Origin: Flagellimonas chongwuensis
GTDB lineage: Bacteria > Bacteroidota > Bacteroidia > Flavobacteriales > Flavobacteriaceae
Reading direction: 5' to 3'
Length of the DNA stretch: 64,000 bases
NCBI RefSeq assembly: GCF_013376415.1
Contig: NZ_WYET01000002.1
Span: forward strand, 124,001-188,000
The notes under the pieces are model-generated. The model was not told the origin of the DNA and did not search any database. It was given only the letters and a program-made list of their open reading frames with translations. Both the position numbers and the translations under genes were made by a program. Every line of letters starts with the position of its first letter. Position 1 is the stretch's first letter. This document shows, in pieces, positions 1 to 64,000 of the stretch.

Positions 1-1419
1 AGCATAGTGGCTGTCCGCAATATTGGAGTAGCTTAGAAGATTGTCCGCCAGCACATAAAAGTTTACGGGGCCCATCTGAAAATTTGCGCCCAAACCTATA
101 TTTGTAAAGGAATATTTATCCATGGTATACGTACCTTTTAATGAGAGTACACGGCCAAAACGTCTTTGATAAAAACCGGTCAATGCAGCTTGGACCCCCT
201 TTGGTCTTTTTATCATGAACAATTGTCCGCCGACACTGTTGCGGTAATAGTCGGAAGTACTTGACATTCCACCGCCGTTTACGGCACAACCACAATTATC
301 GAAAATCCTGCCATTTCCACCCTGTCCAAAATCGTATCTAAGGGAACCGTAAACCTTTACTGGCCTCCATGAGATATAGCTGGACCGGTTTTCACCATGT
401 GGCAATGCTGCATCTATTTCATCTATTAGTTCTTGCCATTTGTCATTGTCCACGTCATCGATATCCTCTGGAAGCACAATAGAAATACCATCTGTAGTGG
501 TGCTACCTGCAAAAGTATAGTTCCAAACATCTTTTGAATTGCTGATAAATCCAAGGTCCAAAACACTGGCTGTAATGGTCGTCTGCGGATTTAAATTATA
601 ACTAAAGCCAACATCAACACCAAAACCCAGGTTCCCACCCAAAAGCGTCCTTTCCGTAAATAGACTTTTTACATCCTTTTTCGTGGTTCCCGTATCCTCT
701 TCGATAATATCATAAAAACCTTTCACACCGGCCGTTTGTAACTGCATATCTGCACTTATGGCACTTTCGTAAACATTGTTCTGTCCTTCCCTTGTAATAA
801 AAGAGCCCGAATTATTTATAGATTGAAACTGAAAAATACTGGAATATATTTTGGCCCGTCCCCCAATGGTAAGACCCTCATTTACTTTTCTATTTATGCC
901 AAAATGAAGCACATTGACCATTTCTCCGCGGAGATTCAAGTCACCAAGGTCAAAGCTCCTACCTAGGTTGCCTCCCCCGTTACCTTCAAAAGCCAAAATG
1001 GCCAAGTCCTTGGGCCAATAGGAAATAATGTCCATTTCGCCATACATGCCGAAGGAATAGTAATCATCCGGTCTGTTTTTGCCCCTGAATCCTACAGTAA
1101 ATGCCTCTATCTGACTTGTAGTGCTAAAATCATCTCTATTGGTCATAACATCCAATAATCGCTCTTGTACCTTGGTGGTAAAATCTACCCCATCATTGGC
1201 AAAAAGGTCGTTCACGGTAACTCCACTGGTGGCTCCTTGTACGGAGAGGCCAGACAAAACAGGAATACCTGCATGCCATTTCTGCGAAGTCTTGACTCCA
1301 GGATTTACCATCAAAGATTGGGGAATCTCATAAAAATCGTACAATACCTCCTTGTTCTGAGCAAATCCGGTAGCGTATACAAAAAGTGTAATCAGGATAA
1401 GTCTTGGGGCCATACTCAT
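1..1419 (-). CDS. DUF5723-like outer-envelope protein, C-terminus cut off by window edge
   Basis: About 473 codons are open on the minus strand from an ATG at 1419 to the window edge, so the C-terminus is missing. The protein begins with a typical Sec signal peptide (MSMAPRLILITLFVYATGFA, then QNKE). The mature part has many short alternating hydrophobic and polar segments and repeated Gly/Asn/Ser turns, as expected for a beta-barrel surface protein. The phrases around 'SLMVNPG' near the start and 'FGVDVGFSYNL' in the middle resemble the Bacteroidota DUF5723 family, whose molecular role is unknown. The start codon overlaps the stop of the upstream lipoprotein gene by four bases (ATGA), which indicates translational coupling. 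An in-frame ATG six bases further in is an alternative start. I infer an envelope role; the family call is moderately sure. Confidence 0.7.
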   Translation of the reverse strand, partial: MSMAPRLILITLFVYATGFAQNKEVLYDFYEIPQSLMVNPGVKTSQKWHAGIPVLSGLSVQGATSGVTVNDLFANDGVDFTTKVQERLLDVMTNRDDFSTTSQIEAFTVGFRGKNRPDDYYSFGMYGEMDIISYWPKDLAILAFEGNGGGNLGRSFDLGDLNLRGEMVNVLHFGINRKVNEGLTIGGRAKIYSSIFQFQSINNSGSFITREGQNNVYESAISADMQLQTAGVKGFYDIIEEDTGTTKKDVKSLFTERTLLGGNLGFGVDVGFSYNLNPQTTITASVLDLGFISNSKDVWNYTFAGSTTTDGISIVLPEDIDDVDNDKWQELIDEIDAALPHGENRSSYISWRPVKVYGSLRYDFGQGGNGRIFDNCGCAVNGGGMSSTSDYYRNSVGGQLFMIKRPKGVQAALTGFYQRRFGRVLSLKGTYTMDKYSFTNIGLGANFQMGPVNFYVLADNLLSYSNIADSHYA

Positions 1420-1967
1420 TGTAGTTGAAATAAAAATTCAGCTCCAGAGCGAAATATAATCCTTGCATCGGGATTTGCAGAAACACTTGAGCCATCACCC
1501 AAATTATCAGCAGATACGCGAAGACTTTTTGTACTGGACAATATATCGATGTTTTTGCCTCCTGCCCCATAAAAGACTGGATACTCTGCAACATTCGGAC
1601 TATTGGCCTCGATATCAAATCTCTCTACATCCAAAACCCTTCCATCTTCATTCAAAAATTCAATCACTATGCGAAGTCTTTTGCTTGTGGTGTTTTCTAT
1701 TTGATAGGTTATTGTTCCTTCTATTAGACGCTCTGCAACATACTGCTCGTTAAACGCTTCAAAAGTGACCTCTTCAAAATAAAAAGAGCCCAATGGCCCT
1801 GCTAAATTTATGGTCTCCTCATCGGATTCCAAATAAAAAATCCCTGAGGACAAGGTCGGGGTCACCCTTAAATCATCAAACTGATCAAAATCTTGCTCTT
1901 CCATACAGGATATGGTGCAAGCCAACAATCCTGTGATCCAGAGAGTGGAATACAGTAATTTTCTCAT
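1416..1967 (-). CDS. Putative lipoprotein of unknown function
   Basis: This is a 183-residue protein starting MRKLLYSTLW, with a short hydrophobic signal ending in the lipobox LLAC (Cys17), so it is probably a lipid-anchored envelope protein. An upstream ATG at 1985 would add six residues in front of the basic signal-peptide start; I prefer 1967 because the MRK start gives a normal signal. The mature part is acidic and soluble-looking, with segments such as 'NTTSKRLRIVIEFLNEDG' that read like a beta-sandwich; I recognise no catalytic motif. It overlaps the following DUF5723-like gene by four bases, so the two are very likely co-translated and act together in the envelope. Function unknown. 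Confidence 0.75.
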   Translation of the reverse strand: MRKLLYSTLWITGLLACTISCMEEQDFDQFDDLRVTPTLSSGIFYLESDEETINLAGPLGSFYFEEVTFEAFNEQYVAERLIEGTITYQIENTTSKRLRIVIEFLNEDGRVLDVERFDIEANSPNVAEYPVFYGAGGKNIDILSSTKSLRVSADNLGDGSSVSANPDARIIFRSGAEFLFQLQ

Positions 1968-2021
1968 AGCCAAAAACATTTCCAAGTATCAAAAATGGGG
2001 TTTACCACTTGTAATATAACT

Positions 2022-2711
2022 CTATAAAATGTTTTTTATTTCAATAAGGTCGTGAATCATGGTGCATTCTCCATGATTGGATTCTTTGTGAAAATTATAG
2101 TGCAGCACCTGCATCCCCAAGGCTTTTGCCCCTAGTATATCGGCTTCGAGATTATCCCCTATCATCAACGAGTTCTGAGGCCTTACCTGTGCCAGGTCCA
2201 ATGCCATTTGAAAAATGTAGGGATCCGGTTTTTTAACACCGGCCATTTCAGAATCAATTACCTTTTGAAAATAATGATGGATTCCACTTCCTCTCAACTT
2301 TTTGGTCTGTACCTCCTGAAATCCATTGGTTATAATGTGCAACTTGTATTTTGGAAAAAGGTATTCCAAAGTTTCCAGAGTATTCGGCAACAAATGGTTG
2401 AAAGATGATAGATGGGCGATATATTCGTGGGCCAATAGGTCGATAACTTCATCTGGTACATGCTCACCTAGTTTATCAAACGTCTGCTTTAACCGCTGGT
2501 ACCTTAGCTGGGACTTTTCAATTCCATTTTGCCGGTATAATGCCCACATTTGCATGTTGATGGGGGCGTAAACCTCCAAAAAGTTATCCAAATCTACATT
2601 GACCTTGTTTTCCACCAAAATTTTGGCGAAGGTCAATGCTGAGTTCTTTTCAAAATCCCATAGGGTGTGATCCAAATCGAAAAAAACATCGGTCACTTTA
2701 TAATCAAACAT
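2022..2711 (-). CDS. YjjG family noncanonical pyrimidine nucleotidase (HAD superfamily)
   Basis: This 229-residue HAD hydrolase carries motif I near the N-terminus (VFFDLDHTLWDF, with the nucleophile and acid/base Asp), motif II 'IITNGF' in the middle, the conserved Lys in 'GVKKPDP' and motif IV 'MIGDNLEADILGA'. The all-alpha cap between motif I and II and the overall length fit YjjG-type 5'-nucleotidases. These cytoplasmic enzymes dephosphorylate pyrimidine monophosphates, including noncanonical ones, and act as a house-cleaning activity. The start overlaps the 3' end of the deacetylase-like gene upstream by eight bases, so both are probably on one transcript that begins at or before radC. 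The substrate is inferred from the family. Confidence 0.85.
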   Translation of the reverse strand: MFDYKVTDVFFDLDHTLWDFEKNSALTFAKILVENKVNVDLDNFLEVYAPINMQMWALYRQNGIEKSQLRYQRLKQTFDKLGEHVPDEVIDLLAHEYIAHLSSFNHLLPNTLETLEYLFPKYKLHIITNGFQEVQTKKLRGSGIHHYFQKVIDSEMAGVKKPDPYIFQMALDLAQVRPQNSLMIGDNLEADILGAKALGMQVLHYNFHKESNHGECTMIHDLIEIKNIL

Positions 2712-3999
2712 AGTATCGCTTTAAAAGGGATTGATACAGCTCCATCCAATTTAACTGCTGCTTTCCTCCCAAGAGCTCATTTGAGAATACAAGAATAAAG
2801 TCGCCCTTGACTTGTTTTACCAATCGATATACCTTATCCATTTTCTCGTAAACCTCCTCCTTGCTCTTGTACTTTACCAAAGCATAGTCGTGCATGGCAA
2901 ATGGATGGATCTTAATGGGTTGCCTCACCTCTGTATTGATGTCGTAAAAATAAAAAGGCGTGCAAGTACCTGTCCTGAAACCAATTTCGTGGGTGTAGCC
3001 CATAGAAAAGTCATCCGTAAACTCCGTTTCTACCAAATTTCTGTAGGTCGCTGGAACATTTACTTTATTATAACGCAACCTGGCATAGCTGATGGGTCTA
3101 TTGATTAAGTTGCCCAATTGTTTCTTCTCTTCCCGGAGCACATTTTTATCATAAGACGACATAAACGAGGTACTCAAGGAAACAATACTATAATCAGCTA
3201 CGGATTTGATCAAATAACGAAATTTGTTATTATTGGTGGATACGTTTTTATCGTGCGCCGAATGCTTTGCAAACTGAAAAAAGAACATGGTCTTAATGGG
3301 AAACTTTTTGTGGATATCCACTAACTCGAAAAAATTGTCATAAGGGTCCTTTTTGAGTCTCATCATCACCGAAAAGCGATCCAAGACATCCCTGAACCTA
3401 AAATTGCCCAAATCCAATAAAAGCCCTCCAATACTACGGGCAATCCCTCTCATGGCATACGCATGTGAAGTTGTAACATTTATAATCGAGGTGAAACGAT
3501 AGTCCTTTTCTTTATTTTCCAAATCCGGGAACCTATCCTTTAAGGCCTCCAATAATTTGTAGGCCCAAAGGTCTACCACGGGAAGCTCCAAAAAGTCATT
3601 CTGATAAGCTATACTTTCCTTCACAGGGAATCTGCCCACACTGTCCTTAACATGGGGCAAATATTCTTCGTACCTGCTCAATAGAAAGAAACTGGCCGAA
3701 AAAACATCAAAGGGAACAGTGCTTTTATCCCCAGCTAAAAAAAAACAGGGAAGCCCGTCCCAATCCGAAACCTTCACCTCCAAATCATTGATGCCTTGCT
3801 CGAACAAAAGATCGTTGCTTCGAATAAAGAATTCGTTCTGCAGGGGTTGTTTGGAATAGGTCATTTTAGGGCCATTGTGTTTGATGAACTCCTCGACCTT
3901 TGTTGTAAACCCCATCTCCACGCCCAAGATTTTTTCAAAAATCTGTTTGGCCGTATAGGTCAATCGATTGGTTACCTTATGTGTAAAAATCAACAACAT
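2704..3999 (-). CDS. Polysaccharide deacetylase-like protein (DUF7033 N-domain type), catalytic motifs not conserved
   Basis: This 431-residue protein has the layout of the Bacteroidota polysaccharide-deacetylase family with a DUF7033-like N-domain: 'PFDVFSASFFLLSRYEEYLP' near residue 100, then a NodB-like C-half with 'DDFSMGYTHEIGFRTGTCTPF' near residue 340 and 'IHPFAMHDYALVKY' after it. Where active members have the metal and catalytic Asp pair, this protein reads INVTTSHAY, and the usual His-Pro-Ser and Arg-Gln-His motifs read SLSTS and YARLRY. The catalytic residues therefore appear lost, and the protein may be a non-enzymatic family member. It has no signal peptide. It lies three bases after radC and overlaps the YjjG gene by eight bases, which suggests an operon. 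The family is fairly sure, the role unknown. Confidence 0.65.
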   Translation of the reverse strand: MLLIFTHKVTNRLTYTAKQIFEKILGVEMGFTTKVEEFIKHNGPKMTYSKQPLQNEFFIRSNDLLFEQGINDLEVKVSDWDGLPCFFLAGDKSTVPFDVFSASFFLLSRYEEYLPHVKDSVGRFPVKESIAYQNDFLELPVVDLWAYKLLEALKDRFPDLENKEKDYRFTSIINVTTSHAYAMRGIARSIGGLLLDLGNFRFRDVLDRFSVMMRLKKDPYDNFFELVDIHKKFPIKTMFFFQFAKHSAHDKNVSTNNNKFRYLIKSVADYSIVSLSTSFMSSYDKNVLREEKKQLGNLINRPISYARLRYNKVNVPATYRNLVETEFTDDFSMGYTHEIGFRTGTCTPFYFYDINTEVRQPIKIHPFAMHDYALVKYKSKEEVYEKMDKVYRLVKQVKGDFILVFSNELLGGKQQLNWMELYQSLLKRYYV

Positions 4000-4002
4000 G
4001 GA

Positions 4003-4701
4003 CTACAGTATTCCTTTATCGGCAAAGCTCAAATATTGGTGTTGAGCCAAGATTAAGTGATCCAATATTTTTATATCCAGTGCTTCTGAAGCTACTTTCA
4101 ATTTTTTGGTTATTTGCTTGTCGGCAGCACTTGCCACCAATGTCCCTGAAGGATGGTTATGTGCCAAAATAATACCCACAGCACCAAGCTCCAATGCTTG
4201 CTTTAGAACAAGCCTAACGTCTACCAAAGTTCCTGTAATGCCCCCTTTGCTCAGCTGCGCTTTATGGACAACTTTGTTTGAATTGTTCAGGTAAACAATC
4301 CAGAACTCCTCATGCGGAAGTTCACCGATCAGTGGATATAGCAACTCAAAAGCATCGTGACTACTCTGTATTTTGATTATTTTGGAAGTATCCTCCAATC
4401 GTCTTCGCCTACCCATCTCCAATGCTGCGGCAATTGTTACGGCCTTGGCCTCACCAATACCTTTAAACCGCATCAACTGGCTTACCGATAACTTTCCGAG
4501 CTCATTGAGGTTATTGTCCACAGAAGCCAATATCCGTTTGGAAAGTTCCACTGCGCTCTCGTTCCTACTCCCTGATCCTATTAAAATAGCAATCAGTTCG
4601 GCATCCGAAAGTACAAAACTCCCTTTTTGTACTAACTTTTCTCTTGGCCTATCATCATCTGCCCAGTTTTTTATGGAAAAAGAAGCTAGTTTTTCTTGCA
4701 T
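4003..4701 (-). CDS. radC: RadC family JAB/MPN domain protein
   Basis: This 232-residue protein has the UPF0758/RadC layout: an N-terminal helix-hairpin-helix-like part with 'RPREKLVQKG' and 'LMRFKGIGEAKAVTIAAALE' (about residues 18-95), followed by an MPN/JAB domain with the JAMM metal motif, Glu in 'LPHEEFW' (about residue 130) and 'AHNHPSG' with the later Asp in 'SAADKQI'. Length is normal for the family. Despite the gene name, a role in DNA repair is not established; RadC-type proteins are associated with processing of DNA or with mobile elements. It is the first gene of a run on the minus strand that continues into the deacetylase-like and YjjG genes with very short spacing. Confidence 0.9.
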   Translation of the reverse strand: MQEKLASFSIKNWADDDRPREKLVQKGSFVLSDAELIAILIGSGSRNESAVELSKRILASVDNNLNELGKLSVSQLMRFKGIGEAKAVTIAAALEMGRRRRLEDTSKIIKIQSSHDAFELLYPLIGELPHEEFWIVYLNNSNKVVHKAQLSKGGITGTLVDVRLVLKQALELGAVGIILAHNHPSGTLVASAADKQITKKLKVASEALDIKILDHLILAQHQYLSFADKGIL

Positions 4702-4754
4702 GCGCTAAAGATAGGAGAATAATTTTATGTAATTTTCAATATAAATCCTTCATT

Positions 4755-5207
4755 ATGAAATCCCTTTTCAATACTGAGGTGCACGAAGAAATTATTGCAC
4801 GAATCCATCAACTTTCAGAATCTTCGGAAAGGCAATGGGGCAAAATGGAGGTTGGGCAAATGCTTCACCATTGCCAATTTCCATTAAAAATATCTTTGAA
4901 ACGGCACAAATCAGATGGCAACGCCAATTTTATGCTCAAACTTGTGGGCAAATTTTTTAAAAAAAGCTTGTACGATGATAAACCATGGCGCCAAGGTTTG
5001 CCCACCGCCAAAGGTTTGAAGGTTGTAGAGGACAAGAATTTTGCGAAAGAAAAGGATATCTTACTTGGTCTTGTGAACGATTTTCATAATGAAAAAGATA
5101 AAAAAGAATGGGACCCACATCCGGTTTTTGGTTCGTTTACGCCCCAACAATGGGGACAAATGCAGTACAAACACTTGGACCATCATTTAAGACAATTCAA
5201 TGTTTGA
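4755..5207 (+). CDS. DUF1569 domain protein (DinB-like fold)
   Basis: This 150-residue soluble protein begins MKSLFNTEVHEEIIARI. I chose this ATG because residues before it in the longer open frame overlap the radC start region and do not look coding. It has the DUF1569 features: 'KMEVGQMLHHC' near residue 30, 'DKPWRQGLPTAKGLKV' in the middle, and 'HPVFGSFTPQQWGQMQYKHLDHHLRQF' at the end, with His residues placed as in DinB-type four-helix metal-binding proteins. The family is common in Bacteroidota; its biochemical role is unknown. It is divergent from radC, with about 50 bp between the start codons, and ends one base before a small gene on the opposite strand. Confidence 0.8.
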   Translation: MKSLFNTEVHEEIIARIHQLSESSERQWGKMEVGQMLHHCQFPLKISLKRHKSDGNANFMLKLVGKFFKKSLYDDKPWRQGLPTAKGLKVVEDKNFAKEKDILLGLVNDFHNEKDKKEWDPHPVFGSFTPQQWGQMQYKHLDHHLRQFNV

Positions 5208-5208
5208 G

Positions 5209-5382
5209 TCAGAGTGCATCGTCTTCATCCTGAACCTCGTGCTGTTCTACTTTTTTCCTTGAATCATTTATCATTCGGTCTTCTTGTAGAAAAACGTTGG
5301 ATATACCCAACATAAATGCAAGAAACGAAACAGACAAAAATCGTCTTAAGTAAAATGAGATATTGCGAAGGAGCCGTTTCAT
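5209..5382 (-). CDS. Small single-pass membrane protein, 57 residues
   Basis: A short reading frame from ATG at 5382 to TGA at 5209 encodes 57 residues. It starts with a strongly basic stretch (MKRLLRNISFYLRRF), has one hydrophobic segment (LSVSFLAFMLGISNVFL, about residues 16-32) and ends in a charged tail finishing EVQDEDDAL. The basic-hydrophobic-acidic pattern fits an inner-membrane protein with its N-terminus inside. It ends one base after the stop of the convergent DUF1569 gene, and no other frame explains the stretch. Function unknown. I am moderately sure it is real, based on its composition and tight packing. Confidence 0.6.
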   Translation of the reverse strand: MKRLLRNISFYLRRFLSVSFLAFMLGISNVFLQEDRMINDSRKKVEQHEVQDEDDAL

Positions 5383-5466
5383 TCACAATATCAATCAATT
5401 ACCATTCCTCTAACCCATAACTGACAAAATTACATTTTCGAATCCTTTCAAATATTGGATTTGAAG

Positions 5467-5600
5467 CTACTTAAATGTAGCCATCGCCTCATAAACCACC
5501 TCTTCTTTATCGGTTTCATCTTCTCCGTCAATTCAAAACGGGCATTTGTCAATCTGTTTAAAATCTCATTGGCGCACTGCATATATTTAGCTTGAAATAT
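5467..5600 (-). pseudogene. Frameshifted 3' remnant of an unidentified gene
   Basis: On the minus strand the stretch reads like the C-terminal end of a protein, but in two frames. One frame gives 'FQAKYMQCANEILNRLTNAR' followed by FELTE; the neighbouring frame gives 'DGEDETDKEEVVYEAMATFK' and then a TAG stop at 5467-5469. The tail YEAMATFK is closely similar to the last residues of the truncated Mpl-like protein at 7247-8140 (YEAMATYQ, also ending in TAG), with codons that differ mostly in the third base. The stretch ends against the start of the SMI1/KNR4-TPR gene. I infer a decayed gene end left by insertion or recombination. It could also be a chance resemblance. Confidence 0.35.
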
Positions 5601-7256
5601 TTCAAAACAACATATAGTAAGGTGAACCATATCAAGAAAAAACTAGAAAAGCTTTGGGATTTGGACCACAGGTTCTTGAACGAAGGCAAACACTTTAAAA
5701 AGCATCTATACCTTCCATTTTCTGAAACAGATATTGCAGCTTTTGAAAAAAAGCATCGTATTGAACTACCAAAAACATATCGTAATTTTTTGTTGAGCAT
5801 TTGCAACGGGGGTGTTGGTCCAGGAAATGGGATTTTGCCCCTTAACATTAAAAATATACACCCCAAATTACATTTACCTTGGATAAACCCTTTGGAGTAC
5901 AACGAATTGTTTCTTTTTGACCCTACAAAAGACACCTATGACACGTACGACGATAAAATCAACAAAGCTCGTCTAAAAGATAATTTGCATGTGGACCATC
6001 TACTTCAAGGTGCTGACCATGGACAACTCCCAATTGCCGACAATGGCTGTGGAACATATTATTTTCTGGTTGTAAAAGGAACAAACAAAGGTGAAATATG
6101 GCTCAACCGTTTGGTGAGCGAAGAAGGTTTTAAATGGGTCGCCAACTCTTTTGGAGATTGGTTTAAATATTGGTTAGACCAGGCCATTTTAACCGCATAC
6201 AAAAATAACCAAACTATGCAGGAACTTTATGCCGATGAGAAAATCCACTCTTTTCTACCCAAGAATGTTGAAGAATTGATGGACTTTGTCAGCCAATTCA
6301 ATAATTTAAAGGATAAAAGCCCGGTCAAAATCTTATTGAAAAGGATATTGGAACAAAATATTCATAGAGAAATCGTAGAGCAAAGCATTGACTATTTCTT
6401 GAATGATGTACACTATAAAGATATTCAGATTGCCCTACATTTTTTGGTACAATCACTGCCAAATCTTGATGAGGCTGGAAGAAAAAAAAATTTATGCCAG
6501 CAAGGCAAAGCTTTTTTTGAATTAGGTAATCATCAAAGGGCATTGAATTGTTTTGAAGCAGCTATGGCTTTGAAAGACCCTGTATACCCTAGCGGTGAGC
6601 TGGAGAGTCCATACCTTAGGACGGTGGGCCTTTGTCTCCTCAAATCAAAAAGCCACAAAGCAGTATTGGAAATGGTAGACACTATGGATGAAGCTGTTTT
6701 ATTTTTGGAGGAAATACATCATACACACAAAGATTACGAAATGGCGACATATTGGGGAGAACTTATTCTGAATACAACCAAATACCAAGAAGATGAAGAA
6801 TTTGAAGATTATTTACAGGATATCTATTTAATCCTGATATATGCGAATGCAGCCCTTAAAAGAACCTTAATAGCTCAGGAACATCTGAATAAACTCATTG
6901 ACCTAAAAGCAAACCCAGAGACCGTACCGTACGAAAAGATTGTGGAAAATCTCATAGACATCAACGTTTACGCCTTTGCCTATCTATGCTTGGGTAAATA
7001 TAGGGCTCTTTTGCGGTCAAAACAAAATAAGGAATGGCTCCTCTTCGCAAAAGGTCAATGTTTTTTAGGCCTTGGAAAAATCCAAAAAGCTCGTGATTGT
7101 TTCGAAAAAAGCTATGAATTAAAGCATTGGATAGTGCCCTATGCCCAACTTATTGACATCAACACAAAATTAGGAGTATTCAAAGTTGCTACGAGGATAA
7201 AAAAAGAAATCTCAGCACTGAATCCAAACTTTTTGAGGGATACAGACTATTGGTAA
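5592..7256 (+). CDS. SMI1/KNR4 (SUKH) domain protein with C-terminal TPR-like repeats
   Basis: The frame encodes up to 554 residues from a TTG at 5592; GTG at 5622 is an alternative start and there is no suitable ATG or clear ribosome binding site. Residues about 40-205 match the SMI1/KNR4 pattern: 'SETDIAAFEKKHRIELPKTY' then RNFLLSICNGG, 'PLNI', 'LPIADNGCGTYYFLVV' and a final 'FGDWFKYWLD'. From about residue 290 on there are repeated helix pairs such as 'GKAFFELGNHQRALNCFEAA' and 'AKGQCFLGLGKIQKARDCFE', which are TPR-like. SUKH proteins are often immunity proteins against secreted toxins, but many are general binding modules. No toxin gene is adjacent. The gene overlaps the convergent Mpl-like gene by ten bases and follows a gene remnant, which suggests a later arrival. 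By eye it is richer in A and T than its neighbours. Confidence 0.75.
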   Translation: MKYFKTTYSKVNHIKKKLEKLWDLDHRFLNEGKHFKKHLYLPFSETDIAAFEKKHRIELPKTYRNFLLSICNGGVGPGNGILPLNIKNIHPKLHLPWINPLEYNELFLFDPTKDTYDTYDDKINKARLKDNLHVDHLLQGADHGQLPIADNGCGTYYFLVVKGTNKGEIWLNRLVSEEGFKWVANSFGDWFKYWLDQAILTAYKNNQTMQELYADEKIHSFLPKNVEELMDFVSQFNNLKDKSPVKILLKRILEQNIHREIVEQSIDYFLNDVHYKDIQIALHFLVQSLPNLDEAGRKKNLCQQGKAFFELGNHQRALNCFEAAMALKDPVYPSGELESPYLRTVGLCLLKSKSHKAVLEMVDTMDEAVLFLEEIHHTHKDYEMATYWGELILNTTKYQEDEEFEDYLQDIYLILIYANAALKRTLIAQEHLNKLIDLKANPETVPYEKIVENLIDINVYAFAYLCLGKYRALLRSKQNKEWLLFAKGQCFLGLGKIQKARDCFEKSYELKHWIVPYAQLIDINTKLGVFKVATRIKKEISALNPNFLRDTDYW

Positions 7257-8140
7257 GTGGCCATTGCTTCATAAAACTCCACTTCGTCCACTCCCATTTG
7301 TTGGCAAACCCATTTGGCCCCCGCTAAATTGCTCAAAGCTGTTTCACCGGATATTTCCAATGGCATTTCCCCATCTGGTGTATCCAAAAATATTTGTCCG
7401 TCCGCTTCTTGATAGTCCGGGGTTCCGTATGAGAACTTTCTGATTGGGTTTTCTGATGATTCTACTCGTTTCTTCACTTCAACATCCTCTTCATTATAGG
7501 TAATACTTCCTCCCTTTACAATACTATTTACAAAAATCCCGTATTGTTCCGCATAGGTTTCAAAATCGGAGTAAAAACTTCCTTCTTTAAACTCAATATC
7601 GGTCAATAAAGCAATGTTTGGCTGATAATTGTGAAACTGTGGTACGGCATCAATAACAGATGATGGCCTATCACCACCTTCCATAACAATAAAATCATTT
7701 TCTTCGGTTAGATGGATTCCATTTGGAGAAGGAAGCACATAATCGACCTCAATATTGTTATAGTCCAATACATGTAAAACCATTGAAACGACCTCGGACC
7801 TTCTCTGGCTGCCGGCTATCACAACACGTGTTTTCAATTTAACCAGCTCGTATAGGAATGCAGGGTAAGAAACCAATCGCAAACCTAGTTCCTTAGCCTT
7901 TTCCAATTCCGGGTTGTCGCTTGTAACATTAGTACCTAAAACAACGAAATCCAATTGTGAATTGACCCTATTTGAAAACCAACCTATCTCATCCAACATC
8001 AATCCTTGGTCTCGCATAACGGCCTTCAACGATTCATCAAAAAGTTCATCACTTCCGGTCACTGTATCTCCCTTTTTATGAAGAGCTAAGGCCAGATTAA
8101 ACATTTCTACCTCGCCCAAACCTATAAAATGTACCTGCAT
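7247..8140 (-). CDS. Truncated Mpl-like Mur ligase homologue with degenerate P-loop
   Basis: This 297-residue protein aligns by eye with the first two domains of Mpl (UDP-N-acetylmuramate tripeptide ligase): 'VHFIGLGEVEMFNLALALHK' at the start, then GDTVTGSD, 'SYPAFLYEL', 'VSMVLHVL', 'VMEGGDRPSSVIDAVPQFHN' and 'GETALSNLAGAKWVC'. Full Mpl proteins are about 450 residues; this one stops at the point where the C-terminal ligase domain begins. The ATP-binding loop, GSHGKTT in active members, reads GSQRRSE here, so ATP binding and ligation are unlikely. It could be a non-catalytic binder of a muropeptide precursor or a gene in decay, although the frame is fully open. A short coding remnant with a similar tail lies on the far side of the SMI1/KNR4 gene. 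Confidence 0.75.
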   Translation of the reverse strand: MQVHFIGLGEVEMFNLALALHKKGDTVTGSDELFDESLKAVMRDQGLMLDEIGWFSNRVNSQLDFVVLGTNVTSDNPELEKAKELGLRLVSYPAFLYELVKLKTRVVIAGSQRRSEVVSMVLHVLDYNNIEVDYVLPSPNGIHLTEENDFIVMEGGDRPSSVIDAVPQFHNYQPNIALLTDIEFKEGSFYSDFETYAEQYGIFVNSIVKGGSITYNEEDVEVKKRVESSENPIRKFSYGTPDYQEADGQIFLDTPDGEMPLEISGETALSNLAGAKWVCQQMGVDEVEFYEAMATYQ

Positions 8141-8236
8141 TGATTCAATTTAGTTTTCAAAAATAGCCAATGCCGGTGCCAATACAAATTCCGAAACCCT
8201 AGATTAATGCCTATCTTGGTGGTAAATTTGAGAACT

Positions 8237-8548
8237 ATGAATCTATCAGAAATAAAATCAAAAGAAATTATGCCCGGCTACCATGGTAAATTGGTACACG
8301 GAGAACGGATGAGCTGGGTGTTTTGGGATGTAGACCAAAATGCCGAAGTGCCCGAGCACCAGCACGACCATGAACAAATTATGCATGTAGTGGATGGTAC
8401 TTTTGAATTCACTTTAAACGGAGAGAAAGACACTTACACTGCTGGAGATATTGTGGTGATTCCTTCCAATGCCCCGCATAGTGGTAGGGCAGTGACGGCC
8501 TGTAAATTAATGGACATTTTTAGTCCGGTTAGAGAAGAATACCGTTAA
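8237..8548 (+). CDS. Cupin domain protein
   Basis: This is a 103-residue single-domain cupin starting MNLSEIKSKEIMPGYHG. The first cupin motif is clear: 'PEHQHDHEQIMHVVDGTFEF', with two His and Glu as metal ligands; the second is 'GDIVVIPSNAPHSGRA', with the third His. A longer upstream start at 8207 is possible but would add an unlike leader, and the ATG at 8237 gives a normal start. Small cupins bind a divalent metal and act as isomerases, dioxygenases or sensors; the substrate cannot be told. The next gene, an SDR protein, begins three bases after its stop, so they are probably co-transcribed and may act on related substrates. Confidence 0.85.
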   Translation: MNLSEIKSKEIMPGYHGKLVHGERMSWVFWDVDQNAEVPEHQHDHEQIMHVVDGTFEFTLNGEKDTYTAGDIVVIPSNAPHSGRAVTACKLMDIFSPVREEYR

Positions 8549-8551
8549 GCT

Positions 8552-9337
8552 ATGAACATATCTCTAAAAGGAAAGAATGCCTTGGTCGGCGGCAGCAGCA
8601 AAGGAATCGGTGAAGCTATCGCTCGGCAATTGGCCGAAAGTGGTGCCAGCGTTACGTTGATGGCCCGAAGCGGGGGACGCATGAAAGATATCATTAGTGA
8701 ATTGGACACTTCGCATGGGCAAAAACACCAGTATCTATCCGTGGATTTTTCCAATTTTGAAAACTATAAAACAAAAATATCTGGGTTCTTCAAAACCAAT
8801 ACTGTAGACATTTTGGTAAACAATACCCAAGGTCCCGAAGGCGGCGGTGCATTGGAAAAAAACGTTGAAGATTACCAAAATGCTTTTGACCTTCTTTTTA
8901 AGTCGGTGGTGTACACTACGGAACTCGCTTTAAAACACATGCAGGCGAACCGCTGGGGCCGCATCATTAATATAGCATCTATTTCGGTAAAGGAACCATT
9001 GAACTATTTGGCTCTTTCGAACACTATTCGGGCTGCGGTGGTCACTTGGGCCAAAAGTTTGGCTTATGATGTAGCAAAAGATGGTATTACAGTAAACAGC
9101 ACGCTAACAGGTTACTTTGATACGGACCGCATTGCCCAATTAAATTCCAAAAAGGCTGAGAAGTTAGGAATTTCATCTGATGAAGTGCGCTCAAATATGG
9201 AAGAGCAAGTTCCTGTAAAAAGAATTGGAGATCCCAAAGAATATGGATACTTGGTTGCATTTTTGGCTTCGGACCAATCTGCATTCATCACAGGAACCAA
9301 TATCCCTATTGATGGAGGCTTGTTGAAGTCACTTTAA
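8552..9337 (+). CDS. SDR family oxidoreductase, atypical active site
   Basis: The 261-residue protein has the SDR nucleotide-binding loop 'GGSSKGIGEAIARQLAESGA' near the N-terminus, the 'VNNTQGPEGG' motif near residue 92 and the C-terminal 'ITGTNIPIDGG'. The Ser is in 'IINIASISVKEPL', but the expected Tyr-x3-Lys appears as 'LALSNTIRAAV', as in an atypical FabG-like subgroup in which Tyr and Lys are replaced. It may therefore bind NAD(P) without classical dehydrogenase chemistry. It follows the cupin gene after three bases, likely one transcript. The family is certain, the substrate unknown. Confidence 0.85.
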   Translation: MNISLKGKNALVGGSSKGIGEAIARQLAESGASVTLMARSGGRMKDIISELDTSHGQKHQYLSVDFSNFENYKTKISGFFKTNTVDILVNNTQGPEGGGALEKNVEDYQNAFDLLFKSVVYTTELALKHMQANRWGRIINIASISVKEPLNYLALSNTIRAAVVTWAKSLAYDVAKDGITVNSTLTGYFDTDRIAQLNSKKAEKLGISSDEVRSNMEEQVPVKRIGDPKEYGYLVAFLASDQSAFITGTNIPIDGGLLKSL

Positions 9338-9382
9338 AAAACTGGCTCCCAACAAATTAAATCTTACCAAAAAATTATCGCA

Positions 9383-9399
9383 TATTCAATTTTTGAATA
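9383..9399. promoter_or_regulatory. Small dyad upstream of the DoxX-like gene
   Basis: Two 7-base arms (TATTCAA and TTGAATA) are separated by three T, about 32 bp before the start codon of the DoxX-like gene. This could be an operator half-site pair or part of its promoter. Nothing else supports the idea, and the region is AT-rich, so chance is possible. Confidence 0.25.
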
Positions 9400-9431
9400 C
9401 TTTTAATGTGTAACCAATAAAATTTACACTT

Positions 9432-9809
9432 ATGAATTCAAAAGTTTTTATGGTGGCCCGTATCCTATTGGGACTGTTCGTCATCATTTTTGGTGTCAAC
9501 AAACTTTACCCTTTTCTTCCCGCTCCAGAGGAAATGCCAGAAGGTATGATGACCTATTTTACAGGGTTGACAATGTCCAAAACTTTAATATTAGTTGGAT
9601 TGGTAGAGGTGTTGGCAGGCATTTCCTTCATTTTGAACAAATATGGAGCTTTAATGGCAATCATATTGATGAGTGTATCGGTATGTGCTGTCCTGTTCCA
9701 TCTAACCATGGCGATGGAGTCCATTGCCCCTGCCCTGGCACTACTGATTCTCAACATTGTTGTGCTTGTCGGCTATAAAGACCGATACAAGGACATTTTA
9801 AGACCTTAA
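9432..9809 (+). CDS. DoxX-like small integral membrane protein
   Basis: This 125-residue protein has four hydrophobic segments: 'VARILLGLFVIIFGVNKLYP', then 'LILVGLVEVLAGISFIL', 'LMAIILMSVSVCAVLFHL' and 'ALALLILNIVVLVGY'. The first helix with 'FGVNKLYPF' and the second with 'EVLAGISFIL' resemble the DoxX/DoxD family of inner-membrane proteins, some of which take part in quinone or thiol redox chemistry. It stands alone between the SDR gene and a strong terminator, so it is probably a single-gene transcript. The precise role is unknown. Confidence 0.7.
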   Translation: MNSKVFMVARILLGLFVIIFGVNKLYPFLPAPEEMPEGMMTYFTGLTMSKTLILVGLVEVLAGISFILNKYGALMAIILMSVSVCAVLFHLTMAMESIAPALALLILNIVVLVGYKDRYKDILRP

Positions 9810-9815
9810 CAAAAA

Positions 9816-9836
9816 ACCTCCAATTAAATTGGAGGT
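9816..9836. terminator. Bidirectional rho-independent terminator
   Basis: Stem ACCTCCAA / TTGGAGGT with a short TTAAA loop, flanked by A-run on the left and T-run on the right. It lies between the convergent DoxX-like gene and the LytTR regulator gene and can serve both strands. Confidence 0.85.
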
Positions 9837-9840
9837 CTTT

Positions 9841-10566
9841 TTATAAACTCATTTTATCCTTGAAAATATAGGATTGCCTGCGGGAGACCTCCACTTCCTC
9901 TCCGTTCTTCATGGTAAGCTTAAGCTTTCCATTAAACCATGGAACTACATTTTCAATATAGTTGGTATTAATGATTTGCTGACGGTTGGCCCTAAAAAAT
10001 GAGTCTTCGGGCAACTTTTCTTCCACTTGGTTAAGCGATTTGTAGAGCATGGGCTTTTTATCCTCGAAGAATACCCTCGTGTAGTTCCCGACAATTTCGA
10101 AGAGTGATATATCCCCTATTTTCACCAACCAACAGTCCTCTCCATCTTTTATGAAAATCTGACTGCCCTCTGTCAACTTTTTGGTAGCGGGACTATCTAC
10201 TTGCTTGGCAACCATTTTTGCACGGACTTTCTCAATGGCCATATCAAAACGTTTGTTGCTGACCGGTTTTAGCAGATAATCCAATGCATTGTACTCAAAG
10301 GATTTTATGGCATATTCATCATAGGCCGTAGTAAAGATGGTAATCGGCACCTCATCCAACATTTCCAACAAGTCAAAACCATCCTTTTCCGGCATATTGA
10401 TGTCTAGAAACAACAAATCAGGTGATTCGGACTCAATTAATTCAACACCATCATCTACATTGCTTGCTTCACCAACAAGTTCCAAATCATCATGTAGCTT
10501 AATGAGTTCTTTGAGCTCGTTCCTCGCCAATCTGGAATCTTCAACTATTACCGCCCTAATCTTCAT
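9841..10566 (-). CDS. LytTR family response regulator
   Basis: This 241-residue regulator has a receiver domain (residues 1-120) with the acidic pair in 'VIVEDSRLA', the phosphoacceptor Asp55 in 'DLLFLDINMPEKDGFDLLEM', Thr in 'ITIFTTAYDEYA' and Lys in 'YLLKPV'. The C-terminal LytTR DNA-binding domain covers about residues 140-240, with 'FIKDGEDCWLVKIGDISLFE' and 'FFRANRQQIINTNYI'. It overlaps the sensor kinase gene by four bases, so the two form an operon and a two-component pair. LytTR regulators bind direct repeats upstream of target genes; the targets are not evident here. Confidence 0.93.
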   Translation of the reverse strand: MKIRAVIVEDSRLARNELKELIKLHDDLELVGEASNVDDGVELIESESPDLLFLDINMPEKDGFDLLEMLDEVPITIFTTAYDEYAIKSFEYNALDYLLKPVSNKRFDMAIEKVRAKMVAKQVDSPATKKLTEGSQIFIKDGEDCWLVKIGDISLFEIVGNYTRVFFEDKKPMLYKSLNQVEEKLPEDSFFRANRQQIINTNYIENVVPWFNGKLKLTMKNGEEVEVSRRQSYIFKDKMSL

Positions 10567-11621
10567 GCCAATGGTATTTTAATTTCAGCCACTACCTCAT
10601 CGGATTTTTCCTCTAATTTAAAAGATGCCTTGCCAGCATAGAGTAGCTTCAAGCGCTGTTCTATGTTTATCAAGCCCAATTTGGTGGAATCTTTGGCAAT
10701 GTTGAGTTTTCCTGTATTCCTTACCTCTATAATCAAATCATCTTCTTTCTTGGTTATATCCAAGAGAATCCTTCCTCCATTTTTAAGATTGGAAATACCA
10801 TGCTTTGTGGCATTTTCTATCAGTAATTGAATGATCATAGGCGGAATTCTAAGGTCGAAGGTATCCGCACCTACTTGTTTCACAAACTCCAAACGATGTT
10901 CGAACTGAATTTTCGAAAGGTCAATATAGTTGTCCACTACCTCCAACTCCTCCCGTACCGGAATATCATTTATATTGTTTTTGGTAAGGGAATAGCGAAT
11001 AATTTCGGACAGCTTGGTAAGCATTTCCCTTGATTTTTCCACATCTTCCAGCATCAAACCCCGAATATTGTTTAGGCTATTGAACATAAAATGTGGATTG
11101 ATTTGTCCCTTTAGGGTGTTTAATTGGGCCTGTTTTAGGGTGGTATTCAGCTCAAGTCTTTCTATTCTATCCTGATTTAACTTCAAAAGCAATTTGATGA
11201 CCAAATACGTTATGGTCCATGCCCCCACCAAAAAGAGCGAATTCAATACTTGAACCATGACTTTGTCATAACCCTCGAACATCTGCATTTCTGCCTCCGT
11301 AATTTCAGGACCAAATTTTATATAGATATACCCGAAAAAGACATTTAAAAGTCCGAAAATCGTGGAGGCCAGTAATATGGATATAATAATTTTCAGAACC
11401 TCTTTTCCACCAAAGGAATCAAAATGAACATTTCTCTTAAGGTACCAACGTAATATTGAAGTAGAAAATACACCTATAAAAATTCCGACGACAACAGAGA
11501 AAACGGTCATCTCCAAACTTATATTTTGGGGAATCAAAGCTGCAATGGCATTGATAAACCCCCACCCCAATAATTGAAGGGTCCAAAATGCAATATTTCT
11601 CTTTCTACTACTTAATTCCAT
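10563..11621 (-). CDS. LytS-like sensor histidine kinase
   Basis: The 352-residue protein has four hydrophobic segments in the first 160 residues ('WGFINAIAALIPQNI', 'VFSVVVGIFIGVFSTSIL', 'IISILLASTIFGLLNVFFGY', 'SLFLVGAWTITYLVIKLLL'), then the His_kinase core 'LKGQINPHFMFNSLNNIRGL' with the phosphorylated His, and a degenerate HATPase domain with 'PPMIIQLLIENATKHGI'. It pairs with the LytTR regulator downstream (four-base overlap). The signal is unknown; no extracellular sensor domain is visible, so it may sense the membrane or a quinone-like ligand. Confidence 0.93.
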   Translation of the reverse strand: MELSSRKRNIAFWTLQLLGWGFINAIAALIPQNISLEMTVFSVVVGIFIGVFSTSILRWYLKRNVHFDSFGGKEVLKIIISILLASTIFGLLNVFFGYIYIKFGPEITEAEMQMFEGYDKVMVQVLNSLFLVGAWTITYLVIKLLLKLNQDRIERLELNTTLKQAQLNTLKGQINPHFMFNSLNNIRGLMLEDVEKSREMLTKLSEIIRYSLTKNNINDIPVREELEVVDNYIDLSKIQFEHRLEFVKQVGADTFDLRIPPMIIQLLIENATKHGISNLKNGGRILLDITKKEDDLIIEVRNTGKLNIAKDSTKLGLINIEQRLKLLYAGKASFKLEEKSDEVVAEIKIPLA

Positions 11622-11676
11622 TCCATTGAGCCAAGTTTACCCAAATTTACATTAAACCAATTCAGTGTTGGTGCTA

Positions 11677-11886
11677 CTACGATTTTTGTTCGGCTTTTCT
11701 TTTAAATGGATTGCTGCAAGACTTTTTCTGTGGCAAAAAGGCAACCCACATCATGGTCATCCCAGAATAGAAAAATGGAAAGTACTCCATATACTCCCAT
11801 GTTTTATATTTTCCAAATATTCCTATGGACACGCCAATTATTCCCATGGCCAAAACTACTTTCTGACTTGTCTTAAGCTTTTTCAT
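11677..11886 (-). CDS. Small two-helix membrane protein
   Basis: This 69-residue protein begins MKKLKTSQKVVLAMGIIGVS, has a hydrophobic helix (about residues 9-25) and a second one ('YFPFFYSGMTMMWVAFL', about 35-51), and ends in a basic tail. The basic N-terminus and hydrophobic hairpin are typical of small inner-membrane proteins of Bacteroidota. An overlapping frame on the other strand gives an irregular Cys/His-rich peptide and is not convincing. It lies upstream of the LytS-like kinase gene on the same strand, 55 bp before its start, and may share its transcript. Function unknown. Confidence 0.65.
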   Translation of the reverse strand: MKKLKTSQKVVLAMGIIGVSIGIFGKYKTWEYMEYFPFFYSGMTMMWVAFLPQKKSCSNPFKRKAEQKS

Positions 11887-12120
11887 ATTAATGGATTTTG
11901 CAACGTTAGCAGATTATAAAATAATACTTACTAAAATTGAAATAATTAATTTGGCTAGTGCGATCATAACTGTTCGGTTTTAGAATTTATTTCTGAAGCT
12001 AAAGTACCGGACAATTATTTGCTGATGAAGTGATTTATGACAAGTGGTAATTTTGACGAACCGAACGGTAAATCCGGTGTTTTTTGACAACGAAATACAG
12101 TAAACAACTGATTACCAATA

Positions 12121-12645
12121 TTATTTTCCCTTCGGAGGGAATTTAGAGAATACCTTTTTTACCACGGCACGTAGCTTATCCTCCCGTACACTTGGCGATG
12201 CATTCTCCCGGAGTCCGCTCTCGGCCACTGCCTGCCAGACAAGGGCATCCCGTTGTGCATCCACCAAATCGATTTGGATACTACGCTGCATATTTGGGCC
12301 ACCCAATGGTAATCCTACAGAAATACCACCTCCAACGTTTCTGCCGCCGCCGCCAAGTCCAACTCCTACGTTGTTGCTCGGAGCGCTCCTATATTCATTG
12401 CTCATAATGTTGATGAAAAGTTCAGGTTCTTCGGCCAATCGATAGCCACGAGCTTGCAAGGTAGAATCCAAGGCATTGAGCAATCTTTTTTCATCCAACT
12501 GACTCAATCCAGATTGCATATCGGAATAATAGTTATAGGTAGAATAGCTGGAAAAATCTACTGTTTTATCGTAATCATAGTTTACCTTGACAGAGCTACA
12601 GGATGCCAACAAAACAATCAAAACTATGGAAAGTAAATAACGCAT
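12121..12645 (-). CDS. DUF4136 domain lipoprotein
   Basis: This 174-residue protein starts MRYLLSIVLIVLLASCSSVK, with a lipobox LASC at the cleavage site. The mature part has 'VNYDYDKTVDFSSYSTYNYY', characteristic of DUF4136, a Gly-rich middle ('VGVGLGGGGRNVGGGISVG') and 'IDLVDAQRDALVWQAVAESG' near the C-terminus. DUF4136 proteins are envelope lipoproteins of unknown role. A longer start at 12678 would place 11 residues before the signal peptide and is unlikely. It sits 63 bp after the obgE start on the same strand, probably as a separate transcript. Confidence 0.85.
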   Translation of the reverse strand: MRYLLSIVLIVLLASCSSVKVNYDYDKTVDFSSYSTYNYYSDMQSGLSQLDEKRLLNALDSTLQARGYRLAEEPELFINIMSNEYRSAPSNNVGVGLGGGGRNVGGGISVGLPLGGPNMQRSIQIDLVDAQRDALVWQAVAESGLRENASPSVREDKLRAVVKKVFSKFPPKGK

Positions 12646-12708
12646 ATTGGATATTTGGGTTCTCCTAAAATTAATCAATATATTGATTAGAGGATAGATA
12701 GCTATCGG

Positions 12709-13710
12709 TTATTCGTTCAAAAGCTTCCAAAGTCTATCCTTAAGCTGCTGAACTCCCAACCCGCTCACGGAAGATATGAACATGTACGGGACATCCTTGA
12801 AATCTTCTTTCATGTCTTCATCCATTTCCGCGATAAGTTCTTGATCCAGCATATCGCATTTGGAAATGACCACTATACGACCTTTGTCCAACAACTCGGG
12901 ATTGTACCTTCTTAATTCATCCAAAAGAATGTTGTACTCTTGGCTAATATCCTTGCTATCCGCAGGTATCAAAAACAATAGGGTGGCGTTTCGTTCTATA
13001 TGACGCAGAAAATAATGCCCAAGTCCCTTTCCCTCGGCTGCACCTTCAATAATTCCTGGAATATCCGCCATCACAAAACTCTGGAAATCGCGATATTCCA
13101 CAATTCCCAAATTAGGTTTTAGTGTAGTAAACTCGTAATTGGCAATTTTGGGCTTTGCGGAGGTCATTACGGATAACAAGGTTGATTTCCCAGCATTGGG
13201 AAAACCTACCAACCCTACATCGGCCAAGACTTTGAGCTCAAGGGTCAAATGGCCCTCTTGCCCTTTAATTCCGGGTTGCGCGTATCTGGGAGTTTGGTTG
13301 GTGGCACTTTTAAAATGCCAGTTCCCGAGTCCGCCCATGCCACCTTCGAGTACAATTTTCTCTTCCCCGTCTTCGGTAATCTCAAAAAGTATCTCGTTGG
13401 TTTCGGTGTCCCGCACTACTGTGCCCAACGGCACTTCCATATACACATCCTCCCCGTCTGCACCAGTACTTCGGCTTTTGCTTCCGTGTTCGCCGTGGCC
13501 GGCCTTAAAGTGCTTTTTGAATTTAAAATGGACAAGTGTCCACAGGTTTTTGTTCCCTTTGACAATAACATGACCTCCTCGACCACCATCACCACCATCT
13601 GGCCCACCTTTGGCCACATATTTTTCACGACGTAAATGCGCAGACCCCTTGCCTCCGTTTCCGGAAGAGATGTGCACCTTTACATAATCGACAAAATTTC
13701 CTTCGGTCAT
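12709..13710 (-). CDS. obgE: GTPase Obg/CgtA
   Basis: The 333-residue protein has the glycine-rich Obg fold at the N-terminus ('[20 protein letters not shown]', then GGDGGRGG) and a GTPase domain from about residue 160 with G1 '[11 protein letters not shown]', G3 '[16 protein letters not shown]', G4 'SKCD' and G5 'ISSVSG'. The C-terminal extension seen in some species is absent, as is common in Bacteroidota. Obg is an essential ribosome-associated GTPase linked to 50S maturation and growth control. It is 33 bp downstream of the Hpt-Adk gene on the same strand and is probably co-transcribed with it. Confidence 0.97.
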
Positions 13711-13743
13711 ATTCTAATATAAAAAAGTCTTTGCGGATATCAA

Positions 13744-14859
13744 TTATAGGGAATCGATTACCTTGCTCAAGCGACCTGTAATCTCCTCAATATTACCTAT
13801 CCCGTTTACCGAGTGGAATTTTCCCTGCTTCTCGTAATAGGCTTTCAAAGGAGCTGTTTTTTCATTGTATTCATCAAAACGATTACGGATTTTGCTCTCG
13901 TCCTGATCATCGGAACGGCCACTACTTTTTCCGCGCTCCAAAAGTCGCTCCACCAAAATATCATCCTCAGCTTCCAAAGCAATGGTTGCATTCACCTTCA
14001 TATCCTTAGATTCCAAGAAGTTGTCCAATGCCTCTGCCTGAGCCGCGGTGCGTGGGAAACCATCAAAAATAAAACCTGCTGCGTCTGGATTTTTCTCCAC
14101 TTCGTCCTTCAACATATCAATGGTAACGGCATCCGGAACCAAATCGCCCTTATCTATGTAGGACTTGGCCAAAGTGCCAAGTTCGGTTCCATTTTTAATA
14201 TTGTACCGGAAAACATCCCCGGTGGAAATATGTTTCAAATTATACTTTTCCTTTAGGAAACCTGCTTGGGTCCCCTTCCCTGCTCCTGGCTTTCCAAAAA
14301 GCACTAGGTTGATCATATCTGTTTGATTTAATTGGTAAACTTCTCTAAGATTTCGGCCCAGCTCGTTATAATCAAGTCCATACCCTACAATAAAATGGTC
14401 TGGAATCTCAAGACCCACGTAGTCTATGGCATATTCACCGTTATAAATGTCGGACTTATAAAACAGCGTGCCGATTTTAAACTCCTTTACATTGGTATTG
14501 GAAAACAGGTGAACCAATTCTTTCAAGGTTCTTCCCGTATCCACCACATCTTCCAAAATAATTACACTCTTGCCCTCCAATTCTTCGGGAACGTCCAACA
14601 GTGTTTCCACAATGCCTGTCGAGGTTAATCCTTGATAAGAACTCAACCGTACAAAAGACACCTCACAAGGATGCTGGTAGGCCTTCAAAAAATCGGCCAC
14701 GAACATAAAAGCTCCATTGAGCACACCAACAAAAAGTGGTGTTTCATCCTTGTAATCAGCTGCAATCTCCTTTGCCATTTTATCAATGGCCGAAAGGATT
14801 TGCTCTTCCTTTAAATAGGGCTTAAAAACTTTATCGTGGAGTTTAATCAATGTGTTCAA
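13744..14859 (-). CDS. Fused hypoxanthine phosphoribosyltransferase-adenylate kinase
   Basis: This 371-residue protein joins two complete enzymes. Residues 1-178 are a hypoxanthine phosphoribosyltransferase: 'VGVLNGAFMFVADFLKAY', the PRPP motif 'VIILEDVVDTGRTL' at about 99-112 and 'IPDHFIVGYGLDYNELGRNL' at 152-171. From Met182 an adenylate kinase follows, with the P-loop 'FGKPGAGKGTQ' (188-198), 'ISTGDVFR', 'FDGFPRTAAQAEAL' (265-278) and a short-lid 'ERGKSSGRSDDQ'. The second half starts with a methionine as if two genes had merged through loss of a stop codon. The pair links purine salvage (IMP/GMP synthesis) with AMP phosphorylation. It is followed by obgE and divergent from purK. Similar fusions are known in flavobacteria. 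Confidence 0.95.
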   Translation of the reverse strand: MNTLIKLHDKVFKPYLKEEQILSAIDKMAKEIAADYKDETPLFVGVLNGAFMFVADFLKAYQHPCEVSFVRLSSYQGLTSTGIVETLLDVPEELEGKSVIILEDVVDTGRTLKELVHLFSNTNVKEFKIGTLFYKSDIYNGEYAIDYVGLEIPDHFIVGYGLDYNELGRNLREVYQLNQTDMINLVLFGKPGAGKGTQAGFLKEKYNLKHISTGDVFRYNIKNGTELGTLAKSYIDKGDLVPDAVTIDMLKDEVEKNPDAAGFIFDGFPRTAAQAEALDNFLESKDMKVNATIALEAEDDILVERLLERGKSSGRSDDQDESKIRNRFDEYNEKTAPLKAYYEKQGKFHSVNGIGNIEEITGRLSKVIDSL

Positions 14860-14967
14860 GTTATGGTCAGGTTGGCAAAGATACTATTTTTAAAGCTGCT
14901 AAAACCTTACATCTTTTATACCCTCGTGGATTTCATGTATTTTTGCCCACATTCAATTTACAAATCA

Positions 14968-16122
14968 ATGCAATTTTTCTCTTCAGACTTTAAATTGGGA
15001 ATTTTAGGTGGTGGACAACTGGGCAAAATGATGCTCTACGAAACCAGAAAATGGGATATTCAGACCAAGGTAATGGATGCTTCTCCGGAAGCTCCTTGCA
15101 AAATTGCCTGCAACGAGTTTGTTCAGGGCAGTTTGATGGATTTTGATGCAGTTTATGCTTTTGGAAAGGACGTCGATGTACTCACCATCGAAATTGAAAA
15201 CGTAAATGTTGATGCGCTCGAGAAATTGGAGCATGAAGGAAAAACAGTGTATCCGCCGACCAAAACCTTAAGGACGATACAGAACAAGGCCGTTCAAAAA
15301 TTGTTTTATACCGACCACGGCATCCCAACAGCTCCTTTTACCCGCTTTGCCTATACATCGGAAATCGAGGACAGCATAAACAACGGCGGACTTTCCTTAC
15401 CATTTGTTTGGAAGAGCGCCCAATTTGGGTATGACGGCCAAGGGGTAAAAGTCGTCCGAAAGATGGAAGACCTAAAAGAGCTTCCCAATGTGGAGTGCAT
15501 TGCCGAAAAAATGATTGATTTTAAAAATGAATTGGCAGTCGTGGTTGCTCGAAACTCGAAAGGTGAGGTAAAAACATATCCCGTGGTGGAAATGGAGTTT
15601 CATCCCGAAGCGAATCAGGTGGAATACGTAATCTGTCCCGCACGGATAGATGATATAGTAGCCAAAAAAGCACAGGAAGTAGCTTTAAAAGTTTCGGAAC
15701 ATATGAAGCACGTAGGACTGCTGGCCGTTGAAATGTTCCAAACCAAGGACGACCAAATTTTGGTGAACGAATCCGCACCAAGACCGCATAACAGTGGCCA
15801 CTACAGCATTGAAGCGGCTTACACCAACCAGTTTGAACAACATATCCGTGCCATTTTAGGTTTGCCATTAGGAAAAACCGACAGTAAAGTAGCTGGAATT
15901 ATGGTTAACTTGGTAGGTGCAGAAGGCCATACAGGGGATGTGGTTTATGAAAATATTGAGAAAATACTGGAAATGGACGGGGTTACACCACATATTTATG
16001 GCAAAAAACAAACCCGACCTTTTCGTAAAATGGGACATGTAACCATTGTTGACGAGAACATGGCACGAGCCAGAGAAGTGGCACAACAGGTAAAGGAAAC
16101 CATTAAAGTGATAAGCAAATAA
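14968..16122 (+). CDS. purK: 5-(carboxyamino)imidazole ribonucleotide synthase PurK
   Basis: This 384-residue ATP-grasp enzyme converts AIR, ATP and bicarbonate to N5-CAIR in purine synthesis. It begins 'MQFFSSDFKLGILGGGQLGK', with the glycine-rich N-terminal fold, then 'PTKTLRTIQNKAVQKLFY', the ATP-grasp 'PFVWKSAQFGYDGQGVKVV' and the catalytic part 'VNESAPRPHNSGHYSIEA' near residue 270. An upstream in-frame start would overlap the divergent hpt-adk gene and lacks family residues, so the ATG at 14968 is preferred. purE follows after three bases. The 108 bp between the purK and hpt-adk starts must hold both promoters. Confidence 0.96.
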   Translation: MQFFSSDFKLGILGGGQLGKMMLYETRKWDIQTKVMDASPEAPCKIACNEFVQGSLMDFDAVYAFGKDVDVLTIEIENVNVDALEKLEHEGKTVYPPTKTLRTIQNKAVQKLFYTDHGIPTAPFTRFAYTSEIEDSINNGGLSLPFVWKSAQFGYDGQGVKVVRKMEDLKELPNVECIAEKMIDFKNELAVVVARNSKGEVKTYPVVEMEFHPEANQVEYVICPARIDDIVAKKAQEVALKVSEHMKHVGLLAVEMFQTKDDQILVNESAPRPHNSGHYSIEAAYTNQFEQHIRAILGLPLGKTDSKVAGIMVNLVGAEGHTGDVVYENIEKILEMDGVTPHIYGKKQTRPFRKMGHVTIVDENMARAREVAQQVKETIKVISK

Positions 16123-16125
16123 GAT

Positions 16126-16617
16126 ATGAGCAAAGTAGCCGTGATCATGGGAAGCACAAGCGACCTTCCCGTTATGCAAGACGCAATCGATATTTTAAAG
16201 GAATTGGGCATAGAGGTAGATGTTGACATTGTCTCTGCTCACAGAACACCCGAAAAACTGTTCAGTTTCAGCAAGAGTGCACACACCCATGGCTATTCCG
16301 CAATAATTGCAGGAGCAGGTGGTGCAGCGCATTTACCGGGTATGGTGGCATCTTTATCTCCACTGCCTGTTATCGGGGTGCCGGTAAAAAGCAGCAATTC
16401 CATTGATGGTTGGGATTCCGTTCTATCCATTTTACAGATGCCCGGGGGCGTTCCTGTGGCCACAGTAGCCTTGAACGGTGCCAAAAATGCTGGAATCCTT
16501 GCTGCACAAATTATCGGAAGTGCCAACAGCGAGATCATGAACAACATCATTTCCTATAAAGAAGGGTTAAAGGAAAAAGTCATCAAAGGTGCTGAGGAGG
16601 TAAAAAAGACTTTTTAG
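16126..16617 (+). CDS. purE: 5-(carboxyamino)imidazole ribonucleotide mutase PurE
   Basis: The 163-residue class I PurE has 'VIMGSTSDLPVMQDAIDIL' at the N-terminus, 'SAHRTPEKLFSF' with the catalytic His near residue 46, 'IAGAGGAAHLPGMVASLS' and 'PVIGVPV' followed by the Ser/Asp-rich loop 'SSNSIDGWDSVLSILQMPGG'. It rearranges N5-CAIR to CAIR, the step after PurK. Its start lies three bases after the purK stop, so the two genes form one operon. Length and motifs are normal. Confidence 0.97.
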   Translation: MSKVAVIMGSTSDLPVMQDAIDILKELGIEVDVDIVSAHRTPEKLFSFSKSAHTHGYSAIIAGAGGAAHLPGMVASLSPLPVIGVPVKSSNSIDGWDSVLSILQMPGGVPVATVALNGAKNAGILAAQIIGSANSEIMNNIISYKEGLKEKVIKGAEEVKKTF

Positions 16618-16633
16618 AAAATCATCTTTGGTT

Positions 16634-17020
16634 ATGAACTATAATCAAATTGGCATATTGCTGGGGATTTGCGCCATTGCATTTTTTGGCTTTACCCTGC
16701 AAAAAGTGGGCAATCCATACCTGAAAGGCTTATGGAAAAGTGGTCTTTTGGTGTTTGCCCTATATGCCGTCCTTTTAATTTTCATTGAAATACGTTGGCA
16801 GTTCATTTCGGATTATGCCAGTAAATATGATTTGAACGGAAACGGTTTTGTGGATCTCAACGAATATTCCGAGGAGGCCATAGCAGCCATGAACAGAAAA
16901 ACCTATGGTTCAACTATCAGAGGGTACGCCCCTTTGACCATGGCCGTGATTTCATCCATTATCGGTTTTGCCTTTTTGTTGAGTGACTGGTCCGTGATAC
17001 GTTTAAAAAACAAAGAATAG
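16634..17020 (+). CDS. Small membrane protein with an EF-hand-like loop
   Basis: The 128-residue protein starts MNYNQIGILLGICAIAFFGF. I prefer this ATG to the TTG six bases upstream. Three hydrophobic segments are visible (about residues 6-22, 34-52 and 98-118). Between the second and third lies 'YDLNGNGFVDLNEYSEEAI', which matches the EF-hand calcium loop D-x-N-x-N-G-x-x-D-x-x-E. The loop may bind Ca2+ on one face of the membrane. It lies 16 bp after purE and 11 bp before the M3 peptidase gene, so it is probably in their transcript, but no functional link is apparent. Confidence 0.75.
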   Translation: MNYNQIGILLGICAIAFFGFTLQKVGNPYLKGLWKSGLLVFALYAVLLIFIEIRWQFISDYASKYDLNGNGFVDLNEYSEEAIAAMNRKTYGSTIRGYAPLTMAVISSIIGFAFLLSDWSVIRLKNKE

Positions 17021-17031
17021 AAGTAACAACT

Positions 17032-19059
17032 ATGAGCAATCCATTGTTGGAGCCATTTAATGAAGCTCCATTTTCTAAAATAAAGAACGAACATTTTAAG
17101 CCTGCTTTTCTTCAGGCCATCGAGGACACGAAAAAGGAAATCGATGATATTGTGAACAACCCAGAACCCCCGACGTTCGAAAATACGTTGGAGGCCCTGG
17201 ATTTTTCCGGGAAGCAATTGGACCGTATTTCAAGTATCTTTTTCAATTTGAATTCGGCGGAGACCAACGAAGAGATTCAGAAAATCGCCCAAGAGGTATC
17301 GCCCATATTGTCCGAATTCAGTAACGACATTACCTTGAACGAGGGTCTTTTTGCAAGGGTAAAGACCGTTTATGGGCAACGTGACTCTCTGGATTTGACC
17401 ACTGAACAACTGACACTTCTCGAAAAAAAATACAAGAATTTCAGTAGAAACGGAGCCAATTTGAAGGAGGAGAACAAAAAACGTCTTCGGGAAATTGATG
17501 CCGAACTCTCCAAGTTGAAACTCACCTTTGGTGAAAATGTATTGGCCGAGACCAATAAGTATGAAATGCTACTGACGGATGAAAAAGATGTGAACGGATT
17601 GCCCGAAGGAACCAAGGAAGCCGCAGCGCAATTGGCGGAATCCAAGGACAAGGAAGGCTGGCTGATTACTTTGGATTATCCGAGCTATATCCCTTTTATG
17701 AAATATGCCAAGAACCGCGAATTGCGCAAGGAACTTTCCATGGCTTTTGGCAGCAAAGGTTTCCACAATGATGAGCTGGACAACCAAGAAAACGTAAAGC
17801 GCATCGTTAACTTGCGACACGAAAGAGCCAATCTTTTGGGATATAGCACCCATGCCGATTTTGTTCTGGAAGAGCGAATGGCAGAAACTCCCGAAAAAGT
17901 AAAAGACTTTTTGAACGAACTTTTGGAAAAGGCCAAACCTGCTGCTGAAAGAGAATTTACCGAGTTAGAGGCCTACGCCAAGGAATTGGACAACATCGAC
18001 CGTCTGGAAAAGTGGGACAGTGCGTACTATTCCGAAAAGTTGAAACAGAAACTCTTCAATTTGGACGATGAAAAATTGAAACCCTACTTTAAACTGGAAA
18101 ATGTGATCAATGGGGTTTTTAAAGTTGCAGAAAAACTCTTTGGTCTTACTTTTAAAGAAGTGGACAACGTGGACAAATATCATCCAGAGGTTAAAACCTT
18201 CGAGGTATATGAGAACGATAATTTTATCTCGTTGTTCTATGCCGATTTCCACCCTAGGGCGGGAAAACGTGGAGGTGCCTGGATGACCTCATACAAACCA
18301 CAGTATATGTTAAACGGTGAAAACAGCAGACCACATATTTCCAACGTCTGTAATTTTACAAAACCTACGAGTTCAAAGCCCTCACTGCTCACCTTTAATG
18401 AGGTTACAACACTTTTCCATGAATTTGGTCACGGACTTCACGGCATGCTAGCTAACACCACCTACCCTAGCCTATCAGGTACTTCGGTGTATTGGGATTT
18501 TGTGGAACTGCCCAGCCAAGTGATGGAAAATTGGTGTTACGAAAAAGAGGCTTTGGAACTTTTTGCCCATCATTACGAGACAGGTGAGTTGATTCCGATG
18601 GAGTTAGTGGAAAAAATCAAGGAATCCGCTACTTTTCAAGAGGGTATGGCCACGGTTCGCCAATTAAGTTTTGGTTTATTGGACATGGCGTGGCATGGTA
18701 CAGACCCATCAAGCATTGAAAATGTAAAAGACTACGAAGAGCATGCTTTTGAAAGTACAAATTTGTTCCCAGAAACAGCGGAAACATGTATGAGCACATC
18801 ATTCTCACACATTTTTCAAGGCGGATATTCATCTGGCTACTATAGCTACAAATGGGCAGAAGTTCTAGATGCGGACGCCTTCGCCTACTTTAAGGAAAAT
18901 GGAATTTTTAGCAAAACAGTTGCTGATAAATTCAAGGAAAATGTCCTATCAAAAGGAGGAACGGAAAACCCTATGGAACTTTATAAAAAGTTCCGTGGAG
19001 CCGTACCAAATGTCAACGCATTGTTGGAACGTGCTGGGCTTTTGGAGACCAATAATTAA
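17032..19059 (+). CDS. M3 family metallopeptidase (oligopeptidase / peptidyl-dipeptidase type)
   Basis: This 675-residue protein has the M3 thimet-oligopeptidase zinc motif 'LFHEFGHGLHGML' at about residues 461-473, with the third ligand Glu in 'FVELPSQVMENWC'. The N-terminal half is helical, beginning 'PLLEPFNEAPFSKIKNEHFK', as in Dcp/OpdA. It has no signal peptide, so it is cytoplasmic and degrades short peptides. The C-terminal 'FQGGYSSGYYSYKWAEVLDA' is the conserved substrate-binding part. It is the last gene of the purK-purE run. Whether it is a peptidyl-dipeptidase or an oligopeptidase cannot be told from sequence alone. Confidence 0.95.
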   Translation: MSNPLLEPFNEAPFSKIKNEHFKPAFLQAIEDTKKEIDDIVNNPEPPTFENTLEALDFSGKQLDRISSIFFNLNSAETNEEIQKIAQEVSPILSEFSNDITLNEGLFARVKTVYGQRDSLDLTTEQLTLLEKKYKNFSRNGANLKEENKKRLREIDAELSKLKLTFGENVLAETNKYEMLLTDEKDVNGLPEGTKEAAAQLAESKDKEGWLITLDYPSYIPFMKYAKNRELRKELSMAFGSKGFHNDELDNQENVKRIVNLRHERANLLGYSTHADFVLEERMAETPEKVKDFLNELLEKAKPAAEREFTELEAYAKELDNIDRLEKWDSAYYSEKLKQKLFNLDDEKLKPYFKLENVINGVFKVAEKLFGLTFKEVDNVDKYHPEVKTFEVYENDNFISLFYADFHPRAGKRGGAWMTSYKPQYMLNGENSRPHISNVCNFTKPTSSKPSLLTFNEVTTLFHEFGHGLHGMLANTTYPSLSGTSVYWDFVELPSQVMENWCYEKEALELFAHHYETGELIPMELVEKIKESATFQEGMATVRQLSFGLLDMAWHGTDPSSIENVKDYEEHAFESTNLFPETAETCMSTSFSHIFQGGYSSGYYSYKWAEVLDADAFAYFKENGIFSKTVADKFKENVLSKGGTENPMELYKKFRGAVPNVNALLERAGLLETNN

Positions 19060-19143
19060 AATTGATTGAATACTAAAAAACAGTTAATAGCAAATGCTCC
19101 CTGTTAGTATGCTATCGAGGACGCGTCTAACTCGTTTTTAACC

Positions 19144-19176
19144 TTGGAAATATATGTCCAAAAACTATTACATTTG
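19144..19176 (+). promoter_or_regulatory. Bacteroidota-type promoter for the ECF sigma gene
   Basis: A TTG at 19144-19146 and a perfect TANNTTTG element (TACATTTG, 19169-19176) are separated by 22 bp, matching the flavobacterial -33/-7 pattern for the primary sigma factor. The start codon is 16 bp downstream of the -7 element, so the leader is very short. Confidence 0.6.
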
Positions 19177-19192
19177 GTAATTCGATAAGAAT

Positions 19193-19747
19193 ATGGCCAA
19201 TCACAAACTTCAACCGGACACTTGGGTCGACCTGTATGCGGACTACCTGTTCAATTATGCAGTATCGCGTGTAAGCGATGCCGAAATTGCCAAAGATTTG
19301 GTACAGGAAACTTTTTTCGCAGGTTTAAATTCCGCCAAGAATTTTAAAGGCGACGCTGCCGAAAGAACATGGTTGGTATCCATACTCAAGAGAAAGGTTA
19401 TAGATCATTATCGAAAAATCAATTCCAAAAAAGGAAAGGCAGAGGTACGCATCAATTACAGTTCCGATTCCGAAGCAGAAGGCGATTGGCTGGAACAACA
19501 AGTTGCAGACCCCTTTAGCAAGGATGGCGACAATATTTTGGAAAATGAAGAATTGGGTTCAGCTATTCAAGATTGTATCAACAAATTGCCACAAAAACAG
19601 GCCTTGGCTTTTAAATTAAAGACTATTCAAGGCATGAGTACCGAGGATATTTGTAATGAACTGGACATAAATCCGTCCAACCTTTGGGTAATGATCCATA
19701 GGGCAAGGACATCGCTTATGGGTTGTTTAAACGAAAATTGGTTTTAG
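19193..19747 (+). CDS. ECF-type RNA polymerase sigma factor
   Basis: The 184-residue protein has sigma region 2 with 'DYLFNYAVSRVSDAEIAKDL' followed by VQETFFAGL, then 'RTWLVSILKRKVIDHYRKI', a linker containing an acidic stretch, and region 4 with 'QDCINKLPQKQALAFKLKTI' and 'STEDICNELDINPSNLWVMI'. It lacks region 3, as ECF factors do. The next gene starts two bases after the stop and encodes a 76-residue protein with a zinc anti-sigma motif, so the pair probably forms a sigma/anti-sigma unit. The genes it controls are not visible here. Confidence 0.93.
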   Translation: MANHKLQPDTWVDLYADYLFNYAVSRVSDAEIAKDLVQETFFAGLNSAKNFKGDAAERTWLVSILKRKVIDHYRKINSKKGKAEVRINYSSDSEAEGDWLEQQVADPFSKDGDNILENEELGSAIQDCINKLPQKQALAFKLKTIQGMSTEDICNELDINPSNLWVMIHRARTSLMGCLNENWF

Positions 19748-19749
19748 GT

Positions 19750-19980
19750 ATGAAGATTTCATGTAAAGAGGCATCATGTATTTGTGACAAATCCCAGTAC
19801 AAAGAAGCTAGTTTTTGGGACATTGTAAAACTTCGCTTCCACCTTCTTTATTGCAAGGTTTGTCGTGGCTATTCCAAAAAGAACGGCGAGTTGACCTCAT
19901 TGTGCGACCGAGCCGGACTGACCATGCTCTCGGAAGACGACAAAAAGAAAATGAAGAGGGAATTGGAAGAGAAACTCTAA
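19750..19980 (+). CDS. Small zinc-binding anti-sigma factor candidate
   Basis: This 76-residue protein begins MKISCKEASCICDKSQYKEA and contains 'HLLYCKVC', an exact H-x3-C-x2-C zinc anti-sigma (ZAS) motif, with an upstream Cys (C5 or C10) spaced as the fourth ligand. It has no membrane segment and ends in a highly charged helix ('SEDDKKKMKRELEEKL'). I chose the ATG two bases after the sigma stop rather than the longer frame overlapping the sigma gene. By family knowledge it would bind the ECF sigma factor and respond to redox or zinc state. It overlaps the convergent UbiA-like gene by four bases. Confidence 0.8.
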   Translation: MKISCKEASCICDKSQYKEASFWDIVKLRFHLLYCKVCRGYSKKNGELTSLCDRAGLTMLSEDDKKKMKRELEEKL

Positions 19981-20801
19981 AAATAATTCTCGGTCCACCA
20001 GAATAGACAAAACCAAAAAATCGGTATCGCCTCCACCCAGAACATCACAAAATATTTGGATTGCATTCGCTTTTTTGAAACCAGCACTAAAATAAGTGCT
20101 GCGGACAAAATGAGCCGTAATACGATTTCATTTTGATGAATCTCGTCCTTCAAAAACGTCATCAAGAAAAAAATCAAAACAAGCCCTATTCCCAATCGGG
20201 TGGTGTTTTTTATACCCAAAACCTGCGGCAATGTCCGTAAACTTTTATCGTCCCACTGTAAATCCCTGATTTCAAAAGGTAAAATCAACACCAAAACCAA
20301 TAGCATCCTTTGGATAAAGGTCACGGCAAAATCCCAGTCCAAGGTCATTTTTGCATCCAAAACGGGCAATAAGACCGAAAAACCTGCCCAGACAAAGGCT
20401 ACGATATAAATTTTTAACCCTGCCAAATTCCTCAAGTTTTTGGCGCTGGGCAACAAAGGCAGGGCATACAGCGCGGACAACACTCCCAAAATAGCAGTCG
20501 CTATCCAAATATCCCTATTCAGTTGCAGCAAAAAATAAATGGCAAAAACAAAGCAAACAAAGCTGAACATTTGAATCACTTTGTGATAGGCATTCGATAC
20601 GATGAGATACTTATATGCCTCTACCCCATATTTAATAAAGTTGTAGCAAACGATAACACTAAAAAAAATGAAGGCCATTAGATTGATATCCGATGAGCTT
20701 CCCAACAAATGGAAGGTGACGCCCGCCATAGAAATGACCGCAATCGCCACATGAATACTGGCGTCCAGGTAAAAATCAAATATGGCTTTTAGGGTTCGCA
20801 T
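19977..20801 (-). CDS. UbiA-like prenyltransferase family membrane protein, key Asp motif not conserved
   Basis: This 274-residue protein has about eight hydrophobic helices. The second conserved UbiA motif is recognisable as 'PFEIRDLQWDDKSLRTLPQV' (about residues 173-192), but the first Asp-rich loop, normally N-x3-D-x3-D, appears as 'CYNFIKYGVEAYKYL', without the Asp pair. It may have lost prenyl-diphosphate binding or be a divergent transferase. It overlaps the 3' end of the anti-sigma gene by four bases on the opposite strand and is divergent from gcvP. Family call moderate; role unknown. Confidence 0.65.
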   Translation of the reverse strand: MRTLKAIFDFYLDASIHVAIAVISMAGVTFHLLGSSSDINLMAFIFFSVIVCYNFIKYGVEAYKYLIVSNAYHKVIQMFSFVCFVFAIYFLLQLNRDIWIATAILGVLSALYALPLLPSAKNLRNLAGLKIYIVAFVWAGFSVLLPVLDAKMTLDWDFAVTFIQRMLLVLVLILPFEIRDLQWDDKSLRTLPQVLGIKNTTRLGIGLVLIFFLMTFLKDEIHQNEIVLRLILSAALILVLVSKKRMQSKYFVMFWVEAIPIFWFCLFWWTENYF

Positions 20802-20873
20802 TCAGATAAAAAATTAGGCCTTGTCACTAAGGTTAATTGGTGGTTAACAACTTTACCCTAGAGACCTTCAAAA

Positions 20874-20907
20874 TTGGCTATTTTGATTGAATTAATCCCT
20901 AATTTTG
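20874..20907 (+). promoter_or_regulatory. Bacteroidota-type promoter for gcvP
   Basis: TTG at 20874-20876 and TAATTTTG (20900-20907) fit the TTG-N17-23-TANNTTTG pattern with a 23-bp spacer. The ATG of gcvP is 20 bp downstream, so there is no room for a glycine riboswitch in the leader. Confidence 0.55.
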
Positions 20908-20927
20908 TGCACTTTATTGGATTGAAC

Positions 20928-23780
20928 ATGAACACAGAGGTTTTTGCCGCCAGACACATTGGCATCACAGAAAGAGACTTGCCCCACATGCTCGAAACCA
21001 TTGGGGTGGAAAGTATGGAACAGCTCATTTATGAGACCATCCCCGACGATATCAAACTTAAAAAACCATTGGACCTGCCAGAAGGTATCAGCGAACATGA
21101 GTTCCTGAGCCATCTGAACGAACTGGCCAAGAAAAACAAGGTTTTTAAGACCTATATTGGATTGGGATACCATGAATCGCTAACTCCATCTGTAATCAAA
21201 AGAAATATTCTGGAAAATCCGGGATGGTATACCGCTTACACACCCTACCAGGCAGAGATTGCCCAAGGTAGATTGGAGGCGCTTTTAAATTTCCAGACCA
21301 TGGTCTCGGACCTTACCGGAATGGAAATTGCCAATGCATCGCTATTAGATGAGAGCACGGCGGCATCCGAAGCCATGAACATGTTGTTCGAACTCCGTAG
21401 CCGTCAACAGAAAAAAAGCGGTGCAGTAAAATTCTTTGTATCTGAAGAAATATTGCCTCAAACACTGAGCTTGTTGGAAACAAGAGCTATTCCTTTGGGT
21501 ATAGAACTTGTAATCGGCGACCACGAGACTTTTGATTTTTCAGAAGAATTCTATGGTGCGTTGTTACAATACCCGGGCAAGCATGGTCAAGTTAACGACT
21601 ATGGCTCTTTTGTGGAAAAAGCCAAGGAAAATGAAATTAAGGTAGCGGTCGCTGCCGATATTTTGAGCTTGGTACTATTGACGCCTCCGGGTGAATGGGG
21701 CGTGGATGCCGTTGTGGGCACCACCCAACGTTTCGGTATCCCACTGGGGTATGGGGGGCCACATGCCGCTTTCTTCGCTACCAAAGAAGAGTATAAAAGA
21801 AGTATTCCAGGACGTATCATCGGCATCACGAAGGATACCGATGGTAACCCTGCTCTACGTATGGCATTGCAAACTAGGGAGCAGCATATAAAACGGGACA
21901 AAGCGACCTCAAATATTTGCACCGCGCAAGTATTATTGGCCGTTATGGCGGGCATGTACGCCGTTTATCATGGTCCCGAAGGTTTAAAATATATCGCCAA
22001 CAAAGTTCACAACAACACCAAAAAGCTGGTCGGCGCTTTGGAAGCTCATGGTTTTGAGCAAACGAACAGTGCTTATTTTGATACTGTTGAGGTAAAGGTG
22101 AAAGACAGCAGCAAACTTAAAGAAGTTGCAGAAAGTAAAGGTATCAACCTTCACTACATTGATGAGACCAAAGTTTCCATCTCTTTGAATGAAGCTGTTT
22201 CCAATACTGATGTGGACACTTTGATTTCCTGCTTCTTGGAATCACATGAGTTGGGTGAAAAATCTTTGAGTGATGTTCAGTTGGGCGAAGCTATTCCAAC
22301 CAACCTACAAAGACAGGCTCCTTTTATGGAGCACGAAGTCTTCAACTCCTATCATTCGGAGACCGAGTTGATGCGTTACATCAAAAAATTGGAGCGCAAG
22401 GATTTGGCATTAAACCAGTCTATGATCTCTTTGGGAAGCTGCACCATGAAACTGAATGCCGCATCGGAAATGTTGCCATTGAGCTGGGGAGAATGGGGCA
22501 ACATTCACCCATTTGTACCTTTAGATCAAGCGGAAGGTTACCAAACTGTCCTAAAATCGCTAGAAGAACAATTAAATGTAATTACCGGGTTTTCTGCCAC
22601 CTCCCTTCAACCCAACTCTGGTGCGCAAGGTGAATATGCGGGTCTTATGGTCATCCGTGCTTACCATGAATCCAGGGGTGAGGGACACCGCAACATATGT
22701 TTGATTCCTGCTTCAGCGCACGGGACCAATCCTGCTTCGGCTGTAATGGCGGGCATGAAGGTCGTTGTGACCAAGACCGATGAAAAAGGAAATATCGATT
22801 TGAACGATTTGGAAGAAAAAGTGAACCAGCATGCCGAAAATCTTTCCGCATTGATGGTTACCTACCCTTCTACCCATGGCGTTTTTGAATCGTCCATTAA
22901 AGAGATTACCAAACTTATCCACGATAACGGCGGACAAGTATACATGGATGGTGCCAATATGAATGCACAGGTCGGATTGACCAATCCCGCTACCATTGGT
23001 GCCGATGTTTGTCACTTGAACCTTCACAAGACCTTTGCCATCCCGCACGGTGGTGGAGGACCAGGTGTTGGACCTATTTGTGTTGCCGAGCAGTTGAAAC
23101 CGTTTTTACCGACCAATCCAGTAATTCCTACGGGGGGAGAAAATGCCATCACGGCCATTTCATCCGCTCCTTGGGGAAGCTCTTTGGTGTGTTTGATTTC
23201 ATACGGATACATCAAAATGTTAGGTTCAGAAGGACTGACGAACGCCACCAAAGCGGCTATTTTGAACGCAAATTACATCAAAGACCGACTAAAAGGAAAA
23301 TTCGATGTACTATATACTGGTGAAAGAGGCCGTGCCGCTCACGAAATGATCATTGATTGCAGACCGTTTAAAGCAAATGGCATTGAAGTTACCGATATTG
23401 CCAAGCGTTTGATTGATTATGGTTTCCACGCACCAACGGTATCATTCCCAGTAGCTGGAACTTTAATGATAGAGCCAACGGAAAGTGAAAGCCGTGCCGA
23501 ACTGGACCGCTTCTGCAACGCATTATTGTCCATTAGAACGGAAATTGATGAGGCTTCCGCAGATGATACGGACAATGTCCTGAAAAATGCGCCGCATACA
23601 TTGGCCATGGTTACCAGCGATTCTTGGGAGCACCCATATAGCAGGGAAAAAGCAGCCTTCCCATTACCCTATATAGCCGAAAACAAATTTTGGCCAAGCA
23701 TACGAAGAACCGATGAAGCGTTTGGGGATCGTAATTTAATGTGCACCTGTGCACCTATCGAAGATTACATAGAAGCCTAA
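20928..23780 (+). CDS. gcvP: Glycine dehydrogenase (decarboxylating), P protein
   Basis: This 950-residue protein is the homodimeric, fused form of the glycine cleavage P protein, which decarboxylates glycine and passes the aminomethyl group to lipoyl-GcvH. It starts '[20 protein letters not shown]'. The longer upstream frame lacks family residues. The inactive first half has '[20 protein letters not shown]'. The second half has '[17 protein letters not shown]' and the PLP Lys in '[18 protein letters not shown]' near residue 700. The end, '[13 protein letters not shown]', is conserved. The gene stands alone between its own promoter and a strong terminator; gcvT and gcvH are not nearby. Confidence 0.98.
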
Positions 23781-23800
23781 AAACCATTATAAACATTGAT

Positions 23801-23838
23801 AAAAAGCCTTGATTCTAAAATTAAATCAAGGCTTTTTT
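23801..23838 (+). terminator. Rho-independent terminator of gcvP
   Basis: The stem AAAAAGCCTTGATT / AATCAAGGCTTTTT has a 9-nt AT-rich loop and ends in a run of six T. It begins 20 bp after the gcvP stop. Confidence 0.9.
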
Positions 23839-23882
23839 GTCTTCTGCCATTTGATGGTTATCTTTTTGGATATTGTAAAATT

Positions 23883-23900
23883 TATTATGCATGCATAATA
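23883..23900. promoter_or_regulatory. 18-bp perfect palindrome upstream of the KAS III gene
   Basis: The sequence TATTATGCATGCATAATA is its own reverse complement. It lies about 48 bp before the start codon of the ketoacyl synthase gene, after the gcvP terminator, where an operator for a dimeric repressor would be expected. No -7 TANNTTTG element is clear beside it. The regulator is unknown. Confidence 0.45.
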
Positions 23901-23948
23901 TTAATGGTTCGATATCTTAACTTGTATTGAATAAAACCTCCGCATAAC

Positions 23949-25007
23949 ATGAAAATTGGCATCACAGGTACCGGAAGCCATATCCCTTCCATAATTACCA
24001 AAAACGAAGATTTTTTGAACCATCAGTTTATGGAAACCGATGGATCGTCCTTTGGACAGGAAAATAATGTTATCATTGAAAAATTTGAGGCCATAACGGG
24101 CATTGCCAATCGAAGGTATGCCGAACCGGACCTGAAGACATCGGACATTGGTTTTTTAGCGGCAGAAGAAGCTATTGCCTCTGCCAAAGTAGATAAAGAA
24201 GAACTCGATTACATAATCTTCGCCCATAATTTTGGTGACCTTACTCCTGGTAAAATGCAAGGCGATACACTACCTAGCTTAGCGACCAGGGTTAAGCATT
24301 TGCTACGCATCCAGAACCCCAAATGTGTAGCCTACGATTTAATTTTTGGTTGTCCGGGTTGGATTGAGGGTATGATTCAAGCGACCGCATTTATCAAAAG
24401 TGGAATAGCCAAAAAATGCTTGGTCATAGGGGCCGAAACATTATCCAGGGTGGTGGACCCGCACGACCGTGACAGCATGATTTTTTCCGATGGTGCCGGT
24501 GCCGCAATACTTGAAGGCAATACTACACATGGAGAAATATTATCACATGCATCGGAAACGTACGCCAATGAAGAGGCTTACTATCTTTATTTTGATAAAT
24601 CCAATAGTCCTTTAGAACCCAAGGATAAGCGCTATATTAAAATGCAAGGGCGAAAAATTTACGAATTTGCTTGCATTAACGTACCTAAGGCCATGGCTTC
24701 TTGCCTTGATGATAGTGGAATTGACATTGATGACGTTAAAAAGATTTTTATTCATCAAGCCAACGAAAAAATGGACGAGGCCATCATCAAAAGATTCTAC
24801 AAAATCTATGGAAAAACCGTACCCGAACATGTAATGCCCATGAGCATCCATGACCTCGGAAACAGTTCCGTTGCTACGGTGCCCACACTTTACGATATGG
24901 TTCTGAAAGGAAAACTTCCTGAACATCAGGTCAACCCTGGCGATGTTGTTATTTTTGCCAGTGTCGGGGCCGGAATGAACATCAATGCCATTGTATATAA
25001 ATGCTAG
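23949..25007 (+). CDS. 3-oxoacyl-ACP synthase III family protein (KAS III / FabH-like)
   Basis: The 352-residue thiolase-fold enzyme has the triad of KAS III: Cys in 'YDLIFGCPGWIEGMIQA' near residue 135, His in 'KKIFIHQANEKMDEAI' near 268 and Asn in 'HDLGNSSVATVPTLYD' near 303. It begins 'MKIGITGTGSHIPSIITKNE'. Such enzymes condense an acyl-CoA with malonyl-ACP to start fatty acid chains or catalyse related condensations. It is not next to plsX, rpmF or acpP, where the housekeeping fabH usually lies, so it may be a second, specialised copy. A methyltransferase and a glycosyltransferase gene follow on the same strand. Confidence 0.9.
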   Translation: MKIGITGTGSHIPSIITKNEDFLNHQFMETDGSSFGQENNVIIEKFEAITGIANRRYAEPDLKTSDIGFLAAEEAIASAKVDKEELDYIIFAHNFGDLTPGKMQGDTLPSLATRVKHLLRIQNPKCVAYDLIFGCPGWIEGMIQATAFIKSGIAKKCLVIGAETLSRVVDPHDRDSMIFSDGAGAAILEGNTTHGEILSHASETYANEEAYYLYFDKSNSPLEPKDKRYIKMQGRKIYEFACINVPKAMASCLDDSGIDIDDVKKIFIHQANEKMDEAIIKRFYKIYGKTVPEHVMPMSIHDLGNSSVATVPTLYDMVLKGKLPEHQVNPGDVVIFASVGAGMNINAIVYKC

Positions 25008-25092
25008 TTTAAAAAACATCCACAACCCACTATTGACAACCAAACTCAAAACTTATTTGGGATTTGTGAATTGTTTTTTGGAATTTTAGGGC

Positions 25093-25620
25093 ATGTACGA
25101 AAACAACTTTCCCAACAAGCGCTATAAGCATACTTTGGCGTTTTTGAATAAACATATCTCCCCTTCTGAATCCATTTTGGATCTTGGGGTGGAAAATCCC
25201 TTTTCTGAAATTATGAAGTCCAATGGATATTCGGTGACAAATACAACCGGAGAAGATTTGGACGTGGATTTTAAACATGTGGGACAATCGGATGCCGATG
25301 TGGTGACCGCTTTTGAGATTTTTGAGCATTTGGTGGCACCACTGAATGTTTTAAAAGAGATCAAAGCAACGAAATTAGTTGCTAGCATTCCGATGCGGCT
25401 GTGGTTCTCGCCCGCTTACCGTAGCAAGACCGACCCATGGGACCGGCACTATCACGAGTTTGAGGATTGGCAATTTGATTGGCTTTTGGAAAAAGCAGGG
25501 TGGACCATTAAAGATTCCGCTAAATGGACCAACCCCACTAAAAAAATAGGTCTTCGTCCCATTCTCCGATATTTTACAAATCGGTACTATATCGTATATG
25601 CAGAAAGAACAAAAAACTAA
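25093..25620 (+). CDS. SAM-dependent methyltransferase (class I)
   Basis: This 175-residue protein has a short class I methyltransferase fold: motif I 'ESILDLGVENPFSEIMKSNG' near residues 27-46, where the usual Gly-rich loop is partly changed to LGVENP; motif II-like 'ADVVTAFEIFEHLVAPLNVL' near residue 70; and 'ATKLVASIPMRLW'. The E-x-x-E-H context is typical of type 11/12 methyltransferases acting on small molecules or lipids. It lies between the KAS III and glycosyltransferase genes, with 37-85 bp gaps, and may modify the same unknown product. Substrate unknown. Confidence 0.75.
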   Translation: MYENNFPNKRYKHTLAFLNKHISPSESILDLGVENPFSEIMKSNGYSVTNTTGEDLDVDFKHVGQSDADVVTAFEIFEHLVAPLNVLKEIKATKLVASIPMRLWFSPAYRSKTDPWDRHYHEFEDWQFDWLLEKAGWTIKDSAKWTNPTKKIGLRPILRYFTNRYYIVYAERTKN

Positions 25621-25657
25621 TTTGGGAGAAGTCCCGAGATTTTTGGACTTTTAACCA

Positions 25658-26509
25658 ATGCGCATCAGTATTGTTATTCCAGCTCACAATGAAGCAATTT
25701 TTTTACAAGATTGCCTAGATTCCTTTGTGGCCCAGACCTACTTACCCAATGAATTGCTTGTTGTGGACGACAATTCTTCCGACGATACTTTTAACATCGC
25801 AAAAGACTACGCAAAGAAATACGACTGGATAAAAGTGGTTCAGCGCAGCTCATCCAACGAACATATTCCGGGCAAAAAAGTAGTGGATACCTTTAATTTT
25901 GGGTTGCAACAAACCTCAGATTTTGACCTCATAGGCAAGTTTGATGCGGATATCATTCTGCCCAAGAATTATTTTGAACTCATCGTCAATCAATTTCAGG
26001 CCAATTGGAAACTCGGAATGTGCTCGGGACTTCTCTACATCAAAAAAGGAGAAAATTGGATTTATGAAAACATCGCGGATAAAAATCATATCCGAGGACC
26101 TATTAAACTTTACCACAAAGCCTGCTTTGAAAAAATCGGCGGTCTGCGTCCGGGAGTGGGTTGGGATACTGTGGATACGCTTTTGGCCAAATACCACGAT
26201 TTTGAAACGGTAACACTTCCTCAACTCAAAGTAAAGCACCTCCGCCCGACGGGCCATGGATACAGTACCAAAAACTATCAATCCAAAGGTGTCGCGATGT
26301 ATAAAATAGGATACGGACTAGTACTCACCAAAATCGCCGCATTAAAAATGGCCTGGCAGGCTAAAAGTCCGGGGTTATACTTCCAAGCCATATTTGGCTA
26401 CCTAAGAGCTTTCTTCCAACAGCAACCCAAATACGTTTCCCAAAAAGAAGGAAAGTTTATAAGGAGCTATCGTTGGAAAGGGATTTGGTCCAAACTTCAT
26501 GCTATTTGA
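25658..26509 (+). CDS. Family 2 glycosyltransferase
   Basis: The 283-residue protein starts 'MRISIVIPAHNEAIFLQDCL' and has the GT2 signatures: 'ELLVVDDNSSDDTFNIAKDY' near residue 40 and the DxD motif in 'LIGKFDADIILPKNYFEL' near residues 95-100. Tail residues 'LRPTGHGYSTKNY' and a C-terminal amphipathic part suggest peripheral membrane binding. Such enzymes use a nucleotide sugar to build envelope polysaccharides or glycolipids. It follows the methyltransferase gene by 37 bp and ends eight bases inside the convergent pafA gene. The acceptor is unknown. Confidence 0.9.
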   Translation: MRISIVIPAHNEAIFLQDCLDSFVAQTYLPNELLVVDDNSSDDTFNIAKDYAKKYDWIKVVQRSSSNEHIPGKKVVDTFNFGLQQTSDFDLIGKFDADIILPKNYFELIVNQFQANWKLGMCSGLLYIKKGENWIYENIADKNHIRGPIKLYHKACFEKIGGLRPGVGWDTVDTLLAKYHDFETVTLPQLKVKHLRPTGHGYSTKNYQSKGVAMYKIGYGLVLTKIAALKMAWQAKSPGLYFQAIFGYLRAFFQQQPKYVSQKEGKFIRSYRWKGIWSKLHAI

Positions 26510-28181
26510 ACTCCAAGACCTCCCCAATAGGCCGGCCTGTTGTTCCACTTGGGAAAGCAATACCCAACAAAGCCGCAATAGTGGGTGCGATATCGGGAAT
26601 CTCCGTGCGGTTTACCGTACTTCCCTGTTTAATGCCTTTACCATACAACAATAATGGCACATGAGTATCGTAGATTTGAGGCGAACCATGTGTAGAGCCC
26701 GTGGTACCATAAGAAATATAACCTACCTTGGGCACTAACAACACATCACCGGAACGCTTTTGGCTATAGCCATTCTGTAAAATGTATGGTATCCCTTCGG
26801 TGTATTCGTTTTTCCACATTTGACTGGCCGTATAAACTTGACCAATCCCCTCATAAGTCAATAATTCTCTTGCGATATCTTCTTGGGCATCTTCTAGCTT
26901 GATATCCAAATTGGCCAATATTTTATGGTCCAAAAACAATTGATAGTTGGAAAAGTCCCTGACCACATCCGTAGTTCCATATTTGTATTGAAGAAACTCT
27001 CCAAACTTTGCTTTCATACCGTTCATATCCAAATAACCAGCAGGAATTTTGGAATCCATCAAATAGGTGGGAACATCGATGGCCGCATGATCTGCCGTTA
27101 AGAAAACGGTATATTCACCTTCTCCCACCTTCTCGTCCAAAGTAGAAAAAATACGGGCCAAATCTTGATCTAATCTTATGTAAGTATCTTCCACCTCTTT
27201 AGAGTTCACCCCAAAAAAATGCCCCACATAATCGGTACTGGAAAAACTAATGGCCAAGAAATCCGTAATGGTATCTGTTCCAAGGTCTTCGCCTTCCAAA
27301 GCGGCCAGGGCAAAATCTGCTGTAATGCTATTTCCATAAGGGCTTCTTCTTATCAAATCGAACTGACCGTTTTGATCCCAAATTGCCGGAAGGTCATGAG
27401 GAAAAGTATTGCTGGTTTCTCCCTTTTGCAATCCTTCGTAATTATTGGCATCCAAACCACTTTCTACATACGTTTCAATAGGTTTTAGCGTATTCCATGG
27501 CTTTTTGTATGACTCTACAATATCCGAACTATTAAAGTCCACGACCCATTGGGGCAATTCATCCATGTAATAGGTACTTGTTATCCAGTTGCCATCTTGT
27601 CCGCCCTCGAACCAGTACGCCCCATTTGCAGCGTGGCCTGCCGGAAGGATGGCTCCCCTATCTTTTAAGGCTACACCTATAACCTTTCCCCTTTTTTGAG
27701 TGTGTAATCGTAATTCGTCCGTGATGGTAGTAGTGAGCATACGGTGCGGCGACATTTTCCCTGCATCCGATGTGGTGCCCACTGAGCTGTAACTATCATC
27801 CCCTGCACAATACACATCTTCCCCCAATTCTTTATCAAACCAATCGTTCCCGATTATACCGTGCGTAGCCGGTGTGGTTCCCGTATAGACCGAGGTGTGA
27901 CCGGGCCCAGTACTGGTGGGCGCATAATTGAAGTGATTGTTTTTACAATTGAACCCTTCGTTTACCAATCGCTTAAAGCCCCCTTCTCCGTACTGATTCC
28001 AGAAACGGGTCAGATAATCGTAACGCATCTGATCTACTACAATACCCACCACTAGTTTTGGCGATTGTGCAATTGGTGCTGGGGGTTGTACTTGCTCATC
28101 ATTCTTTTTTCTTCGCTGACCATAGGAAAAACTGATCATGCACAATGCAAAAAGGGAAACTATAAGGTTGGTTGTTCTCAT
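26502..28181 (-). CDS. pafA: Alkaline phosphatase of the PafA type
   Basis: This 559-residue protein has a Sec signal peptide (MRTTNLIVSLFALCMISFSYG) and belongs to the phospho-/sulfo-transferase superfamily. Metal ligand Asp in 'VVGIVVDQMRYDYL', the catalytic Thr91 in 'YAPTSTGPGHTSVYTGTTPA' and the later 'FLTADHAAIDVPTYL' and 'GSTHGSP' are as in PafA, the phosphate-insensitive periplasmic phosphatase of Bacteroidota. It releases phosphate from organic monoesters. The gene is monocistronic and convergent with the glycosyltransferase gene, overlapping it by eight bases. Regulation is not visible. Confidence 0.92.
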   Translation of the reverse strand: MRTTNLIVSLFALCMISFSYGQRRKKNDEQVQPPAPIAQSPKLVVGIVVDQMRYDYLTRFWNQYGEGGFKRLVNEGFNCKNNHFNYAPTSTGPGHTSVYTGTTPATHGIIGNDWFDKELGEDVYCAGDDSYSSVGTTSDAGKMSPHRMLTTTITDELRLHTQKRGKVIGVALKDRGAILPAGHAANGAYWFEGGQDGNWITSTYYMDELPQWVVDFNSSDIVESYKKPWNTLKPIETYVESGLDANNYEGLQKGETSNTFPHDLPAIWDQNGQFDLIRRSPYGNSITADFALAALEGEDLGTDTITDFLAISFSSTDYVGHFFGVNSKEVEDTYIRLDQDLARIFSTLDEKVGEGEYTVFLTADHAAIDVPTYLMDSKIPAGYLDMNGMKAKFGEFLQYKYGTTDVVRDFSNYQLFLDHKILANLDIKLEDAQEDIARELLTYEGIGQVYTASQMWKNEYTEGIPYILQNGYSQKRSGDVLLVPKVGYISYGTTGSTHGSPQIYDTHVPLLLYGKGIKQGSTVNRTEIPDIAPTIAALLGIAFPSGTTGRPIGEVLEFK

Positions 28182-28298
28182 GTTATAGGTTTAATCAAAT
28201 TAGGGCAAAACTATTCATTTATCCTGTTTTAAAATTTAAATGAAGGTTAAAAGCTGCACAATATTCTTATTTTTATCACCTCAAGTCCAAATAAGCGC

Positions 28299-29036
28299 AT
28301 GAAATACCTAGAAGCGATTGGAAAATACTTCATCATGGTTTGGGAAGTATTTAAAAAGCCTACCAAGTGGCGTATTATGAAAACCTTGATTCTCAAGGAA
28401 GTCGATGAATTGGTCTTTGGGGCCATGGGCATCATCATATTCATATCCTTTTTTATTGGAGGAGTTGTCACCATACAGACCGCCCTTAACTTGACAAATC
28501 CGCTTTTGCCCAAAAGTCTTATCGGATTCGCAGCAAGGCAATCCGTAATACTGGAATTTGCACCGACATTCACCTCTATAATAATGGCAGGAAAAGTGGG
28601 CTCTTACATTACTTCCAGCATTGGCACCATGCGTGTTACGGAACAAATTGATGCTCTTGAAGTTATGGGGATAAACTCCTTGAACTATCTCGTGTTCCCA
28701 AAAATTGTAGCCATTATGCTATACCCCTTTGCGGTGGCAATTTCCATGTTCGTAGGCATCTTAGGAGGGTGGGTGGCCGCTGTTTTTGGCGGTTTTGCAC
28801 CTAGCGGCGACTTTATACAGGGTCTTCAGATGGATTTTAATTCCTATCACGTCACCTATGCACTGATTAAGTCAGTAGTCTTTGCTTTTGTAATCGCGAC
28901 GGTACCATCCTTTCATGGGTATTACATGAGGGGCGGAGCTTTGGAGGTAGGCAAGGCCAGCACCACATCGTTTGTTTGGACCAGTGTTGTGATCATTATC
29001 GTGAACTATATTTTAACACAATTATTGTTGGGCTAA
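28299..29036 (+). CDS. MlaE/YrbE-type ABC transporter permease
   Basis: The 245-residue membrane protein has five to six hydrophobic segments and the MlaE family blocks 'FIGGVVTIQTALNLTNPLLP', then 'EFAPTFTSIIMAGKVGSYIT' and 'EQIDALEVMGINSLNYLVFP'. MlaE is the permease of complexes that move phospholipids or other lipids between inner and outer membranes. The ATPase gene follows with a one-base overlap (TAATG), so the two are translationally coupled. The MCE-domain (MlaD) gene that normally completes the system is not in the vicinity. Confidence 0.93.
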   Translation: MKYLEAIGKYFIMVWEVFKKPTKWRIMKTLILKEVDELVFGAMGIIIFISFFIGGVVTIQTALNLTNPLLPKSLIGFAARQSVILEFAPTFTSIIMAGKVGSYITSSIGTMRVTEQIDALEVMGINSLNYLVFPKIVAIMLYPFAVAISMFVGILGGWVAAVFGGFAPSGDFIQGLQMDFNSYHVTYALIKSVVFAFVIATVPSFHGYYMRGGALEVGKASTTSFVWTSVVIIIVNYILTQLLLG

Positions 29037-29803
29037 TGATAGAGGTAGATAACATACATAAATCGTTTGGAGACAACCACGTACTCAAAGGAATTTCAAC
29101 AACATTTGAAAAAGGAAAAACAAATCTTGTAATTGGACAAAGTGGTTCAGGGAAAACGGTCTTCTTAAAATGTCTCTTAGGGCTTTTTGAACCTGATGAG
29201 GGAAACATTTGCTACAATGGCCAGGTTTATTCCGAGCTTTCCATAAAAGAAAAAAGGAATTTAAGACAGGAAATGGGAATGGTATTCCAGGGCAGTGCTC
29301 TTTTTGACTCTATGACCGTGGAAGGCAATGTAATGTTTCCTTTGGATATGTTCACCAAACAGTCGCAATCGGAAAAACAAGATCGTGTGGATTTTGTATT
29401 GAAGCGAGTCAACTTGGTGGATGCCCACAAACGATTTCCTGCCGAAATATCCGGTGGTATGCAGAAAAGGGTCGCCATTGCAAGAGCCATTGTGATGAAT
29501 CCAAAATACTTGTTCTGTGATGAACCCAACTCTGGGCTCGACCCAAAAACCGCCATCCTAATCGACAACCTGATTCACGAGATCACTCAGGAATATGACA
29601 TTACGACCATTATCAACACTCACGATATGAACTCGGTAATGGAAATCGGGGAGAAAATAATCTTTCTAAAAAACGGACTTAAAGAGTGGGAAGGCACCAA
29701 CAAAGAAATCTTTAAAACCGATAATCAAGCGGTTACCGACTTTGTGTACTCTTCCGAATTATTTAAAAAGGTCCGACAAATGTATATTGAGGAAAGGAAT
29801 TAA
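29036..29803 (+). CDS. MlaF-type ABC transporter ATP-binding protein
   Basis: This 255-residue ATPase begins 'MIEVDNIHKSFGDNHVLKGI' and contains Walker A 'IGQSGSGKTVFLKCLLGL', Q-loop 'GMVFQGSALFDSMTV', signature 'ISGGMQKRVAIARAI', Walker B 'YLFCDEPNSGLDPKT' and the switch His in 'IINTHDMNSV'. The pattern fits MlaF, the ATPase of the MCE lipid transporter. I chose the ATG overlapping the permease stop rather than an upstream frame within the permease gene. It ends about 26 bp before the convergent DUF389 gene. Confidence 0.93.
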   Translation: MIEVDNIHKSFGDNHVLKGISTTFEKGKTNLVIGQSGSGKTVFLKCLLGLFEPDEGNICYNGQVYSELSIKEKRNLRQEMGMVFQGSALFDSMTVEGNVMFPLDMFTKQSQSEKQDRVDFVLKRVNLVDAHKRFPAEISGGMQKRVAIARAIVMNPKYLFCDEPNSGLDPKTAILIDNLIHEITQEYDITTIINTHDMNSVMEIGEKIIFLKNGLKEWEGTNKEIFKTDNQAVTDFVYSSELFKKVRQMYIEERN

Positions 29804-29828
29804 CCCAGACATCAGACATCTAAATAAA

Positions 29829-31289
29829 TCAATCTACCTCTTTAATAACCAAGGTGGAGTCTTGAAGTCTCAACTTTAACCATGCCAACATTTTTTTGGT
29901 ATCGGCTTCTTTTTGACTTGAGCTCAATCCGCTTTTCCAATTTACCTCAAAGACAGGCACTGTATCCAACTTTTTAAAATCGGTACGTATTTGGTAAGAG
30001 AAACCTAAAGCATCAATATTCTCATAATTGGCTTTAGCTTCTGCACTTATACTTTGAAAAGGGACCCTCCTACCCACATTCCTTGTTAGAATGGACAGCT
30101 CTTCTTCGAGCAGTCTGATTTGCTCATCCTTATTCAACAGCTCGGCCTTATTTTTCTCATAAAGTTCGCTTACATAATTGAACTTTTCTTCTGAATCATC
30201 CCTTCCTCCCTGAATAATATGGAGTTCGGCATCCTTGAGCCTATTGTATTCATTCTTCTGTGTTCTCCATGTATTGATGATATTCTCCGGAACCAATTCA
30301 TCGCCCATAAAAACCACTTCGATCATTGAGGTCCCATCATCCACATATTCCAATTTGGTGAGATTGTCCACATATCTTCCAGCACCATCAAACTGATATA
30401 CCTCTACCGTACCTTTTAAAAACTCTTGAGCCTGTTTCATAAAAAGGGACTCCTGAAAAACATTGTAAAACGTAAATCCGGCCGGAATCATTACCAAAAT
30501 CCCTGTAATGGAAGCCAAGCGAGCTATCAACCTTCTGCGTTGGGAATTGGCATATCGCACCATGGGGAACCTCAGGAACTTGATGACCAAGAAGGTTGCC
30601 AGACCTATAAAAATGGTATTTATGATGAACAAATACATGGCCCCAGCGGCATACCACGGCTTGCCAATGGCCAAACCGAAACCTACCGTACAAAGAGGCG
30701 GCATCAAAGCAGTTGCAATGGCCACACCAAAAATAACACTGGCAATGGTCCCCTTTTTTGCCCGGGCGATTACCAGTGCCAATCCACCAAAAAATGCTAT
30801 CAGTACATCCCGAATATCGGGTTTGGTACGAGCCAACAATTCCGAAGATTCATCACGCAAAGGAAAAAAGTAGAAAAACAGGAATGCGGTGATCACACTC
30901 AAAACCACCATTACAGTGAAATTCTTGAGCGACCTACGCAACGTATCAATATCATTTATGGCCAATGACATGCCCATTCCCAAAATAGGACCCATCAGTG
31001 GGGAGATAAGCATGGCGCCAATAACCACCGCTGTTGAGTTGGCGTTCAACCCAATGGATGCAATGAAAATGGAGCACACCAAAATCCATGTGGTGTGGTT
31101 CTTAAAGGGAATATCCGCAATGATGGATTCTTTGGTGGCCGCGGCATCCGTATTGGAACGGATTTCCAACAAATCCGAAAGGAATTTGCGCACGCTGCCC
31201 AAAAGCCCCTTAAAATCCTTTTTTACCTCATCCCCACTGTCTTGGTTGGGTGGTGTGGTCTCTGCTTCCTTTTTTTGTTCTTCGGTCAT
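29829..31289 (-). CDS. DUF389 family membrane protein
   Basis: The 486-residue protein has a charged N-terminus, then the DUF389 block with 'IFIASIGLNANSTAVVIGAM' followed by LISPLMGPILGMGMSLA (residues about 77-113), and several further hydrophobic helices to about residue 285. The C-terminal 200 residues are hydrophilic with a coiled-coil-like stretch 'LYEKNKAELLNKDEQIRLLE'. DUF389 proteins are inner-membrane proteins of unknown function. The gene lies three bases after the guanylyltransferase gene on the same strand and probably shares its transcript. Confidence 0.9.
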   Translation of the reverse strand: MTEEQKKEAETTPPNQDSGDEVKKDFKGLLGSVRKFLSDLLEIRSNTDAAATKESIIADIPFKNHTTWILVCSIFIASIGLNANSTAVVIGAMLISPLMGPILGMGMSLAINDIDTLRRSLKNFTVMVVLSVITAFLFFYFFPLRDESSELLARTKPDIRDVLIAFFGGLALVIARAKKGTIASVIFGVAIATALMPPLCTVGFGLAIGKPWYAAGAMYLFIINTIFIGLATFLVIKFLRFPMVRYANSQRRRLIARLASITGILVMIPAGFTFYNVFQESLFMKQAQEFLKGTVEVYQFDGAGRYVDNLTKLEYVDDGTSMIEVVFMGDELVPENIINTWRTQKNEYNRLKDAELHIIQGGRDDSEEKFNYVSELYEKNKAELLNKDEQIRLLEEELSILTRNVGRRVPFQSISAEAKANYENIDALGFSYQIRTDFKKLDTVPVFEVNWKSGLSSSQKEADTKKMLAWLKLRLQDSTLVIKEVD

Positions 31290-31292
31290 ATA

Positions 31293-32372
31293 TTATGCAA
31301 ACTGATCCCCAAATTTTTCCTTCACTTGGGCCAATACTTTTTTAATATCCTGTTGTTTGTCCTTAGGGTAAATAAGGAGCACTTCTTCTTTATCCACAAT
31401 GATGTAATCCTCCAGACCATCAACCACAACTACTTTTCCTTTTGGGCTGCGAATCATATTGCCTTTTGCATCTTCCAAAAGGGTTTGGGCGTTCACAACC
31501 GCGTTCTCATTTTCGTCCTTCTCCAATTTATCATAAAGAGCGCCCCACGTACCTAAATCGTTCCAATCAAAAGTAGCTGGCAATGTGTAAATGGATTTGG
31601 ATTGTTCCAAGATAGCATAATCAATGGATATGTTTTCTGCCTTGGCGTAATTTTCTTGGATAAAAGCTCTTTCCTCACTTGTGTTGTAACAGGATATACC
31701 TTTACCAAATAGTTTATATTGATCTGGCTGATATTTTTTGAAGGCTTCCACTATGGTTTCCACGCTCCACATAAAAATGCCCGCGTTCCATAAAAAGTTG
31801 CCTTGAGCCAAAAATTCCTTTGCGGTTTCATAATCCGGTTTTTCCCTGAATTGGGACACCTTTTTTAGTTGCGCGTCACTTCCTTTTTCAAATTCGATAT
31901 AACCAAATCCCGTATTCGGGAAAGTTGGCTGAATCCCTAAAGTACATAGTGCATTTTCTTCTTCACATTTATTGAAACATGCGGTTACATCCTTTTCAAA
32001 TGCTTCCTCATCTTCTATCCAATGATCACTTGGAGCTACTATCATTACCGCATTGGGATTCATTTTCTGAATCTTTAGTGATGCATACAATATACAAGGT
32101 GCTGTATTTCTCATCGCAGGCTCCAACACCACTTGGTCTTGTTTTACCATGGGCAGTTGTTCCAACACTAAGTCGTTATACTGCTCGTTGGTGAGAATCA
32201 GAATATTTTCAGTGGAAACAAACTTGTTTAGCCGATCAAACGTCTTTTGAATCAGTGTTTTGCCAGTTCCCAACATATCATGAAACTGTTTTGGGTTGGA
32301 TGATGTACTTATAGGCCAAAACCTAGAACCAACTCCTCCTGCCATTAAAACTGCGTAATAATTCTTGTTCAT
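31293..32372 (-). CDS. Mannose-1-phosphate guanylyltransferase
   Basis: This 359-residue nucleotidyltransferase makes GDP-mannose from mannose-1-phosphate and GTP. The signature 'VLMAGGVGSRFWPISTSSNP' is near residue 8, followed by 'KQFHDMLGTGKTLIQKTFDR', 'IVAPSDHWIEDEEAF' near 118, 'FREKPDYETAKEFLAQGNFL' near 175 and 'FDWNDLGTWGALYDKLE' near 270. The phosphomannose isomerase domain of long ManC proteins is absent. GDP-mannose feeds glycan synthesis. It follows the SprT-like gene by 28 bp and precedes the DUF389 gene by three bases, forming a likely three-gene operon. Confidence 0.94.
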   Translation of the reverse strand: MNKNYYAVLMAGGVGSRFWPISTSSNPKQFHDMLGTGKTLIQKTFDRLNKFVSTENILILTNEQYNDLVLEQLPMVKQDQVVLEPAMRNTAPCILYASLKIQKMNPNAVMIVAPSDHWIEDEEAFEKDVTACFNKCEEENALCTLGIQPTFPNTGFGYIEFEKGSDAQLKKVSQFREKPDYETAKEFLAQGNFLWNAGIFMWSVETIVEAFKKYQPDQYKLFGKGISCYNTSEERAFIQENYAKAENISIDYAILEQSKSIYTLPATFDWNDLGTWGALYDKLEKDENENAVVNAQTLLEDAKGNMIRSPKGKVVVVDGLEDYIIVDKEEVLLIYPKDKQQDIKKVLAQVKEKFGDQFA

Positions 32373-32400
32373 CTTGCTGTTTTTCTAATTAGAATGCTGG

Positions 32401-33015
32401 TTATCCCGAAACATCTTGAACCAACTCAACCTCCGCGTTTGGTTGAAACAAATATAATCTCCCGGTTGATAACTCCACACATTCATACCGTTTTACTTTC
32501 TTATTTCCTTTTTTGAACAACTTGCCGTTGTACAGTCTAAAAACACTGCCCGTAGGCAATTCGTAGACATAACTGTGGCACCGTTCATCCTCATCAAAAG
32601 CTTTTAGCGCAATGGACAATCTGGCATCTGTGCTACTACTGGCTTTTGGATTTTTAAAGTGATTTGCAATTATGGGCAACAGTTGCGTTGGAAACACCTC
32701 TGGCCGAATAAATGGAACCATTAAGTGTTGAAAGGTACGCTTCCATTCCACTCCATGCGGTTTTATTCGACGACCATACGTTTCAAAGGCCACCAAATGC
32801 GCTATTTCGTGGACGAGTGTAATCAGGAATCGGTATTTGTTGAGTGATGCATTTACGGTTATCAAATGCAATCCGTTCGGCAATCTGCGGTAATCACCAT
32901 GGCGGGTAACACGATGGTTCACAATTTTTAAATGCACTCCATGTGTTTTGATGAGTTCAAAACAAGGAGCTACTGCAAGTTCAGGAAGGTATTTTTGTAG
33001 GGTAGTTTCCATCAT
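32401..33015 (-). CDS. SprT-like zinc metallopeptidase domain protein
   Basis: The 204-residue protein has the SprT zinc motif 'ITLVHEIAHLVAFETYGR' near residue 85, with a later His in 'KPHGVEWKRTFQHLM', and a C-terminal small beta domain with 'LYNGKLFKKGNKKVKRYECV', but no Cys-based zinc ribbon as in some SprT proteins. By homology it could be a DNA-protein crosslink protease, but this is unproven in bacteria. It heads the transcript that continues into the guanylyltransferase and DUF389 genes. Two in-frame Met are present at the start and the first is used. Confidence 0.88.
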   Translation of the reverse strand: MMETTLQKYLPELAVAPCFELIKTHGVHLKIVNHRVTRHGDYRRLPNGLHLITVNASLNKYRFLITLVHEIAHLVAFETYGRRIKPHGVEWKRTFQHLMVPFIRPEVFPTQLLPIIANHFKNPKASSSTDARLSIALKAFDEDERCHSYVYELPTGSVFRLYNGKLFKKGNKKVKRYECVELSTGRLYLFQPNAEVELVQDVSG

Positions 33016-33096
33016 TCGTCAAACGAAAATAGGCATTCGTCAATTAACCTCATCCAATGCTTAAAATGTTTTTTACTTTTCACAAAACAATAAGTC

Positions 33097-33999
33097 ATGA
33101 GAGCTACCATTTTACTATTGATTGTCATTCTGCCGTATATAGGTATAGGTCAAAACAAAACTTCTCTTGAAAAAACACTATGGAAAAGGGTTCAAAGTTG
33201 CTACTCTTTGTTTGAGCCCAACAAAGATGGTATCCTAGAATATAATAAAATTGATGATTCCAAAAATGGATATTTAAAAGTGTGGGGGACGTTCCCAACT
33301 TGTGGGTGCATGTGCATCTCAACAGTTGGAGCATATAAAGATATAGATGGCAATTATACGCTCTTGCAAAAGGAAGAATTCTTATGTGAGGATAAAAACT
33401 CAATATCATCCAACAAAGATTTGGATAAGATTCTACCCGAGAACTTCGGTATACACACTTTTTCTAAAAAAGAGCTAAACATAAACTCCAAGTATGTTGT
33501 TTTTTTCTTAGATGTTGAGATACCCAGATTTGGAACTGATACCAAAGTCGCATTGCGATTTATTCCTTTTGGAATTTTCCAAGAACTGAATGGCTCCGTG
33601 ATTTCCTATGACTACTCACAAGAATATGAAAACACATCGGTCCATTACATAAAAGAAATAGAATACATGGCCCGCACAATCATCGATGACAATACCTTGA
33701 CCCACTTATTGAAAAAAGACTATGAAAGTATTCATGTGGTCGACAGAAAATTTATTGAAACAAAAATAATCGGGCCAGACTCATGGGAGAATTTTGAATC
33801 TTTTGACGAGCTCTCAGAAAAATTGAGCATATTAAAAAATGCTTATGACATTTACTCCCAGCTAGATTTTATGTCCATTCTGATGCAATGGAACAAGGAA
33901 AAAGCACGATTCGAAGTAAAATCAAAAAGTGATGGGCCCAAGACCATGACATTTAAAGAGTTTATACTGGAACATGAATTCTGGATACCTATTTGCTGA
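33097..33999 (+). CDS. Hypothetical secreted protein
   Basis: This 300-residue protein starts with a Sec signal peptide (MRATILLLIVILPYIGIGQ) and continues 'NKTSLEKTLWKRVQSCYSLF'. Near residue 67 is a Cys cluster (TCGCMC), and the C-terminal half is helical and charged. I recognise no family and no catalytic motif. It is a lone gene between the divergent SprT-like gene and the convergent SDR gene, which ends 19 bp beyond it. By eye it is richer in A and T than its neighbours. It is probably periplasmic or outer-membrane associated. Confidence 0.7.
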   Translation: MRATILLLIVILPYIGIGQNKTSLEKTLWKRVQSCYSLFEPNKDGILEYNKIDDSKNGYLKVWGTFPTCGCMCISTVGAYKDIDGNYTLLQKEEFLCEDKNSISSNKDLDKILPENFGIHTFSKKELNINSKYVVFFLDVEIPRFGTDTKVALRFIPFGIFQELNGSVISYDYSQEYENTSVHYIKEIEYMARTIIDDNTLTHLLKKDYESIHVVDRKFIETKIIGPDSWENFESFDELSEKLSILKNAYDIYSQLDFMSILMQWNKEKARFEVKSKSDGPKTMTFKEFILEHEFWIPIC

Positions 34000-34017
34000 G
34001 AATACGTAGGTCAATCC

Positions 34018-34695
34018 TTACGGCGTACTATTACTCACCTGCAACATTTTTCCATTGTAGAGTTTTTGACCTGTCAAAGCAAACTCTTTAATATATGTGG
34101 CCATCTCCAATGCAGTTAAGGGAGCTTTGTACCCTGGAAAGGCTTCTTCGAGCATCTCGGTCTGTACGGCACCTAGGGCCAATACATTAAAACTTGGGCC
34201 GGTTTCTTTATACTCTTCGGCCAATAGCTCGGTCAAGGTAATCACAGCACCCTTGCTTGAACTATACGCAGAGAGTCCTGGAAACTTCATACTGCCCTGC
34301 ACTCCTCCCATGGAACTTATGGTCACTACATGACCTTCCTGCCCCATCATGGGAAGTACTGTTTTTGTAATTTCAGCTACTCCGAACACGTTTACTTTGT
34401 AGACGCTCTCAAATTCCTCCGTCGTGGTTTCCGAAAATGGTTTGCCCAAAAACCGACCTGCATTATTAATAAGGACATCCACAACATGCCACTCGTTCAA
34501 AAATTCAGTTAGCTTTTCAAAATCGGCAGGATTGCCCAAATCAAAAGGTAACGTTTGCACATTAGGCAAATTCAGGCTTTGCACAGGCCCCCTATTTCGT
34601 GAAAGTGCCAAAACCTGATGTCCTTCCCTCGCAAAAAGTTTCACCAACTCAAATCCTATTCCCCTGCTTGTGCCTGTAATTATTATGTTTGCCAT
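34018..34695 (-). CDS. SDR family oxidoreductase
   Basis: This 225-residue classical SDR begins 'MANIIITGTSRGIGFELVKL', with the TGxxxGxG nucleotide loop, and has 'DVLINNAGRFLGKPF' near residue 75, the catalytic Ser in 'HVVTISSMGGVQGSMKFP' and the Tyr-x3-Lys in 'LSAYSSSKGAVI' near 150. It is close in pattern to dehydrogenases of unknown substrate. Its start lies 41 bp after the M28 peptidase stop on the same strand, with no clear terminator between. Confidence 0.92.
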   Translation of the reverse strand: MANIIITGTSRGIGFELVKLFAREGHQVLALSRNRGPVQSLNLPNVQTLPFDLGNPADFEKLTEFLNEWHVVDVLINNAGRFLGKPFSETTTEEFESVYKVNVFGVAEITKTVLPMMGQEGHVVTISSMGGVQGSMKFPGLSAYSSSKGAVITLTELLAEEYKETGPSFNVLALGAVQTEMLEEAFPGYKAPLTALEMATYIKEFALTGQKLYNGKMLQVSNSTP

Positions 34696-34736
34696 AAGTG
34701 AAATCTCTCGACTGCGCTCGAGATGACAGTTTTAAA

Positions 34737-35714
34737 TTACTTTGTTAATCGTATTTCTTGTGATGGAGCATTAGCAATACCTTTAATAACTGGAATTGCT
34801 TTGTTTACCAATGTGGCCATATGACCAAAATCCATTAAACTGTTCTCATCACCCACCTTATGATAATGATTAAAGTTGGTAAAGTCAAACGTACAAAATG
34901 TATGTGACGGCACTCCAAATTCTTCATGGAACGGATAATTGTCCGACCTTTGATACAAGTTAAATTCCTTGGCCGTTGGTAAAAATCCTACCAAGTTTTC
35001 TTTAGCATACTTATTGCTTACCTCGGCCAAGTTGGACATATCGTACCCCGTGATGTATACAAAATAGTCCTTCCCCTGTAAAGGAACACCAGTCATTTCA
35101 AAATTGAGCATGGTGTACAGGTTAAGATCCTGCTCTTTTAATTTTTGGGCCAGGTGCTTGGAACCCAACAAGCCTTTCTCCTCGGCACTGAACAAAGCAA
35201 AAATAAGAGTACGTTTGTTTGTTTTGTTTGTTCCAAAATACCGTGCCATTTCCAAAACCGACGTGGTACCCGATGCATTATCGTTGGCTCCATTGGCAAT
35301 ATAATCTCCATTTTCTGGCTTTATGGTCCCGATATGGTCGTAATGGGCACCTATCAAAATAAATTCATCTTTTAAATCAGGGTCGTTGCCCTCCACTACA
35401 CCCACAATATTGTAAGCAGGTTTTTTAAAATTTGAAAGTGTGTCGCGGTACGTTTCAAAATAGGGCTTGAGTCCGTAGGACTTAAAATAATTCTCAATAT
35501 ACCTAGCCGCAATTTCAATGCCTTCGCCTCCGGCCTCCCTTCCCTTAAGGTCATCGCTTGCTAAATAATTCATCATTTCACCTATGCGCTCGGCATCGGT
35601 AAAAGTTTCGCTTGATTTTGTTGTTTGAGGATTAACATCAGTGGTTTGAACAATTTTTGTAGAACCACAGCCCATCACAAAAAGTGAAACGACAACATAT
35701 AATAGTACTCTCAT
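34737..35714 (-). CDS. M28 family zinc peptidase, lipoprotein
   Basis: The 325-residue protein begins 'MRVLLYVVVSLFVMGCGSTK', with lipobox VMGC, so it is anchored in the envelope facing the periplasm or surface. The M28 two-zinc pattern is present: His and Asp in 'ILIGAHYDHIG' near residue 120, Asp in 'NGANDNASGTTSVLEMARYF' near 145, Glu pair in 'LFSAEEKGLLGSKHL' near 178 and a final His in 'FTNFNHYHKVGD'. Such enzymes are aminopeptidases. It follows the pyruvate dehydrogenase operon but is separated from it by a terminator. Confidence 0.92.
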   Translation of the reverse strand: MRVLLYVVVSLFVMGCGSTKIVQTTDVNPQTTKSSETFTDAERIGEMMNYLASDDLKGREAGGEGIEIAARYIENYFKSYGLKPYFETYRDTLSNFKKPAYNIVGVVEGNDPDLKDEFILIGAHYDHIGTIKPENGDYIANGANDNASGTTSVLEMARYFGTNKTNKRTLIFALFSAEEKGLLGSKHLAQKLKEQDLNLYTMLNFEMTGVPLQGKDYFVYITGYDMSNLAEVSNKYAKENLVGFLPTAKEFNLYQRSDNYPFHEEFGVPSHTFCTFDFTNFNHYHKVGDENSLMDFGHMATLVNKAIPVIKGIANAPSQEIRLTK

Positions 35715-35744
35715 TTTTGTTGTTTTTTGATTTTTTTTAAAGAT

Positions 35745-35775
35745 AAAAAAAGCATCCCGATAAAAGGATGCTTTT
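35745..35775 (-). terminator. Rho-independent terminator of the pdhA-pdhC operon
   Basis: On the minus strand, AAAAGCATCC / GGATGCTTTT forms a 10-bp stem with a 9-nt loop, followed by a T run. It lies 35 bp after the pdhC stop and 30 bp before the M28 peptidase start. Confidence 0.85.
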
Positions 35776-35809
35776 AAATTAATGTATTATCGAATGTATA
35801 TCGACAAAT

Positions 35810-37447
35810 CTATGCCAACATAGTCACTGGATTCTCCAAGTAAGCCCTCAAAGTCTGTAAAAACTGGGCACCAGTGGCTCCATCAACCGTTCTGTGATCA
35901 CAGGCCAAAGTTACCTTCATGGTGCTTCCAGCTACAATCTCGCCATTTTTAACCACAGGCTTATCAACGATTGCCCCTACGGATAAAATGGCAGAGTTAG
36001 GCTGATTGATAATGGAGGTAAACTCTTGAATACCGAACATTCCCAAGTTGGAAACCGTAAAGGTACTTCCTTCCATTTCATCCGGCTTGATTTTCTTGTT
36101 TCTTGCTCTTCCGGCCAAATCTTTTACTACAGTACCCAATTGGGTCAAACTCATCTGATCAGCAAATTTAATCACGGGAACCACAAGACCTTCATCTACG
36201 GCAACGGCAACCCCCATGTGAATGTGGCGCTTGTATATCATGGAATCACCATTCCATGATGTATTTACTTGCGGATGTTTTTTAAGGGCCATGGCACATG
36301 CTTTCAAAACCATATCGTTGAAAGATACCTTGGTATCCGGCAAACTGTTGATCTGTGCACGGGATGCCTTGGCATTGTCCATATCCACCTCAATGGTCAG
36401 GTAATAATGTGGTGCAGTAAATTTGGATTCTCCCAAACGCTTGGCAATCACCTTGCGCATTGTAGAGTTTTTCACTTCTTCCACACTTTCTTCACCAACT
36501 GGAAGTGCAACCGGTGCCACTGCAGGTGCAGCTTCGGTTTTTTCTGCAGCAGGAGCTGCTTGTGATGATGGTTTAAAGTTTTCTATGTCCTTCTTAACAA
36601 TTCTTCCGTTATCACCGGTTCCCTTTACATCTGCCAAATTGATGCCTTTTTCATCGGCAATCTTTTTGGCCAATGGAGAAGCGAATATGCGCTGACCATC
36701 TTGTGTAGCAGGAGCTGTTTCTTCTTTCTTGGATGATTCCTCTTTTTTCGGAGCTTCATCTTTGGATGCTTCTTTTTTAGGTGCGCTCTTAGATGAACCA
36801 CCTGATGATTTCGCATTCAAAACAGCATCAACATCCGTTCCTTCTGGGCCAATAATGGCCAAAAGGGAATCCACAGGAGCTCCTTCGCCTTCTTGGATAC
36901 CGATATGCAGCAAAGTTCCCGAGTAGAACGATTCGAATTCCATAGTGGCCTTATCCGTTTCGATTTCGGCCAAGATATCTCCTTCTTCCACTTTATCCCC
37001 AACACTCTTCAACCAACTTGCAACTGTTCCTTCCTCCATGGTATCACTCAATCGGGGCATGGTCACGATTTCCACTCCTTCGGGAATATCTGCTGGCTCA
37101 CTAGTTTCAGTTTCTGATGCTGTATCGTCTTCTGGTTCCGATGAACTTTCCTCTTTTGATGCTTCCGATGAGCTTCCCGAGCCGTTCAACAGACTGGAAA
37201 TGTCCTCACCTTCTTCACCGATTATGGCCAAAAGTGAATCAACCGGGGCACCATCACCTTCCTCGATTCCTATGTGGAGCAAAGTTCCTTCATGAAAAGA
37301 TTCGAATTCCATGGTGGCTTTGTCCGTTTCGATTTCAGCCAAAATATCTCCTTCTTCTACCTTGTCCCCTACTTTCTTGAGCCATTTTGCCACGGTTCCT
37401 TCTTCCATGGTATCGCTCAATCTAGGCATGTTGATTACTTCTGCCAT
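35810..37447 (-). CDS. pdhC: Pyruvate dehydrogenase E2, dihydrolipoamide acetyltransferase
   Basis: The 545-residue protein has two lipoyl domains (about residues 1-80 and 125-205) with lipoyl Lys43 and Lys166 in identical 'EIETDKATMEFES' contexts, acidic and Ser/Glu/Lys-rich linkers, an E1/E3-binding domain at about 253-290 ('IFASPLAKKIADEKGINLAD') and the catalytic acetyltransferase core ending in 'LACDHRTVDGATGAQFLQTL', with the active His. The two lipoyl domains are nearly identical, pointing to a recent or homogenised duplication. It transfers acetyl groups to CoA. The gene is four bases after pdhA; E1-beta is not adjacent. Confidence 0.97.
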   Translation of the reverse strand: MAEVINMPRLSDTMEEGTVAKWLKKVGDKVEEGDILAEIETDKATMEFESFHEGTLLHIGIEEGDGAPVDSLLAIIGEEGEDISSLLNGSGSSSEASKEESSSEPEDDTASETETSEPADIPEGVEIVTMPRLSDTMEEGTVASWLKSVGDKVEEGDILAEIETDKATMEFESFYSGTLLHIGIQEGEGAPVDSLLAIIGPEGTDVDAVLNAKSSGGSSKSAPKKEASKDEAPKKEESSKKEETAPATQDGQRIFASPLAKKIADEKGINLADVKGTGDNGRIVKKDIENFKPSSQAAPAAEKTEAAPAVAPVALPVGEESVEEVKNSTMRKVIAKRLGESKFTAPHYYLTIEVDMDNAKASRAQINSLPDTKVSFNDMVLKACAMALKKHPQVNTSWNGDSMIYKRHIHMGVAVAVDEGLVVPVIKFADQMSLTQLGTVVKDLAGRARNKKIKPDEMEGSTFTVSNLGMFGIQEFTSIINQPNSAILSVGAIVDKPVVKNGEIVAGSTMKVTLACDHRTVDGATGAQFLQTLRAYLENPVTMLA

Positions 37448-37451
37448 CTAA

Positions 37452-38450
37452 TTATAATTTATGTTGTAAAAATGGATAGTCTTCTTGCTCGTAAACGGTG
37501 TCGTACAATTGCTCTTTTGGTGGGAAATCAGATTCTTCAGCGAACTTCTCACATTCTTTCACAAGGTCCTTCACCTTTTTATCGATTTGTTTTAAATCGT
37601 CCTCGGATGCATATCCTTTCTCAAGGATCACATCTTTGACCTGAGTGATCGGATCTATCTTTTTATACTCTTCAACTTCTTCTTTAGTTCGGTAATGCTG
37701 TGCATCGGACATGGAATGTCCTCGGTACCTGTAGGTCTTCATCTCCAAGAAGGTTGGCCCTCCTCCTGTACGGGCGCGCTCAATCGCCTTGTCCATTTCC
37801 TTTGCAACTATAGCAGGATCCATTCCGTCCACAGGGCTACAAGGCATTTCGTAACCAAGACCCAATTTCCAGATTTCCGTGGAATGTGAAGTACGCGCCA
37901 CAGAGGTTCCCATGGCATATCCGTTGTTCTCACAAATAAAAACTACGGGTAATTGCCACAACATGGCCAAATTGAAGGCCTCGTGAAGCGAACCTTGTCT
38001 TACGGCACCATCACCCATATAACAAAGGGTTACAGAATCTCTTTTAAAGTACTTGTCGCCAAATGCCAACCCGGCACCCAATGGAATTTGTCCCCCTACG
38101 ATTCCGTGTCCACCATAAAAACGGTGTTCTTTAGAGAAAATATGCATGGAACCACCCATACCTTTCGAGGTTCCGGTGACCTTGCCGTAAAGCTCGGCCA
38201 TAACCCGTCTAGGGTCAACCCCCATTCCAATCGGCTGAACGTGATTTCGGTAAGCGGTGATCATCCTGTCCTTTTCGAGGTCCATGGCGTGCAATGCGCC
38301 GGCAAGCACCGCTTCTTGACCATTGTACAGGTGCAAGAAACCTCTAACTTTTTGTTGAATATATACGGCGGCCAGTTTATCCTCGAACTTTCTCCAGAAA
38401 TACATGTCCTCGTACCATTTAAGGTAAACTTCTTTGGTGATTTTTTTCAT
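37452..38450 (-). CDS. pdhA: Pyruvate dehydrogenase E1 component, alpha subunit
   Basis: This 332-residue subunit carries the thiamine diphosphate motif GDG...NN: 'VTLCYMGDGAVRQGSLHEAF' and 'VFICENNGYAMGTSVARTSH'. It also has 'GGHGIVGGQIPLGAGLAFGD' near residue 115 and the phosphorylation-loop-like 'KTYRYRGHSMSDAQHYRTKE' near 245. It decarboxylates pyruvate together with E1-beta, which must be encoded elsewhere. Four bases separate it from pdhC, and a minus-strand terminator follows pdhC. Length is normal for the split E1 type. Confidence 0.97.
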   Translation of the reverse strand: MKKITKEVYLKWYEDMYFWRKFEDKLAAVYIQQKVRGFLHLYNGQEAVLAGALHAMDLEKDRMITAYRNHVQPIGMGVDPRRVMAELYGKVTGTSKGMGGSMHIFSKEHRFYGGHGIVGGQIPLGAGLAFGDKYFKRDSVTLCYMGDGAVRQGSLHEAFNLAMLWQLPVVFICENNGYAMGTSVARTSHSTEIWKLGLGYEMPCSPVDGMDPAIVAKEMDKAIERARTGGGPTFLEMKTYRYRGHSMSDAQHYRTKEEVEEYKKIDPITQVKDVILEKGYASEDDLKQIDKKVKDLVKECEKFAEESDFPPKEQLYDTVYEQEDYPFLQHKL

Positions 38451-38530
38451 CTACTGTTGTATTAAATGAATTTCCCCTGCGTAGGGAAGAGCAAAAATAC
38501 ATATATATCTGTTTTGGAAAAAGAATTGAA

Positions 38531-39022
38531 TTAAGAATCGCCCAAAAATGAGCTATTGAATGCCAATGGTAGAATATCGGCCATAGAATTACATTTGTAA
38601 ACAGGTCCGGTTTCCGAACTTAACAATAGTGAGATTGGTGATTGCTGTTTTTGCTCGTATTCAATTATAGATTGTCTGCAGTTACCACAGGGAGCTGCGG
38701 GCGAACTTACCCCATCCTTGGACGATGAAGCACAGATAGCAATAGTTTTTACGGCCATACCGGGATATTTTGCTCCTGCATGAAAAATGGCCACACGCTC
38801 GGCACAAAGACCGGCAGGATATGAGGCATTCTCCTGATTACTTCCAATAATCACTTCCCCATTTTCCAGCAATACCGCGGCACCTACTCTAAACTTGGAG
38901 TAAGGAGCATAGGCATTCTCCCTAGCCTTGGAAGCTTCATATAACAATTTTTGTTCGTTTTGTGACAACTCCGATGCATCGTCAAAAACTAAAAGCTCAA
39001 AACCGATTTTCTTTTTTTCCAT
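38531..39022 (-). CDS. cdd: Cytidine deaminase
   Basis: The 163-residue enzyme starts 'MEKKKIGFELLVFDDASELS'. A longer upstream frame runs through the porV terminator and is not used. The zinc motifs are 'YPAGLCAERVAIFHAGAKYP' (Cys and Glu) and 'PAAPCGNCRQSI' (two Cys), typical of the tetrameric homonucleotide form. It deaminates cytidine and deoxycytidine for pyrimidine salvage. It lies between the porV terminator and the pdhA gene on the minus strand and may feed into pdhA, which starts 80 bp later. Confidence 0.95.
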   Translation of the reverse strand: MEKKKIGFELLVFDDASELSQNEQKLLYEASKARENAYAPYSKFRVGAAVLLENGEVIIGSNQENASYPAGLCAERVAIFHAGAKYPGMAVKTIAICASSSKDGVSSPAAPCGNCRQSIIEYEQKQQSPISLLLSSETGPVYKCNSMADILPLAFNSSFLGDS

Positions 39023-39051
39023 ACCATCTTTTGGATATACCCAAAAATAAA

Positions 39052-39076
39052 AAAACCTGCCCAACGGACAGGTTTT
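39052..39076 (-). terminator. Rho-independent terminator of porV
   Basis: On the minus strand the stem AAAACCTG / CAGGTTTT encloses a partly paired loop and continues into a T run. It is 23 bp after the porV stop and 30 bp before the cdd start codon. Confidence 0.85.
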
Positions 39077-39098
39077 CAATTATATATTTTAATACGAA

Positions 39099-40244
39099 CT
39101 AATCGTTGTAGAACTCTTCACCCAAATTAAAGGTAAGCGAAAATCGCAATGTGTTTTCCAATGGATTTCTGACCTGAGAGGTTGAGAATAAATAGGAAAG
39201 GTCTATTTGTGTTGATTTGAATTTGAAACCTGCTCCCAACGTAAAGAATTTTCTGGAGCCTTTTTCTTCACTTTCATTAAAATATCCGCTTCGCAACATA
39301 AAAGCTTCCCTAAACCGATACTCTGCACCAAGTGCCCAAGTCACCTCTTTCAATTCCTCGCTGAAACCATCTGGTGCATCACCGAACGACTCGAAGACTC
39401 CATTAAAGAAACCAATGCTTTGGTATTCATTATTGTCCTCTGTTCCAATCACTCCATCCCCATTAAAATCCCTCGGTGTAGGCACCAAAAGTTTATTGAA
39501 CTCCGTACTGATGGCCAAAACATTGTCTTGGTCAAAGATAAAATCAAAACCTCCCCCAAATTTAAGGTTCGTGGGCAAAAAATCTCCTGGGCTATTTGGG
39601 TCATACTGTACCTTCCCTCCCAAATTGGAAATATTGAAACCAAACCTCCAACGACCATCAAAATTGTTATATGCGATTTCCCTAGAACGGAAAAAACCAG
39701 CAATATCCACTCCAAATGCTATAGCAGCGCGAGAATCCTGTGTCCCATCCTGAAGCTTTAAATCAGAACTGACAAACCGACCGCCGACTGCCATAGAAAA
39801 TGTCTGGCTCAATTTCAGTGAATACGACCCATCCAAGGCAAATTCATTGGGACTCACTAAGGTTCCTGGATCATTAATTGCCTGACGCAGCTCTATATCA
39901 CCCAAACCAAAATAACGAATAGTGAATGCAAAAGCACTACGATCATTGAGTTTATTGAAATAGTTTGCGCTTAAAAGTGAAACATCATTTATAATAGTTT
40001 CCAAATATGGAGTATAACTCACACCTATCCCTGTCTTTTGTGTAGCAAAAGCATACTTAGCGGGGTTCCATTGTTGAGAATAAGCATCAAAAGACGTTGC
40101 AACGCCCATATCTCCCATACCGGATGCCCTCGCATCTGCGGATATCGTTAAAAATGGAACGGCTGTAGTGATTTCTCTATCCCGCTGTGCGCTCATCCAT
40201 TGGGCTACGGTAAGCAACACGACCAATACGAGTAACTTTCTCAT
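39099..40244 (-). CDS. porV: Type IX secretion system outer membrane protein PorV (LptO)
   Basis: The 381-residue protein has a signal peptide (MRKLLVLVVLLTVAQWMSA) and the PorV pattern 'ITTAVPFLTISADARASGMG' then DMGVAT, followed by beta-barrel segments and a C-terminal strand ending 'LRFSLTFNLGEEFYND'. PorV carries cargo from the SprA translocon to the sortase PorU at the cell surface. It is divergent from gldJ with a 362-bp gap. In Flavobacterium johnsoniae porU lies between gldJ and porV; here porU is absent from this position. A terminator follows immediately. Confidence 0.95.
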   Translation of the reverse strand: MRKLLVLVVLLTVAQWMSAQRDREITTAVPFLTISADARASGMGDMGVATSFDAYSQQWNPAKYAFATQKTGIGVSYTPYLETIINDVSLLSANYFNKLNDRSAFAFTIRYFGLGDIELRQAINDPGTLVSPNEFALDGSYSLKLSQTFSMAVGGRFVSSDLKLQDGTQDSRAAIAFGVDIAGFFRSREIAYNNFDGRWRFGFNISNLGGKVQYDPNSPGDFLPTNLKFGGGFDFIFDQDNVLAISTEFNKLLVPTPRDFNGDGVIGTEDNNEYQSIGFFNGVFESFGDAPDGFSEELKEVTWALGAEYRFREAFMLRSGYFNESEEKGSRKFFTLGAGFKFKSTQIDLSYLFSTSQVRNPLENTLRFSLTFNLGEEFYND

Positions 40245-40606
40245 TCTAAGTATTTAGCGTTTAGTAAAGTTATTTAATCCAAAACAATTCTTTTGGACTT
40301 ATTACACATAAACGGTCTTTTGAGGAAATTCTTATATAGAAGTACATATTTCTAAATATATGGGCATACGGGTCTCCTTAATAATTATATAAAAGTCAAA
40401 AAAACAACCTCTTCATACTATTTTGTAACCTTCACCGTTAGTGAAGTGTGACATGCTGTAATTTTTGCATGTCAGAAATATTTGATGAGCACAAAATATA
40501 TTGGTAAAAACACCGTTCTAATGCCATCGAAAGATTTAAAAAATCAAAACAAATCGAAGATACTGAGGGTTAAAGCCCTGAGATTTAAAGTACTCAAGCC
40601 CAAATT
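40245..40606. promoter_or_regulatory. Divergent porV-gldJ intergenic region with inverted repeats
   Basis: This 362-bp non-coding stretch must hold the promoters of porV (minus) and gldJ (plus). Two dyads stand side by side: TTCAC-CGTTA-GTGAA at 40431-40445 and TGACATGC / GCATGTCA with a 10-base spacer at 40449-40474. They could be operators or form RNA hairpins in the gldJ leader, which would be over 100 nt long if transcription starts upstream. No open frame longer than about 10 codons is convincing and I see no porU remnant. Confidence 0.5.
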
Positions 40607-42259
40607 ATGAAAAAACACTTAATTAAAGTTGTACTTTCTTGCGCCGTAGTGATGGGAAGTTTTTCCAGTTGTAAAAACTCTTCCTCATCAAAGAATGTCT
40701 CCAGAGCCACTGGTTGGAAAATTAATGCCAAAGAAGGAGGTTTTCAATACAATTCGGATTTTAAAGAGCAAGAAACTCCTCCAGGAACCGTATTTGTAGA
40801 GGGTGGAACTTTTACCAAAGGTAAAGTCCAGGACGACATTATGCATGATTGGAACAACACGCCTACACAACAGCACGTGCAATCATTCTACATGGATGAG
40901 ACCGAAGTAACCAATGTGATGTACCTTGAATATTTGGATTACCTGAAGGCGGTATACCCACCGGACGACCCAAAATATGCAAATATTTACGAAGGTGCCC
41001 TACCGGATACCTTGGTATGGAGAAACCGATTGGGCTTTAACGAAACAATGACCAACAACTACCTTAGGCATCCTGCCTATGCGGAGTATCCTGTTGTAGG
41101 TGTAAATTGGGTACAGGCTACTCAATACGCCGAATGGAGAACCGATAGGGTAAACGAAGTAATGTTGGAAAGAGAGGGCTACCTTGCCGACGACACCAAA
41201 TACAAAGTATTGAATGGGGATTTGGAAGGCACTTTTAGTACAGAGGCCTACTTGAACAACCCTGAATCCGTTTATGGAGGTGAAATTGATTCACTTCAAG
41301 GAAAACAGAAAAAAGATTCTATAAACTCTTTTGCCAAGAGAAGTAGCGGTGTAATCATGCCAGAGTATAGATTACCTACTGAAACCGAATGGGAATATGC
41401 TGCTCAGGCACTTGTAGGAACAAGAGAATATAACAACTACAGAGGTAGAAAAAAATATCCTTGGGAAGGTGATTATACCCGAAACGGTCAACGTGTGGGC
41501 AGAGGGGACCAATTGGCCAACTTTAAACAAGGAAAAGGTGATTACGGCGGTATTGCCGGATGGTCCGATGATGGTGCCGACATCACAGGTCAAGTAAAAT
41601 CATACAAACCTAACGACTTTGGTCTTTACGACATGGCCGGTAACGTAAACGAATGGGTTGCCGATGTGTATCGCCCAATAGTTGATGATGAAATCAGTGA
41701 CTTCAACTATTACCGTGGAAACGTTTTCATGAAAAAAGCCATCGGTGAGGATGGAAAAGTTGAAGTATTGAGAGATGAAATTGTATACGACACCTTGCCA
41801 AACGGTAAAATCGTAGCCATCAACCTTCCTGGAGAAATCAAAGAAGTTGCAGTGACAGAGGAAGAAACCTACCTAAGAACAAACTTCGATAAAAGTGATA
41901 ACAGAGGATTTAGAGATGGAGACCCAGGGTCGTCAAGATTCTTTAACCGCTTTAGCGAAGAGGATGGAGATACCCAAAAAATGTACGATTCTCCAAAGCA
42001 CCAGGTTGAGCGCAACGAGGATGGTGAGATTGTTCGCCAATATGACGAATCCAATTACAGAACATCTTTGATCAACAACGAGGTCCGCGTATATAAAGGT
42101 GGATCATGGAGAGACCGCGCTTACTGGTTGGACCCTGCACAGCGTAGATATTTGCCACAATATATGGCAACAGACGATATCGGCTTTAGATGTGCCATGT
42201 CCAGAGTTGGATCTAAATCCAGATCTAAAAAGACCGTACGTCACAAAAAAGCGAGATAA
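40607..42259 (+). CDS. gldJ: Gliding motility lipoprotein GldJ
   Basis: The 550-residue protein begins 'MKKHLIKVVLSCAVVMGSFS' followed by SCKNSSSS, with a lipobox ending at Cys22. It has an FGE-sulfatase (formylglycine-enzyme-like) fold: 'PPGTVFVEGGTFTKGKVQDD', 'FYMDETEVTNVMYLEYLDYL', 'YRLPTETEWEYAAQALVGTR' near residue 255, 'GLYDMAGNVNEWVADVYRP' near 345 and a C-terminal 'VYKGGSWRDRAYWLDPAQRR'. GldJ, with GldK, is needed for gliding and type IX secretion. The tail is basic. A very strong terminator follows 20 bp after the stop, just before murF. Confidence 0.96.
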   Translation: MKKHLIKVVLSCAVVMGSFSSCKNSSSSKNVSRATGWKINAKEGGFQYNSDFKEQETPPGTVFVEGGTFTKGKVQDDIMHDWNNTPTQQHVQSFYMDETEVTNVMYLEYLDYLKAVYPPDDPKYANIYEGALPDTLVWRNRLGFNETMTNNYLRHPAYAEYPVVGVNWVQATQYAEWRTDRVNEVMLEREGYLADDTKYKVLNGDLEGTFSTEAYLNNPESVYGGEIDSLQGKQKKDSINSFAKRSSGVIMPEYRLPTETEWEYAAQALVGTREYNNYRGRKKYPWEGDYTRNGQRVGRGDQLANFKQGKGDYGGIAGWSDDGADITGQVKSYKPNDFGLYDMAGNVNEWVADVYRPIVDDEISDFNYYRGNVFMKKAIGEDGKVEVLRDEIVYDTLPNGKIVAINLPGEIKEVAVTEEETYLRTNFDKSDNRGFRDGDPGSSRFFNRFSEEDGDTQKMYDSPKHQVERNEDGEIVRQYDESNYRTSLINNEVRVYKGGSWRDRAYWLDPAQRRYLPQYMATDDIGFRCAMSRVGSKSRSKKTVRHKKAR

Positions 42260-42278
42260 AAAACTTCTTGAGTATTTT

Positions 42279-42313
42279 AAAAGCCCCGGCCAAAAAGGTC
42301 GGGGCTTTTTTTT
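42279..42313 (+). terminator. Strong rho-independent terminator between gldJ and murF
   Basis: The stem AAAAGCCCCGGCC / GGTCGGGGCTTTT (one G-U pair) with an AAAAA loop is followed by eight or more T. The murF ATG lies only 12 bp past the T run, leaving little room for a separate promoter. Confidence 0.92.
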
Positions 42314-42324
42314 ATCTTCGATTT

Positions 42325-43599
42325 ATGACGATGAAAGAATTGCACGCTCTATTTTTAGAGCATCCCCATATATGTACGGACACGAGGAAAATTACCGAAA
42401 ACTCTCTGTTCTTTGCCTTAAAAGGCCCAAATTTTAATGGCAATGCTTTTGCAAAAGATGCATTGGACAAAGGTGCTGCATACGCCATTATTGATGAGGA
42501 AGAATTCAAAACTTCGGATAGGCTTCTTTTATTTGAAGATGTTTTGACCACTTTGCAACAGTTGGCAACGTTCCATAGAAATTATTCAAGGGCCAGAATT
42601 GTATCGCTAACGGGAAGTAACGGAAAGACCACTACCAAAGAACTTATCAACGCTGTTCTCTCTAAAAAATATAGCACTATAGCCACCAGGGGCAACCTTA
42701 ACAACCATATCGGGGTTCCTTTGACCTTGCTGTCCATAAAAGAAGACACCGAGATTGCCATTGTTGAAATGGGTGCCAACCACAAAAAGGAAATTGAATC
42801 ACTCTGCAACATTGCCCAGCCCGACTTTGGTTACATCACCAATTTCGGAAAGGCCCATTTAGAAGGCTTCGGAGGTGTGGAAGGGGTAATTCAAGGAAAA
42901 AGCGAACTCTACGATTATTTAATCGGCCACGACAAATATGTTTTCTTGAATGCCGACGACGACATTCAGAAGGAAAAGTTAGCGAACTACACCAAAAAAA
43001 TGGGCTTCAGCACCAGTGACCATCAATTTTACAATATAAAGTTCCTTGGGGCCGACCCTTATGTCTCACTGGAGGTAGAAGGAATAGAAATACAGACACA
43101 ATTGGTCGGCAAATACAACTTCCCGAATTGTTGCTCGGCTATATTGATGGGAAAATATTTTAATGTAGCTATTGAAGATATCAAATCGGCCATTGAAGGT
43201 TACCGACCAGAGAACAACAGGTCCCAATTACTTTCAAAGAATGGGTTCGACATTATTCTCGATGCCTACAATGCCAATCCGACCAGTATGAAAGCTGCTT
43301 TGGAAAACTTCAATTTAATGAAGGCCAAAAGAAAGACCTTGATTATTGGCGATATGTTTGAACTTGGAAGCACAGCGGCCGAAGAGCATCAGGCCATTGC
43401 AAATTTTGCCAACGAACTCCAATTTGATGAAACATACCTGGTTGGTGAAAATTTCTATGCGACCAAAACATCTTTGAACAAATTCAAATCGTTTGATGCC
43501 CTAAAGGAACACTTGATAAAGAATCCTTTGGAAAAAGCATCAATGCTCATAAAAGGTTCAAGGGGAATGGCTCTGGAGCGGGTATTGGAGGTGTTATGA
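42325..43599 (+). CDS. murF: UDP-N-acetylmuramoyl-tripeptide--D-alanyl-D-alanine ligase MurF
   Basis: This 424-residue Mur ligase starts 'MTMKELHALFLEHPHICTDT', with a second ATG two codons later. It has 'DTRKITENSLFFALKGPNFN' near residue 20, the P-loop 'SLTGSNGKTTTKELINAVLS' near 94, 'NLNNHIGVPLTLLSI' near 125 and the C-terminal domain 'ILDAYNANPTSMKAALENFN' near 310. It adds D-Ala-D-Ala to the UDP-MurNAc tripeptide in the cytoplasm. The start lies just after the gldJ terminator, so its expression may depend on read-through or on a promoter overlapping the terminator. Confidence 0.96.
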   Translation: MTMKELHALFLEHPHICTDTRKITENSLFFALKGPNFNGNAFAKDALDKGAAYAIIDEEEFKTSDRLLLFEDVLTTLQQLATFHRNYSRARIVSLTGSNGKTTTKELINAVLSKKYSTIATRGNLNNHIGVPLTLLSIKEDTEIAIVEMGANHKKEIESLCNIAQPDFGYITNFGKAHLEGFGGVEGVIQGKSELYDYLIGHDKYVFLNADDDIQKEKLANYTKKMGFSTSDHQFYNIKFLGADPYVSLEVEGIEIQTQLVGKYNFPNCCSAILMGKYFNVAIEDIKSAIEGYRPENNRSQLLSKNGFDIILDAYNANPTSMKAALENFNLMKAKRKTLIIGDMFELGSTAAEEHQAIANFANELQFDETYLVGENFYATKTSLNKFKSFDALKEHLIKNPLEKASMLIKGSRGMALERVLEVL

Positions 43600-43655
43600 T
43601 TGGTTGTTATCGTTTATAAAACCATGAATCCGAATTTTTCTGTGCCACATTACCA

Positions 43656-43862
43656 TCATTTTGTGGAAACGAGAAGCTCCCTGACATCCACATCCAAGGC
43701 TTTTGCGATTTGAAACAATGTTTCAACCCTTGGTTGCATATCATTCCTGCACCATTTTGAAACAGTATTTGTATTCATATCCAATTCATCTGCCAGCCAA
43801 TTATTGGTTTTTCCCTTTTCAGCTAACACCGCTTTAATTCTATTAAAAAATGGTTTATCCAT
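43656..43862 (-). CDS. Small XRE family helix-turn-helix regulator
   Basis: The 68-residue protein consists of one HTH_3 domain: 'FFNRIKAVLAEKGKTNNWLA' then DELDMNTNTVSKWCRND and 'QPRVETLFQIAKALDVDVRE'. It is basic enough for DNA binding and has no sensor domain. Single-domain XRE proteins are often autoregulatory. It is convergent with murF (56 bp between stops) and divergent from a small coiled-coil gene across 166 bp, so it may regulate that gene. Confidence 0.88.
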   Translation of the reverse strand: MDKPFFNRIKAVLAEKGKTNNWLADELDMNTNTVSKWCRNDMQPRVETLFQIAKALDVDVRELLVSTK

Positions 43863-43957
43863 AGTAAATACTACGATTGAGCATTAAAAATAATTAAGAA
43901 AAATAAATGTTATAAGTATTGAAATATGCTTTACTAGGAGATTTAAAAATCTTTATG

Positions 43958-43965
43958 TAACTTTG
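43958..43965 (+). promoter_or_regulatory. TANNTTTG -7 element upstream of the small coiled-coil gene
   Basis: TAACTTTG fits the flavobacterial -7 consensus exactly and lies 63 bp before the ATG at 44029. It would serve the small coiled-coil gene. A -33 TTG partner is not clear. Confidence 0.4.
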
Positions 43966-44028
43966 AAATGCTTTTTTGGGAGATAAATAGACTTTTAAAG
44001 TTTTTTATTAGAGATTAGAAATTTCATT

Positions 44029-44190
44029 ATGAGCAAACAATTGACCAAATCTGACCTAGAACAAATCATCAGCCTACAACAAGAAAGCCTACAGGCCATG
44101 CAAAAGGTATTGGGCAGTTTACGTAACCAAAACGAAAGCTTGGAGCACAGTAACCAAAAATTAAGAAAAAGAATTTCTGAATATGAGTAG
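44029..44190 (+). CDS. Small coiled-coil protein, 53 residues
   Basis: A short frame from ATG at 44029 to TAG at 44190 encodes 53 residues starting MSKQLTKSDLEQIISLQQES and continuing through 'LRNQNESLEHSNQKLRKRIS'. It has a heptad-like spacing of Leu and Ile and many Gln, Glu and Lys residues, so it should form a single long amphipathic helix, probably a dimeric coiled coil. It has its own candidate -7 element and ends seven bases before the tRNA-Val gene on the other strand. No family is recognised. It resembles the short helical proteins that act as adaptors or chaperone-like factors, but this is a guess. Confidence 0.6.
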   Translation: MSKQLTKSDLEQIISLQQESLQAMQKVLGSLRNQNESLEHSNQKLRKRISEYE

Positions 44191-44196
44191 AAAAAG

Positions 44197-44271
44197 TGGG
44201 ATATACTGGATTCGAACCAGTGACCTCTGCCCTGTCAAGGCAGCGCTCTAAACCAACTGAGCTAATATCCC
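44197..44271 (-). tRNA. tRNA-Val (anticodon GAC)
   Basis: The minus strand folds as a full tRNA: acceptor GGGATAT / ATATCCC, D arm with AGTTGG, anticodon stem CTGCC / GGCAG with loop TTGACAG (anticodon GAC), and T arm ACTGG-TTCGAAT-CCAGT. The discriminator is A and CCA is not encoded. It reads GUC and GUU valine codons. Confidence 0.95.
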
Positions 44272-44298
44272 TTTGAAAACGGGGTACAATATCGGAAA

Positions 44299-44712
44299 TT
44301 AATCCCAATCTCCATACTCCGCAGAGTTCTTTGATGTCTCGTGCAAGGTAATATGCAGTAATTGCCCCTTTTTAAGCTTCGGTTTTAGGATATCATAGAT
44401 AACTTTTACGAAGTACTCTGTCGTCGGAAGCAAATTCTCAAATTCTGGACAATCCTCGTTCAGGTTTTTATGATCAAATCGTTCCTCTACCTCATCCTTT
44501 ATCAATGTACCCAGTACGGCCAAGTCCATTACAAAACCTGTATCCGGGTCGACTTCGCCCTTTATCCGTACCTCAAGGTCAAAATTATGACCGTGAAAGC
44601 TAGGACTGTTGCATTTACCGAACACCTCAATATTCTTTTCCTTGCTCCATTTTGGGTTATGGAGCCTGTGTGCGGCGTTAAAATGTGCTTTTCTACAAAT
44701 CGTGGCAATCAT
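44299..44712 (-). CDS. queD: 6-carboxytetrahydropterin synthase family protein (QueD-like)
   Basis: This 137-residue protein has the 6-pyruvoyl-tetrahydropterin synthase fold with zinc His residues in 'FNAAHRLHN' (near residue 14) and 'SFHGHNFDLEVRIKG' (near 40) and the catalytic Cys in 'FGKCNSPSFHGH', the QueD-type C-x3-H context. Near residue 70 'FVMDLAVLGTLIKDEVEERF' and, at the end, 'LHETSKNSAEYGD' are conserved. It makes 6-carboxy-tetrahydropterin, the second step of queuosine precursor synthesis, or a related pterin. The other queuosine genes are not in the window. It follows the tRNA-Val gene region and is monocistronic. Confidence 0.9.
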   Translation of the reverse strand: MIATICRKAHFNAAHRLHNPKWSKEKNIEVFGKCNSPSFHGHNFDLEVRIKGEVDPDTGFVMDLAVLGTLIKDEVEERFDHKNLNEDCPEFENLLPTTEYFVKVIYDILKPKLKKGQLLHITLHETSKNSAEYGDWD

Positions 44713-44880
44713 GCTGCAAAGTTAAGTTCTTTTTCTGCAATCCTATTTTATTGCTTTAAAAAAAAGTGCAAAAGGGTCCGAACGTTTCCGAATGGAATTG
44801 AAATTCAATCTTGTTCTTGTTAACTTTATACAATGGGCGAATTGCCTTCAAAATATCAAATGAAATAAAAATAATATACT

Positions 44881-45564
44881 ATGAAAATTACCTTTCTAGG
44901 ACACGCTTCTTTCTTGATTGAAATGAACGGAAAACATATTTTGGTCGACCCTTTTATCACCGGCAACGAGATGGCATCCGATATTAATATCGATGACCTC
45001 AAAGTCGACTACATTTTTCTTACCCATGGCCACCAGGACCATGTACTTGATGTGGAAGCCATTGCCAAGAACAATCCAGATGCTTTATTGGTTTCCAATT
45101 TTGAAGTGGTAAGCTGGTTTGGAAACAAGGGCATTGACGGACACGGCATGAATCATGGAGGGAAATATACCTTTGATTTTGGAACGGTCAAATACGTAAC
45201 TGCCATTCATTCCAGTATGCTGCCCGATGGGAGCAATGGAGGAAATCCGGGAGGGTTTGTGTTATGGGACGACTCCAAATGCGTTTACCTAGCCGGAGAT
45301 ACTGCACTGACCAAGGACATGGAGCTGATTCCAATGACCTGCCCAAAACTTGACATAGCGATTTTGCCCATTGGCGACAATTTTACCATGGGGTACGAGG
45401 ATGCATCAATTGCCAGTGATTTTGTGGAATGCGACCAAATCATAGGTTGCCACTACGACACCTTCCCTCCCATAAAACTGGATAAAACCAAAGCTGTTGA
45501 ATATTTTGAGAAAAAAGGAAAGAAATTGATTCTGCCCGGTATTGGCGAATCCATTGACTTATAA
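44881..45564 (+). CDS. UPF0173 metal-dependent hydrolase (metallo-beta-lactamase fold)
   Basis: The 227-residue protein is a single metallo-beta-lactamase domain with 'MKITFLGHASFLIEMNGKHI', 'LVDPFITGNEMASDINID', the zinc motif 'FLTHGHQDHVLDVEAIAKNN' near residue 55 and 'VYLAGDTALTKDMELI' near 140, with a final 'IIGCHYDTFPPI'. UPF0173 proteins are cytoplasmic hydrolases of unknown substrate. It is a lone gene divergent from queD and followed by a perfect inverted repeat. Confidence 0.92.
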   Translation: MKITFLGHASFLIEMNGKHILVDPFITGNEMASDINIDDLKVDYIFLTHGHQDHVLDVEAIAKNNPDALLVSNFEVVSWFGNKGIDGHGMNHGGKYTFDFGTVKYVTAIHSSMLPDGSNGGNPGGFVLWDDSKCVYLAGDTALTKDMELIPMTCPKLDIAILPIGDNFTMGYEDASIASDFVECDQIIGCHYDTFPPIKLDKTKAVEYFEKKGKKLILPGIGESIDL

Positions 45565-45594
45565 AAAAAAGTACTTCCATAGAGATGCCAAAAT

Positions 45595-45624
45595 CATGGA
45601 AGGTTTTCTAGAAAACCTTCCATG
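45595..45624. repeat. 30-bp perfect palindrome between convergent genes
   Basis: The left half CATGGAAGGTTTTCT is followed directly by its reverse complement AGAAAACCTTCCATG, so the element is symmetric without a spacer. It lies 31 bp after the UPF0173 gene and 102 bp before the 3' end of the convergent Gfo/Idh gene. In RNA it would form a long hairpin with a tiny loop, but no T run follows either way, so it is a weak candidate terminator. A protein-binding site is also possible. Confidence 0.7.
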
Positions 45625-45725
45625 AAAATCCAACTATCCACAAAGCTTATTTTATGGATTAAGCACTCGTTCAATCCATGGCCGACAAAATCAATGATAC
45701 TGTATTTTGGATTAGGCCTTCACAA

Positions 45726-46904
45726 TCACCCTTTCTGTGTTTTGGCAATAATTTTATCATTATACATGGCATCCAAGCCCATTTGTACACAAGTAGCTGC
45801 CATAGCACCTGTTCTGGCATTGGAAACAGGCAATGTATTGTTTACAATATTGTCCCTAAAGTCGATTAAGGCTTGTTTGCTTGGGTCTTCATGGTCAAAC
45901 TTAATAGGAATGCCCCTGCCTTGGTCCCAGTTCAGGGTGGCCCCGGAAACACCGTCAACTTCACCGATTTTCTTTTCGTAGCTTCCTTCTGGATAAAACC
46001 AAGCCTTTGCATAGTCCAAAATATAGGTTCCCTTGTCCCCCATTACCTTGACCTTATAATCGCCCATGGCGTTACTGGTAAGGCAGGTAAATGATGCTCT
46101 TACCCCTTCAGGGTAACTATAGATAAGATGGATATTGTCATAAGTTTCCCTACCATCTTTCCAATAATCGATGCCTCCTATGCCCATCACCTTTTCGGGC
46201 ATGGCATCCATTACCCAGTTGGCAAAATCCAATTGGTGGGAACAAAGTTCGGCCAAAAGACCGCCTGAAAATTCCCGGTACATACGCCAGTTGATCATAC
46301 GCTCCCATTTTGGGTCAGGTACAGGGCGACGCCAATTTCCATTACGGTTCCATTGGCATTCAAAAGCTGTTATTTTTCCTATTTTACCGTTTCTCACTTC
46401 ATCAACAACATGCGAATACAAACGGGAACTATGGTATTGGTGGCCTGTTTGGAATATGCCATTGGATGCGTCTGCTGCTGAGACCAATTCAGCTATACCT
46501 TCGTACCCTTTTGCCATCGTCTTTTCCCCGTACACATGTTTTCCTGCCTTTAGGGCATCGATAGCTATCTTGGAATGTGTGCTGAACGGGGTGGCCACCA
46601 AAACGGCGTCCACATCCTTGTCTTCCAATAATTTTTTGTAATCAGAATAGCCTTTGGCCTTTCCTGCTACTTTTGAAAGTCCCGAGCTAAGTCTAAAGGG
46701 GATAATATCACAACAGGCCACTACTTGCATGTTGGGAATCTGATTGATAAATGGAATGAGTCCACCACCCCGGTCCCCTGTTCCTATAACACCTACATTG
46801 ATGGTTTCGTTCGCACTGGGGGTTCCGTACGCAAGTACCGTTGGGGCATATAGGACTGCAGAACTGGCCAAACTACTTTTTATGACAAAATCTCGTCGCT
46901 TCAT
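45726..46904 (-). CDS. Tat-exported Gfo/Idh/MocA family oxidoreductase
   Basis: The 392-residue protein starts 'MKRRDFVIKSSLASSAVLYA', a twin-arginine signal, so it is folded with its cofactor and exported to the periplasm. The NAD(P)-binding loop is 'GVIGTGDRGGGLIPFINQIP' near residue 38, with 'GKHVYGEKTMAKGYEGIAEL' near 125 containing the conserved E-K motif. Family members oxidise or reduce sugars at C1 or C3. With the second Gfo/Idh gene and the DUF1080 protein it resembles sets that act through 3-keto sugar intermediates. It is the last gene of the sugar-acid operon, six bases after its neighbour. Confidence 0.9.
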   Translation of the reverse strand: MKRRDFVIKSSLASSAVLYAPTVLAYGTPSANETINVGVIGTGDRGGGLIPFINQIPNMQVVACCDIIPFRLSSGLSKVAGKAKGYSDYKKLLEDKDVDAVLVATPFSTHSKIAIDALKAGKHVYGEKTMAKGYEGIAELVSAADASNGIFQTGHQYHSSRLYSHVVDEVRNGKIGKITAFECQWNRNGNWRRPVPDPKWERMINWRMYREFSGGLLAELCSHQLDFANWVMDAMPEKVMGIGGIDYWKDGRETYDNIHLIYSYPEGVRASFTCLTSNAMGDYKVKVMGDKGTYILDYAKAWFYPEGSYEKKIGEVDGVSGATLNWDQGRGIPIKFDHEDPSKQALIDFRDNIVNNTLPVSNARTGAMAATCVQMGLDAMYNDKIIAKTQKG

Positions 46905-46910
46905 ATCCAT

Positions 46911-48251
46911 TTAAAGTTTTGGTTCCCATCCAGGTTCATACGTTCGTTTCCAAAGTTCCATGGCTTCCCTGTCAAAAATCCTTCCCGTGTTTCCATCCAC
47001 ATTGAACCCTTTATCGATTCGATAGGCTATATTGGCGTAGTGCGTTAACATTTGCGAAATGGCCCCCACTTCAATATGTGATGTCAATGCTTCTTTTCCA
47101 CGAATGGCATTAAAGAAATTCACTGCATGCCTCGTTGACAGATCTCCTCCACCTCCAAGGGCGGTTCCTCCTTCGTTACCGTCAGATTTATTTTCCTTGA
47201 TCAATTGTCCCTTGAGGTCGTACAGTTCATATCCGTCACGGTCCACCATTACCGAACCTTCAGAGCCATAAATAAGGGTACCCCGACCACGACCGTATTT
47301 GGAATAGCCGTTCCTACTGCTTCCATCCCATTGAATGATTTTATCATCGGCAAACGCATAGGTCGCTTCCATGGTATCGTACATTTCCCATCCGTCATCC
47401 ATGAATTGCTCCTTTCCAGCGATCACCTCCACATATTCCGGATATTTCACATCCAATGCCCACCGGGCTATATCCAGTTCATGTGTCGCATTATTCCCCA
47501 TTTCAGCGGTTCCATAATCCCAACCGTACCAATGCCAGTTATAGTCCCAGGTATCGTGTTCGTATGCTTTTCTTGGAGCTGGTCCTTGGAACAGTTCCCA
47601 GTCCAAATCCTCTGGTGGTGCAGTCTGTACCGGAAGCGGGACTTCCCCCCTACCATTGGTGTAGAAAGCTATTGCCTTGTAGGCCTTGCCTATAATGCCA
47701 TTATGGATATCGTTGATGATTTCGATACTCTGTGGGGACGATCGCTGCTGATTGCCCATTTGGACCACCTTATCATACTTTTTTTGGAATGCGACCACTA
47801 TTTCATTCTCATGAGGGTTATGGCTACATGGCTTTTCCAAATAAACATGCTTGCCTGCCTCCATGGCCATACAAGCCCCTGGTGTGTGCCAATGGTCAGG
47901 GGTAGCCATAAAAATCGCATCCACATCCTTGTCTTCCAGAATCTTTCTAATATCCTTTTCCTGTTTGGGGTTATAAGTTATTTGTTCAGATACATATTGT
48001 ACCGCTTTTTCCAATTGGCTACCCCGAACATCGCATAAATAATCCAAGCGCACATTGTTCTGCTTGGCCGCTATGGAAGGAATATAGGCACCATAGCGCC
48101 TTCCCAATCCCTGAAGGGCAACATGAATCCTGTCATTTGCCCCTAAAATATTGTTATAACTCTTGGCCGTCATGGCATTGATACTACCGGGTAGTCCCAT
48201 GCCAATGGCAGCGACCGTTGTTTTCTTTATAAAATCTCTTCGTGCTCCCAT
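46911..48251 (-). CDS. Tat-exported Gfo/Idh/MocA family oxidoreductase
   Basis: This 446-residue protein starts 'MGARRDFIKKTTVAAIGMGL', a twin-arginine signal. The nucleotide-binding part is 'HVALQGLGRRYGAYIPSIAA' near residue 42, the E-K motif is 'GKHVYLEKPCSHNPHENEIV' near 130, and a long C-terminal domain with 'DYNWHWYGWDYGTAEMGNNA' follows. It is longer than its neighbour and of a different subgroup, so the pair may act on two steps or two anomers of one sugar. It lies six bases before the other Gfo/Idh gene and ten bases after the DUF1080 gene. Confidence 0.9.
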   Translation of the reverse strand: MGARRDFIKKTTVAAIGMGLPGSINAMTAKSYNNILGANDRIHVALQGLGRRYGAYIPSIAAKQNNVRLDYLCDVRGSQLEKAVQYVSEQITYNPKQEKDIRKILEDKDVDAIFMATPDHWHTPGACMAMEAGKHVYLEKPCSHNPHENEIVVAFQKKYDKVVQMGNQQRSSPQSIEIINDIHNGIIGKAYKAIAFYTNGRGEVPLPVQTAPPEDLDWELFQGPAPRKAYEHDTWDYNWHWYGWDYGTAEMGNNATHELDIARWALDVKYPEYVEVIAGKEQFMDDGWEMYDTMEATYAFADDKIIQWDGSSRNGYSKYGRGRGTLIYGSEGSVMVDRDGYELYDLKGQLIKENKSDGNEGGTALGGGGDLSTRHAVNFFNAIRGKEALTSHIEVGAISQMLTHYANIAYRIDKGFNVDGNTGRIFDREAMELWKRTYEPGWEPKL

Positions 48252-48261
48252 AAATCCTTGT

Positions 48262-49623
48262 TTAATCTAGTGGTTTTATTTTGATGTTCTTAAAACTTAC
48301 ACGGTCCCCATGGTCCTGTAATAATATGTGACCTTTATCGGCTTCGCCAAAGTTGGGCCATTTCTCATACTTACTTTCGGAGACTAGTTTTCGATACGCA
48401 TCGCTTTTTCGCTCGTACTCCAAAACCTTAGTACCATTGAGCCAATGTTCTACATGGTTGTCCTTTGAAATGATATGGGCAGTGTTCCATTCCCTGATCG
48501 GATTGATGGGCTTATTGATATCAGCTTGAATCAAATCGTACAAAGATGCTACGGTGCGACTACCTTCATGATTCCCCAATTTTGCATCGGGATGCCTTTC
48601 ATCGTCCAAGATTTGATATTCCAAACCAATTGAGGAGCCGGGCCCCTTGTTCAAATCCGTGTCCACATAATATTTTATACCACTATTGGCACCTTCCGTC
48701 AATTTGAAATCCACTTTCAATTCAAAGTCCCCGTACAGCTCAGTAGTCACAATATCGCCACCGGCGGCAGATTCTTCACCCCCTGAAGACAGAACGGTCA
48801 ACACACCGTCATTGATTTCCCATCCTTTATCTGGAAAATCATCCAAGCGTGCACCGCGCCAACCTACAGTGGTCTCGCCGTCCCATAACAACTGCCATCC
48901 GTTTTTTTCCTCATCAATGGTCAGCTGATTCTTGGTCACGACCGGGGCCAAGGGCATTTCTTTGTTGTATTTTGAAAGACTGTCCGTCAAGATTTTGACA
49001 TTTTTCCACGCTATCTCCGTTCCCGCCTTCTGATCTTTGCCAATGCTGTGCACTTGAAGGGCAATAAAGCCGCTTGCTGTTTTGTCATCGATCAAATGTG
49101 CCGCTGGAACTCCGTTGATCCAGGTTTGGATCGTATCTCCGATGGCCTCGATGCGATAGTGGTTCCAATCATTCTGTTTGAAGGCCTTTTGTGCCTCGGG
49201 ATTATCTTCCAAGGTTACGAGCCAACCTCTTCGCCCTTCATCGTAGATTCCGGCACTCCATGCCCGGTCCGATGGATCTATCTCAATCTGATAGCCATGC
49301 ACCCTCCCATTTTGATAATGGGGAAAGCTATTGCTTCGTATTTGGATTCCCGAATTCATGGTTGAATCCACTTTGTAATCCAATTCCAAGATAAAATCAT
49401 CGTACATCTTATCCGTTGTCAAAAAGGAATTGGGCGTATCATGGACCGTGGATCCAACGATGGCACCCCCATTTACTTCATAATTGGCCTCTCCGCCCTT
49501 TTGGTTCCATCCGTTAAGGGTTGTTCCGTGGGACAATTCGATCCACGGAGCATCATCTTTAGGTGAGTCCGCACATGCCCAACACAGTAGCAATGCCAAG
49601 AAGCCTAGTTTTAGTTTGTTCAT
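48262..49623 (-). CDS. Lipoprotein with two DUF1080 domains (3-keto-disaccharide hydrolase family)
   Basis: The 453-residue protein starts 'MNKLKLGFLALLLCWACADS', with a lipobox-like WAC at the cleavage site. Two DUF1080 lectin-like beta-sandwich domains follow, at about residues 28-215 ('IELSHGTTLNGWNQKGGEAN', 'ILELDYKVDSTMNSGIQIRS') and 235-450 ('WQLLWDGETTVGWRGARLDD', 'LKVDFKLTEGANSGIKYYV'). Members of this family hydrolyse 3-keto glycosides after an oxidoreductase has oxidised C3. The two exported Gfo/Idh proteins just downstream fit that partnership. The ATG at 49623 is chosen over one four codons upstream because it gives a standard signal. Confidence 0.88.
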   Translation of the reverse strand: MNKLKLGFLALLLCWACADSPKDDAPWIELSHGTTLNGWNQKGGEANYEVNGGAIVGSTVHDTPNSFLTTDKMYDDFILELDYKVDSTMNSGIQIRSNSFPHYQNGRVHGYQIEIDPSDRAWSAGIYDEGRRGWLVTLEDNPEAQKAFKQNDWNHYRIEAIGDTIQTWINGVPAAHLIDDKTASGFIALQVHSIGKDQKAGTEIAWKNVKILTDSLSKYNKEMPLAPVVTKNQLTIDEEKNGWQLLWDGETTVGWRGARLDDFPDKGWEINDGVLTVLSSGGEESAAGGDIVTTELYGDFELKVDFKLTEGANSGIKYYVDTDLNKGPGSSIGLEYQILDDERHPDAKLGNHEGSRTVASLYDLIQADINKPINPIREWNTAHIISKDNHVEHWLNGTKVLEYERKSDAYRKLVSESKYEKWPNFGEADKGHILLQDHGDRVSFKNIKIKPLD

Positions 49624-49664
49624 TTTATGTGTCATGAGTTAAAAATTATACTTTACAATTCGAT

Positions 49665-50969
49665 TTATAGGCCAAATAGACCCGGTAGCCACAAGGCCAA
49701 CTCTGGAATATAGGTAATCAGAAAAAGTGCCAGTATCATGGCCGCAAACAACGGCAATAGTGGTCTTATCACTTTTTCAATGGATGTTTTTGCCACACCC
49801 ACCCCCACAAAGAGTACCGAGCCCACCGGAGGTGTACATAGTCCAATACAGAGGTTCAAGATCATGATGATACCAAAATGCACCGGATCTATTCCCAATT
49901 TTGTCACGATAGGCAAAAATATCGGGGTAAATATGAGAACGGCCGGGGTAATGTCCATAAAGATACCCACTATCAGCAAGATTATATTTATAATGAGCAA
50001 TAGGGCAATTTTGTTGTCGGTAACAGACAATAGTCCAGAACTGATTTCCTGCGGTATATGCTCAAAGGAAAGTGCCCATGACATGCTCATGGAGGCCGCT
50101 ATCAAAAGCATCACAACAGCGGTGGTGGCAGAAGCATTCAAAAAGATATCGGGTAGTTTTTTTAACGTTATCTCTTTATAGACAAAGCCCAGTATCATAC
50201 TGTAGAGTACTGCAATGGCGGAAGCTTCGGTGGCGGTAAACACACCGGCCACGATGCCCCCAATGACCAAAACCAACAGGAACAGGCTTGGAACGGCATC
50301 TACAAACGTTTTAAAAACCTGTTTTAATGAGCTTCGTTGTCCCTTGCCGTAGCCTTTCTTCTTGGCCCAGAACATGGCGACGACCATCAAGAGCAGGCCA
50401 GTGATTAGCCCTGGGATGTATCCGGCCAAGAAAAGAGCGGCAATGGATGCACCTCCACTTGCCAAGGAATACACAATCAATACATTGCTTGGAGGAATTA
50501 CCAATCCTGTCGTGGCCGAGGTAATGTTGACGGATACCGAAAAACCCTTATCATATCCTTCTTTTTCCATTTCCGGTCCCAGAATACTTCCCATGGCCGA
50601 GGCCGAGGCCATGGCCGAACCTGCAATGGCGCCCATGAACATTGCCGATATAATATTGATCAGGGCAAGCCCTCCGGGCAATGCCCCTACCAAGCTTTTG
50701 GCAAAAGCTATCAAACGGTGGGCAATTCCACCGTGGTTCATCAGTTCCCCAGACAATATAAAAAATGGAATCGCCAACAGGGCGAAACTATCCAAGCCCG
50801 TGGCCATTCGCTGAGATATGGTCGCGAATGCGGGCAGCATGGGCAAACTGACCAGTAGGGTCAACATAGATGAAATGGCTATGCTCCAAGCTACAGGGGT
50901 GCCAATGGCCAAAAGACCCACAAAACTTATGATCAAAACTAGCAAGGGTATATATTCCATAAGGTTCAA
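49665..50969 (-). CDS. dctM: TRAP transporter large permease (DctM family)
   Basis: The 434-residue protein has about twelve hydrophobic segments and DctM blocks such as 'IPFFILSGELMNHGGIAHRL', 'GAIAGSAMASASAMGSILGP' and 'LCIGLCTPPVGSVLFVGVGV'. It is the sodium-coupled transport subunit of a TRAP system for an organic or sugar acid. It overlaps dctQ by four bases, and the set dctP-dctQ-dctM is complete. Neighbouring uxuA suggests a hexuronate or related acid as the substrate. Confidence 0.95.
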   Translation of the reverse strand: MNLMEYIPLLVLIISFVGLLAIGTPVAWSIAISSMLTLLVSLPMLPAFATISQRMATGLDSFALLAIPFFILSGELMNHGGIAHRLIAFAKSLVGALPGGLALINIISAMFMGAIAGSAMASASAMGSILGPEMEKEGYDKGFSVSVNITSATTGLVIPPSNVLIVYSLASGGASIAALFLAGYIPGLITGLLLMVVAMFWAKKKGYGKGQRSSLKQVFKTFVDAVPSLFLLVLVIGGIVAGVFTATEASAIAVLYSMILGFVYKEITLKKLPDIFLNASATTAVVMLLIAASMSMSWALSFEHIPQEISSGLLSVTDNKIALLLIINIILLIVGIFMDITPAVLIFTPIFLPIVTKLGIDPVHFGIIMILNLCIGLCTPPVGSVLFVGVGVAKTSIEKVIRPLLPLFAAMILALFLITYIPELALWLPGLFGL

Positions 50970-51427
50970 TCCGTTATTATATCCACGACTTTGTTATAGG
51001 TAACTATCAATCCGCTCAAGGGAATCACGACATATACATACGCCAAGGGCAACCCCAATGCCGGGGAGTGCTGTTTGAGTTCATACGTAGTGTACACCAA
51101 CCATCCACCACCTGTCACCATTGCCGCTAGACAGAAAAGAATGATAAAACCGGACACTGTTCTTTTTAATACTTTTTGATTTTTGGCATTGGCCCGTTTA
51201 GCCAATACATCTATGGCCACATGACCGTTTTTGCCTGAAACATAGGCGGCACCCAACAATCCTAACCATATCATAAGGAAGCGGGCTAGTTCATCAGTAA
51301 ATGGACTTGGTTCGTCCAGAACATATCTGCTGAACACTTGCCAAAGCACGTTCAGCACCATAAGGCTCATCAGCACAACAAGCAAACGTGCCAAAATATT
51401 TTCAAGTCTTTTCTTGAACCCAATCAA
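50966..51427 (-). CDS. dctQ: TRAP transporter small permease (DctQ family)
   Basis: The 153-residue protein has four hydrophobic helices and the DctQ pattern 'LMVLNVLWQVFSRYVLDEPS' with 'FTDELARFLMIWLGLLGAAY' near residue 45 and 'HVAIDVLAKRANAKNQKVLK' near 70. It pairs with DctM in the membrane. It overlaps both dctM and dctP by four bases, so the three genes are translationally coupled. Confidence 0.94.
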   Translation of the reverse strand: MIGFKKRLENILARLLVVLMSLMVLNVLWQVFSRYVLDEPSPFTDELARFLMIWLGLLGAAYVSGKNGHVAIDVLAKRANAKNQKVLKRTVSGFIILFCLAAMVTGGGWLVYTTYELKQHSPALGLPLAYVYVVIPLSGLIVTYNKVVDIITD

Positions 51428-52404
51428 TTCGCCAATGTTTTTATTTGTTGTATCATGTTGTTCAATTCTTCATCATCTTCATAGGCCCGGTACATTTCCC
51501 TTGTCATTTCGATAAACGGTTCCTTATTCGGATACGAAATCTGCACACCTTTTTCCTGAATTTTTTTCAAAGCTTCCGATTCCGATTCCGCCCACAATTT
51601 CCGTTGATGCTCCAGTGATTTTTTCACAGCCTCACTTATCCAAGCCCTTTCCTGATCAGAGAGCATATCCCAAAATTGGGTGCCAACAATTAATACATCT
51701 GGAGAAAATGTATGTTCGTCCAGCGAATAATATGGACAAACCTCATAATGTTTGGAAAGGTAAAAACTGGGGAGATTGTTCTCCGCTCCATCCACTACGC
51801 CCTGTTGCAGTGACGTGTAGAGCTCCCCCCATGAAATGGGTGTTGGGGAACCTCCCAGACTTTTGACCATGTCCATTGCGGTAATACTCTCCATGACCCG
51901 AATCTTGAGCCCCTTTAAATCGTCCGGAGCGGTTACAGGTGCATGCTCGGTATAAAAGCTTCGAAATCCGGCATCGTAATAGCCCAAACCTTTTAATCGA
52001 AATTGTTTGGCATTGTCCAACAATGATTGTCCAATCGGACCATCCAACACCTCAAATGCGTGTTCCCGGCTCTCAAAAAGATAGGGCAGCCCCAATATTC
52101 TGGTCTTCGGGGCAAAATTCTCCAGAGTGGCGACCGACACTTTGGTCATATCAAGACTTCCCAATTGAATCAACTCCAGAATTTCACGTTCAGTGCCCAA
52201 TTGTTGATTAGGGTAGATCTCGATTCGAAGCTTTCCTTTGGAAACACTATCAAGGTCTTCTCCCATTTTCACCATGGCCCTATGCACCGAATGGTTGATA
52301 TCCAAACCATGAGCCAATCTTATAGTTCTGACACCACCGACCTCTTCGCAACCAAGGACGAAGAACAACGTACACAACAAAAGAATGGCTACGAACTGTT
52401 TCAT
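51424..52404 (-). CDS. dctP: TRAP transporter substrate-binding protein (DctP family)
   Basis: This 326-residue protein begins 'MKQFVAILLLCTLFFVLGCE', a lipoprotein signal with LGC, so the receptor is membrane-anchored on the periplasmic side. It has 'RIEIYPNQQLGTEREILELI' near residue 60, the substrate-contacting Arg region 'LKGLKIRVMES' near 165 and 'AENNLPSFYLSKHYEVCPYY' near 215, as in DctP proteins for sugar acids. It overlaps dctQ by four bases, and its ATG shares one base with the stop of the chimeric ORF upstream. Confidence 0.95.
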   Translation of the reverse strand: MKQFVAILLLCTLFFVLGCEEVGGVRTIRLAHGLDINHSVHRAMVKMGEDLDSVSKGKLRIEIYPNQQLGTEREILELIQLGSLDMTKVSVATLENFAPKTRILGLPYLFESREHAFEVLDGPIGQSLLDNAKQFRLKGLGYYDAGFRSFYTEHAPVTAPDDLKGLKIRVMESITAMDMVKSLGGSPTPISWGELYTSLQQGVVDGAENNLPSFYLSKHYEVCPYYSLDEHTFSPDVLIVGTQFWDMLSDQERAWISEAVKKSLEHQRKLWAESESEALKKIQEKGVQISYPNKEPFIEMTREMYRAYEDDEELNNMIQQIKTLAN

Positions 52405-52670
52405 TATTCTTTTTCTCCGATTTTTTCTGTCAATTTTAAGGTGCCCACCACTTTTTTCTGCAGCCCTTCAAAATCATTTTGTCCCAAAACCCCTTTGCAA
52501 ATCAATTTGGAGCCGACGTTTACATAGGTTGCTCCTGCATCGAACCAAGCCTGCACTGCACTCCACTTATAACGGTTACAGTAATCCATAATGGGCATTT
52601 CCTTGACATAGCCACGGTACAATTCTTCCGATTGTGGGGTCTCCAGCAAAAAATTTTCTATAAATGTCAT
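52404..52670 (-). pseudogene. In-frame deletion chimera: UxaC N-terminus joined to KDPG/KHG aldolase C-terminus
   Basis: This 88-residue ORF is built from two unrelated enzymes. Residues 1-30 ([20 protein letters not shown] and YVKEMPIMDY) match the start of glucuronate isomerase UxaC, up to the first metal-binding His motif, which is lost (DYCNRY in place of the usual DYHCHL). Residues about 41-80 ('AWFDAGATYVNVGSKLICKG' and 'GLQKKVVGTLKL') match the end of KDPG aldolase (Eda). Neither active site survives. The frame is open and still coupled to uxuA upstream (four-base overlap) and dctP downstream. I infer a deletion that removed most of uxaC, probably kdgK, and most of eda. The junction lies at about 52550-52583. 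Confidence 0.8.
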
Positions 52671-53854
52671 TGAAGCAGGGATTTTTCTATACCGTACATG
52701 AGCCCCCTTAATTCAGCAAGACCTCGAAGACGTCCTATTGCCGAATACCCCGGGTTGGTTTTCTTAAGGATGTCATCCAACATTTGATGTCCATGGTCAG
52801 GCCGCATCGGCATGCGACGGTTCTTTGCATTTTTTTTGCTACGCCCAAGTTGTTCTTTTAGCAATTCGTACATGACTCCATACATATCCACATCACCATC
52901 CAAATGGTCCGCTTCATAAAAATTGCCGAGCGAATCTCTTTTTGTACTTCTAAGGTGTATAAAATTGATTCTTTCCGATAAGCGATGAGCCATACCCACC
53001 AAATCATTGTCTTCCCTAACCCCGTAGGAGCCCGTACAAAAACACAGGCCGTTATAGGGGCTATCGTAGGCTGCAAGGAGTTTATTTGCATCCATTTCCG
53101 TACTCACCACTCTTGGAAGGCCCAAAATAGGGTATGGAGGATCATCAGGATGGATTGCCAAAAAGACACCCGACTTTTCTGCCATTGGGCCGATTTCCTT
53201 GATAAAATCGTACAGATTACTTCTAAGTTCCTCCTCGCCTATGTCCTGATACATATCCAAAGCCTTTTGGAACTGTTTCACGGTGTATCCTTCCTCTGCT
53301 CCCGGCAGACCGGCAATAATGTTTTGGACCAAACGCTTCTTGGCTTCATCGTCCATGCTTTCGAATACTGTTTTAGCCATTTCTATGGTTTCCTTGGCGT
53401 AGTAGTCAAAGGCTTCTTCACGATTCAATATAAAGAGTTCGAAAGCCGCAAATTCAATGGCATCAAAACGGAGTGCTAAGGAACCATCTGACATTTTATA
53501 GGAAAGATCCGTTCGGGTCCAGTCCAAAATGGGCATAAAATTGTAACATACTGTGTCAATTCCACACAAACCTAGGTTTTCAATGCTCTGTTTGTAATTG
53601 GCAATATATTCCTTATACTTCCCTGTTCGTTTTTTAATGTCCTCGTGAACGGGTATGCTCTCCACCACCGACCAAGTAAGACCATAGGCCTCCACGTCCT
53701 TTTTTCTTTTGTTTATGTCCGATATGGACCAAGCATCACCGTTTGGAATGTGGTGCAATGCCGTTACAATACCGGTTGCCCCGGCCTGCCTAATGTCGGT
53801 AAGGGAAACGGGGTCATTTGGTCCGTACCATCGCCATGTTTGTTCTAAACCCAT
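52667..53854 (-). CDS. uxuA: Mannonate dehydratase
   Basis: The 395-residue TIM-barrel enzyme starts '[20 protein letters not shown]' and contains '[20 protein letters not shown]', '[20 protein letters not shown]' near residue 105, '[20 protein letters not shown]' near 230, 'FIHLRSTKR' near 310 and '[12 protein letters not shown]' near 345, with conserved metal-binding His and Asp. It dehydrates D-mannonate to 2-keto-3-deoxygluconate. It comes after the SDR reductase gene and overlaps the chimeric ORF by four bases. Without local kdgK and eda, its product must be processed by enzymes encoded elsewhere, if at all. Confidence 0.97.
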
Positions 53855-53886
53855 TGATATTGAATTTTCATCGTTCCCTAATTTAA

Positions 53887-54742
53887 TTAAACGCCGCTAA
53901 AAGCACTGAAACCCCCATCGATGGGAACTACTATACCCGTAACGAATTTTGATTGTTCGCTGCATAACCACAAGGTTGTTCCCACCAAATCCTCCGGTTC
54001 ACCGAAACGGCCCATAGGGGTTTGATCGATTATTGTGGTTCCCCTAGGAGTAAGTCCTCCTTCGGGATTGGTCAACAAGCTTCTGTTTTGGTCGGTCAGA
54101 AAAAAACCAGGAGCCAAGGCATTCACACGAATATCCACTTTGGAAAAATGGACGGCTAGCCATTGGGTAAAATTCGAAATAGCAGCTTTTGCCCCGCTGT
54201 ATGCGGGTATTTTAGTAAGCGGTGTAAAGGCATTCATCGAGGAAATGTTCAAAACATTGCATCCTACGCGACTTACCATGTCTTTTGAGAAAACCTGTGT
54301 AGGCAACAGGGTTCCAATGAAATTCAAGTTGAACACAAATTGAATTCCTTCCGTATCCAAGTCGAAGAATGTCTTGAAATCCTTTGCTGTTTCAAGTAAG
54401 TCCTCCTTGGTCAAATAAGGGTTACTGGTCGTTCCCAATGGATGGTTCCCCCCCTGCTCCATTGATGAGGATATCACAGGGGCCAAACCTTTCAGCAATG
54501 GCTTTTTTGGCCTCTTCAAGACTTTCCCTGTCAAGCACATCAACTTTGATACACATTGCACTCCCCCCTGCATTATTTATTTTTTCTGAAACGGTCTGAG
54601 CCGCTTCCCTATTCAAATCCATGACACAGACCTTTGCTCCTTGATTGGCAAAAGCATGGGCCAAGGTGCTGCACAAAATACCGCCACCACCGGTTATTCC
54701 CACAACTTTGCCCTTCAATTCTTTATATTTGGGATTATCCAT
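53887..54742 (-). pseudogene. SDR reductase of the mannonate/fructuronate type, interrupted by a homopolymer frameshift
   Basis: Two overlapping frames make one classical SDR of about 284 residues. The first frame (from ATG at 54742) gives 'KGKVVGITGGGGILCSTLAH' and 'GPCDILINGAGG'; the second gives 'NHPLGTTSNPYLTKEDLLET', 'NISSMNAFTPLTKIPAYSGA' followed by K (Ser, Tyr and Lys of the active site), and '[18 protein letters not shown]'. The switch is at a run of seven C on the plus strand (54448-54454), where six would keep the frame. The full protein would reduce fructuronate to mannonate ahead of UxuA. The frameshift may be a sequencing error, a phase-variable tract or a true loss. Confidence 0.8.
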
Positions 54743-54781
54743 TGCTATTATTTTTTTCTTTTGAACAAAGTATTGGACTAG

Positions 54782-54808
54782 GTAAAAAATATTCTGTGTA
54801 CTTTTTAC
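54782..54808. promoter_or_regulatory. Candidate operator between NUDIX regulator and uronate operon
   Basis: Arms GTAAAAA and TTTTTAC separated by 13 bp lie in the 131-bp divergent region, where both promoters must be. This is a plausible binding site for the dimeric NUDIX-winged-helix regulator, but the arms are AT-rich and chance is possible. Confidence 0.35.
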
Positions 54809-54873
54809 ATGGTTTTAAATATATAAATTTTACTTGCTCTCGTGAAGAAAAAAGCAAAAATTCACACAAAAAA

Positions 54874-55542
54874 ATGATAACTCAGGAAAAACTTCAAGGT
54901 ATCCAAGTAAAACCAGATTCATTTGAATGTTCCATCACTGCGGACATAACGGTTTTTGGATATGTAGACGGGAAACTAAAAGTCCTTCTTATAAAAAGAT
55001 CTTTGGGACATTTTAAAAACCAATGGCATGTCCCTGGAGGGGTAATGGAGGAACATGAAACCATTGAGGACTGTGCCGCAAAGGTCCTTTTTTCCCTTAC
55101 TGGATTTAGGGACATACACTTTGAACAGGTAAAGACCTATACTGCATTGGACAGGCATCCTTTGAAAAGAGTCATTACTATCTGTTTTTATGCATTGGTG
55201 AAACCAGAGAACCATCCGCTGACGTTAAAGGACAACATTACGAGCATTGATTGGTTCGATGTGGACGCTATTCCCGAAAATCTTGGTTTTGACCATGAAA
55301 AGCTGATTCACGAAGCCTACTCATTTGTACAGAACAACTTACGGCACAAACTTATTGTTGGCGAACTTCTTCCCAAAGAGTTTACCCTACAAGAACTGCA
55401 GAACCTGTATGAGGATATCTTGGATGTTGAGCTGGATAGAAGAAATTTCAGAAAACGCATATTCCAAATGGATGTTTTGGAGAACACCGGAAAGAAAAAA
55501 CAGGGAGTAAAAGGAGGTCCATATCTATACAGGTTAAAGTAA
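54874..55542 (+). CDS. NUDIX-winged-helix transcriptional regulator (NrtR/AraR-like)
   Basis: The 222-residue protein starts 'MITQEKLQGIQVKPDSFECS'. An upstream frame is AT-rich and not family-like. A NUDIX fold covers residues about 20-150 with 'DITVFGYVDGKLKVLLIKRS', 'WHVPGGVMEEHETIEDCAAK' and VLFSLTGF; the catalytic Arg-Glu and Glu-Glu pairs of the NUDIX box read Lys-Val and Ser-Leu, so hydrolase activity is unlikely. A winged-helix domain follows ('LLPKEFTLQELQNLYEDILD', then 'RRNFRKRIFQMDVLENTG'). By analogy with the family it is a ligand-sensing repressor, here most likely of the adjacent divergent uronate operon. Confidence 0.88.
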   Translation: MITQEKLQGIQVKPDSFECSITADITVFGYVDGKLKVLLIKRSLGHFKNQWHVPGGVMEEHETIEDCAAKVLFSLTGFRDIHFEQVKTYTALDRHPLKRVITICFYALVKPENHPLTLKDNITSIDWFDVDAIPENLGFDHEKLIHEAYSFVQNNLRHKLIVGELLPKEFTLQELQNLYEDILDVELDRRNFRKRIFQMDVLENTGKKKQGVKGGPYLYRLK

Positions 55543-55672
55543 TATCGATTTGAATTTTAATCGCAAATACAATTCCCAAATCCTGTAATCTGATATACAA
55601 AATGAAAGATTGATTCCATTCAATCGCAACCCTCATTTATCATATTGAAAATGGTTGAACCCAATGGCTTCC

Positions 55673-55694
55673 ATGGCTTGGATACGCAAGCCAT
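55673..55694. repeat. Short inverted repeat in an intergenic region
   Basis: Arms ATGGCTTG and CAAGCCAT with a 6-base spacer lie 131 bp after the NUDIX gene. No T run follows, so a terminator is doubtful. The surrounding 236 bp between the NUDIX gene and the tRNA gene hold no convincing reading frame. Confidence 0.4.
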
Positions 55695-55727
55695 CAAACT
55701 ATGTCAACAGCTTTCCCAAAAACGAAA

Positions 55728-55760
55728 AAACCTTGTAAATCAGATAGATTTACAAGGTTT
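55728..55760 (-). terminator. Terminator of tRNA-Val
   Basis: The perfect 14-bp stem AAACCTTGTAAATC / GATTTACAAGGTTT has a 5-base loop and runs into a T tract on the minus strand. It lies 19 bp after the 3' end of tRNA-Val. Confidence 0.85.
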
Positions 55761-55778
55761 AGTTTTGAATTCTTAAAG

Positions 55779-55853
55779 TGGGCGCTGAGGGATTCGAACC
55801 CCCGACCCCCTCGGTGTAAACGAGGTGCTCTGAACCAACTGAGCTAAGCGCCC
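55779..55853 (-). tRNA. tRNA-Val (anticodon UAC)
   Basis: The minus strand folds with acceptor GGGCGCT / AGCGCCC, D arm AGTTGG, anticodon stem CCTCG / CGAGG with loop TTTACAC (anticodon TAC), and T arm CGGGG-TTCGAAT-CCCT. The discriminator is A and CCA is not encoded. It reads valine codons ending in A and G, and probably others by wobble. Confidence 0.95.
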
Positions 55854-55922
55854 ATTATTTTCCGTAATGGGAGTGCAAATATAAGACTGTTTTTGATTTA
55901 TAAAACAAAAAAATGAAAAAAA

Positions 55923-57134
55923 TTACACAACTTCAGCAACAACAAAAGTACTTCCTCCAACATAAATCATATCCTCGTCATCGGCGTTATCCAACGCTTT
56001 TTGAAAACCTTGTTGTACCGACATATATTTCTCTCCCATAAGACCTTGTTCCTTAGCTATTTCCTCAAGAGTCCCGACATCCAACCCGCGAGGAATGCTC
56101 GGTCTTACAAAATAATAATGTGCCTCCTTTGGAAAAAGTTGAAGGACAGATTTTACATCCTTATCGCTAACAAAACCTAAAACAATATGTAATTGATAAT
56201 AGGTTTGTTTTTGCACTTGATTCAAAACTAATTGTAGTCCTTCCTTATTATGGGCCGTATCACAAACTACCAACGGGTTTTGTTGCAATATCTGCCACCT
56301 ACCTAAAAGTCCAGTATTTTTAATAACATTCGCCAACCCTTTAGATATAGATTCCTCAGGAACATCAAAACCTTTTAATTGTGAAATGGCCGCTACCACC
56401 CCATTGATATTCTTCTTTTGATACTCCCCAAGCAAATCAGTTGTATATCTCGTTGCCGGTTGTTCATCTGCGAAAACAATTTCTGATTTTAGCTGATGTG
56501 CAATCAGGTTAAAGATCATCTTCGTCTCTGCTTGCGTCTCACTAATAACAACAGGCACCATTGGTTTTATGATTCCAGCCTTTTCCAACGCTATTTTTTC
56601 CAAAGTATCACCCAAAAACTGCGTATGATCCATCCCGATATTCGTAATCAAGGACACTTCAGGGGTTATTATGTTGGTAGAATCAAGCCGTCCCCCCAAA
56701 CCAACTTCGATAACGGCAATGTCTACCTGTTCCTCTGCAAAATAATGGAAGGCCATCCCTACGGTCATTTCAAAGAAAGAAAGCTTTTGATATTCCAAAA
56801 AAGGCTTGTACTCTTCAATAAAATCAACCACAAAATCTTCACCTACAACCTTTCCGTTTATTTTGATGCGCTCCCTAAAATCCTTGAGGTGTGGCGACGT
56901 ATAAAGACCTACCTTGTAACCGGCCTCTTGAAGAATTGATGCCAGCATATGGCTACTGGACCCTTTACCATTGGTTCCTGCAACATGTATACTTTTGAAT
57001 TTTTTTTCAGGATTGCCAAGCACATTGCAAAAGCTGATGATGTTGTCCAGTTTTGCGTTCATGGCAGCTACGCCCTTTTGCTGGTACATCGGAAGCTGTC
57101 CGAACATCCAGTCCAACGTTTCTTGGTAGGTCAC
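55923..57134 (-). CDS. folC: Bifunctional folylpolyglutamate / dihydrofolate synthase
   Basis: The 403-residue Mur-ligase-like enzyme begins 'MTYQETLDWMFGQLPMYQQK' and has the P-loop 'IHVAGTNGKGSSSHMLASIL' near residue 50, 'YTSPHLKDFRERIKINGK' near 78, 'VGLGGRLDSTNIITPEVSLI' near 145 and 'VVCDTAHNKEGLQLVLNQVQ' near 285. It adds glutamate to dihydropteroate and to folates. It shares one base with the tonB-like gene upstream, so it is the last gene of the exbB-exbD-tonB-folC run. Confidence 0.95.
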   Translation of the reverse strand: MTYQETLDWMFGQLPMYQQKGVAAMNAKLDNIISFCNVLGNPEKKFKSIHVAGTNGKGSSSHMLASILQEAGYKVGLYTSPHLKDFRERIKINGKVVGEDFVVDFIEEYKPFLEYQKLSFFEMTVGMAFHYFAEEQVDIAVIEVGLGGRLDSTNIITPEVSLITNIGMDHTQFLGDTLEKIALEKAGIIKPMVPVVISETQAETKMIFNLIAHQLKSEIVFADEQPATRYTTDLLGEYQKKNINGVVAAISQLKGFDVPEESISKGLANVIKNTGLLGRWQILQQNPLVVCDTAHNKEGLQLVLNQVQKQTYYQLHIVLGFVSDKDVKSVLQLFPKEAHYYFVRPSIPRGLDVGTLEEIAKEQGLMGEKYMSVQQGFQKALDNADDEDMIYVGGSTFVVAEVV

Positions 57135-58012
57135 TACTGCCCTAGTTTAAAATTAACAACCACAAAACCTATCTGTTGTGCCGGAGCATTCGAATCTGAA
57201 TTCCATTTATGAAGCATAGCAGTTTTACGGGCAGGCTCCAATAGACATGGAGCGTTGTTTGTAGTACCTTTTACGCCAGGTTCCGCCTTAACAACTTTTC
57301 CAGACCTATCAACGGTGATTCTAACAACAACCCTACCTTCTTCATTACAATCTTGCTGAACCTTTCCTTTGTTGGCCAAAGACCTTCCACTTAATCCATA
57401 ACCACCTGTTCCACTTCCAGGGGAACCGTAGTAAGATGAGGCATAAGGATCTCCATCTGGTTGTCCCTTGTCGCCTGCACGATCATCGTCGCCTTCACTA
57501 CCGGTAGTGGTGCCATCTGATTTACCTATACCACCGATAAGTGCATCCACACTCTTTTTCTTCGCTTCCTGCTCTTGTCGTTTACGCTCTTCGGCCTCAC
57601 GTTTTTCACGAGCAATTCGCTCAGCTTCAGCTTTAGCTTTTTCTGCTTCTTCTTGTGCCTTACGCTTGGCTTCTTGTTGTTGTCTTAGCTTAATGGTTTC
57701 CTCATCATTGCTGGTTAAAACCTCTTCGACCGGAGCTTCCTCAACCACCGTTTGCTCAGGCTCAGCTGGCTCAGCTACTTCTTGTGGTTCAGGTTGACTT
57801 ACGACCTCTCTAGGTTCGGAACGCACTGGTTCCGTTGGTTGAACTTCCCCGCTCCCAAATTCCATAGTCCCAAAATTCACAGCAATGCCATTTTCAATGG
57901 GTGGGTCCAGATAGGTCAATCCAATATAAAAAAGCAATAAGAGTAATGCGCTCAACAAAAGTGTTGTGAGCGTAAAGGATTTTTTCTTGTGTCTCGTATC
58001 TAAAAAGGACAT
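57134..58012 (-). CDS. TonB/TolA-like energy transducer
   Basis: The 292-residue protein starts 'MSFLDTRHKKKSFTLTTLLL', has one transmembrane helix at about residues 13-33, then a Pro/Glu/Val-rich stretch ('PVRSEPREVVSQPEPQEVAE'), a charged Lys/Glu/Arg/Ala coiled-coil region as in TolA ('AEKAKAEAERIAREKREAEE') and a C-terminal TonB-like domain with 'GRVVVRITVDRSGKVVKAEP'. It spans the periplasm and couples the proton motive force from ExbB-ExbD to outer-membrane transporters or envelope integrity. It overlaps exbD by one base and folC by one base. Confidence 0.9.
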   Translation of the reverse strand: MSFLDTRHKKKSFTLTTLLLSALLLLLFYIGLTYLDPPIENGIAVNFGTMEFGSGEVQPTEPVRSEPREVVSQPEPQEVAEPAEPEQTVVEEAPVEEVLTSNDEETIKLRQQQEAKRKAQEEAEKAKAEAERIAREKREAEERKRQEQEAKKKSVDALIGGIGKSDGTTTGSEGDDDRAGDKGQPDGDPYASSYYGSPGSGTGGYGLSGRSLANKGKVQQDCNEEGRVVVRITVDRSGKVVKAEPGVKGTTNNAPCLLEPARKTAMLHKWNSDSNAPAQQIGFVVVNFKLGQ

Positions 58013-58398
58013 TATTTTGGCCGCACCGCCAAGATAACCTTGTAACTGTTCCTGTTTGCAATGTCCATTACGTTGACCGCTTCTTTAATGGCTACGTTTT
58101 CTTCTGCTCTGAGGATGATTGTCGGCTTTTCTTGACCTTCAAGTGCCTTTTTTAATTCAATTTCAATGTATTCTTTGTTGATTTGCTCGTTGTTCACAAA
58201 ATACTTCAGGTTTTTATCAATGGTAACTGAAACATTCTGTGTGTTCGTGGATTTGCCCTTGGCCTTGGGCAAAAGCAAATCCAGCGCATTTGGCGCATTG
58301 GAGGTCAGCATAAAAAAGACCAATAACAGAAATACGATATCCGTCATTGACGACATGCTGAACTCCGGGCTTATTTTGTTTCTTCCCTTCAGTTTCAT
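58012..58398 (-). CDS. exbD: ExbD/TolR family protein
   Basis: The 128-residue protein has a short basic cytoplasmic start ('MKLKGRNKISPEFSMSSMTD'), one membrane helix with the key Asp in 'SMTDIVFLLLVFFMLTSNAP', and a periplasmic domain ('NVSVTIDKNLKYFVNNEQIN'). It works with ExbB as a proton channel. The start lies nine bases after the exbB stop and its stop overlaps the tonB-like start by one base. Confidence 0.94.
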   Translation of the reverse strand: MKLKGRNKISPEFSMSSMTDIVFLLLVFFMLTSNAPNALDLLLPKAKGKSTNTQNVSVTIDKNLKYFVNNEQINKEYIEIELKKALEGQEKPTIILRAEENVAIKEAVNVMDIANRNSYKVILAVRPK

Positions 58399-58407
58399 AG
58401 CTAAGGG

Positions 58408-59100
58408 TTATACGGGTTCGTTCAAAAGGTCCAAAAACTCAACTGCATTGGCTTCCATTTGATGTACCACTTTATCTGTCCTGTTCACCAAGTGATTATA
58501 GCCAATATAGGCAATAATACCTACTACCAGGCCTGCAACAGTTGTGGTCATCGCAGTATAGATACCGGATGCCAAAGAACCCATTTCTGCCTGTCCACCG
58601 CTACTTGCCATCTCATGGAATGCCAAAATCATACCAATTACAGTTCCTAAGAAACCAATCATTGGAGCAGCACCTGCTACGGTAGCCAAAACACTAACGT
58701 TTTTTTCCAGTTTGTAAACTTCTAACGTCCCTGCATTTTCGATGGCTGTATTAATGTCGTCCAAAGGTTTTCCTATTCGAGCAACACCCTTTTCGGTAAG
58801 TCGCGCTACCGGAGAGTCCGTTTGCGCGCACAATAATTTTGCAGCTTCCAATTTACCATTGCTGATGTGATCACGAATCTGGTTCATGAAGTTCTTATCT
58901 ATCTTGGACGCTGCCTTTATAGCGAAAATGCGTTCAAAATAAATATACATAGCTACAAAAAGAAGAACAAAAAGCACCACAATTATGATGACACTTCCTG
59001 TTCCTCCATTGACAATAAGATCGATTACGGATAAGGTCTTTTCTTCGGAAATTGAGGCAGTTGCCTCAGCGCCTTCCGTTACTTCTTGTAAAATATTCAT
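58408..59100 (-). CDS. exbB: ExbB/TolQ family proton channel protein
   Basis: The 230-residue protein starts 'MNILQEVTEGAEATASISEE'. A longer upstream frame overlaps the nhaD end and lacks family residues. It has three membrane helices, with 'GTGSVIIIVVLFVLLFVAMY' first, then 'VLATVAGAAPMIGFLGTVIG' and 'AMTTTVAGLVVGIIAYIGYN' with the conserved Thr residues. It forms the pentameric channel of the ExbB-ExbD-TonB system. It heads a four-gene operon after nhaD, with 56 bp between. Confidence 0.94.
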   Translation of the reverse strand: MNILQEVTEGAEATASISEEKTLSVIDLIVNGGTGSVIIIVVLFVLLFVAMYIYFERIFAIKAASKIDKNFMNQIRDHISNGKLEAAKLLCAQTDSPVARLTEKGVARIGKPLDDINTAIENAGTLEVYKLEKNVSVLATVAGAAPMIGFLGTVIGMILAFHEMASSGGQAEMGSLASGIYTAMTTTVAGLVVGIIAYIGYNHLVNRTDKVVHQMEANAVEFLDLLNEPV

Positions 59101-59156
59101 ATAAAATCCCCAATTTATTTGCAATAATAACGGAGATTTTTGAACTAAAGTATTTT

Positions 59157-60545
59157 TTAGAACAAATATCGCATTACCATGAACACAATTGCACCGGCAA
59201 TGAAGCCTACAAAGGCTAACCAAGATATCTTTTTAAGATACCAGAAGAAGTCTATTTTCTCCATTCCCATCGCAACAACTCCTGCTGCGGAACCAATAAT
59301 CAGCATACTACCTCCTGTTCCTGCAGAATAAGCGATAAAGTGCCACAATTGGTCATCCAATGGCTCGGAGAACATTCCTAAACTTGCAGCAACCAACGGC
59401 ACGTTGTCTATAACGGCTGAACCTACACCTAAGAGTACTACAACCAAATCGGACACACGGGTACCGGCCATCTCCGTACCGATCAATGGCATTCCTTGTT
59501 TTAGTCCTTCGGCGAAGTTGAACAATAGCCCCAATGATTCCAGTGCAGCAACGGCCATTAAAATACCCAAGAAGAACAAAATACTTGGCAATTCAATCTT
59601 AGTTAAAGCACTATGTACCGGGCTATGATGAGAATGCTCATCGCTCTCTACATCGACAGAAGAAATGGCAATCTTTTTGTTACTGTAAATTTCAGCAAAA
59701 GTCGCCACAACGGCCAAGGACAACATCATACCTACATATGGTGGCAAATGTGTGACTGTCTTGAAAATAGGAACAAAAACAATCGCCCCAAGCCCCAAGT
59801 AAAGCATAATGGGTCCATATTTAGATTTGGAACCGCTATCATCCTCATCTACATCTATCTCACCTTTAAACGCGGGTAAAAAAGAAGCTATGAAAGACGG
59901 CAACAACATACATACTAAAGAAGGTACCAACAAATGCTCTATAAGCATTGCCGTGGAAACTTTATCTCCGATCCATAGCATAGTAGTGGTGACGTCTCCG
60001 ATTGGCGACCATGCACCCCCTGCATTTGCAGCGATGATTATTAAACCGGCATACCAAAGTCTTACCTCTCTGTCCTTCACTATTTTCTGAAGGATAGAAA
60101 TCAATACAATAGTTGCTGTAAGGTTATCTATAATGGCTGAAAGAATAAATGCCAAGAAAGAGAATATCCAAAGGATTTTCTTTTTGCTCCTTGTCTTTAC
60201 AAACGACTTTATAGTTGCGAATCCGTCAAAGTAATCAATGATCTCCACAATGGTCATGGCTCCAAGAAGGAATACCAAAATCTCTGCGGTCTTCCCCAAG
60301 TGATGAAGAAGGGTCTCCTCCATCAGTTCCATTTTCTCCTCGTGGCCAAAAGACCCGAAGTTTTCCAACAGCGCGTGGTTTCCGGAATCGAACCAAGTAG
60401 TAAAACCATCGATTCCAAAAGCCATCAAAGCCCACAAAATAGCCATCATGGCCAAGGCAGGGATAAGCTTATCTATTTTTAAATTATGTTCGAGGGTAAT
60501 TGCCAAATATCCAATTACAAAAATGACAACTAAAAGGGTTTCCAT
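59157..60545 (-). CDS. nhaD: NhaD-type sodium:proton antiporter
   Basis: The 462-residue protein has about twelve hydrophobic segments and the NhaD pattern 'FLLGAMTIVEIIDYFDGFAT' near residue 95, 'FLAFILSAIIDNLTATIVLI' near 132, 'LIIIAANAGGAWSPIGDVTT' near 168 and 'GVGSAVIDNVPLVAASLGMF' near 375, with the Asp residues needed for ion exchange. A His-rich loop ('DEHSHHSPVHSA') lies near residue 305. It exports Na+ in exchange for protons, typical of marine bacteria. It is upstream of exbB and may be co-transcribed with it. Confidence 0.94.
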   Translation of the reverse strand: METLLVVIFVIGYLAITLEHNLKIDKLIPALAMMAILWALMAFGIDGFTTWFDSGNHALLENFGSFGHEEKMELMEETLLHHLGKTAEILVFLLGAMTIVEIIDYFDGFATIKSFVKTRSKKKILWIFSFLAFILSAIIDNLTATIVLISILQKIVKDREVRLWYAGLIIIAANAGGAWSPIGDVTTTMLWIGDKVSTAMLIEHLLVPSLVCMLLPSFIASFLPAFKGEIDVDEDDSGSKSKYGPIMLYLGLGAIVFVPIFKTVTHLPPYVGMMLSLAVVATFAEIYSNKKIAISSVDVESDEHSHHSPVHSALTKIELPSILFFLGILMAVAALESLGLLFNFAEGLKQGMPLIGTEMAGTRVSDLVVVLLGVGSAVIDNVPLVAASLGMFSEPLDDQLWHFIAYSAGTGGSMLIIGSAAGVVAMGMEKIDFFWYLKKISWLAFVGFIAGAIVFMVMRYLF

Positions 60546-60744
60546 GTTAAGTTTGGTTTAATTAAGGAATAATATTTTTGAGCAGTTATCTGTGTGGCTA
60601 AAGATATTCAAAATGAATATTTCCACATAATCTTATCAGCATAAAAATAAGGAAACGTCAATAGATAGATTTCAAAAAATAAGAAAAGAATTCAATCATT
60701 CTCATTTAATCAATATGTTTTATAAAATATCAATACTAGAAAGC

Positions 60745-60752
60745 TATATTTG
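60745..60752 (+). promoter_or_regulatory. TANNTTTG -7 element of the acyl-CoA dehydrogenase gene
   Basis: TATATTTG fits the flavobacterial -7 consensus and is 29 bp upstream of the ATG. The -33 element is not obvious. The remaining 235-bp gap after nhaD is AT-rich and holds no convincing gene. Confidence 0.5.
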
Positions 60753-60781
60753 TAGGTAGTTTTTAAATATTACTCAGTTTT

Positions 60782-61924
60782 ATGGATTTCACACTTTCCG
60801 AAGAACAGTTAATGATACAACAAGCGGCAAAGGATTTTGCCCAAAATGAACTTTTATCAGGAGTTATCGAACGCGACGATGCGCAAAAATTTCCAAGTGA
60901 ACTTGTTAGAAAAATGGGAGAACTTGGATTTATGGGCATGATGGTCGACGAAAAATATGGAGGCAGTGGCCTCGGCACGCTTTCCTATGTATTGGCCATG
61001 GAAGAATTGTCCAAGATTGATGCCTCGGCCTCCGTAATGGTATCCGTAAACAATTCTTTGGTGTGTTGGGGACTGGAAACTTATGGAACTGAAGAGCAAA
61101 AACAGAAATACCTTACCCGATTGGCAAGTGGTGAAATTATCGGTGCATTCTGTTTGTCCGAACCAGAAGCGGGAAGCGATGCCACTTCCCAAAAAACAAC
61201 TGCCATAGACAAAGGTGACCACTATATATTAAATGGCACCAAAAATTGGATTACAAATGGGAACCAAGCCGAAGTGTATTTGGTCATTGCGCAAACGGAC
61301 CGGGAAAAAGGCCACCATGGCATCAATGCATTGATAGTTGAGAAAAACATGGAAGGCTTTGATATAGGTCCCAAGGAAAATAAATTGGGTATTCGTGGTA
61401 GCGACACCCATTCCTTAATGTTCAACGATGTTAAAGTACCAAAAAAAAACAGAATCGGCGATGACGGTTTCGGTTTTAAGTTTGCCATGAAGACATTGGC
61501 AGGCGGACGAATCGGAATTGCAGCACAAGCTTTGGGTATTGCAGCCGGTGCCTACGAACTAGCCCTTAAATACTCAAAAGAACGTAAAGCTTTTGGGACC
61601 GAGATAGCAAACCATCAAGTGATAGCCTTTAAACTGGCGGACATGCATACAAAAATACAGGCTGCACGCCATTTGGTTTATCAAGCAGCTTGCGATAAAG
61701 ATGCCGGCAACGATTACACATTATCCGGAGCAATGGCAAAGCTTTATGCTTCCGAAGTAGCCATGGAAACAGCCGTGGAAGCCGTCCAAATACATGGAGG
61801 CAATGGATACGTTAAAGACTATCATGTAGAACGCTTGATGAGGGACGCCAAGATTACCCAGATATATGAAGGCACCTCTGAAATCCAAAAAATAGTTATC
61901 TCCAGAAGCATATTAAAAGATTAA
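60782..61924 (+). CDS. Acyl-CoA dehydrogenase
   Basis: The 380-residue flavoprotein has the acyl-CoA dehydrogenase layout: helical start 'MDFTLSEEQLMIQQAAKDFA', FAD-binding 'GAFCLSEPEAGSDATSQKTT' near residue 122, 'LNGTKNWITNGNQAEVYLVI' near 150, 'ERKAFGTEIANHQVIAFKLA' near 265 and 'QIYEGTSEIQKIVISRSIL' at the end, with the catalytic Glu. It catalyses the first step of beta-oxidation of short or medium acyl-CoA or of a branched amino-acid derivative. It stands alone between its own -7 element and a hairpin terminator. The electron-transfer flavoprotein genes are not nearby. Confidence 0.95.
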   Translation: MDFTLSEEQLMIQQAAKDFAQNELLSGVIERDDAQKFPSELVRKMGELGFMGMMVDEKYGGSGLGTLSYVLAMEELSKIDASASVMVSVNNSLVCWGLETYGTEEQKQKYLTRLASGEIIGAFCLSEPEAGSDATSQKTTAIDKGDHYILNGTKNWITNGNQAEVYLVIAQTDREKGHHGINALIVEKNMEGFDIGPKENKLGIRGSDTHSLMFNDVKVPKKNRIGDDGFGFKFAMKTLAGGRIGIAAQALGIAAGAYELALKYSKERKAFGTEIANHQVIAFKLADMHTKIQAARHLVYQAACDKDAGNDYTLSGAMAKLYASEVAMETAVEAVQIHGGNGYVKDYHVERLMRDAKITQIYEGTSEIQKIVISRSILKD

Positions 61925-61931
61925 ATTATTT

Positions 61932-61955
61932 AACCCCCTCCCAAAAGAGGGGGTT
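61932..61955 (+). terminator. Hairpin terminator of the acyl-CoA dehydrogenase gene
   Basis: The GC-rich stem AACCCCCTC / GAGGGGGTT with a six-base loop lies seven bp after the stop codon. The following T tract is short (CGTTTTC), so it may be a weak or bidirectional terminator. Confidence 0.7.
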
Positions 61956-62151
61956 CGTTTTCACGAATCACTTCTAATTTTATTCACCCCCTATTTTTCA
62001 CAAAGTGTTAACATAAAATTATGACCACAAACCTTAAAACACTCTTTTCATAGCAGGGAAGAAACCTTTTTTTAAGCTCAATTTGAGATAATGATAATTT
62101 AACATTCCCTTAATTCCTAAATTGAATTTTTTTTAACCCCAGAAACAATAC

Positions 62152-62215
62152 GTTGATTATTTATCTGATAATCAACTAAAACCTTATTATTTATACATCA
62201 ATTTTGATATTTTTG
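62152..62215 (+). promoter_or_regulatory. Dyad and -7 element upstream of gltB
   Basis: A perfect inverted repeat GTTGATTAT / ATAATCAAC (62152-62176, 7-base spacer) is followed by TATTTTTG (62208-62215), which fits the TANNTTTG -7 element. The -7 lies 14 bp before the ATG, so the transcript would be nearly leaderless. The dyad covers the -33 area and is a candidate operator for a nitrogen or amino-acid regulator. The 304-bp gap from 61925 to 62228 otherwise shows no gene. Confidence 0.45.
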
Positions 62216-62228
62216 AGGAAATACGATA

Positions 62229-64000
62229 ATGATGGGATTGAAGAAACAAGGTTTATACTTACCGGAATTTGAGCACGACAACTGCGGTGCAGGCTTTATA
62301 TGTAGCCTAAAGGGAATAAAGTCAAACGACATAATACATAAGGCCCTCGAAATTCTGGATAAATTGGAACACAGAGGAGCTGTGAGCTCGGACGGAAAAA
62401 CAGGAGATGGCGCAGGTATACTTATCGATATTCCCCACGCCTTTTTTAAGGACGCCTGTTCCTTTGAACTACCGGAAGCAGGAGAATATGCGGTTGGAAA
62501 CGTATTTCTACCACAAAAGGAAAACCAACGTAATTTTTGCATTCAGGTTTTTGAGGAAAACATAAAAAAACAAGGACTCGAATTACTTGGTTGGAGGCAC
62601 GTTCCGGTGAACCGTTCCGTTCCGGGAAGAATAGCGGCCGAGACAGAACCCTTTGTAATGCAGGTTTTTGTTGGCAAGGGAGAGGATTTGGACGAATTTC
62701 GGTTTAACCTCAAACTTTTCATTGCACGTAAAGTCACGGAACACACTGTAATAGAAAGCAAACTTTCTGAAAGCGAATTCTTCTACCTGCCCAGTCTATC
62801 AACTAAAATTATCATTTTTAAGGGGCTTTTGGTCCCAAAGGATATCAGCAGATATTATGAAGACCTTTTGGACCCCCGAGTGGTTACCCGCTTGGCACTG
62901 GTTCACCAAAGGTTTTCCACAAATACCTTCCCCAATTGGGATTTAGCACAGCCATTTAGATATATGTGCCATAACGGAGAGATAAATACACTTAGAGGAA
63001 ACGTCTCCCGTATGCGCTCACGCGAGGAGCTAATGGAAAGTGAGTGGTTTGGAGAAGATATCAAAAAGATACTTCCCATAGTCTTGCCGGCAAAATCCGA
63101 TTCCGCCAGTATGGATATGGTCGTTGAACTATTATTGATGACAGGTCGTTCTTTGCCAGAAGTAATGATGATGTTGGTTCCGGAAGCATGGGAAAAAAAC
63201 CCGGACATGTCCGAAGCAAAGAGGGCTTTTTACGAATATAATTCCTGTCTCATGGAACCATGGGACGGACCGGCCTCCATTCCATTTACAGATGGAAACT
63301 ATATCGGTGCTGTATTGGATAGAAACGGACTTCGCCCATCCAGATACTCGGTAACCAAAAAAGGATACGTCATTATGTCGTCGGAAACCGGAGTCGTTGA
63401 ACTGGAACCTGAGGATATCGAATTCCACGGACGACTGGAACCCGGAAAAATGTTCTTGGTGAACATGGAAGAAGGACGAATCGTCAACGACGAAGAAATC
63501 AAGGAAGCCATTGCCAAAAAGCATCCGTATAAAGAGTGGTTAAAGAAGAATTTGGTGCACTTGAGGGATATTCCTTATAACGATTGTCCAGTTTTCTTTG
63601 GCGAATTTCCACTTCAAACCAGACGAACTGCGTTTGGGTACACCCAAGAAGACATCAACACCATTATAATGCCCATGGCAGAAAATGGTAAGGAACCCAT
63701 TGGCTCCATGGGCTCCGACACTCCAATTGCCGTGTTGTCCGAGCGCCCACAATTAATATACAATTACTTTAAGCAGTTGTTCGCACAGGTAACCAACCCA
63801 CCTTTGGATGGTATCCGTGAAGAATTGATTACCGATATTAGTCTGACCTTGGGCAGTGACCACAACATTTTTGATTTTTCAGAATTGCATTGCCGCAAAC
63901 TGAAAATCCAGAACCCTGTTATTTCCAAAGAAGATTTGGACAAGATCAAAAATTATGATGCCAGTCCTGATTATAAAGTTGTATCCATTTCTATGCTCTA
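62229..64000 (+). CDS. gltB: Glutamate synthase large subunit, 5' part (runs off window)
   Basis: The frame is open for about 590 codons to the window edge; the full protein is near 1500 residues. It starts 'MMGLKKQGLYLPEFEHDN', then CGAGFICSLKG, where Cys19 becomes the N-terminal nucleophile of the glutaminase domain after removal of the short propeptide. The glutaminase part continues with 'DKLEHRGAVSSDGKTGDGAG' near residue 46 and 'HQRFSTNTFPNWDLAQPFRY' near 230. After residue 500 the central domain begins. The enzyme makes glutamate from glutamine and 2-oxoglutarate with GltD. A dyad and a -7 element are just upstream. Confidence 0.97.
   Translation, partial: MMGLKKQGLYLPEFEHDNCGAGFICSLKGIKSNDIIHKALEILDKLEHRGAVSSDGKTGDGAGILIDIPHAFFKDACSFELPEAGEYAVGNVFLPQKENQRNFCIQVFEENIKKQGLELLGWRHVPVNRSVPGRIAAETEPFVMQVFVGKGEDLDEFRFNLKLFIARKVTEHTVIESKLSESEFFYLPSLSTKIIIFKGLLVPKDISRYYEDLLDPRVVTRLALVHQRFSTNTFPNWDLAQPFRYMCHNGEINTLRGNVSRMRSREELMESEWFGEDIKKILPIVLPAKSDSASMDMVVELLLMTGRSLPEVMMMLVPEAWEKNPDMSEAKRAFYEYNSCLMEPWDGPASIPFTDGNYIGAVLDRNGLRPSRYSVTKKGYVIMSSETGVVELEPEDIEFHGRLEPGKMFLVNMEEGRIVNDEEIKEAIAKKHPYKEWLKKNLVHLRDIPYNDCPVFFGEFPLQTRRTAFGYTQEDINTIIMPMAENGKEPIGSMGSDTPIAVLSERPQLIYNYFKQLFAQVTNPPLDGIREELITDISLTLGSDHNIFDFSELHCRKLKIQNPVISKEDLDKIKNYDASPDYKVVSISML

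Follow-up and report, generated by a model that had tools for sequence, protein, structure and literature searches.

Two deletions as the origin of an in-frame uxaC-eda scar in a probably redundant uronate operon of Flagellimonas chongwuensis

Introduction

Bacterial pseudogene remnants that arise by deletion between short direct repeats, through slipped mispairing, are of a known kind. Leader ORFs, for their part, can raise translation of the gene that follows. Translational coupling has been described where genes overlap by 1 or 4 nt, with tests in E. coli and Haloferax (PMC10666635, PMC6728339), and for two E. coli gene pairs 15 nt at the end of the upstream gene were enough (PMC10666635). 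Some genes are also reported to allow reinitiation across about 10-15 nt (PMC4833913, PMC10666635), and a peak in the distance of short leader ORFs from nearby genes is seen in Bacteroidetes as well (PMC4833913).

Here we analyse a window of 64,000 nucleotides from the marine bacterium Flagellimonas chongwuensis (contig NZ_WYET01000002.1, positions 124,001 to 188,000), in which an 88-codon ORF with a fully open frame (window positions 52404-52670, minus strand) lies between uxuA and dctP of a uronate operon. A preliminary description, made from the sequence, had read this ORF as the product of one deletion that fused uxaC to eda and cut the uronate pathway. Judged by titles and the openings of abstracts, none of the publications found in a literature search describes this locus. 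We put the probability at about 0.9 that the ORF is an in-frame scar, left when a redundant gene block decayed by two deletions.

Results

The 88-codon frame is made of uxaC and eda pieces

The ORF is an in-frame fusion of the uxaC start with the eda end and consists of three pieces (Table 1). Homologues were searched in 99 genomes, namely the genome itself and 98 relatives, 59 of these from the same genus. Searched separately, the two halves were clear in same-genus genomes: residues 1-34 matched UxaC at identities of up to 79% (E to 8e-11), and for residues 39-86 the identity to Eda reached 67% (E to 1e-14). Of the nine relative loci compared, six (L036-L041) have the UxaC-like and Eda-like matches together in one operon. 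These matches bear out the in-frame fusion of the preliminary description, which had left residues 31-40 undivided; they hold a second short piece of uxaC, reading RYKWSAV in the remnant and HYKWRAM in L036, and flanked by a 72-nt deletion and a ~2.81-kb deletion. The borders of this piece slide by several nt, and its aligned positions differ between relatives. Piece 1 has in addition lost a single codon (3 nt) after codon 4, separately from the two larger deletions. As previously described, the frame is open and overlaps both neighbors: 4 nt (ATGA) are common to the end of uxuA and the start of the remnant, and the stop codon of piece 3 shares 1 nt with the dctP start (TAATG).

Table 1. Features of the uronate operon in the window (window positions).
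Feature	Position	Strand	Remark
Remnant piece 1	52575..52670	-	uxaC codons 1 to about 33
Remnant piece 2	52554..52574	-	about 21 nt, uxaC codons ~57-64
Remnant piece 3	52404..52553	-	final ~48 eda codons (from AWFDAG) and stop codon
uxuA, mannonate dehydratase	52667..53854	-	intact, constrained
dctP, TRAP solute-binding protein	51424..52404	-	intact, constrained
dctQ, small TRAP membrane subunit	50966..51427	-	
dctM, large TRAP membrane subunit	49665..50969	-	
SDR, first operon gene	53887..54742	-	split into two frames
Divergent NUDIX / NrtR-AraR-type winged-helix gene	54634..55542	+	

In Pfam searches, the UxaC model (PF02614) matched residues 4-33 of the whole ORF (E=0.0005, 19.4 bits), covering profile positions 6-35 of 464, and matched the first 37 residues alone at E=8e-5 and 22 bits. 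Both scores lie under the curated cut-off of 25 bits, and the ORF carries no full-length UxaC domain above it. The last 59 residues, searched alone, gave no Pfam match, and Eda (PF01081) was not seen. The N-terminal DYHNH stretch of UxaC, whose histidine pair we take to be metal ligands, reads HNH in eight same-operon relatives and CNR in the remnant, both histidines being replaced, by Cys and Arg. The retained part of eda starts downstream of the IKLFPG stretch, which presumably includes the Schiff-base lysine of the KDPG aldolase Eda, and an aldolase domain with this lysine is not present. A full-length match to the 88-residue protein was found in 1 of the 99 genomes, its own; the widely conserved full-length homologues that the preliminary description had named as evidence against a remnant did not appear among them. 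In viral contigs searched for relatives of the protein, none of 15 candidate stretches was confirmed.

Surroundings of the remnant in the operon

A single additional base in a seven-G run (54448-54454, minus strand) splits the first operon gene, an SDR; this frameshift is absent from the finding of the preliminary description. The SDR orthologue in L036 matches NF006132, D-mannonate oxidoreductase, at 428 bits, and the portion past the G7 run is still conserved. Nonsynonymous changes found in the window only number 5 at 332 sites past the frameshift (0-5 in relatives) and 5 at 146 sites before it (0-10 in relatives). These counts point to a recent mutation, a slippage-rescued gene or a sequencing error.

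The divergent NUDIX/winged-helix gene is likely the regulator of the operon, judging from its position; the start of the tabulated ORF may be too far upstream, as relatives match from residue 51-81. After the transporter, a DUF1080-like protein and two Gfo/Idh-like oxidoreductases, named by sequence appearance, occupy 45726-49635 on the minus strand, and such genes accompany the transporter in most relatives compared. DNA identity to L036 and L049 is 89-96% from dctQ to DUF1080 (about 51200-48400) and, unlike this adjoining stretch, 81-88% in dctP and uxuA; SDR-uxuA is closest to L048 (88-94%). In this, the window operon resembles a mosaic produced by recombination between species.

Relatives retain the block at the same place

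We compared 17 orthologous operons, excluding the window, with dctP at least 80% identical (L036, L039, L045-L059). Among 71 same-genus genomes there were 16 dctP matches of at least 80% besides the window's own, and the relative loci include GTDB contigs of Flagellimonas, Allomuricauda and Muricauda and one Flavobacteriaceae bin. The order SDR-uxuA-uxaC-kdgK-eda-dctP-dctQ-dctM is kept in 10 of the 17 (L036, L039, L045, L046, L048-L052, L057), where the uxaC-to-eda interval measures 3.15-3.22 kb versus 267 bp in the window. In nine of these ten, uxuA, uxaC, kdgK, eda and dctP are all open from ATG; the exception is L057, whose uxaC contains one stop and whose kdgK has CTG at its aligned start. 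Full-length homologues therefore stand at the same place in 10 of 17 operons, nine of them with no internal stop, and these full sets uphold the earlier proposal that kdgK was lost together with most of uxaC and eda. Within L057 (Allomuricauda taeanensis), the uxaC with the stop lies at 5781-7184 and a DUF1080 match at 11768-13137 is in two pieces; this operon is possibly also decaying.

In two other relatives, L047 and L053, kdgK and eda are missing at this place, with breakpoints that differ from the window's. L053 (Flagellimonas aequoris), in which no SDR was seen either, has a separate out-of-frame scar at 8884-9001 that joins the kdgK start to the eda end and stops well before dctP; its uxaC ends 113 nt before dctP, and dctP is open. 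In L047, kdgK-eda has been cleanly lost with a third set of breakpoints, and uxaC ends 10 nt before dctP. In the remaining five (L054, L055, L056, L058, L059), uxuA adjoins dctP, and uxaC, 57-59% identical to L036 uxaC, lies at about 15735-17135, downstream of the transporter and DUF1080 block. By eye these five have no eda tail before dctP, and they were not counted as deletion cases.

At least two deletions are required

The remnant was aligned with forward jumps to the 10 full uxaC-eda intervals. One jump left 60-79 mismatches and two jumps left 51-67, which is 9 to 15 fewer in each relative; a third jump gained 2. Thus the origin by one deletion put forward in the preliminary description is ruled out, as two jumps are needed against all 10 relatives, and at least two deletions are required. 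All ten relatives give a small deletion, inside uxaC, of exactly 72 nt; the large one, from uxaC through kdgK into eda, is ~2.81 kb (2808-2879 nt, varying with the spacing in the relative). Together with the lost codon, the three indels (3, 72 and ~2811 nt) all preserve the frame.

The 22-nt middle piece was borderline in a plain shuffle test, with best matches of 14-17 of 22 positions and a best of 16-18 in 200 shuffles. Its best placement falls at the identical uxaC nucleotide and phase in all 10 relatives; of the two tests, the jump alignment carries more weight.

Direct repeats lie at these junctions in some of the relatives. An exact ACCACT repeat (6 bp) is in register with the small deletion in four of the ten, and an exact repeat of 6-10 bp around GGGCTTG is in register with the large deletion in five; three relatives (L045, L046, L050) have both. 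Junction repeats in the remaining relatives are short, at 2-5 bp. Slipped mispairing between direct repeats was probably the mechanism, as suggested by the repeats in this subset.

The remnant has lost amino-acid constraint

Rates were counted at sites unanimous in nine relatives; since these come from one genus and are non-independent, and since the operon looks like a mosaic, the lineage-specific counts are approximate. In the 88 codons of the scar, 23 changes occur in the window only, 21 nonsynonymous and 2 synonymous, whereas each of the nine relatives, examined one by one, has 1-5 nonsynonymous changes in these codons. The nonsynonymous rate per site is 0.128 in the uxaC part of the scar and 0.159 in the eda part, compared with 0.010 in uxuA and 0.006 in dctP. 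Synonymous rates are 0.189 in uxuA and 0.147 in dctP; in the scar, about 12 synonymous sites are unanimous and 2 have changed, too few for a silent rate of its own. Amino-acid change in the scar is about as fast as silent change in uxuA and dctP, two genes that are themselves constrained. Consistent with this, the neutral expectation for the nonsynonymous fraction is 0.92 (0.88 with transition bias), and 21 of 23 were observed.

By this substitution pattern, the scar has been drifting over much of the time since the lineage separated, with uxuA and dctP constrained throughout. Amino-acid constraint has been lost as in a deletion remnant, and the frame is open, with neither stops nor frameshifts. 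A disrupted frame is common in pseudogenes but is not required.

A complete second gene set in the same genome

Another contig of the genome, C9 (L035), carries full-length uxaC (NF002794, 602 bits), full-length eda (NF005499, 350 bits) and full-length kdgK, which is 81% identical to kdgK of L036. It also carries a second, full-length uxuA, an SDR beside this uxuA and the TRAP transporter dctPQM. This SDR passes the cut-off of only two general models among the 25 models shown, and its role as the reductase would follow from context. The ORFs next to the set are, by eye, what we take to be GH10, GH43 and GH67 types; an NCBIfam search of the 731-residue ORF beside it gave no match at E 1e-10. 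Judged by gene content, the uronate pathway is not cut. The preliminary description had placed a break at the isomerase and at KDG use and had allowed for other copies, and it is the latter provision that holds.

In the account that we favor, the operon in the window was a second uronate operon (SDR-uxuA-uxaC-kdgK-eda-dctPQM) whose isomerase, kinase and aldolase were made dispensable by the complete set elsewhere in the genome, and this redundancy was probably the cause of the loss. Two deletions, probably between short direct repeats, took out 72 nt in uxaC and ~2.81 kb from uxaC to eda. An 88-codon in-frame scar remained and has drifted without detectable amino-acid constraint, and uxuA and dctP have stayed under purifying selection.

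Alternative explanations

We consider two other explanations of the ORF very improbable. The 88-residue protein might be a functional small protein newly born by gene fusion, since its frame is open and it is likely still translated in the operon. However, its nonsynonymous rate about equals the silent rate of its neighbors, its one full-length match in 99 genomes is itself, most of both folds is absent and the HNH histidines of piece 1 are replaced; on the substitution pattern we reject such a function. A collapse or misjoin in the assembly, with uxaC-kdgK-eda still present in the true sequence, would fit a draft genome of 13 contigs in which the SDR frameshift falls at an error-prone G7 run. 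A misjoin would, however, leave normal gene ends, and here the scar pieces have drifted, with 21 nonsynonymous changes among 23 at otherwise unanimous sites against 1-5 in each relative. This drift argues against an artefact, as does the fact that the other matches to the pieces in this genome are only 41% and 50% identical.

A further possibility concerns not the origin of the scar but why it has stayed open. The scar may have been selected as a translated bridge, with frame and overlaps kept for termination-reinitiation at dctP and its sequence free, which we regard as possible but clearly less likely than simple decay. All three indels in the scar keep the frame. Stop/start overlaps of 1 or 4 nt occur at uxuA-uxaC and at eda-dctP in all ten full sets, and both are retained in the window, where the TAATG with dctP is the stop/start overlap of a translationally coupled leader ORF; coupling has been described at both overlap lengths, and dctP stays constrained. 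Against this, L053 with its 113-nt gap and open dctP indicates that coupling is dispensable in the genus. L047 is a weaker counter-case, its gap of 10 nt being within reach of the reinitiation reported over about 10-15 nt. The case was also picked up because its frame was open. In a drift simulation the frame remained open in 3-14% of trials at the plausible rates of 0.13-0.17 changes per site and in 11-29% at 0.08; stops alone would be avoided in 13-54%, declining as changes go from 15 to 51. The simulated figures are rough, as the simulation starts from the present remnant, assumes indel rates and excludes the in-frame landing of the deletions. No significant RNA fold was found over the dctP start in seven sequences (z -0.83 to 1.62), and RNA structure there was rejected as the reason for retention of the tail. 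Drift would leave the frame somewhat less intact than it is, and this could mean some function. It is plausible, if weakly so, that the open frame with its ATGA and TAATG overlaps still carries ribosomes to dctP; that it is kept open purely as a ribosome relay, with amino acids drifting at the silent rate, is a shade more doubtful than the bridge itself.

Discussion

Decay of a probably redundant block by two deletions makes this locus mostly a case of ordinary gene loss, with one unusual feature that is open to test. It shows cleanly, in nature, how an operon can lose a redundant stretch and spare the genes behind it: both deletions were in frame, and what they left drifts in its amino acids and still ends on the next start codon. 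As such, it offers a simple test of whether or not operon decay is steered by translational coupling. If the bridge were real, some 'fused pseudogenes' of operons would be protein-free translation bridges. For annotation, the locus is a warning that a small ORF, though open and overlapping its operon neighbors, can be a scar without protein function.

Compared with the remnants known from slipped mispairing, the scar is alike in its junctions at 6-10 bp repeats in some relatives, its relaxed constraint and the full-length copy of each lost gene elsewhere. It is unlike them in that it joins two genes, is open after drift and overlaps its neighbors on both sides. The glucuronate operon with TRAP transporter of Flagellimonas, Allomuricauda and Muricauda is matched in gene order and families (10 of 17 relatives); the divergent NUDIX/winged-helix gene is also as in full-set relatives, within the nine-locus comparison in which it was sought. 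In the window, unlike in that operon, nothing but the scar is left of uxaC, kdgK and eda, and the SDR carries a frameshift. Finally, ATGA and TAATG around a short ORF of free sequence resemble the termination-reinitiation pairs and leader ORFs already described (PMC6728339, PMC10666635, PMC4833913). Unlike those, the frame is a deletion scar and not an evolved leader, a relative does without it, and its coupling to dctP is putative.
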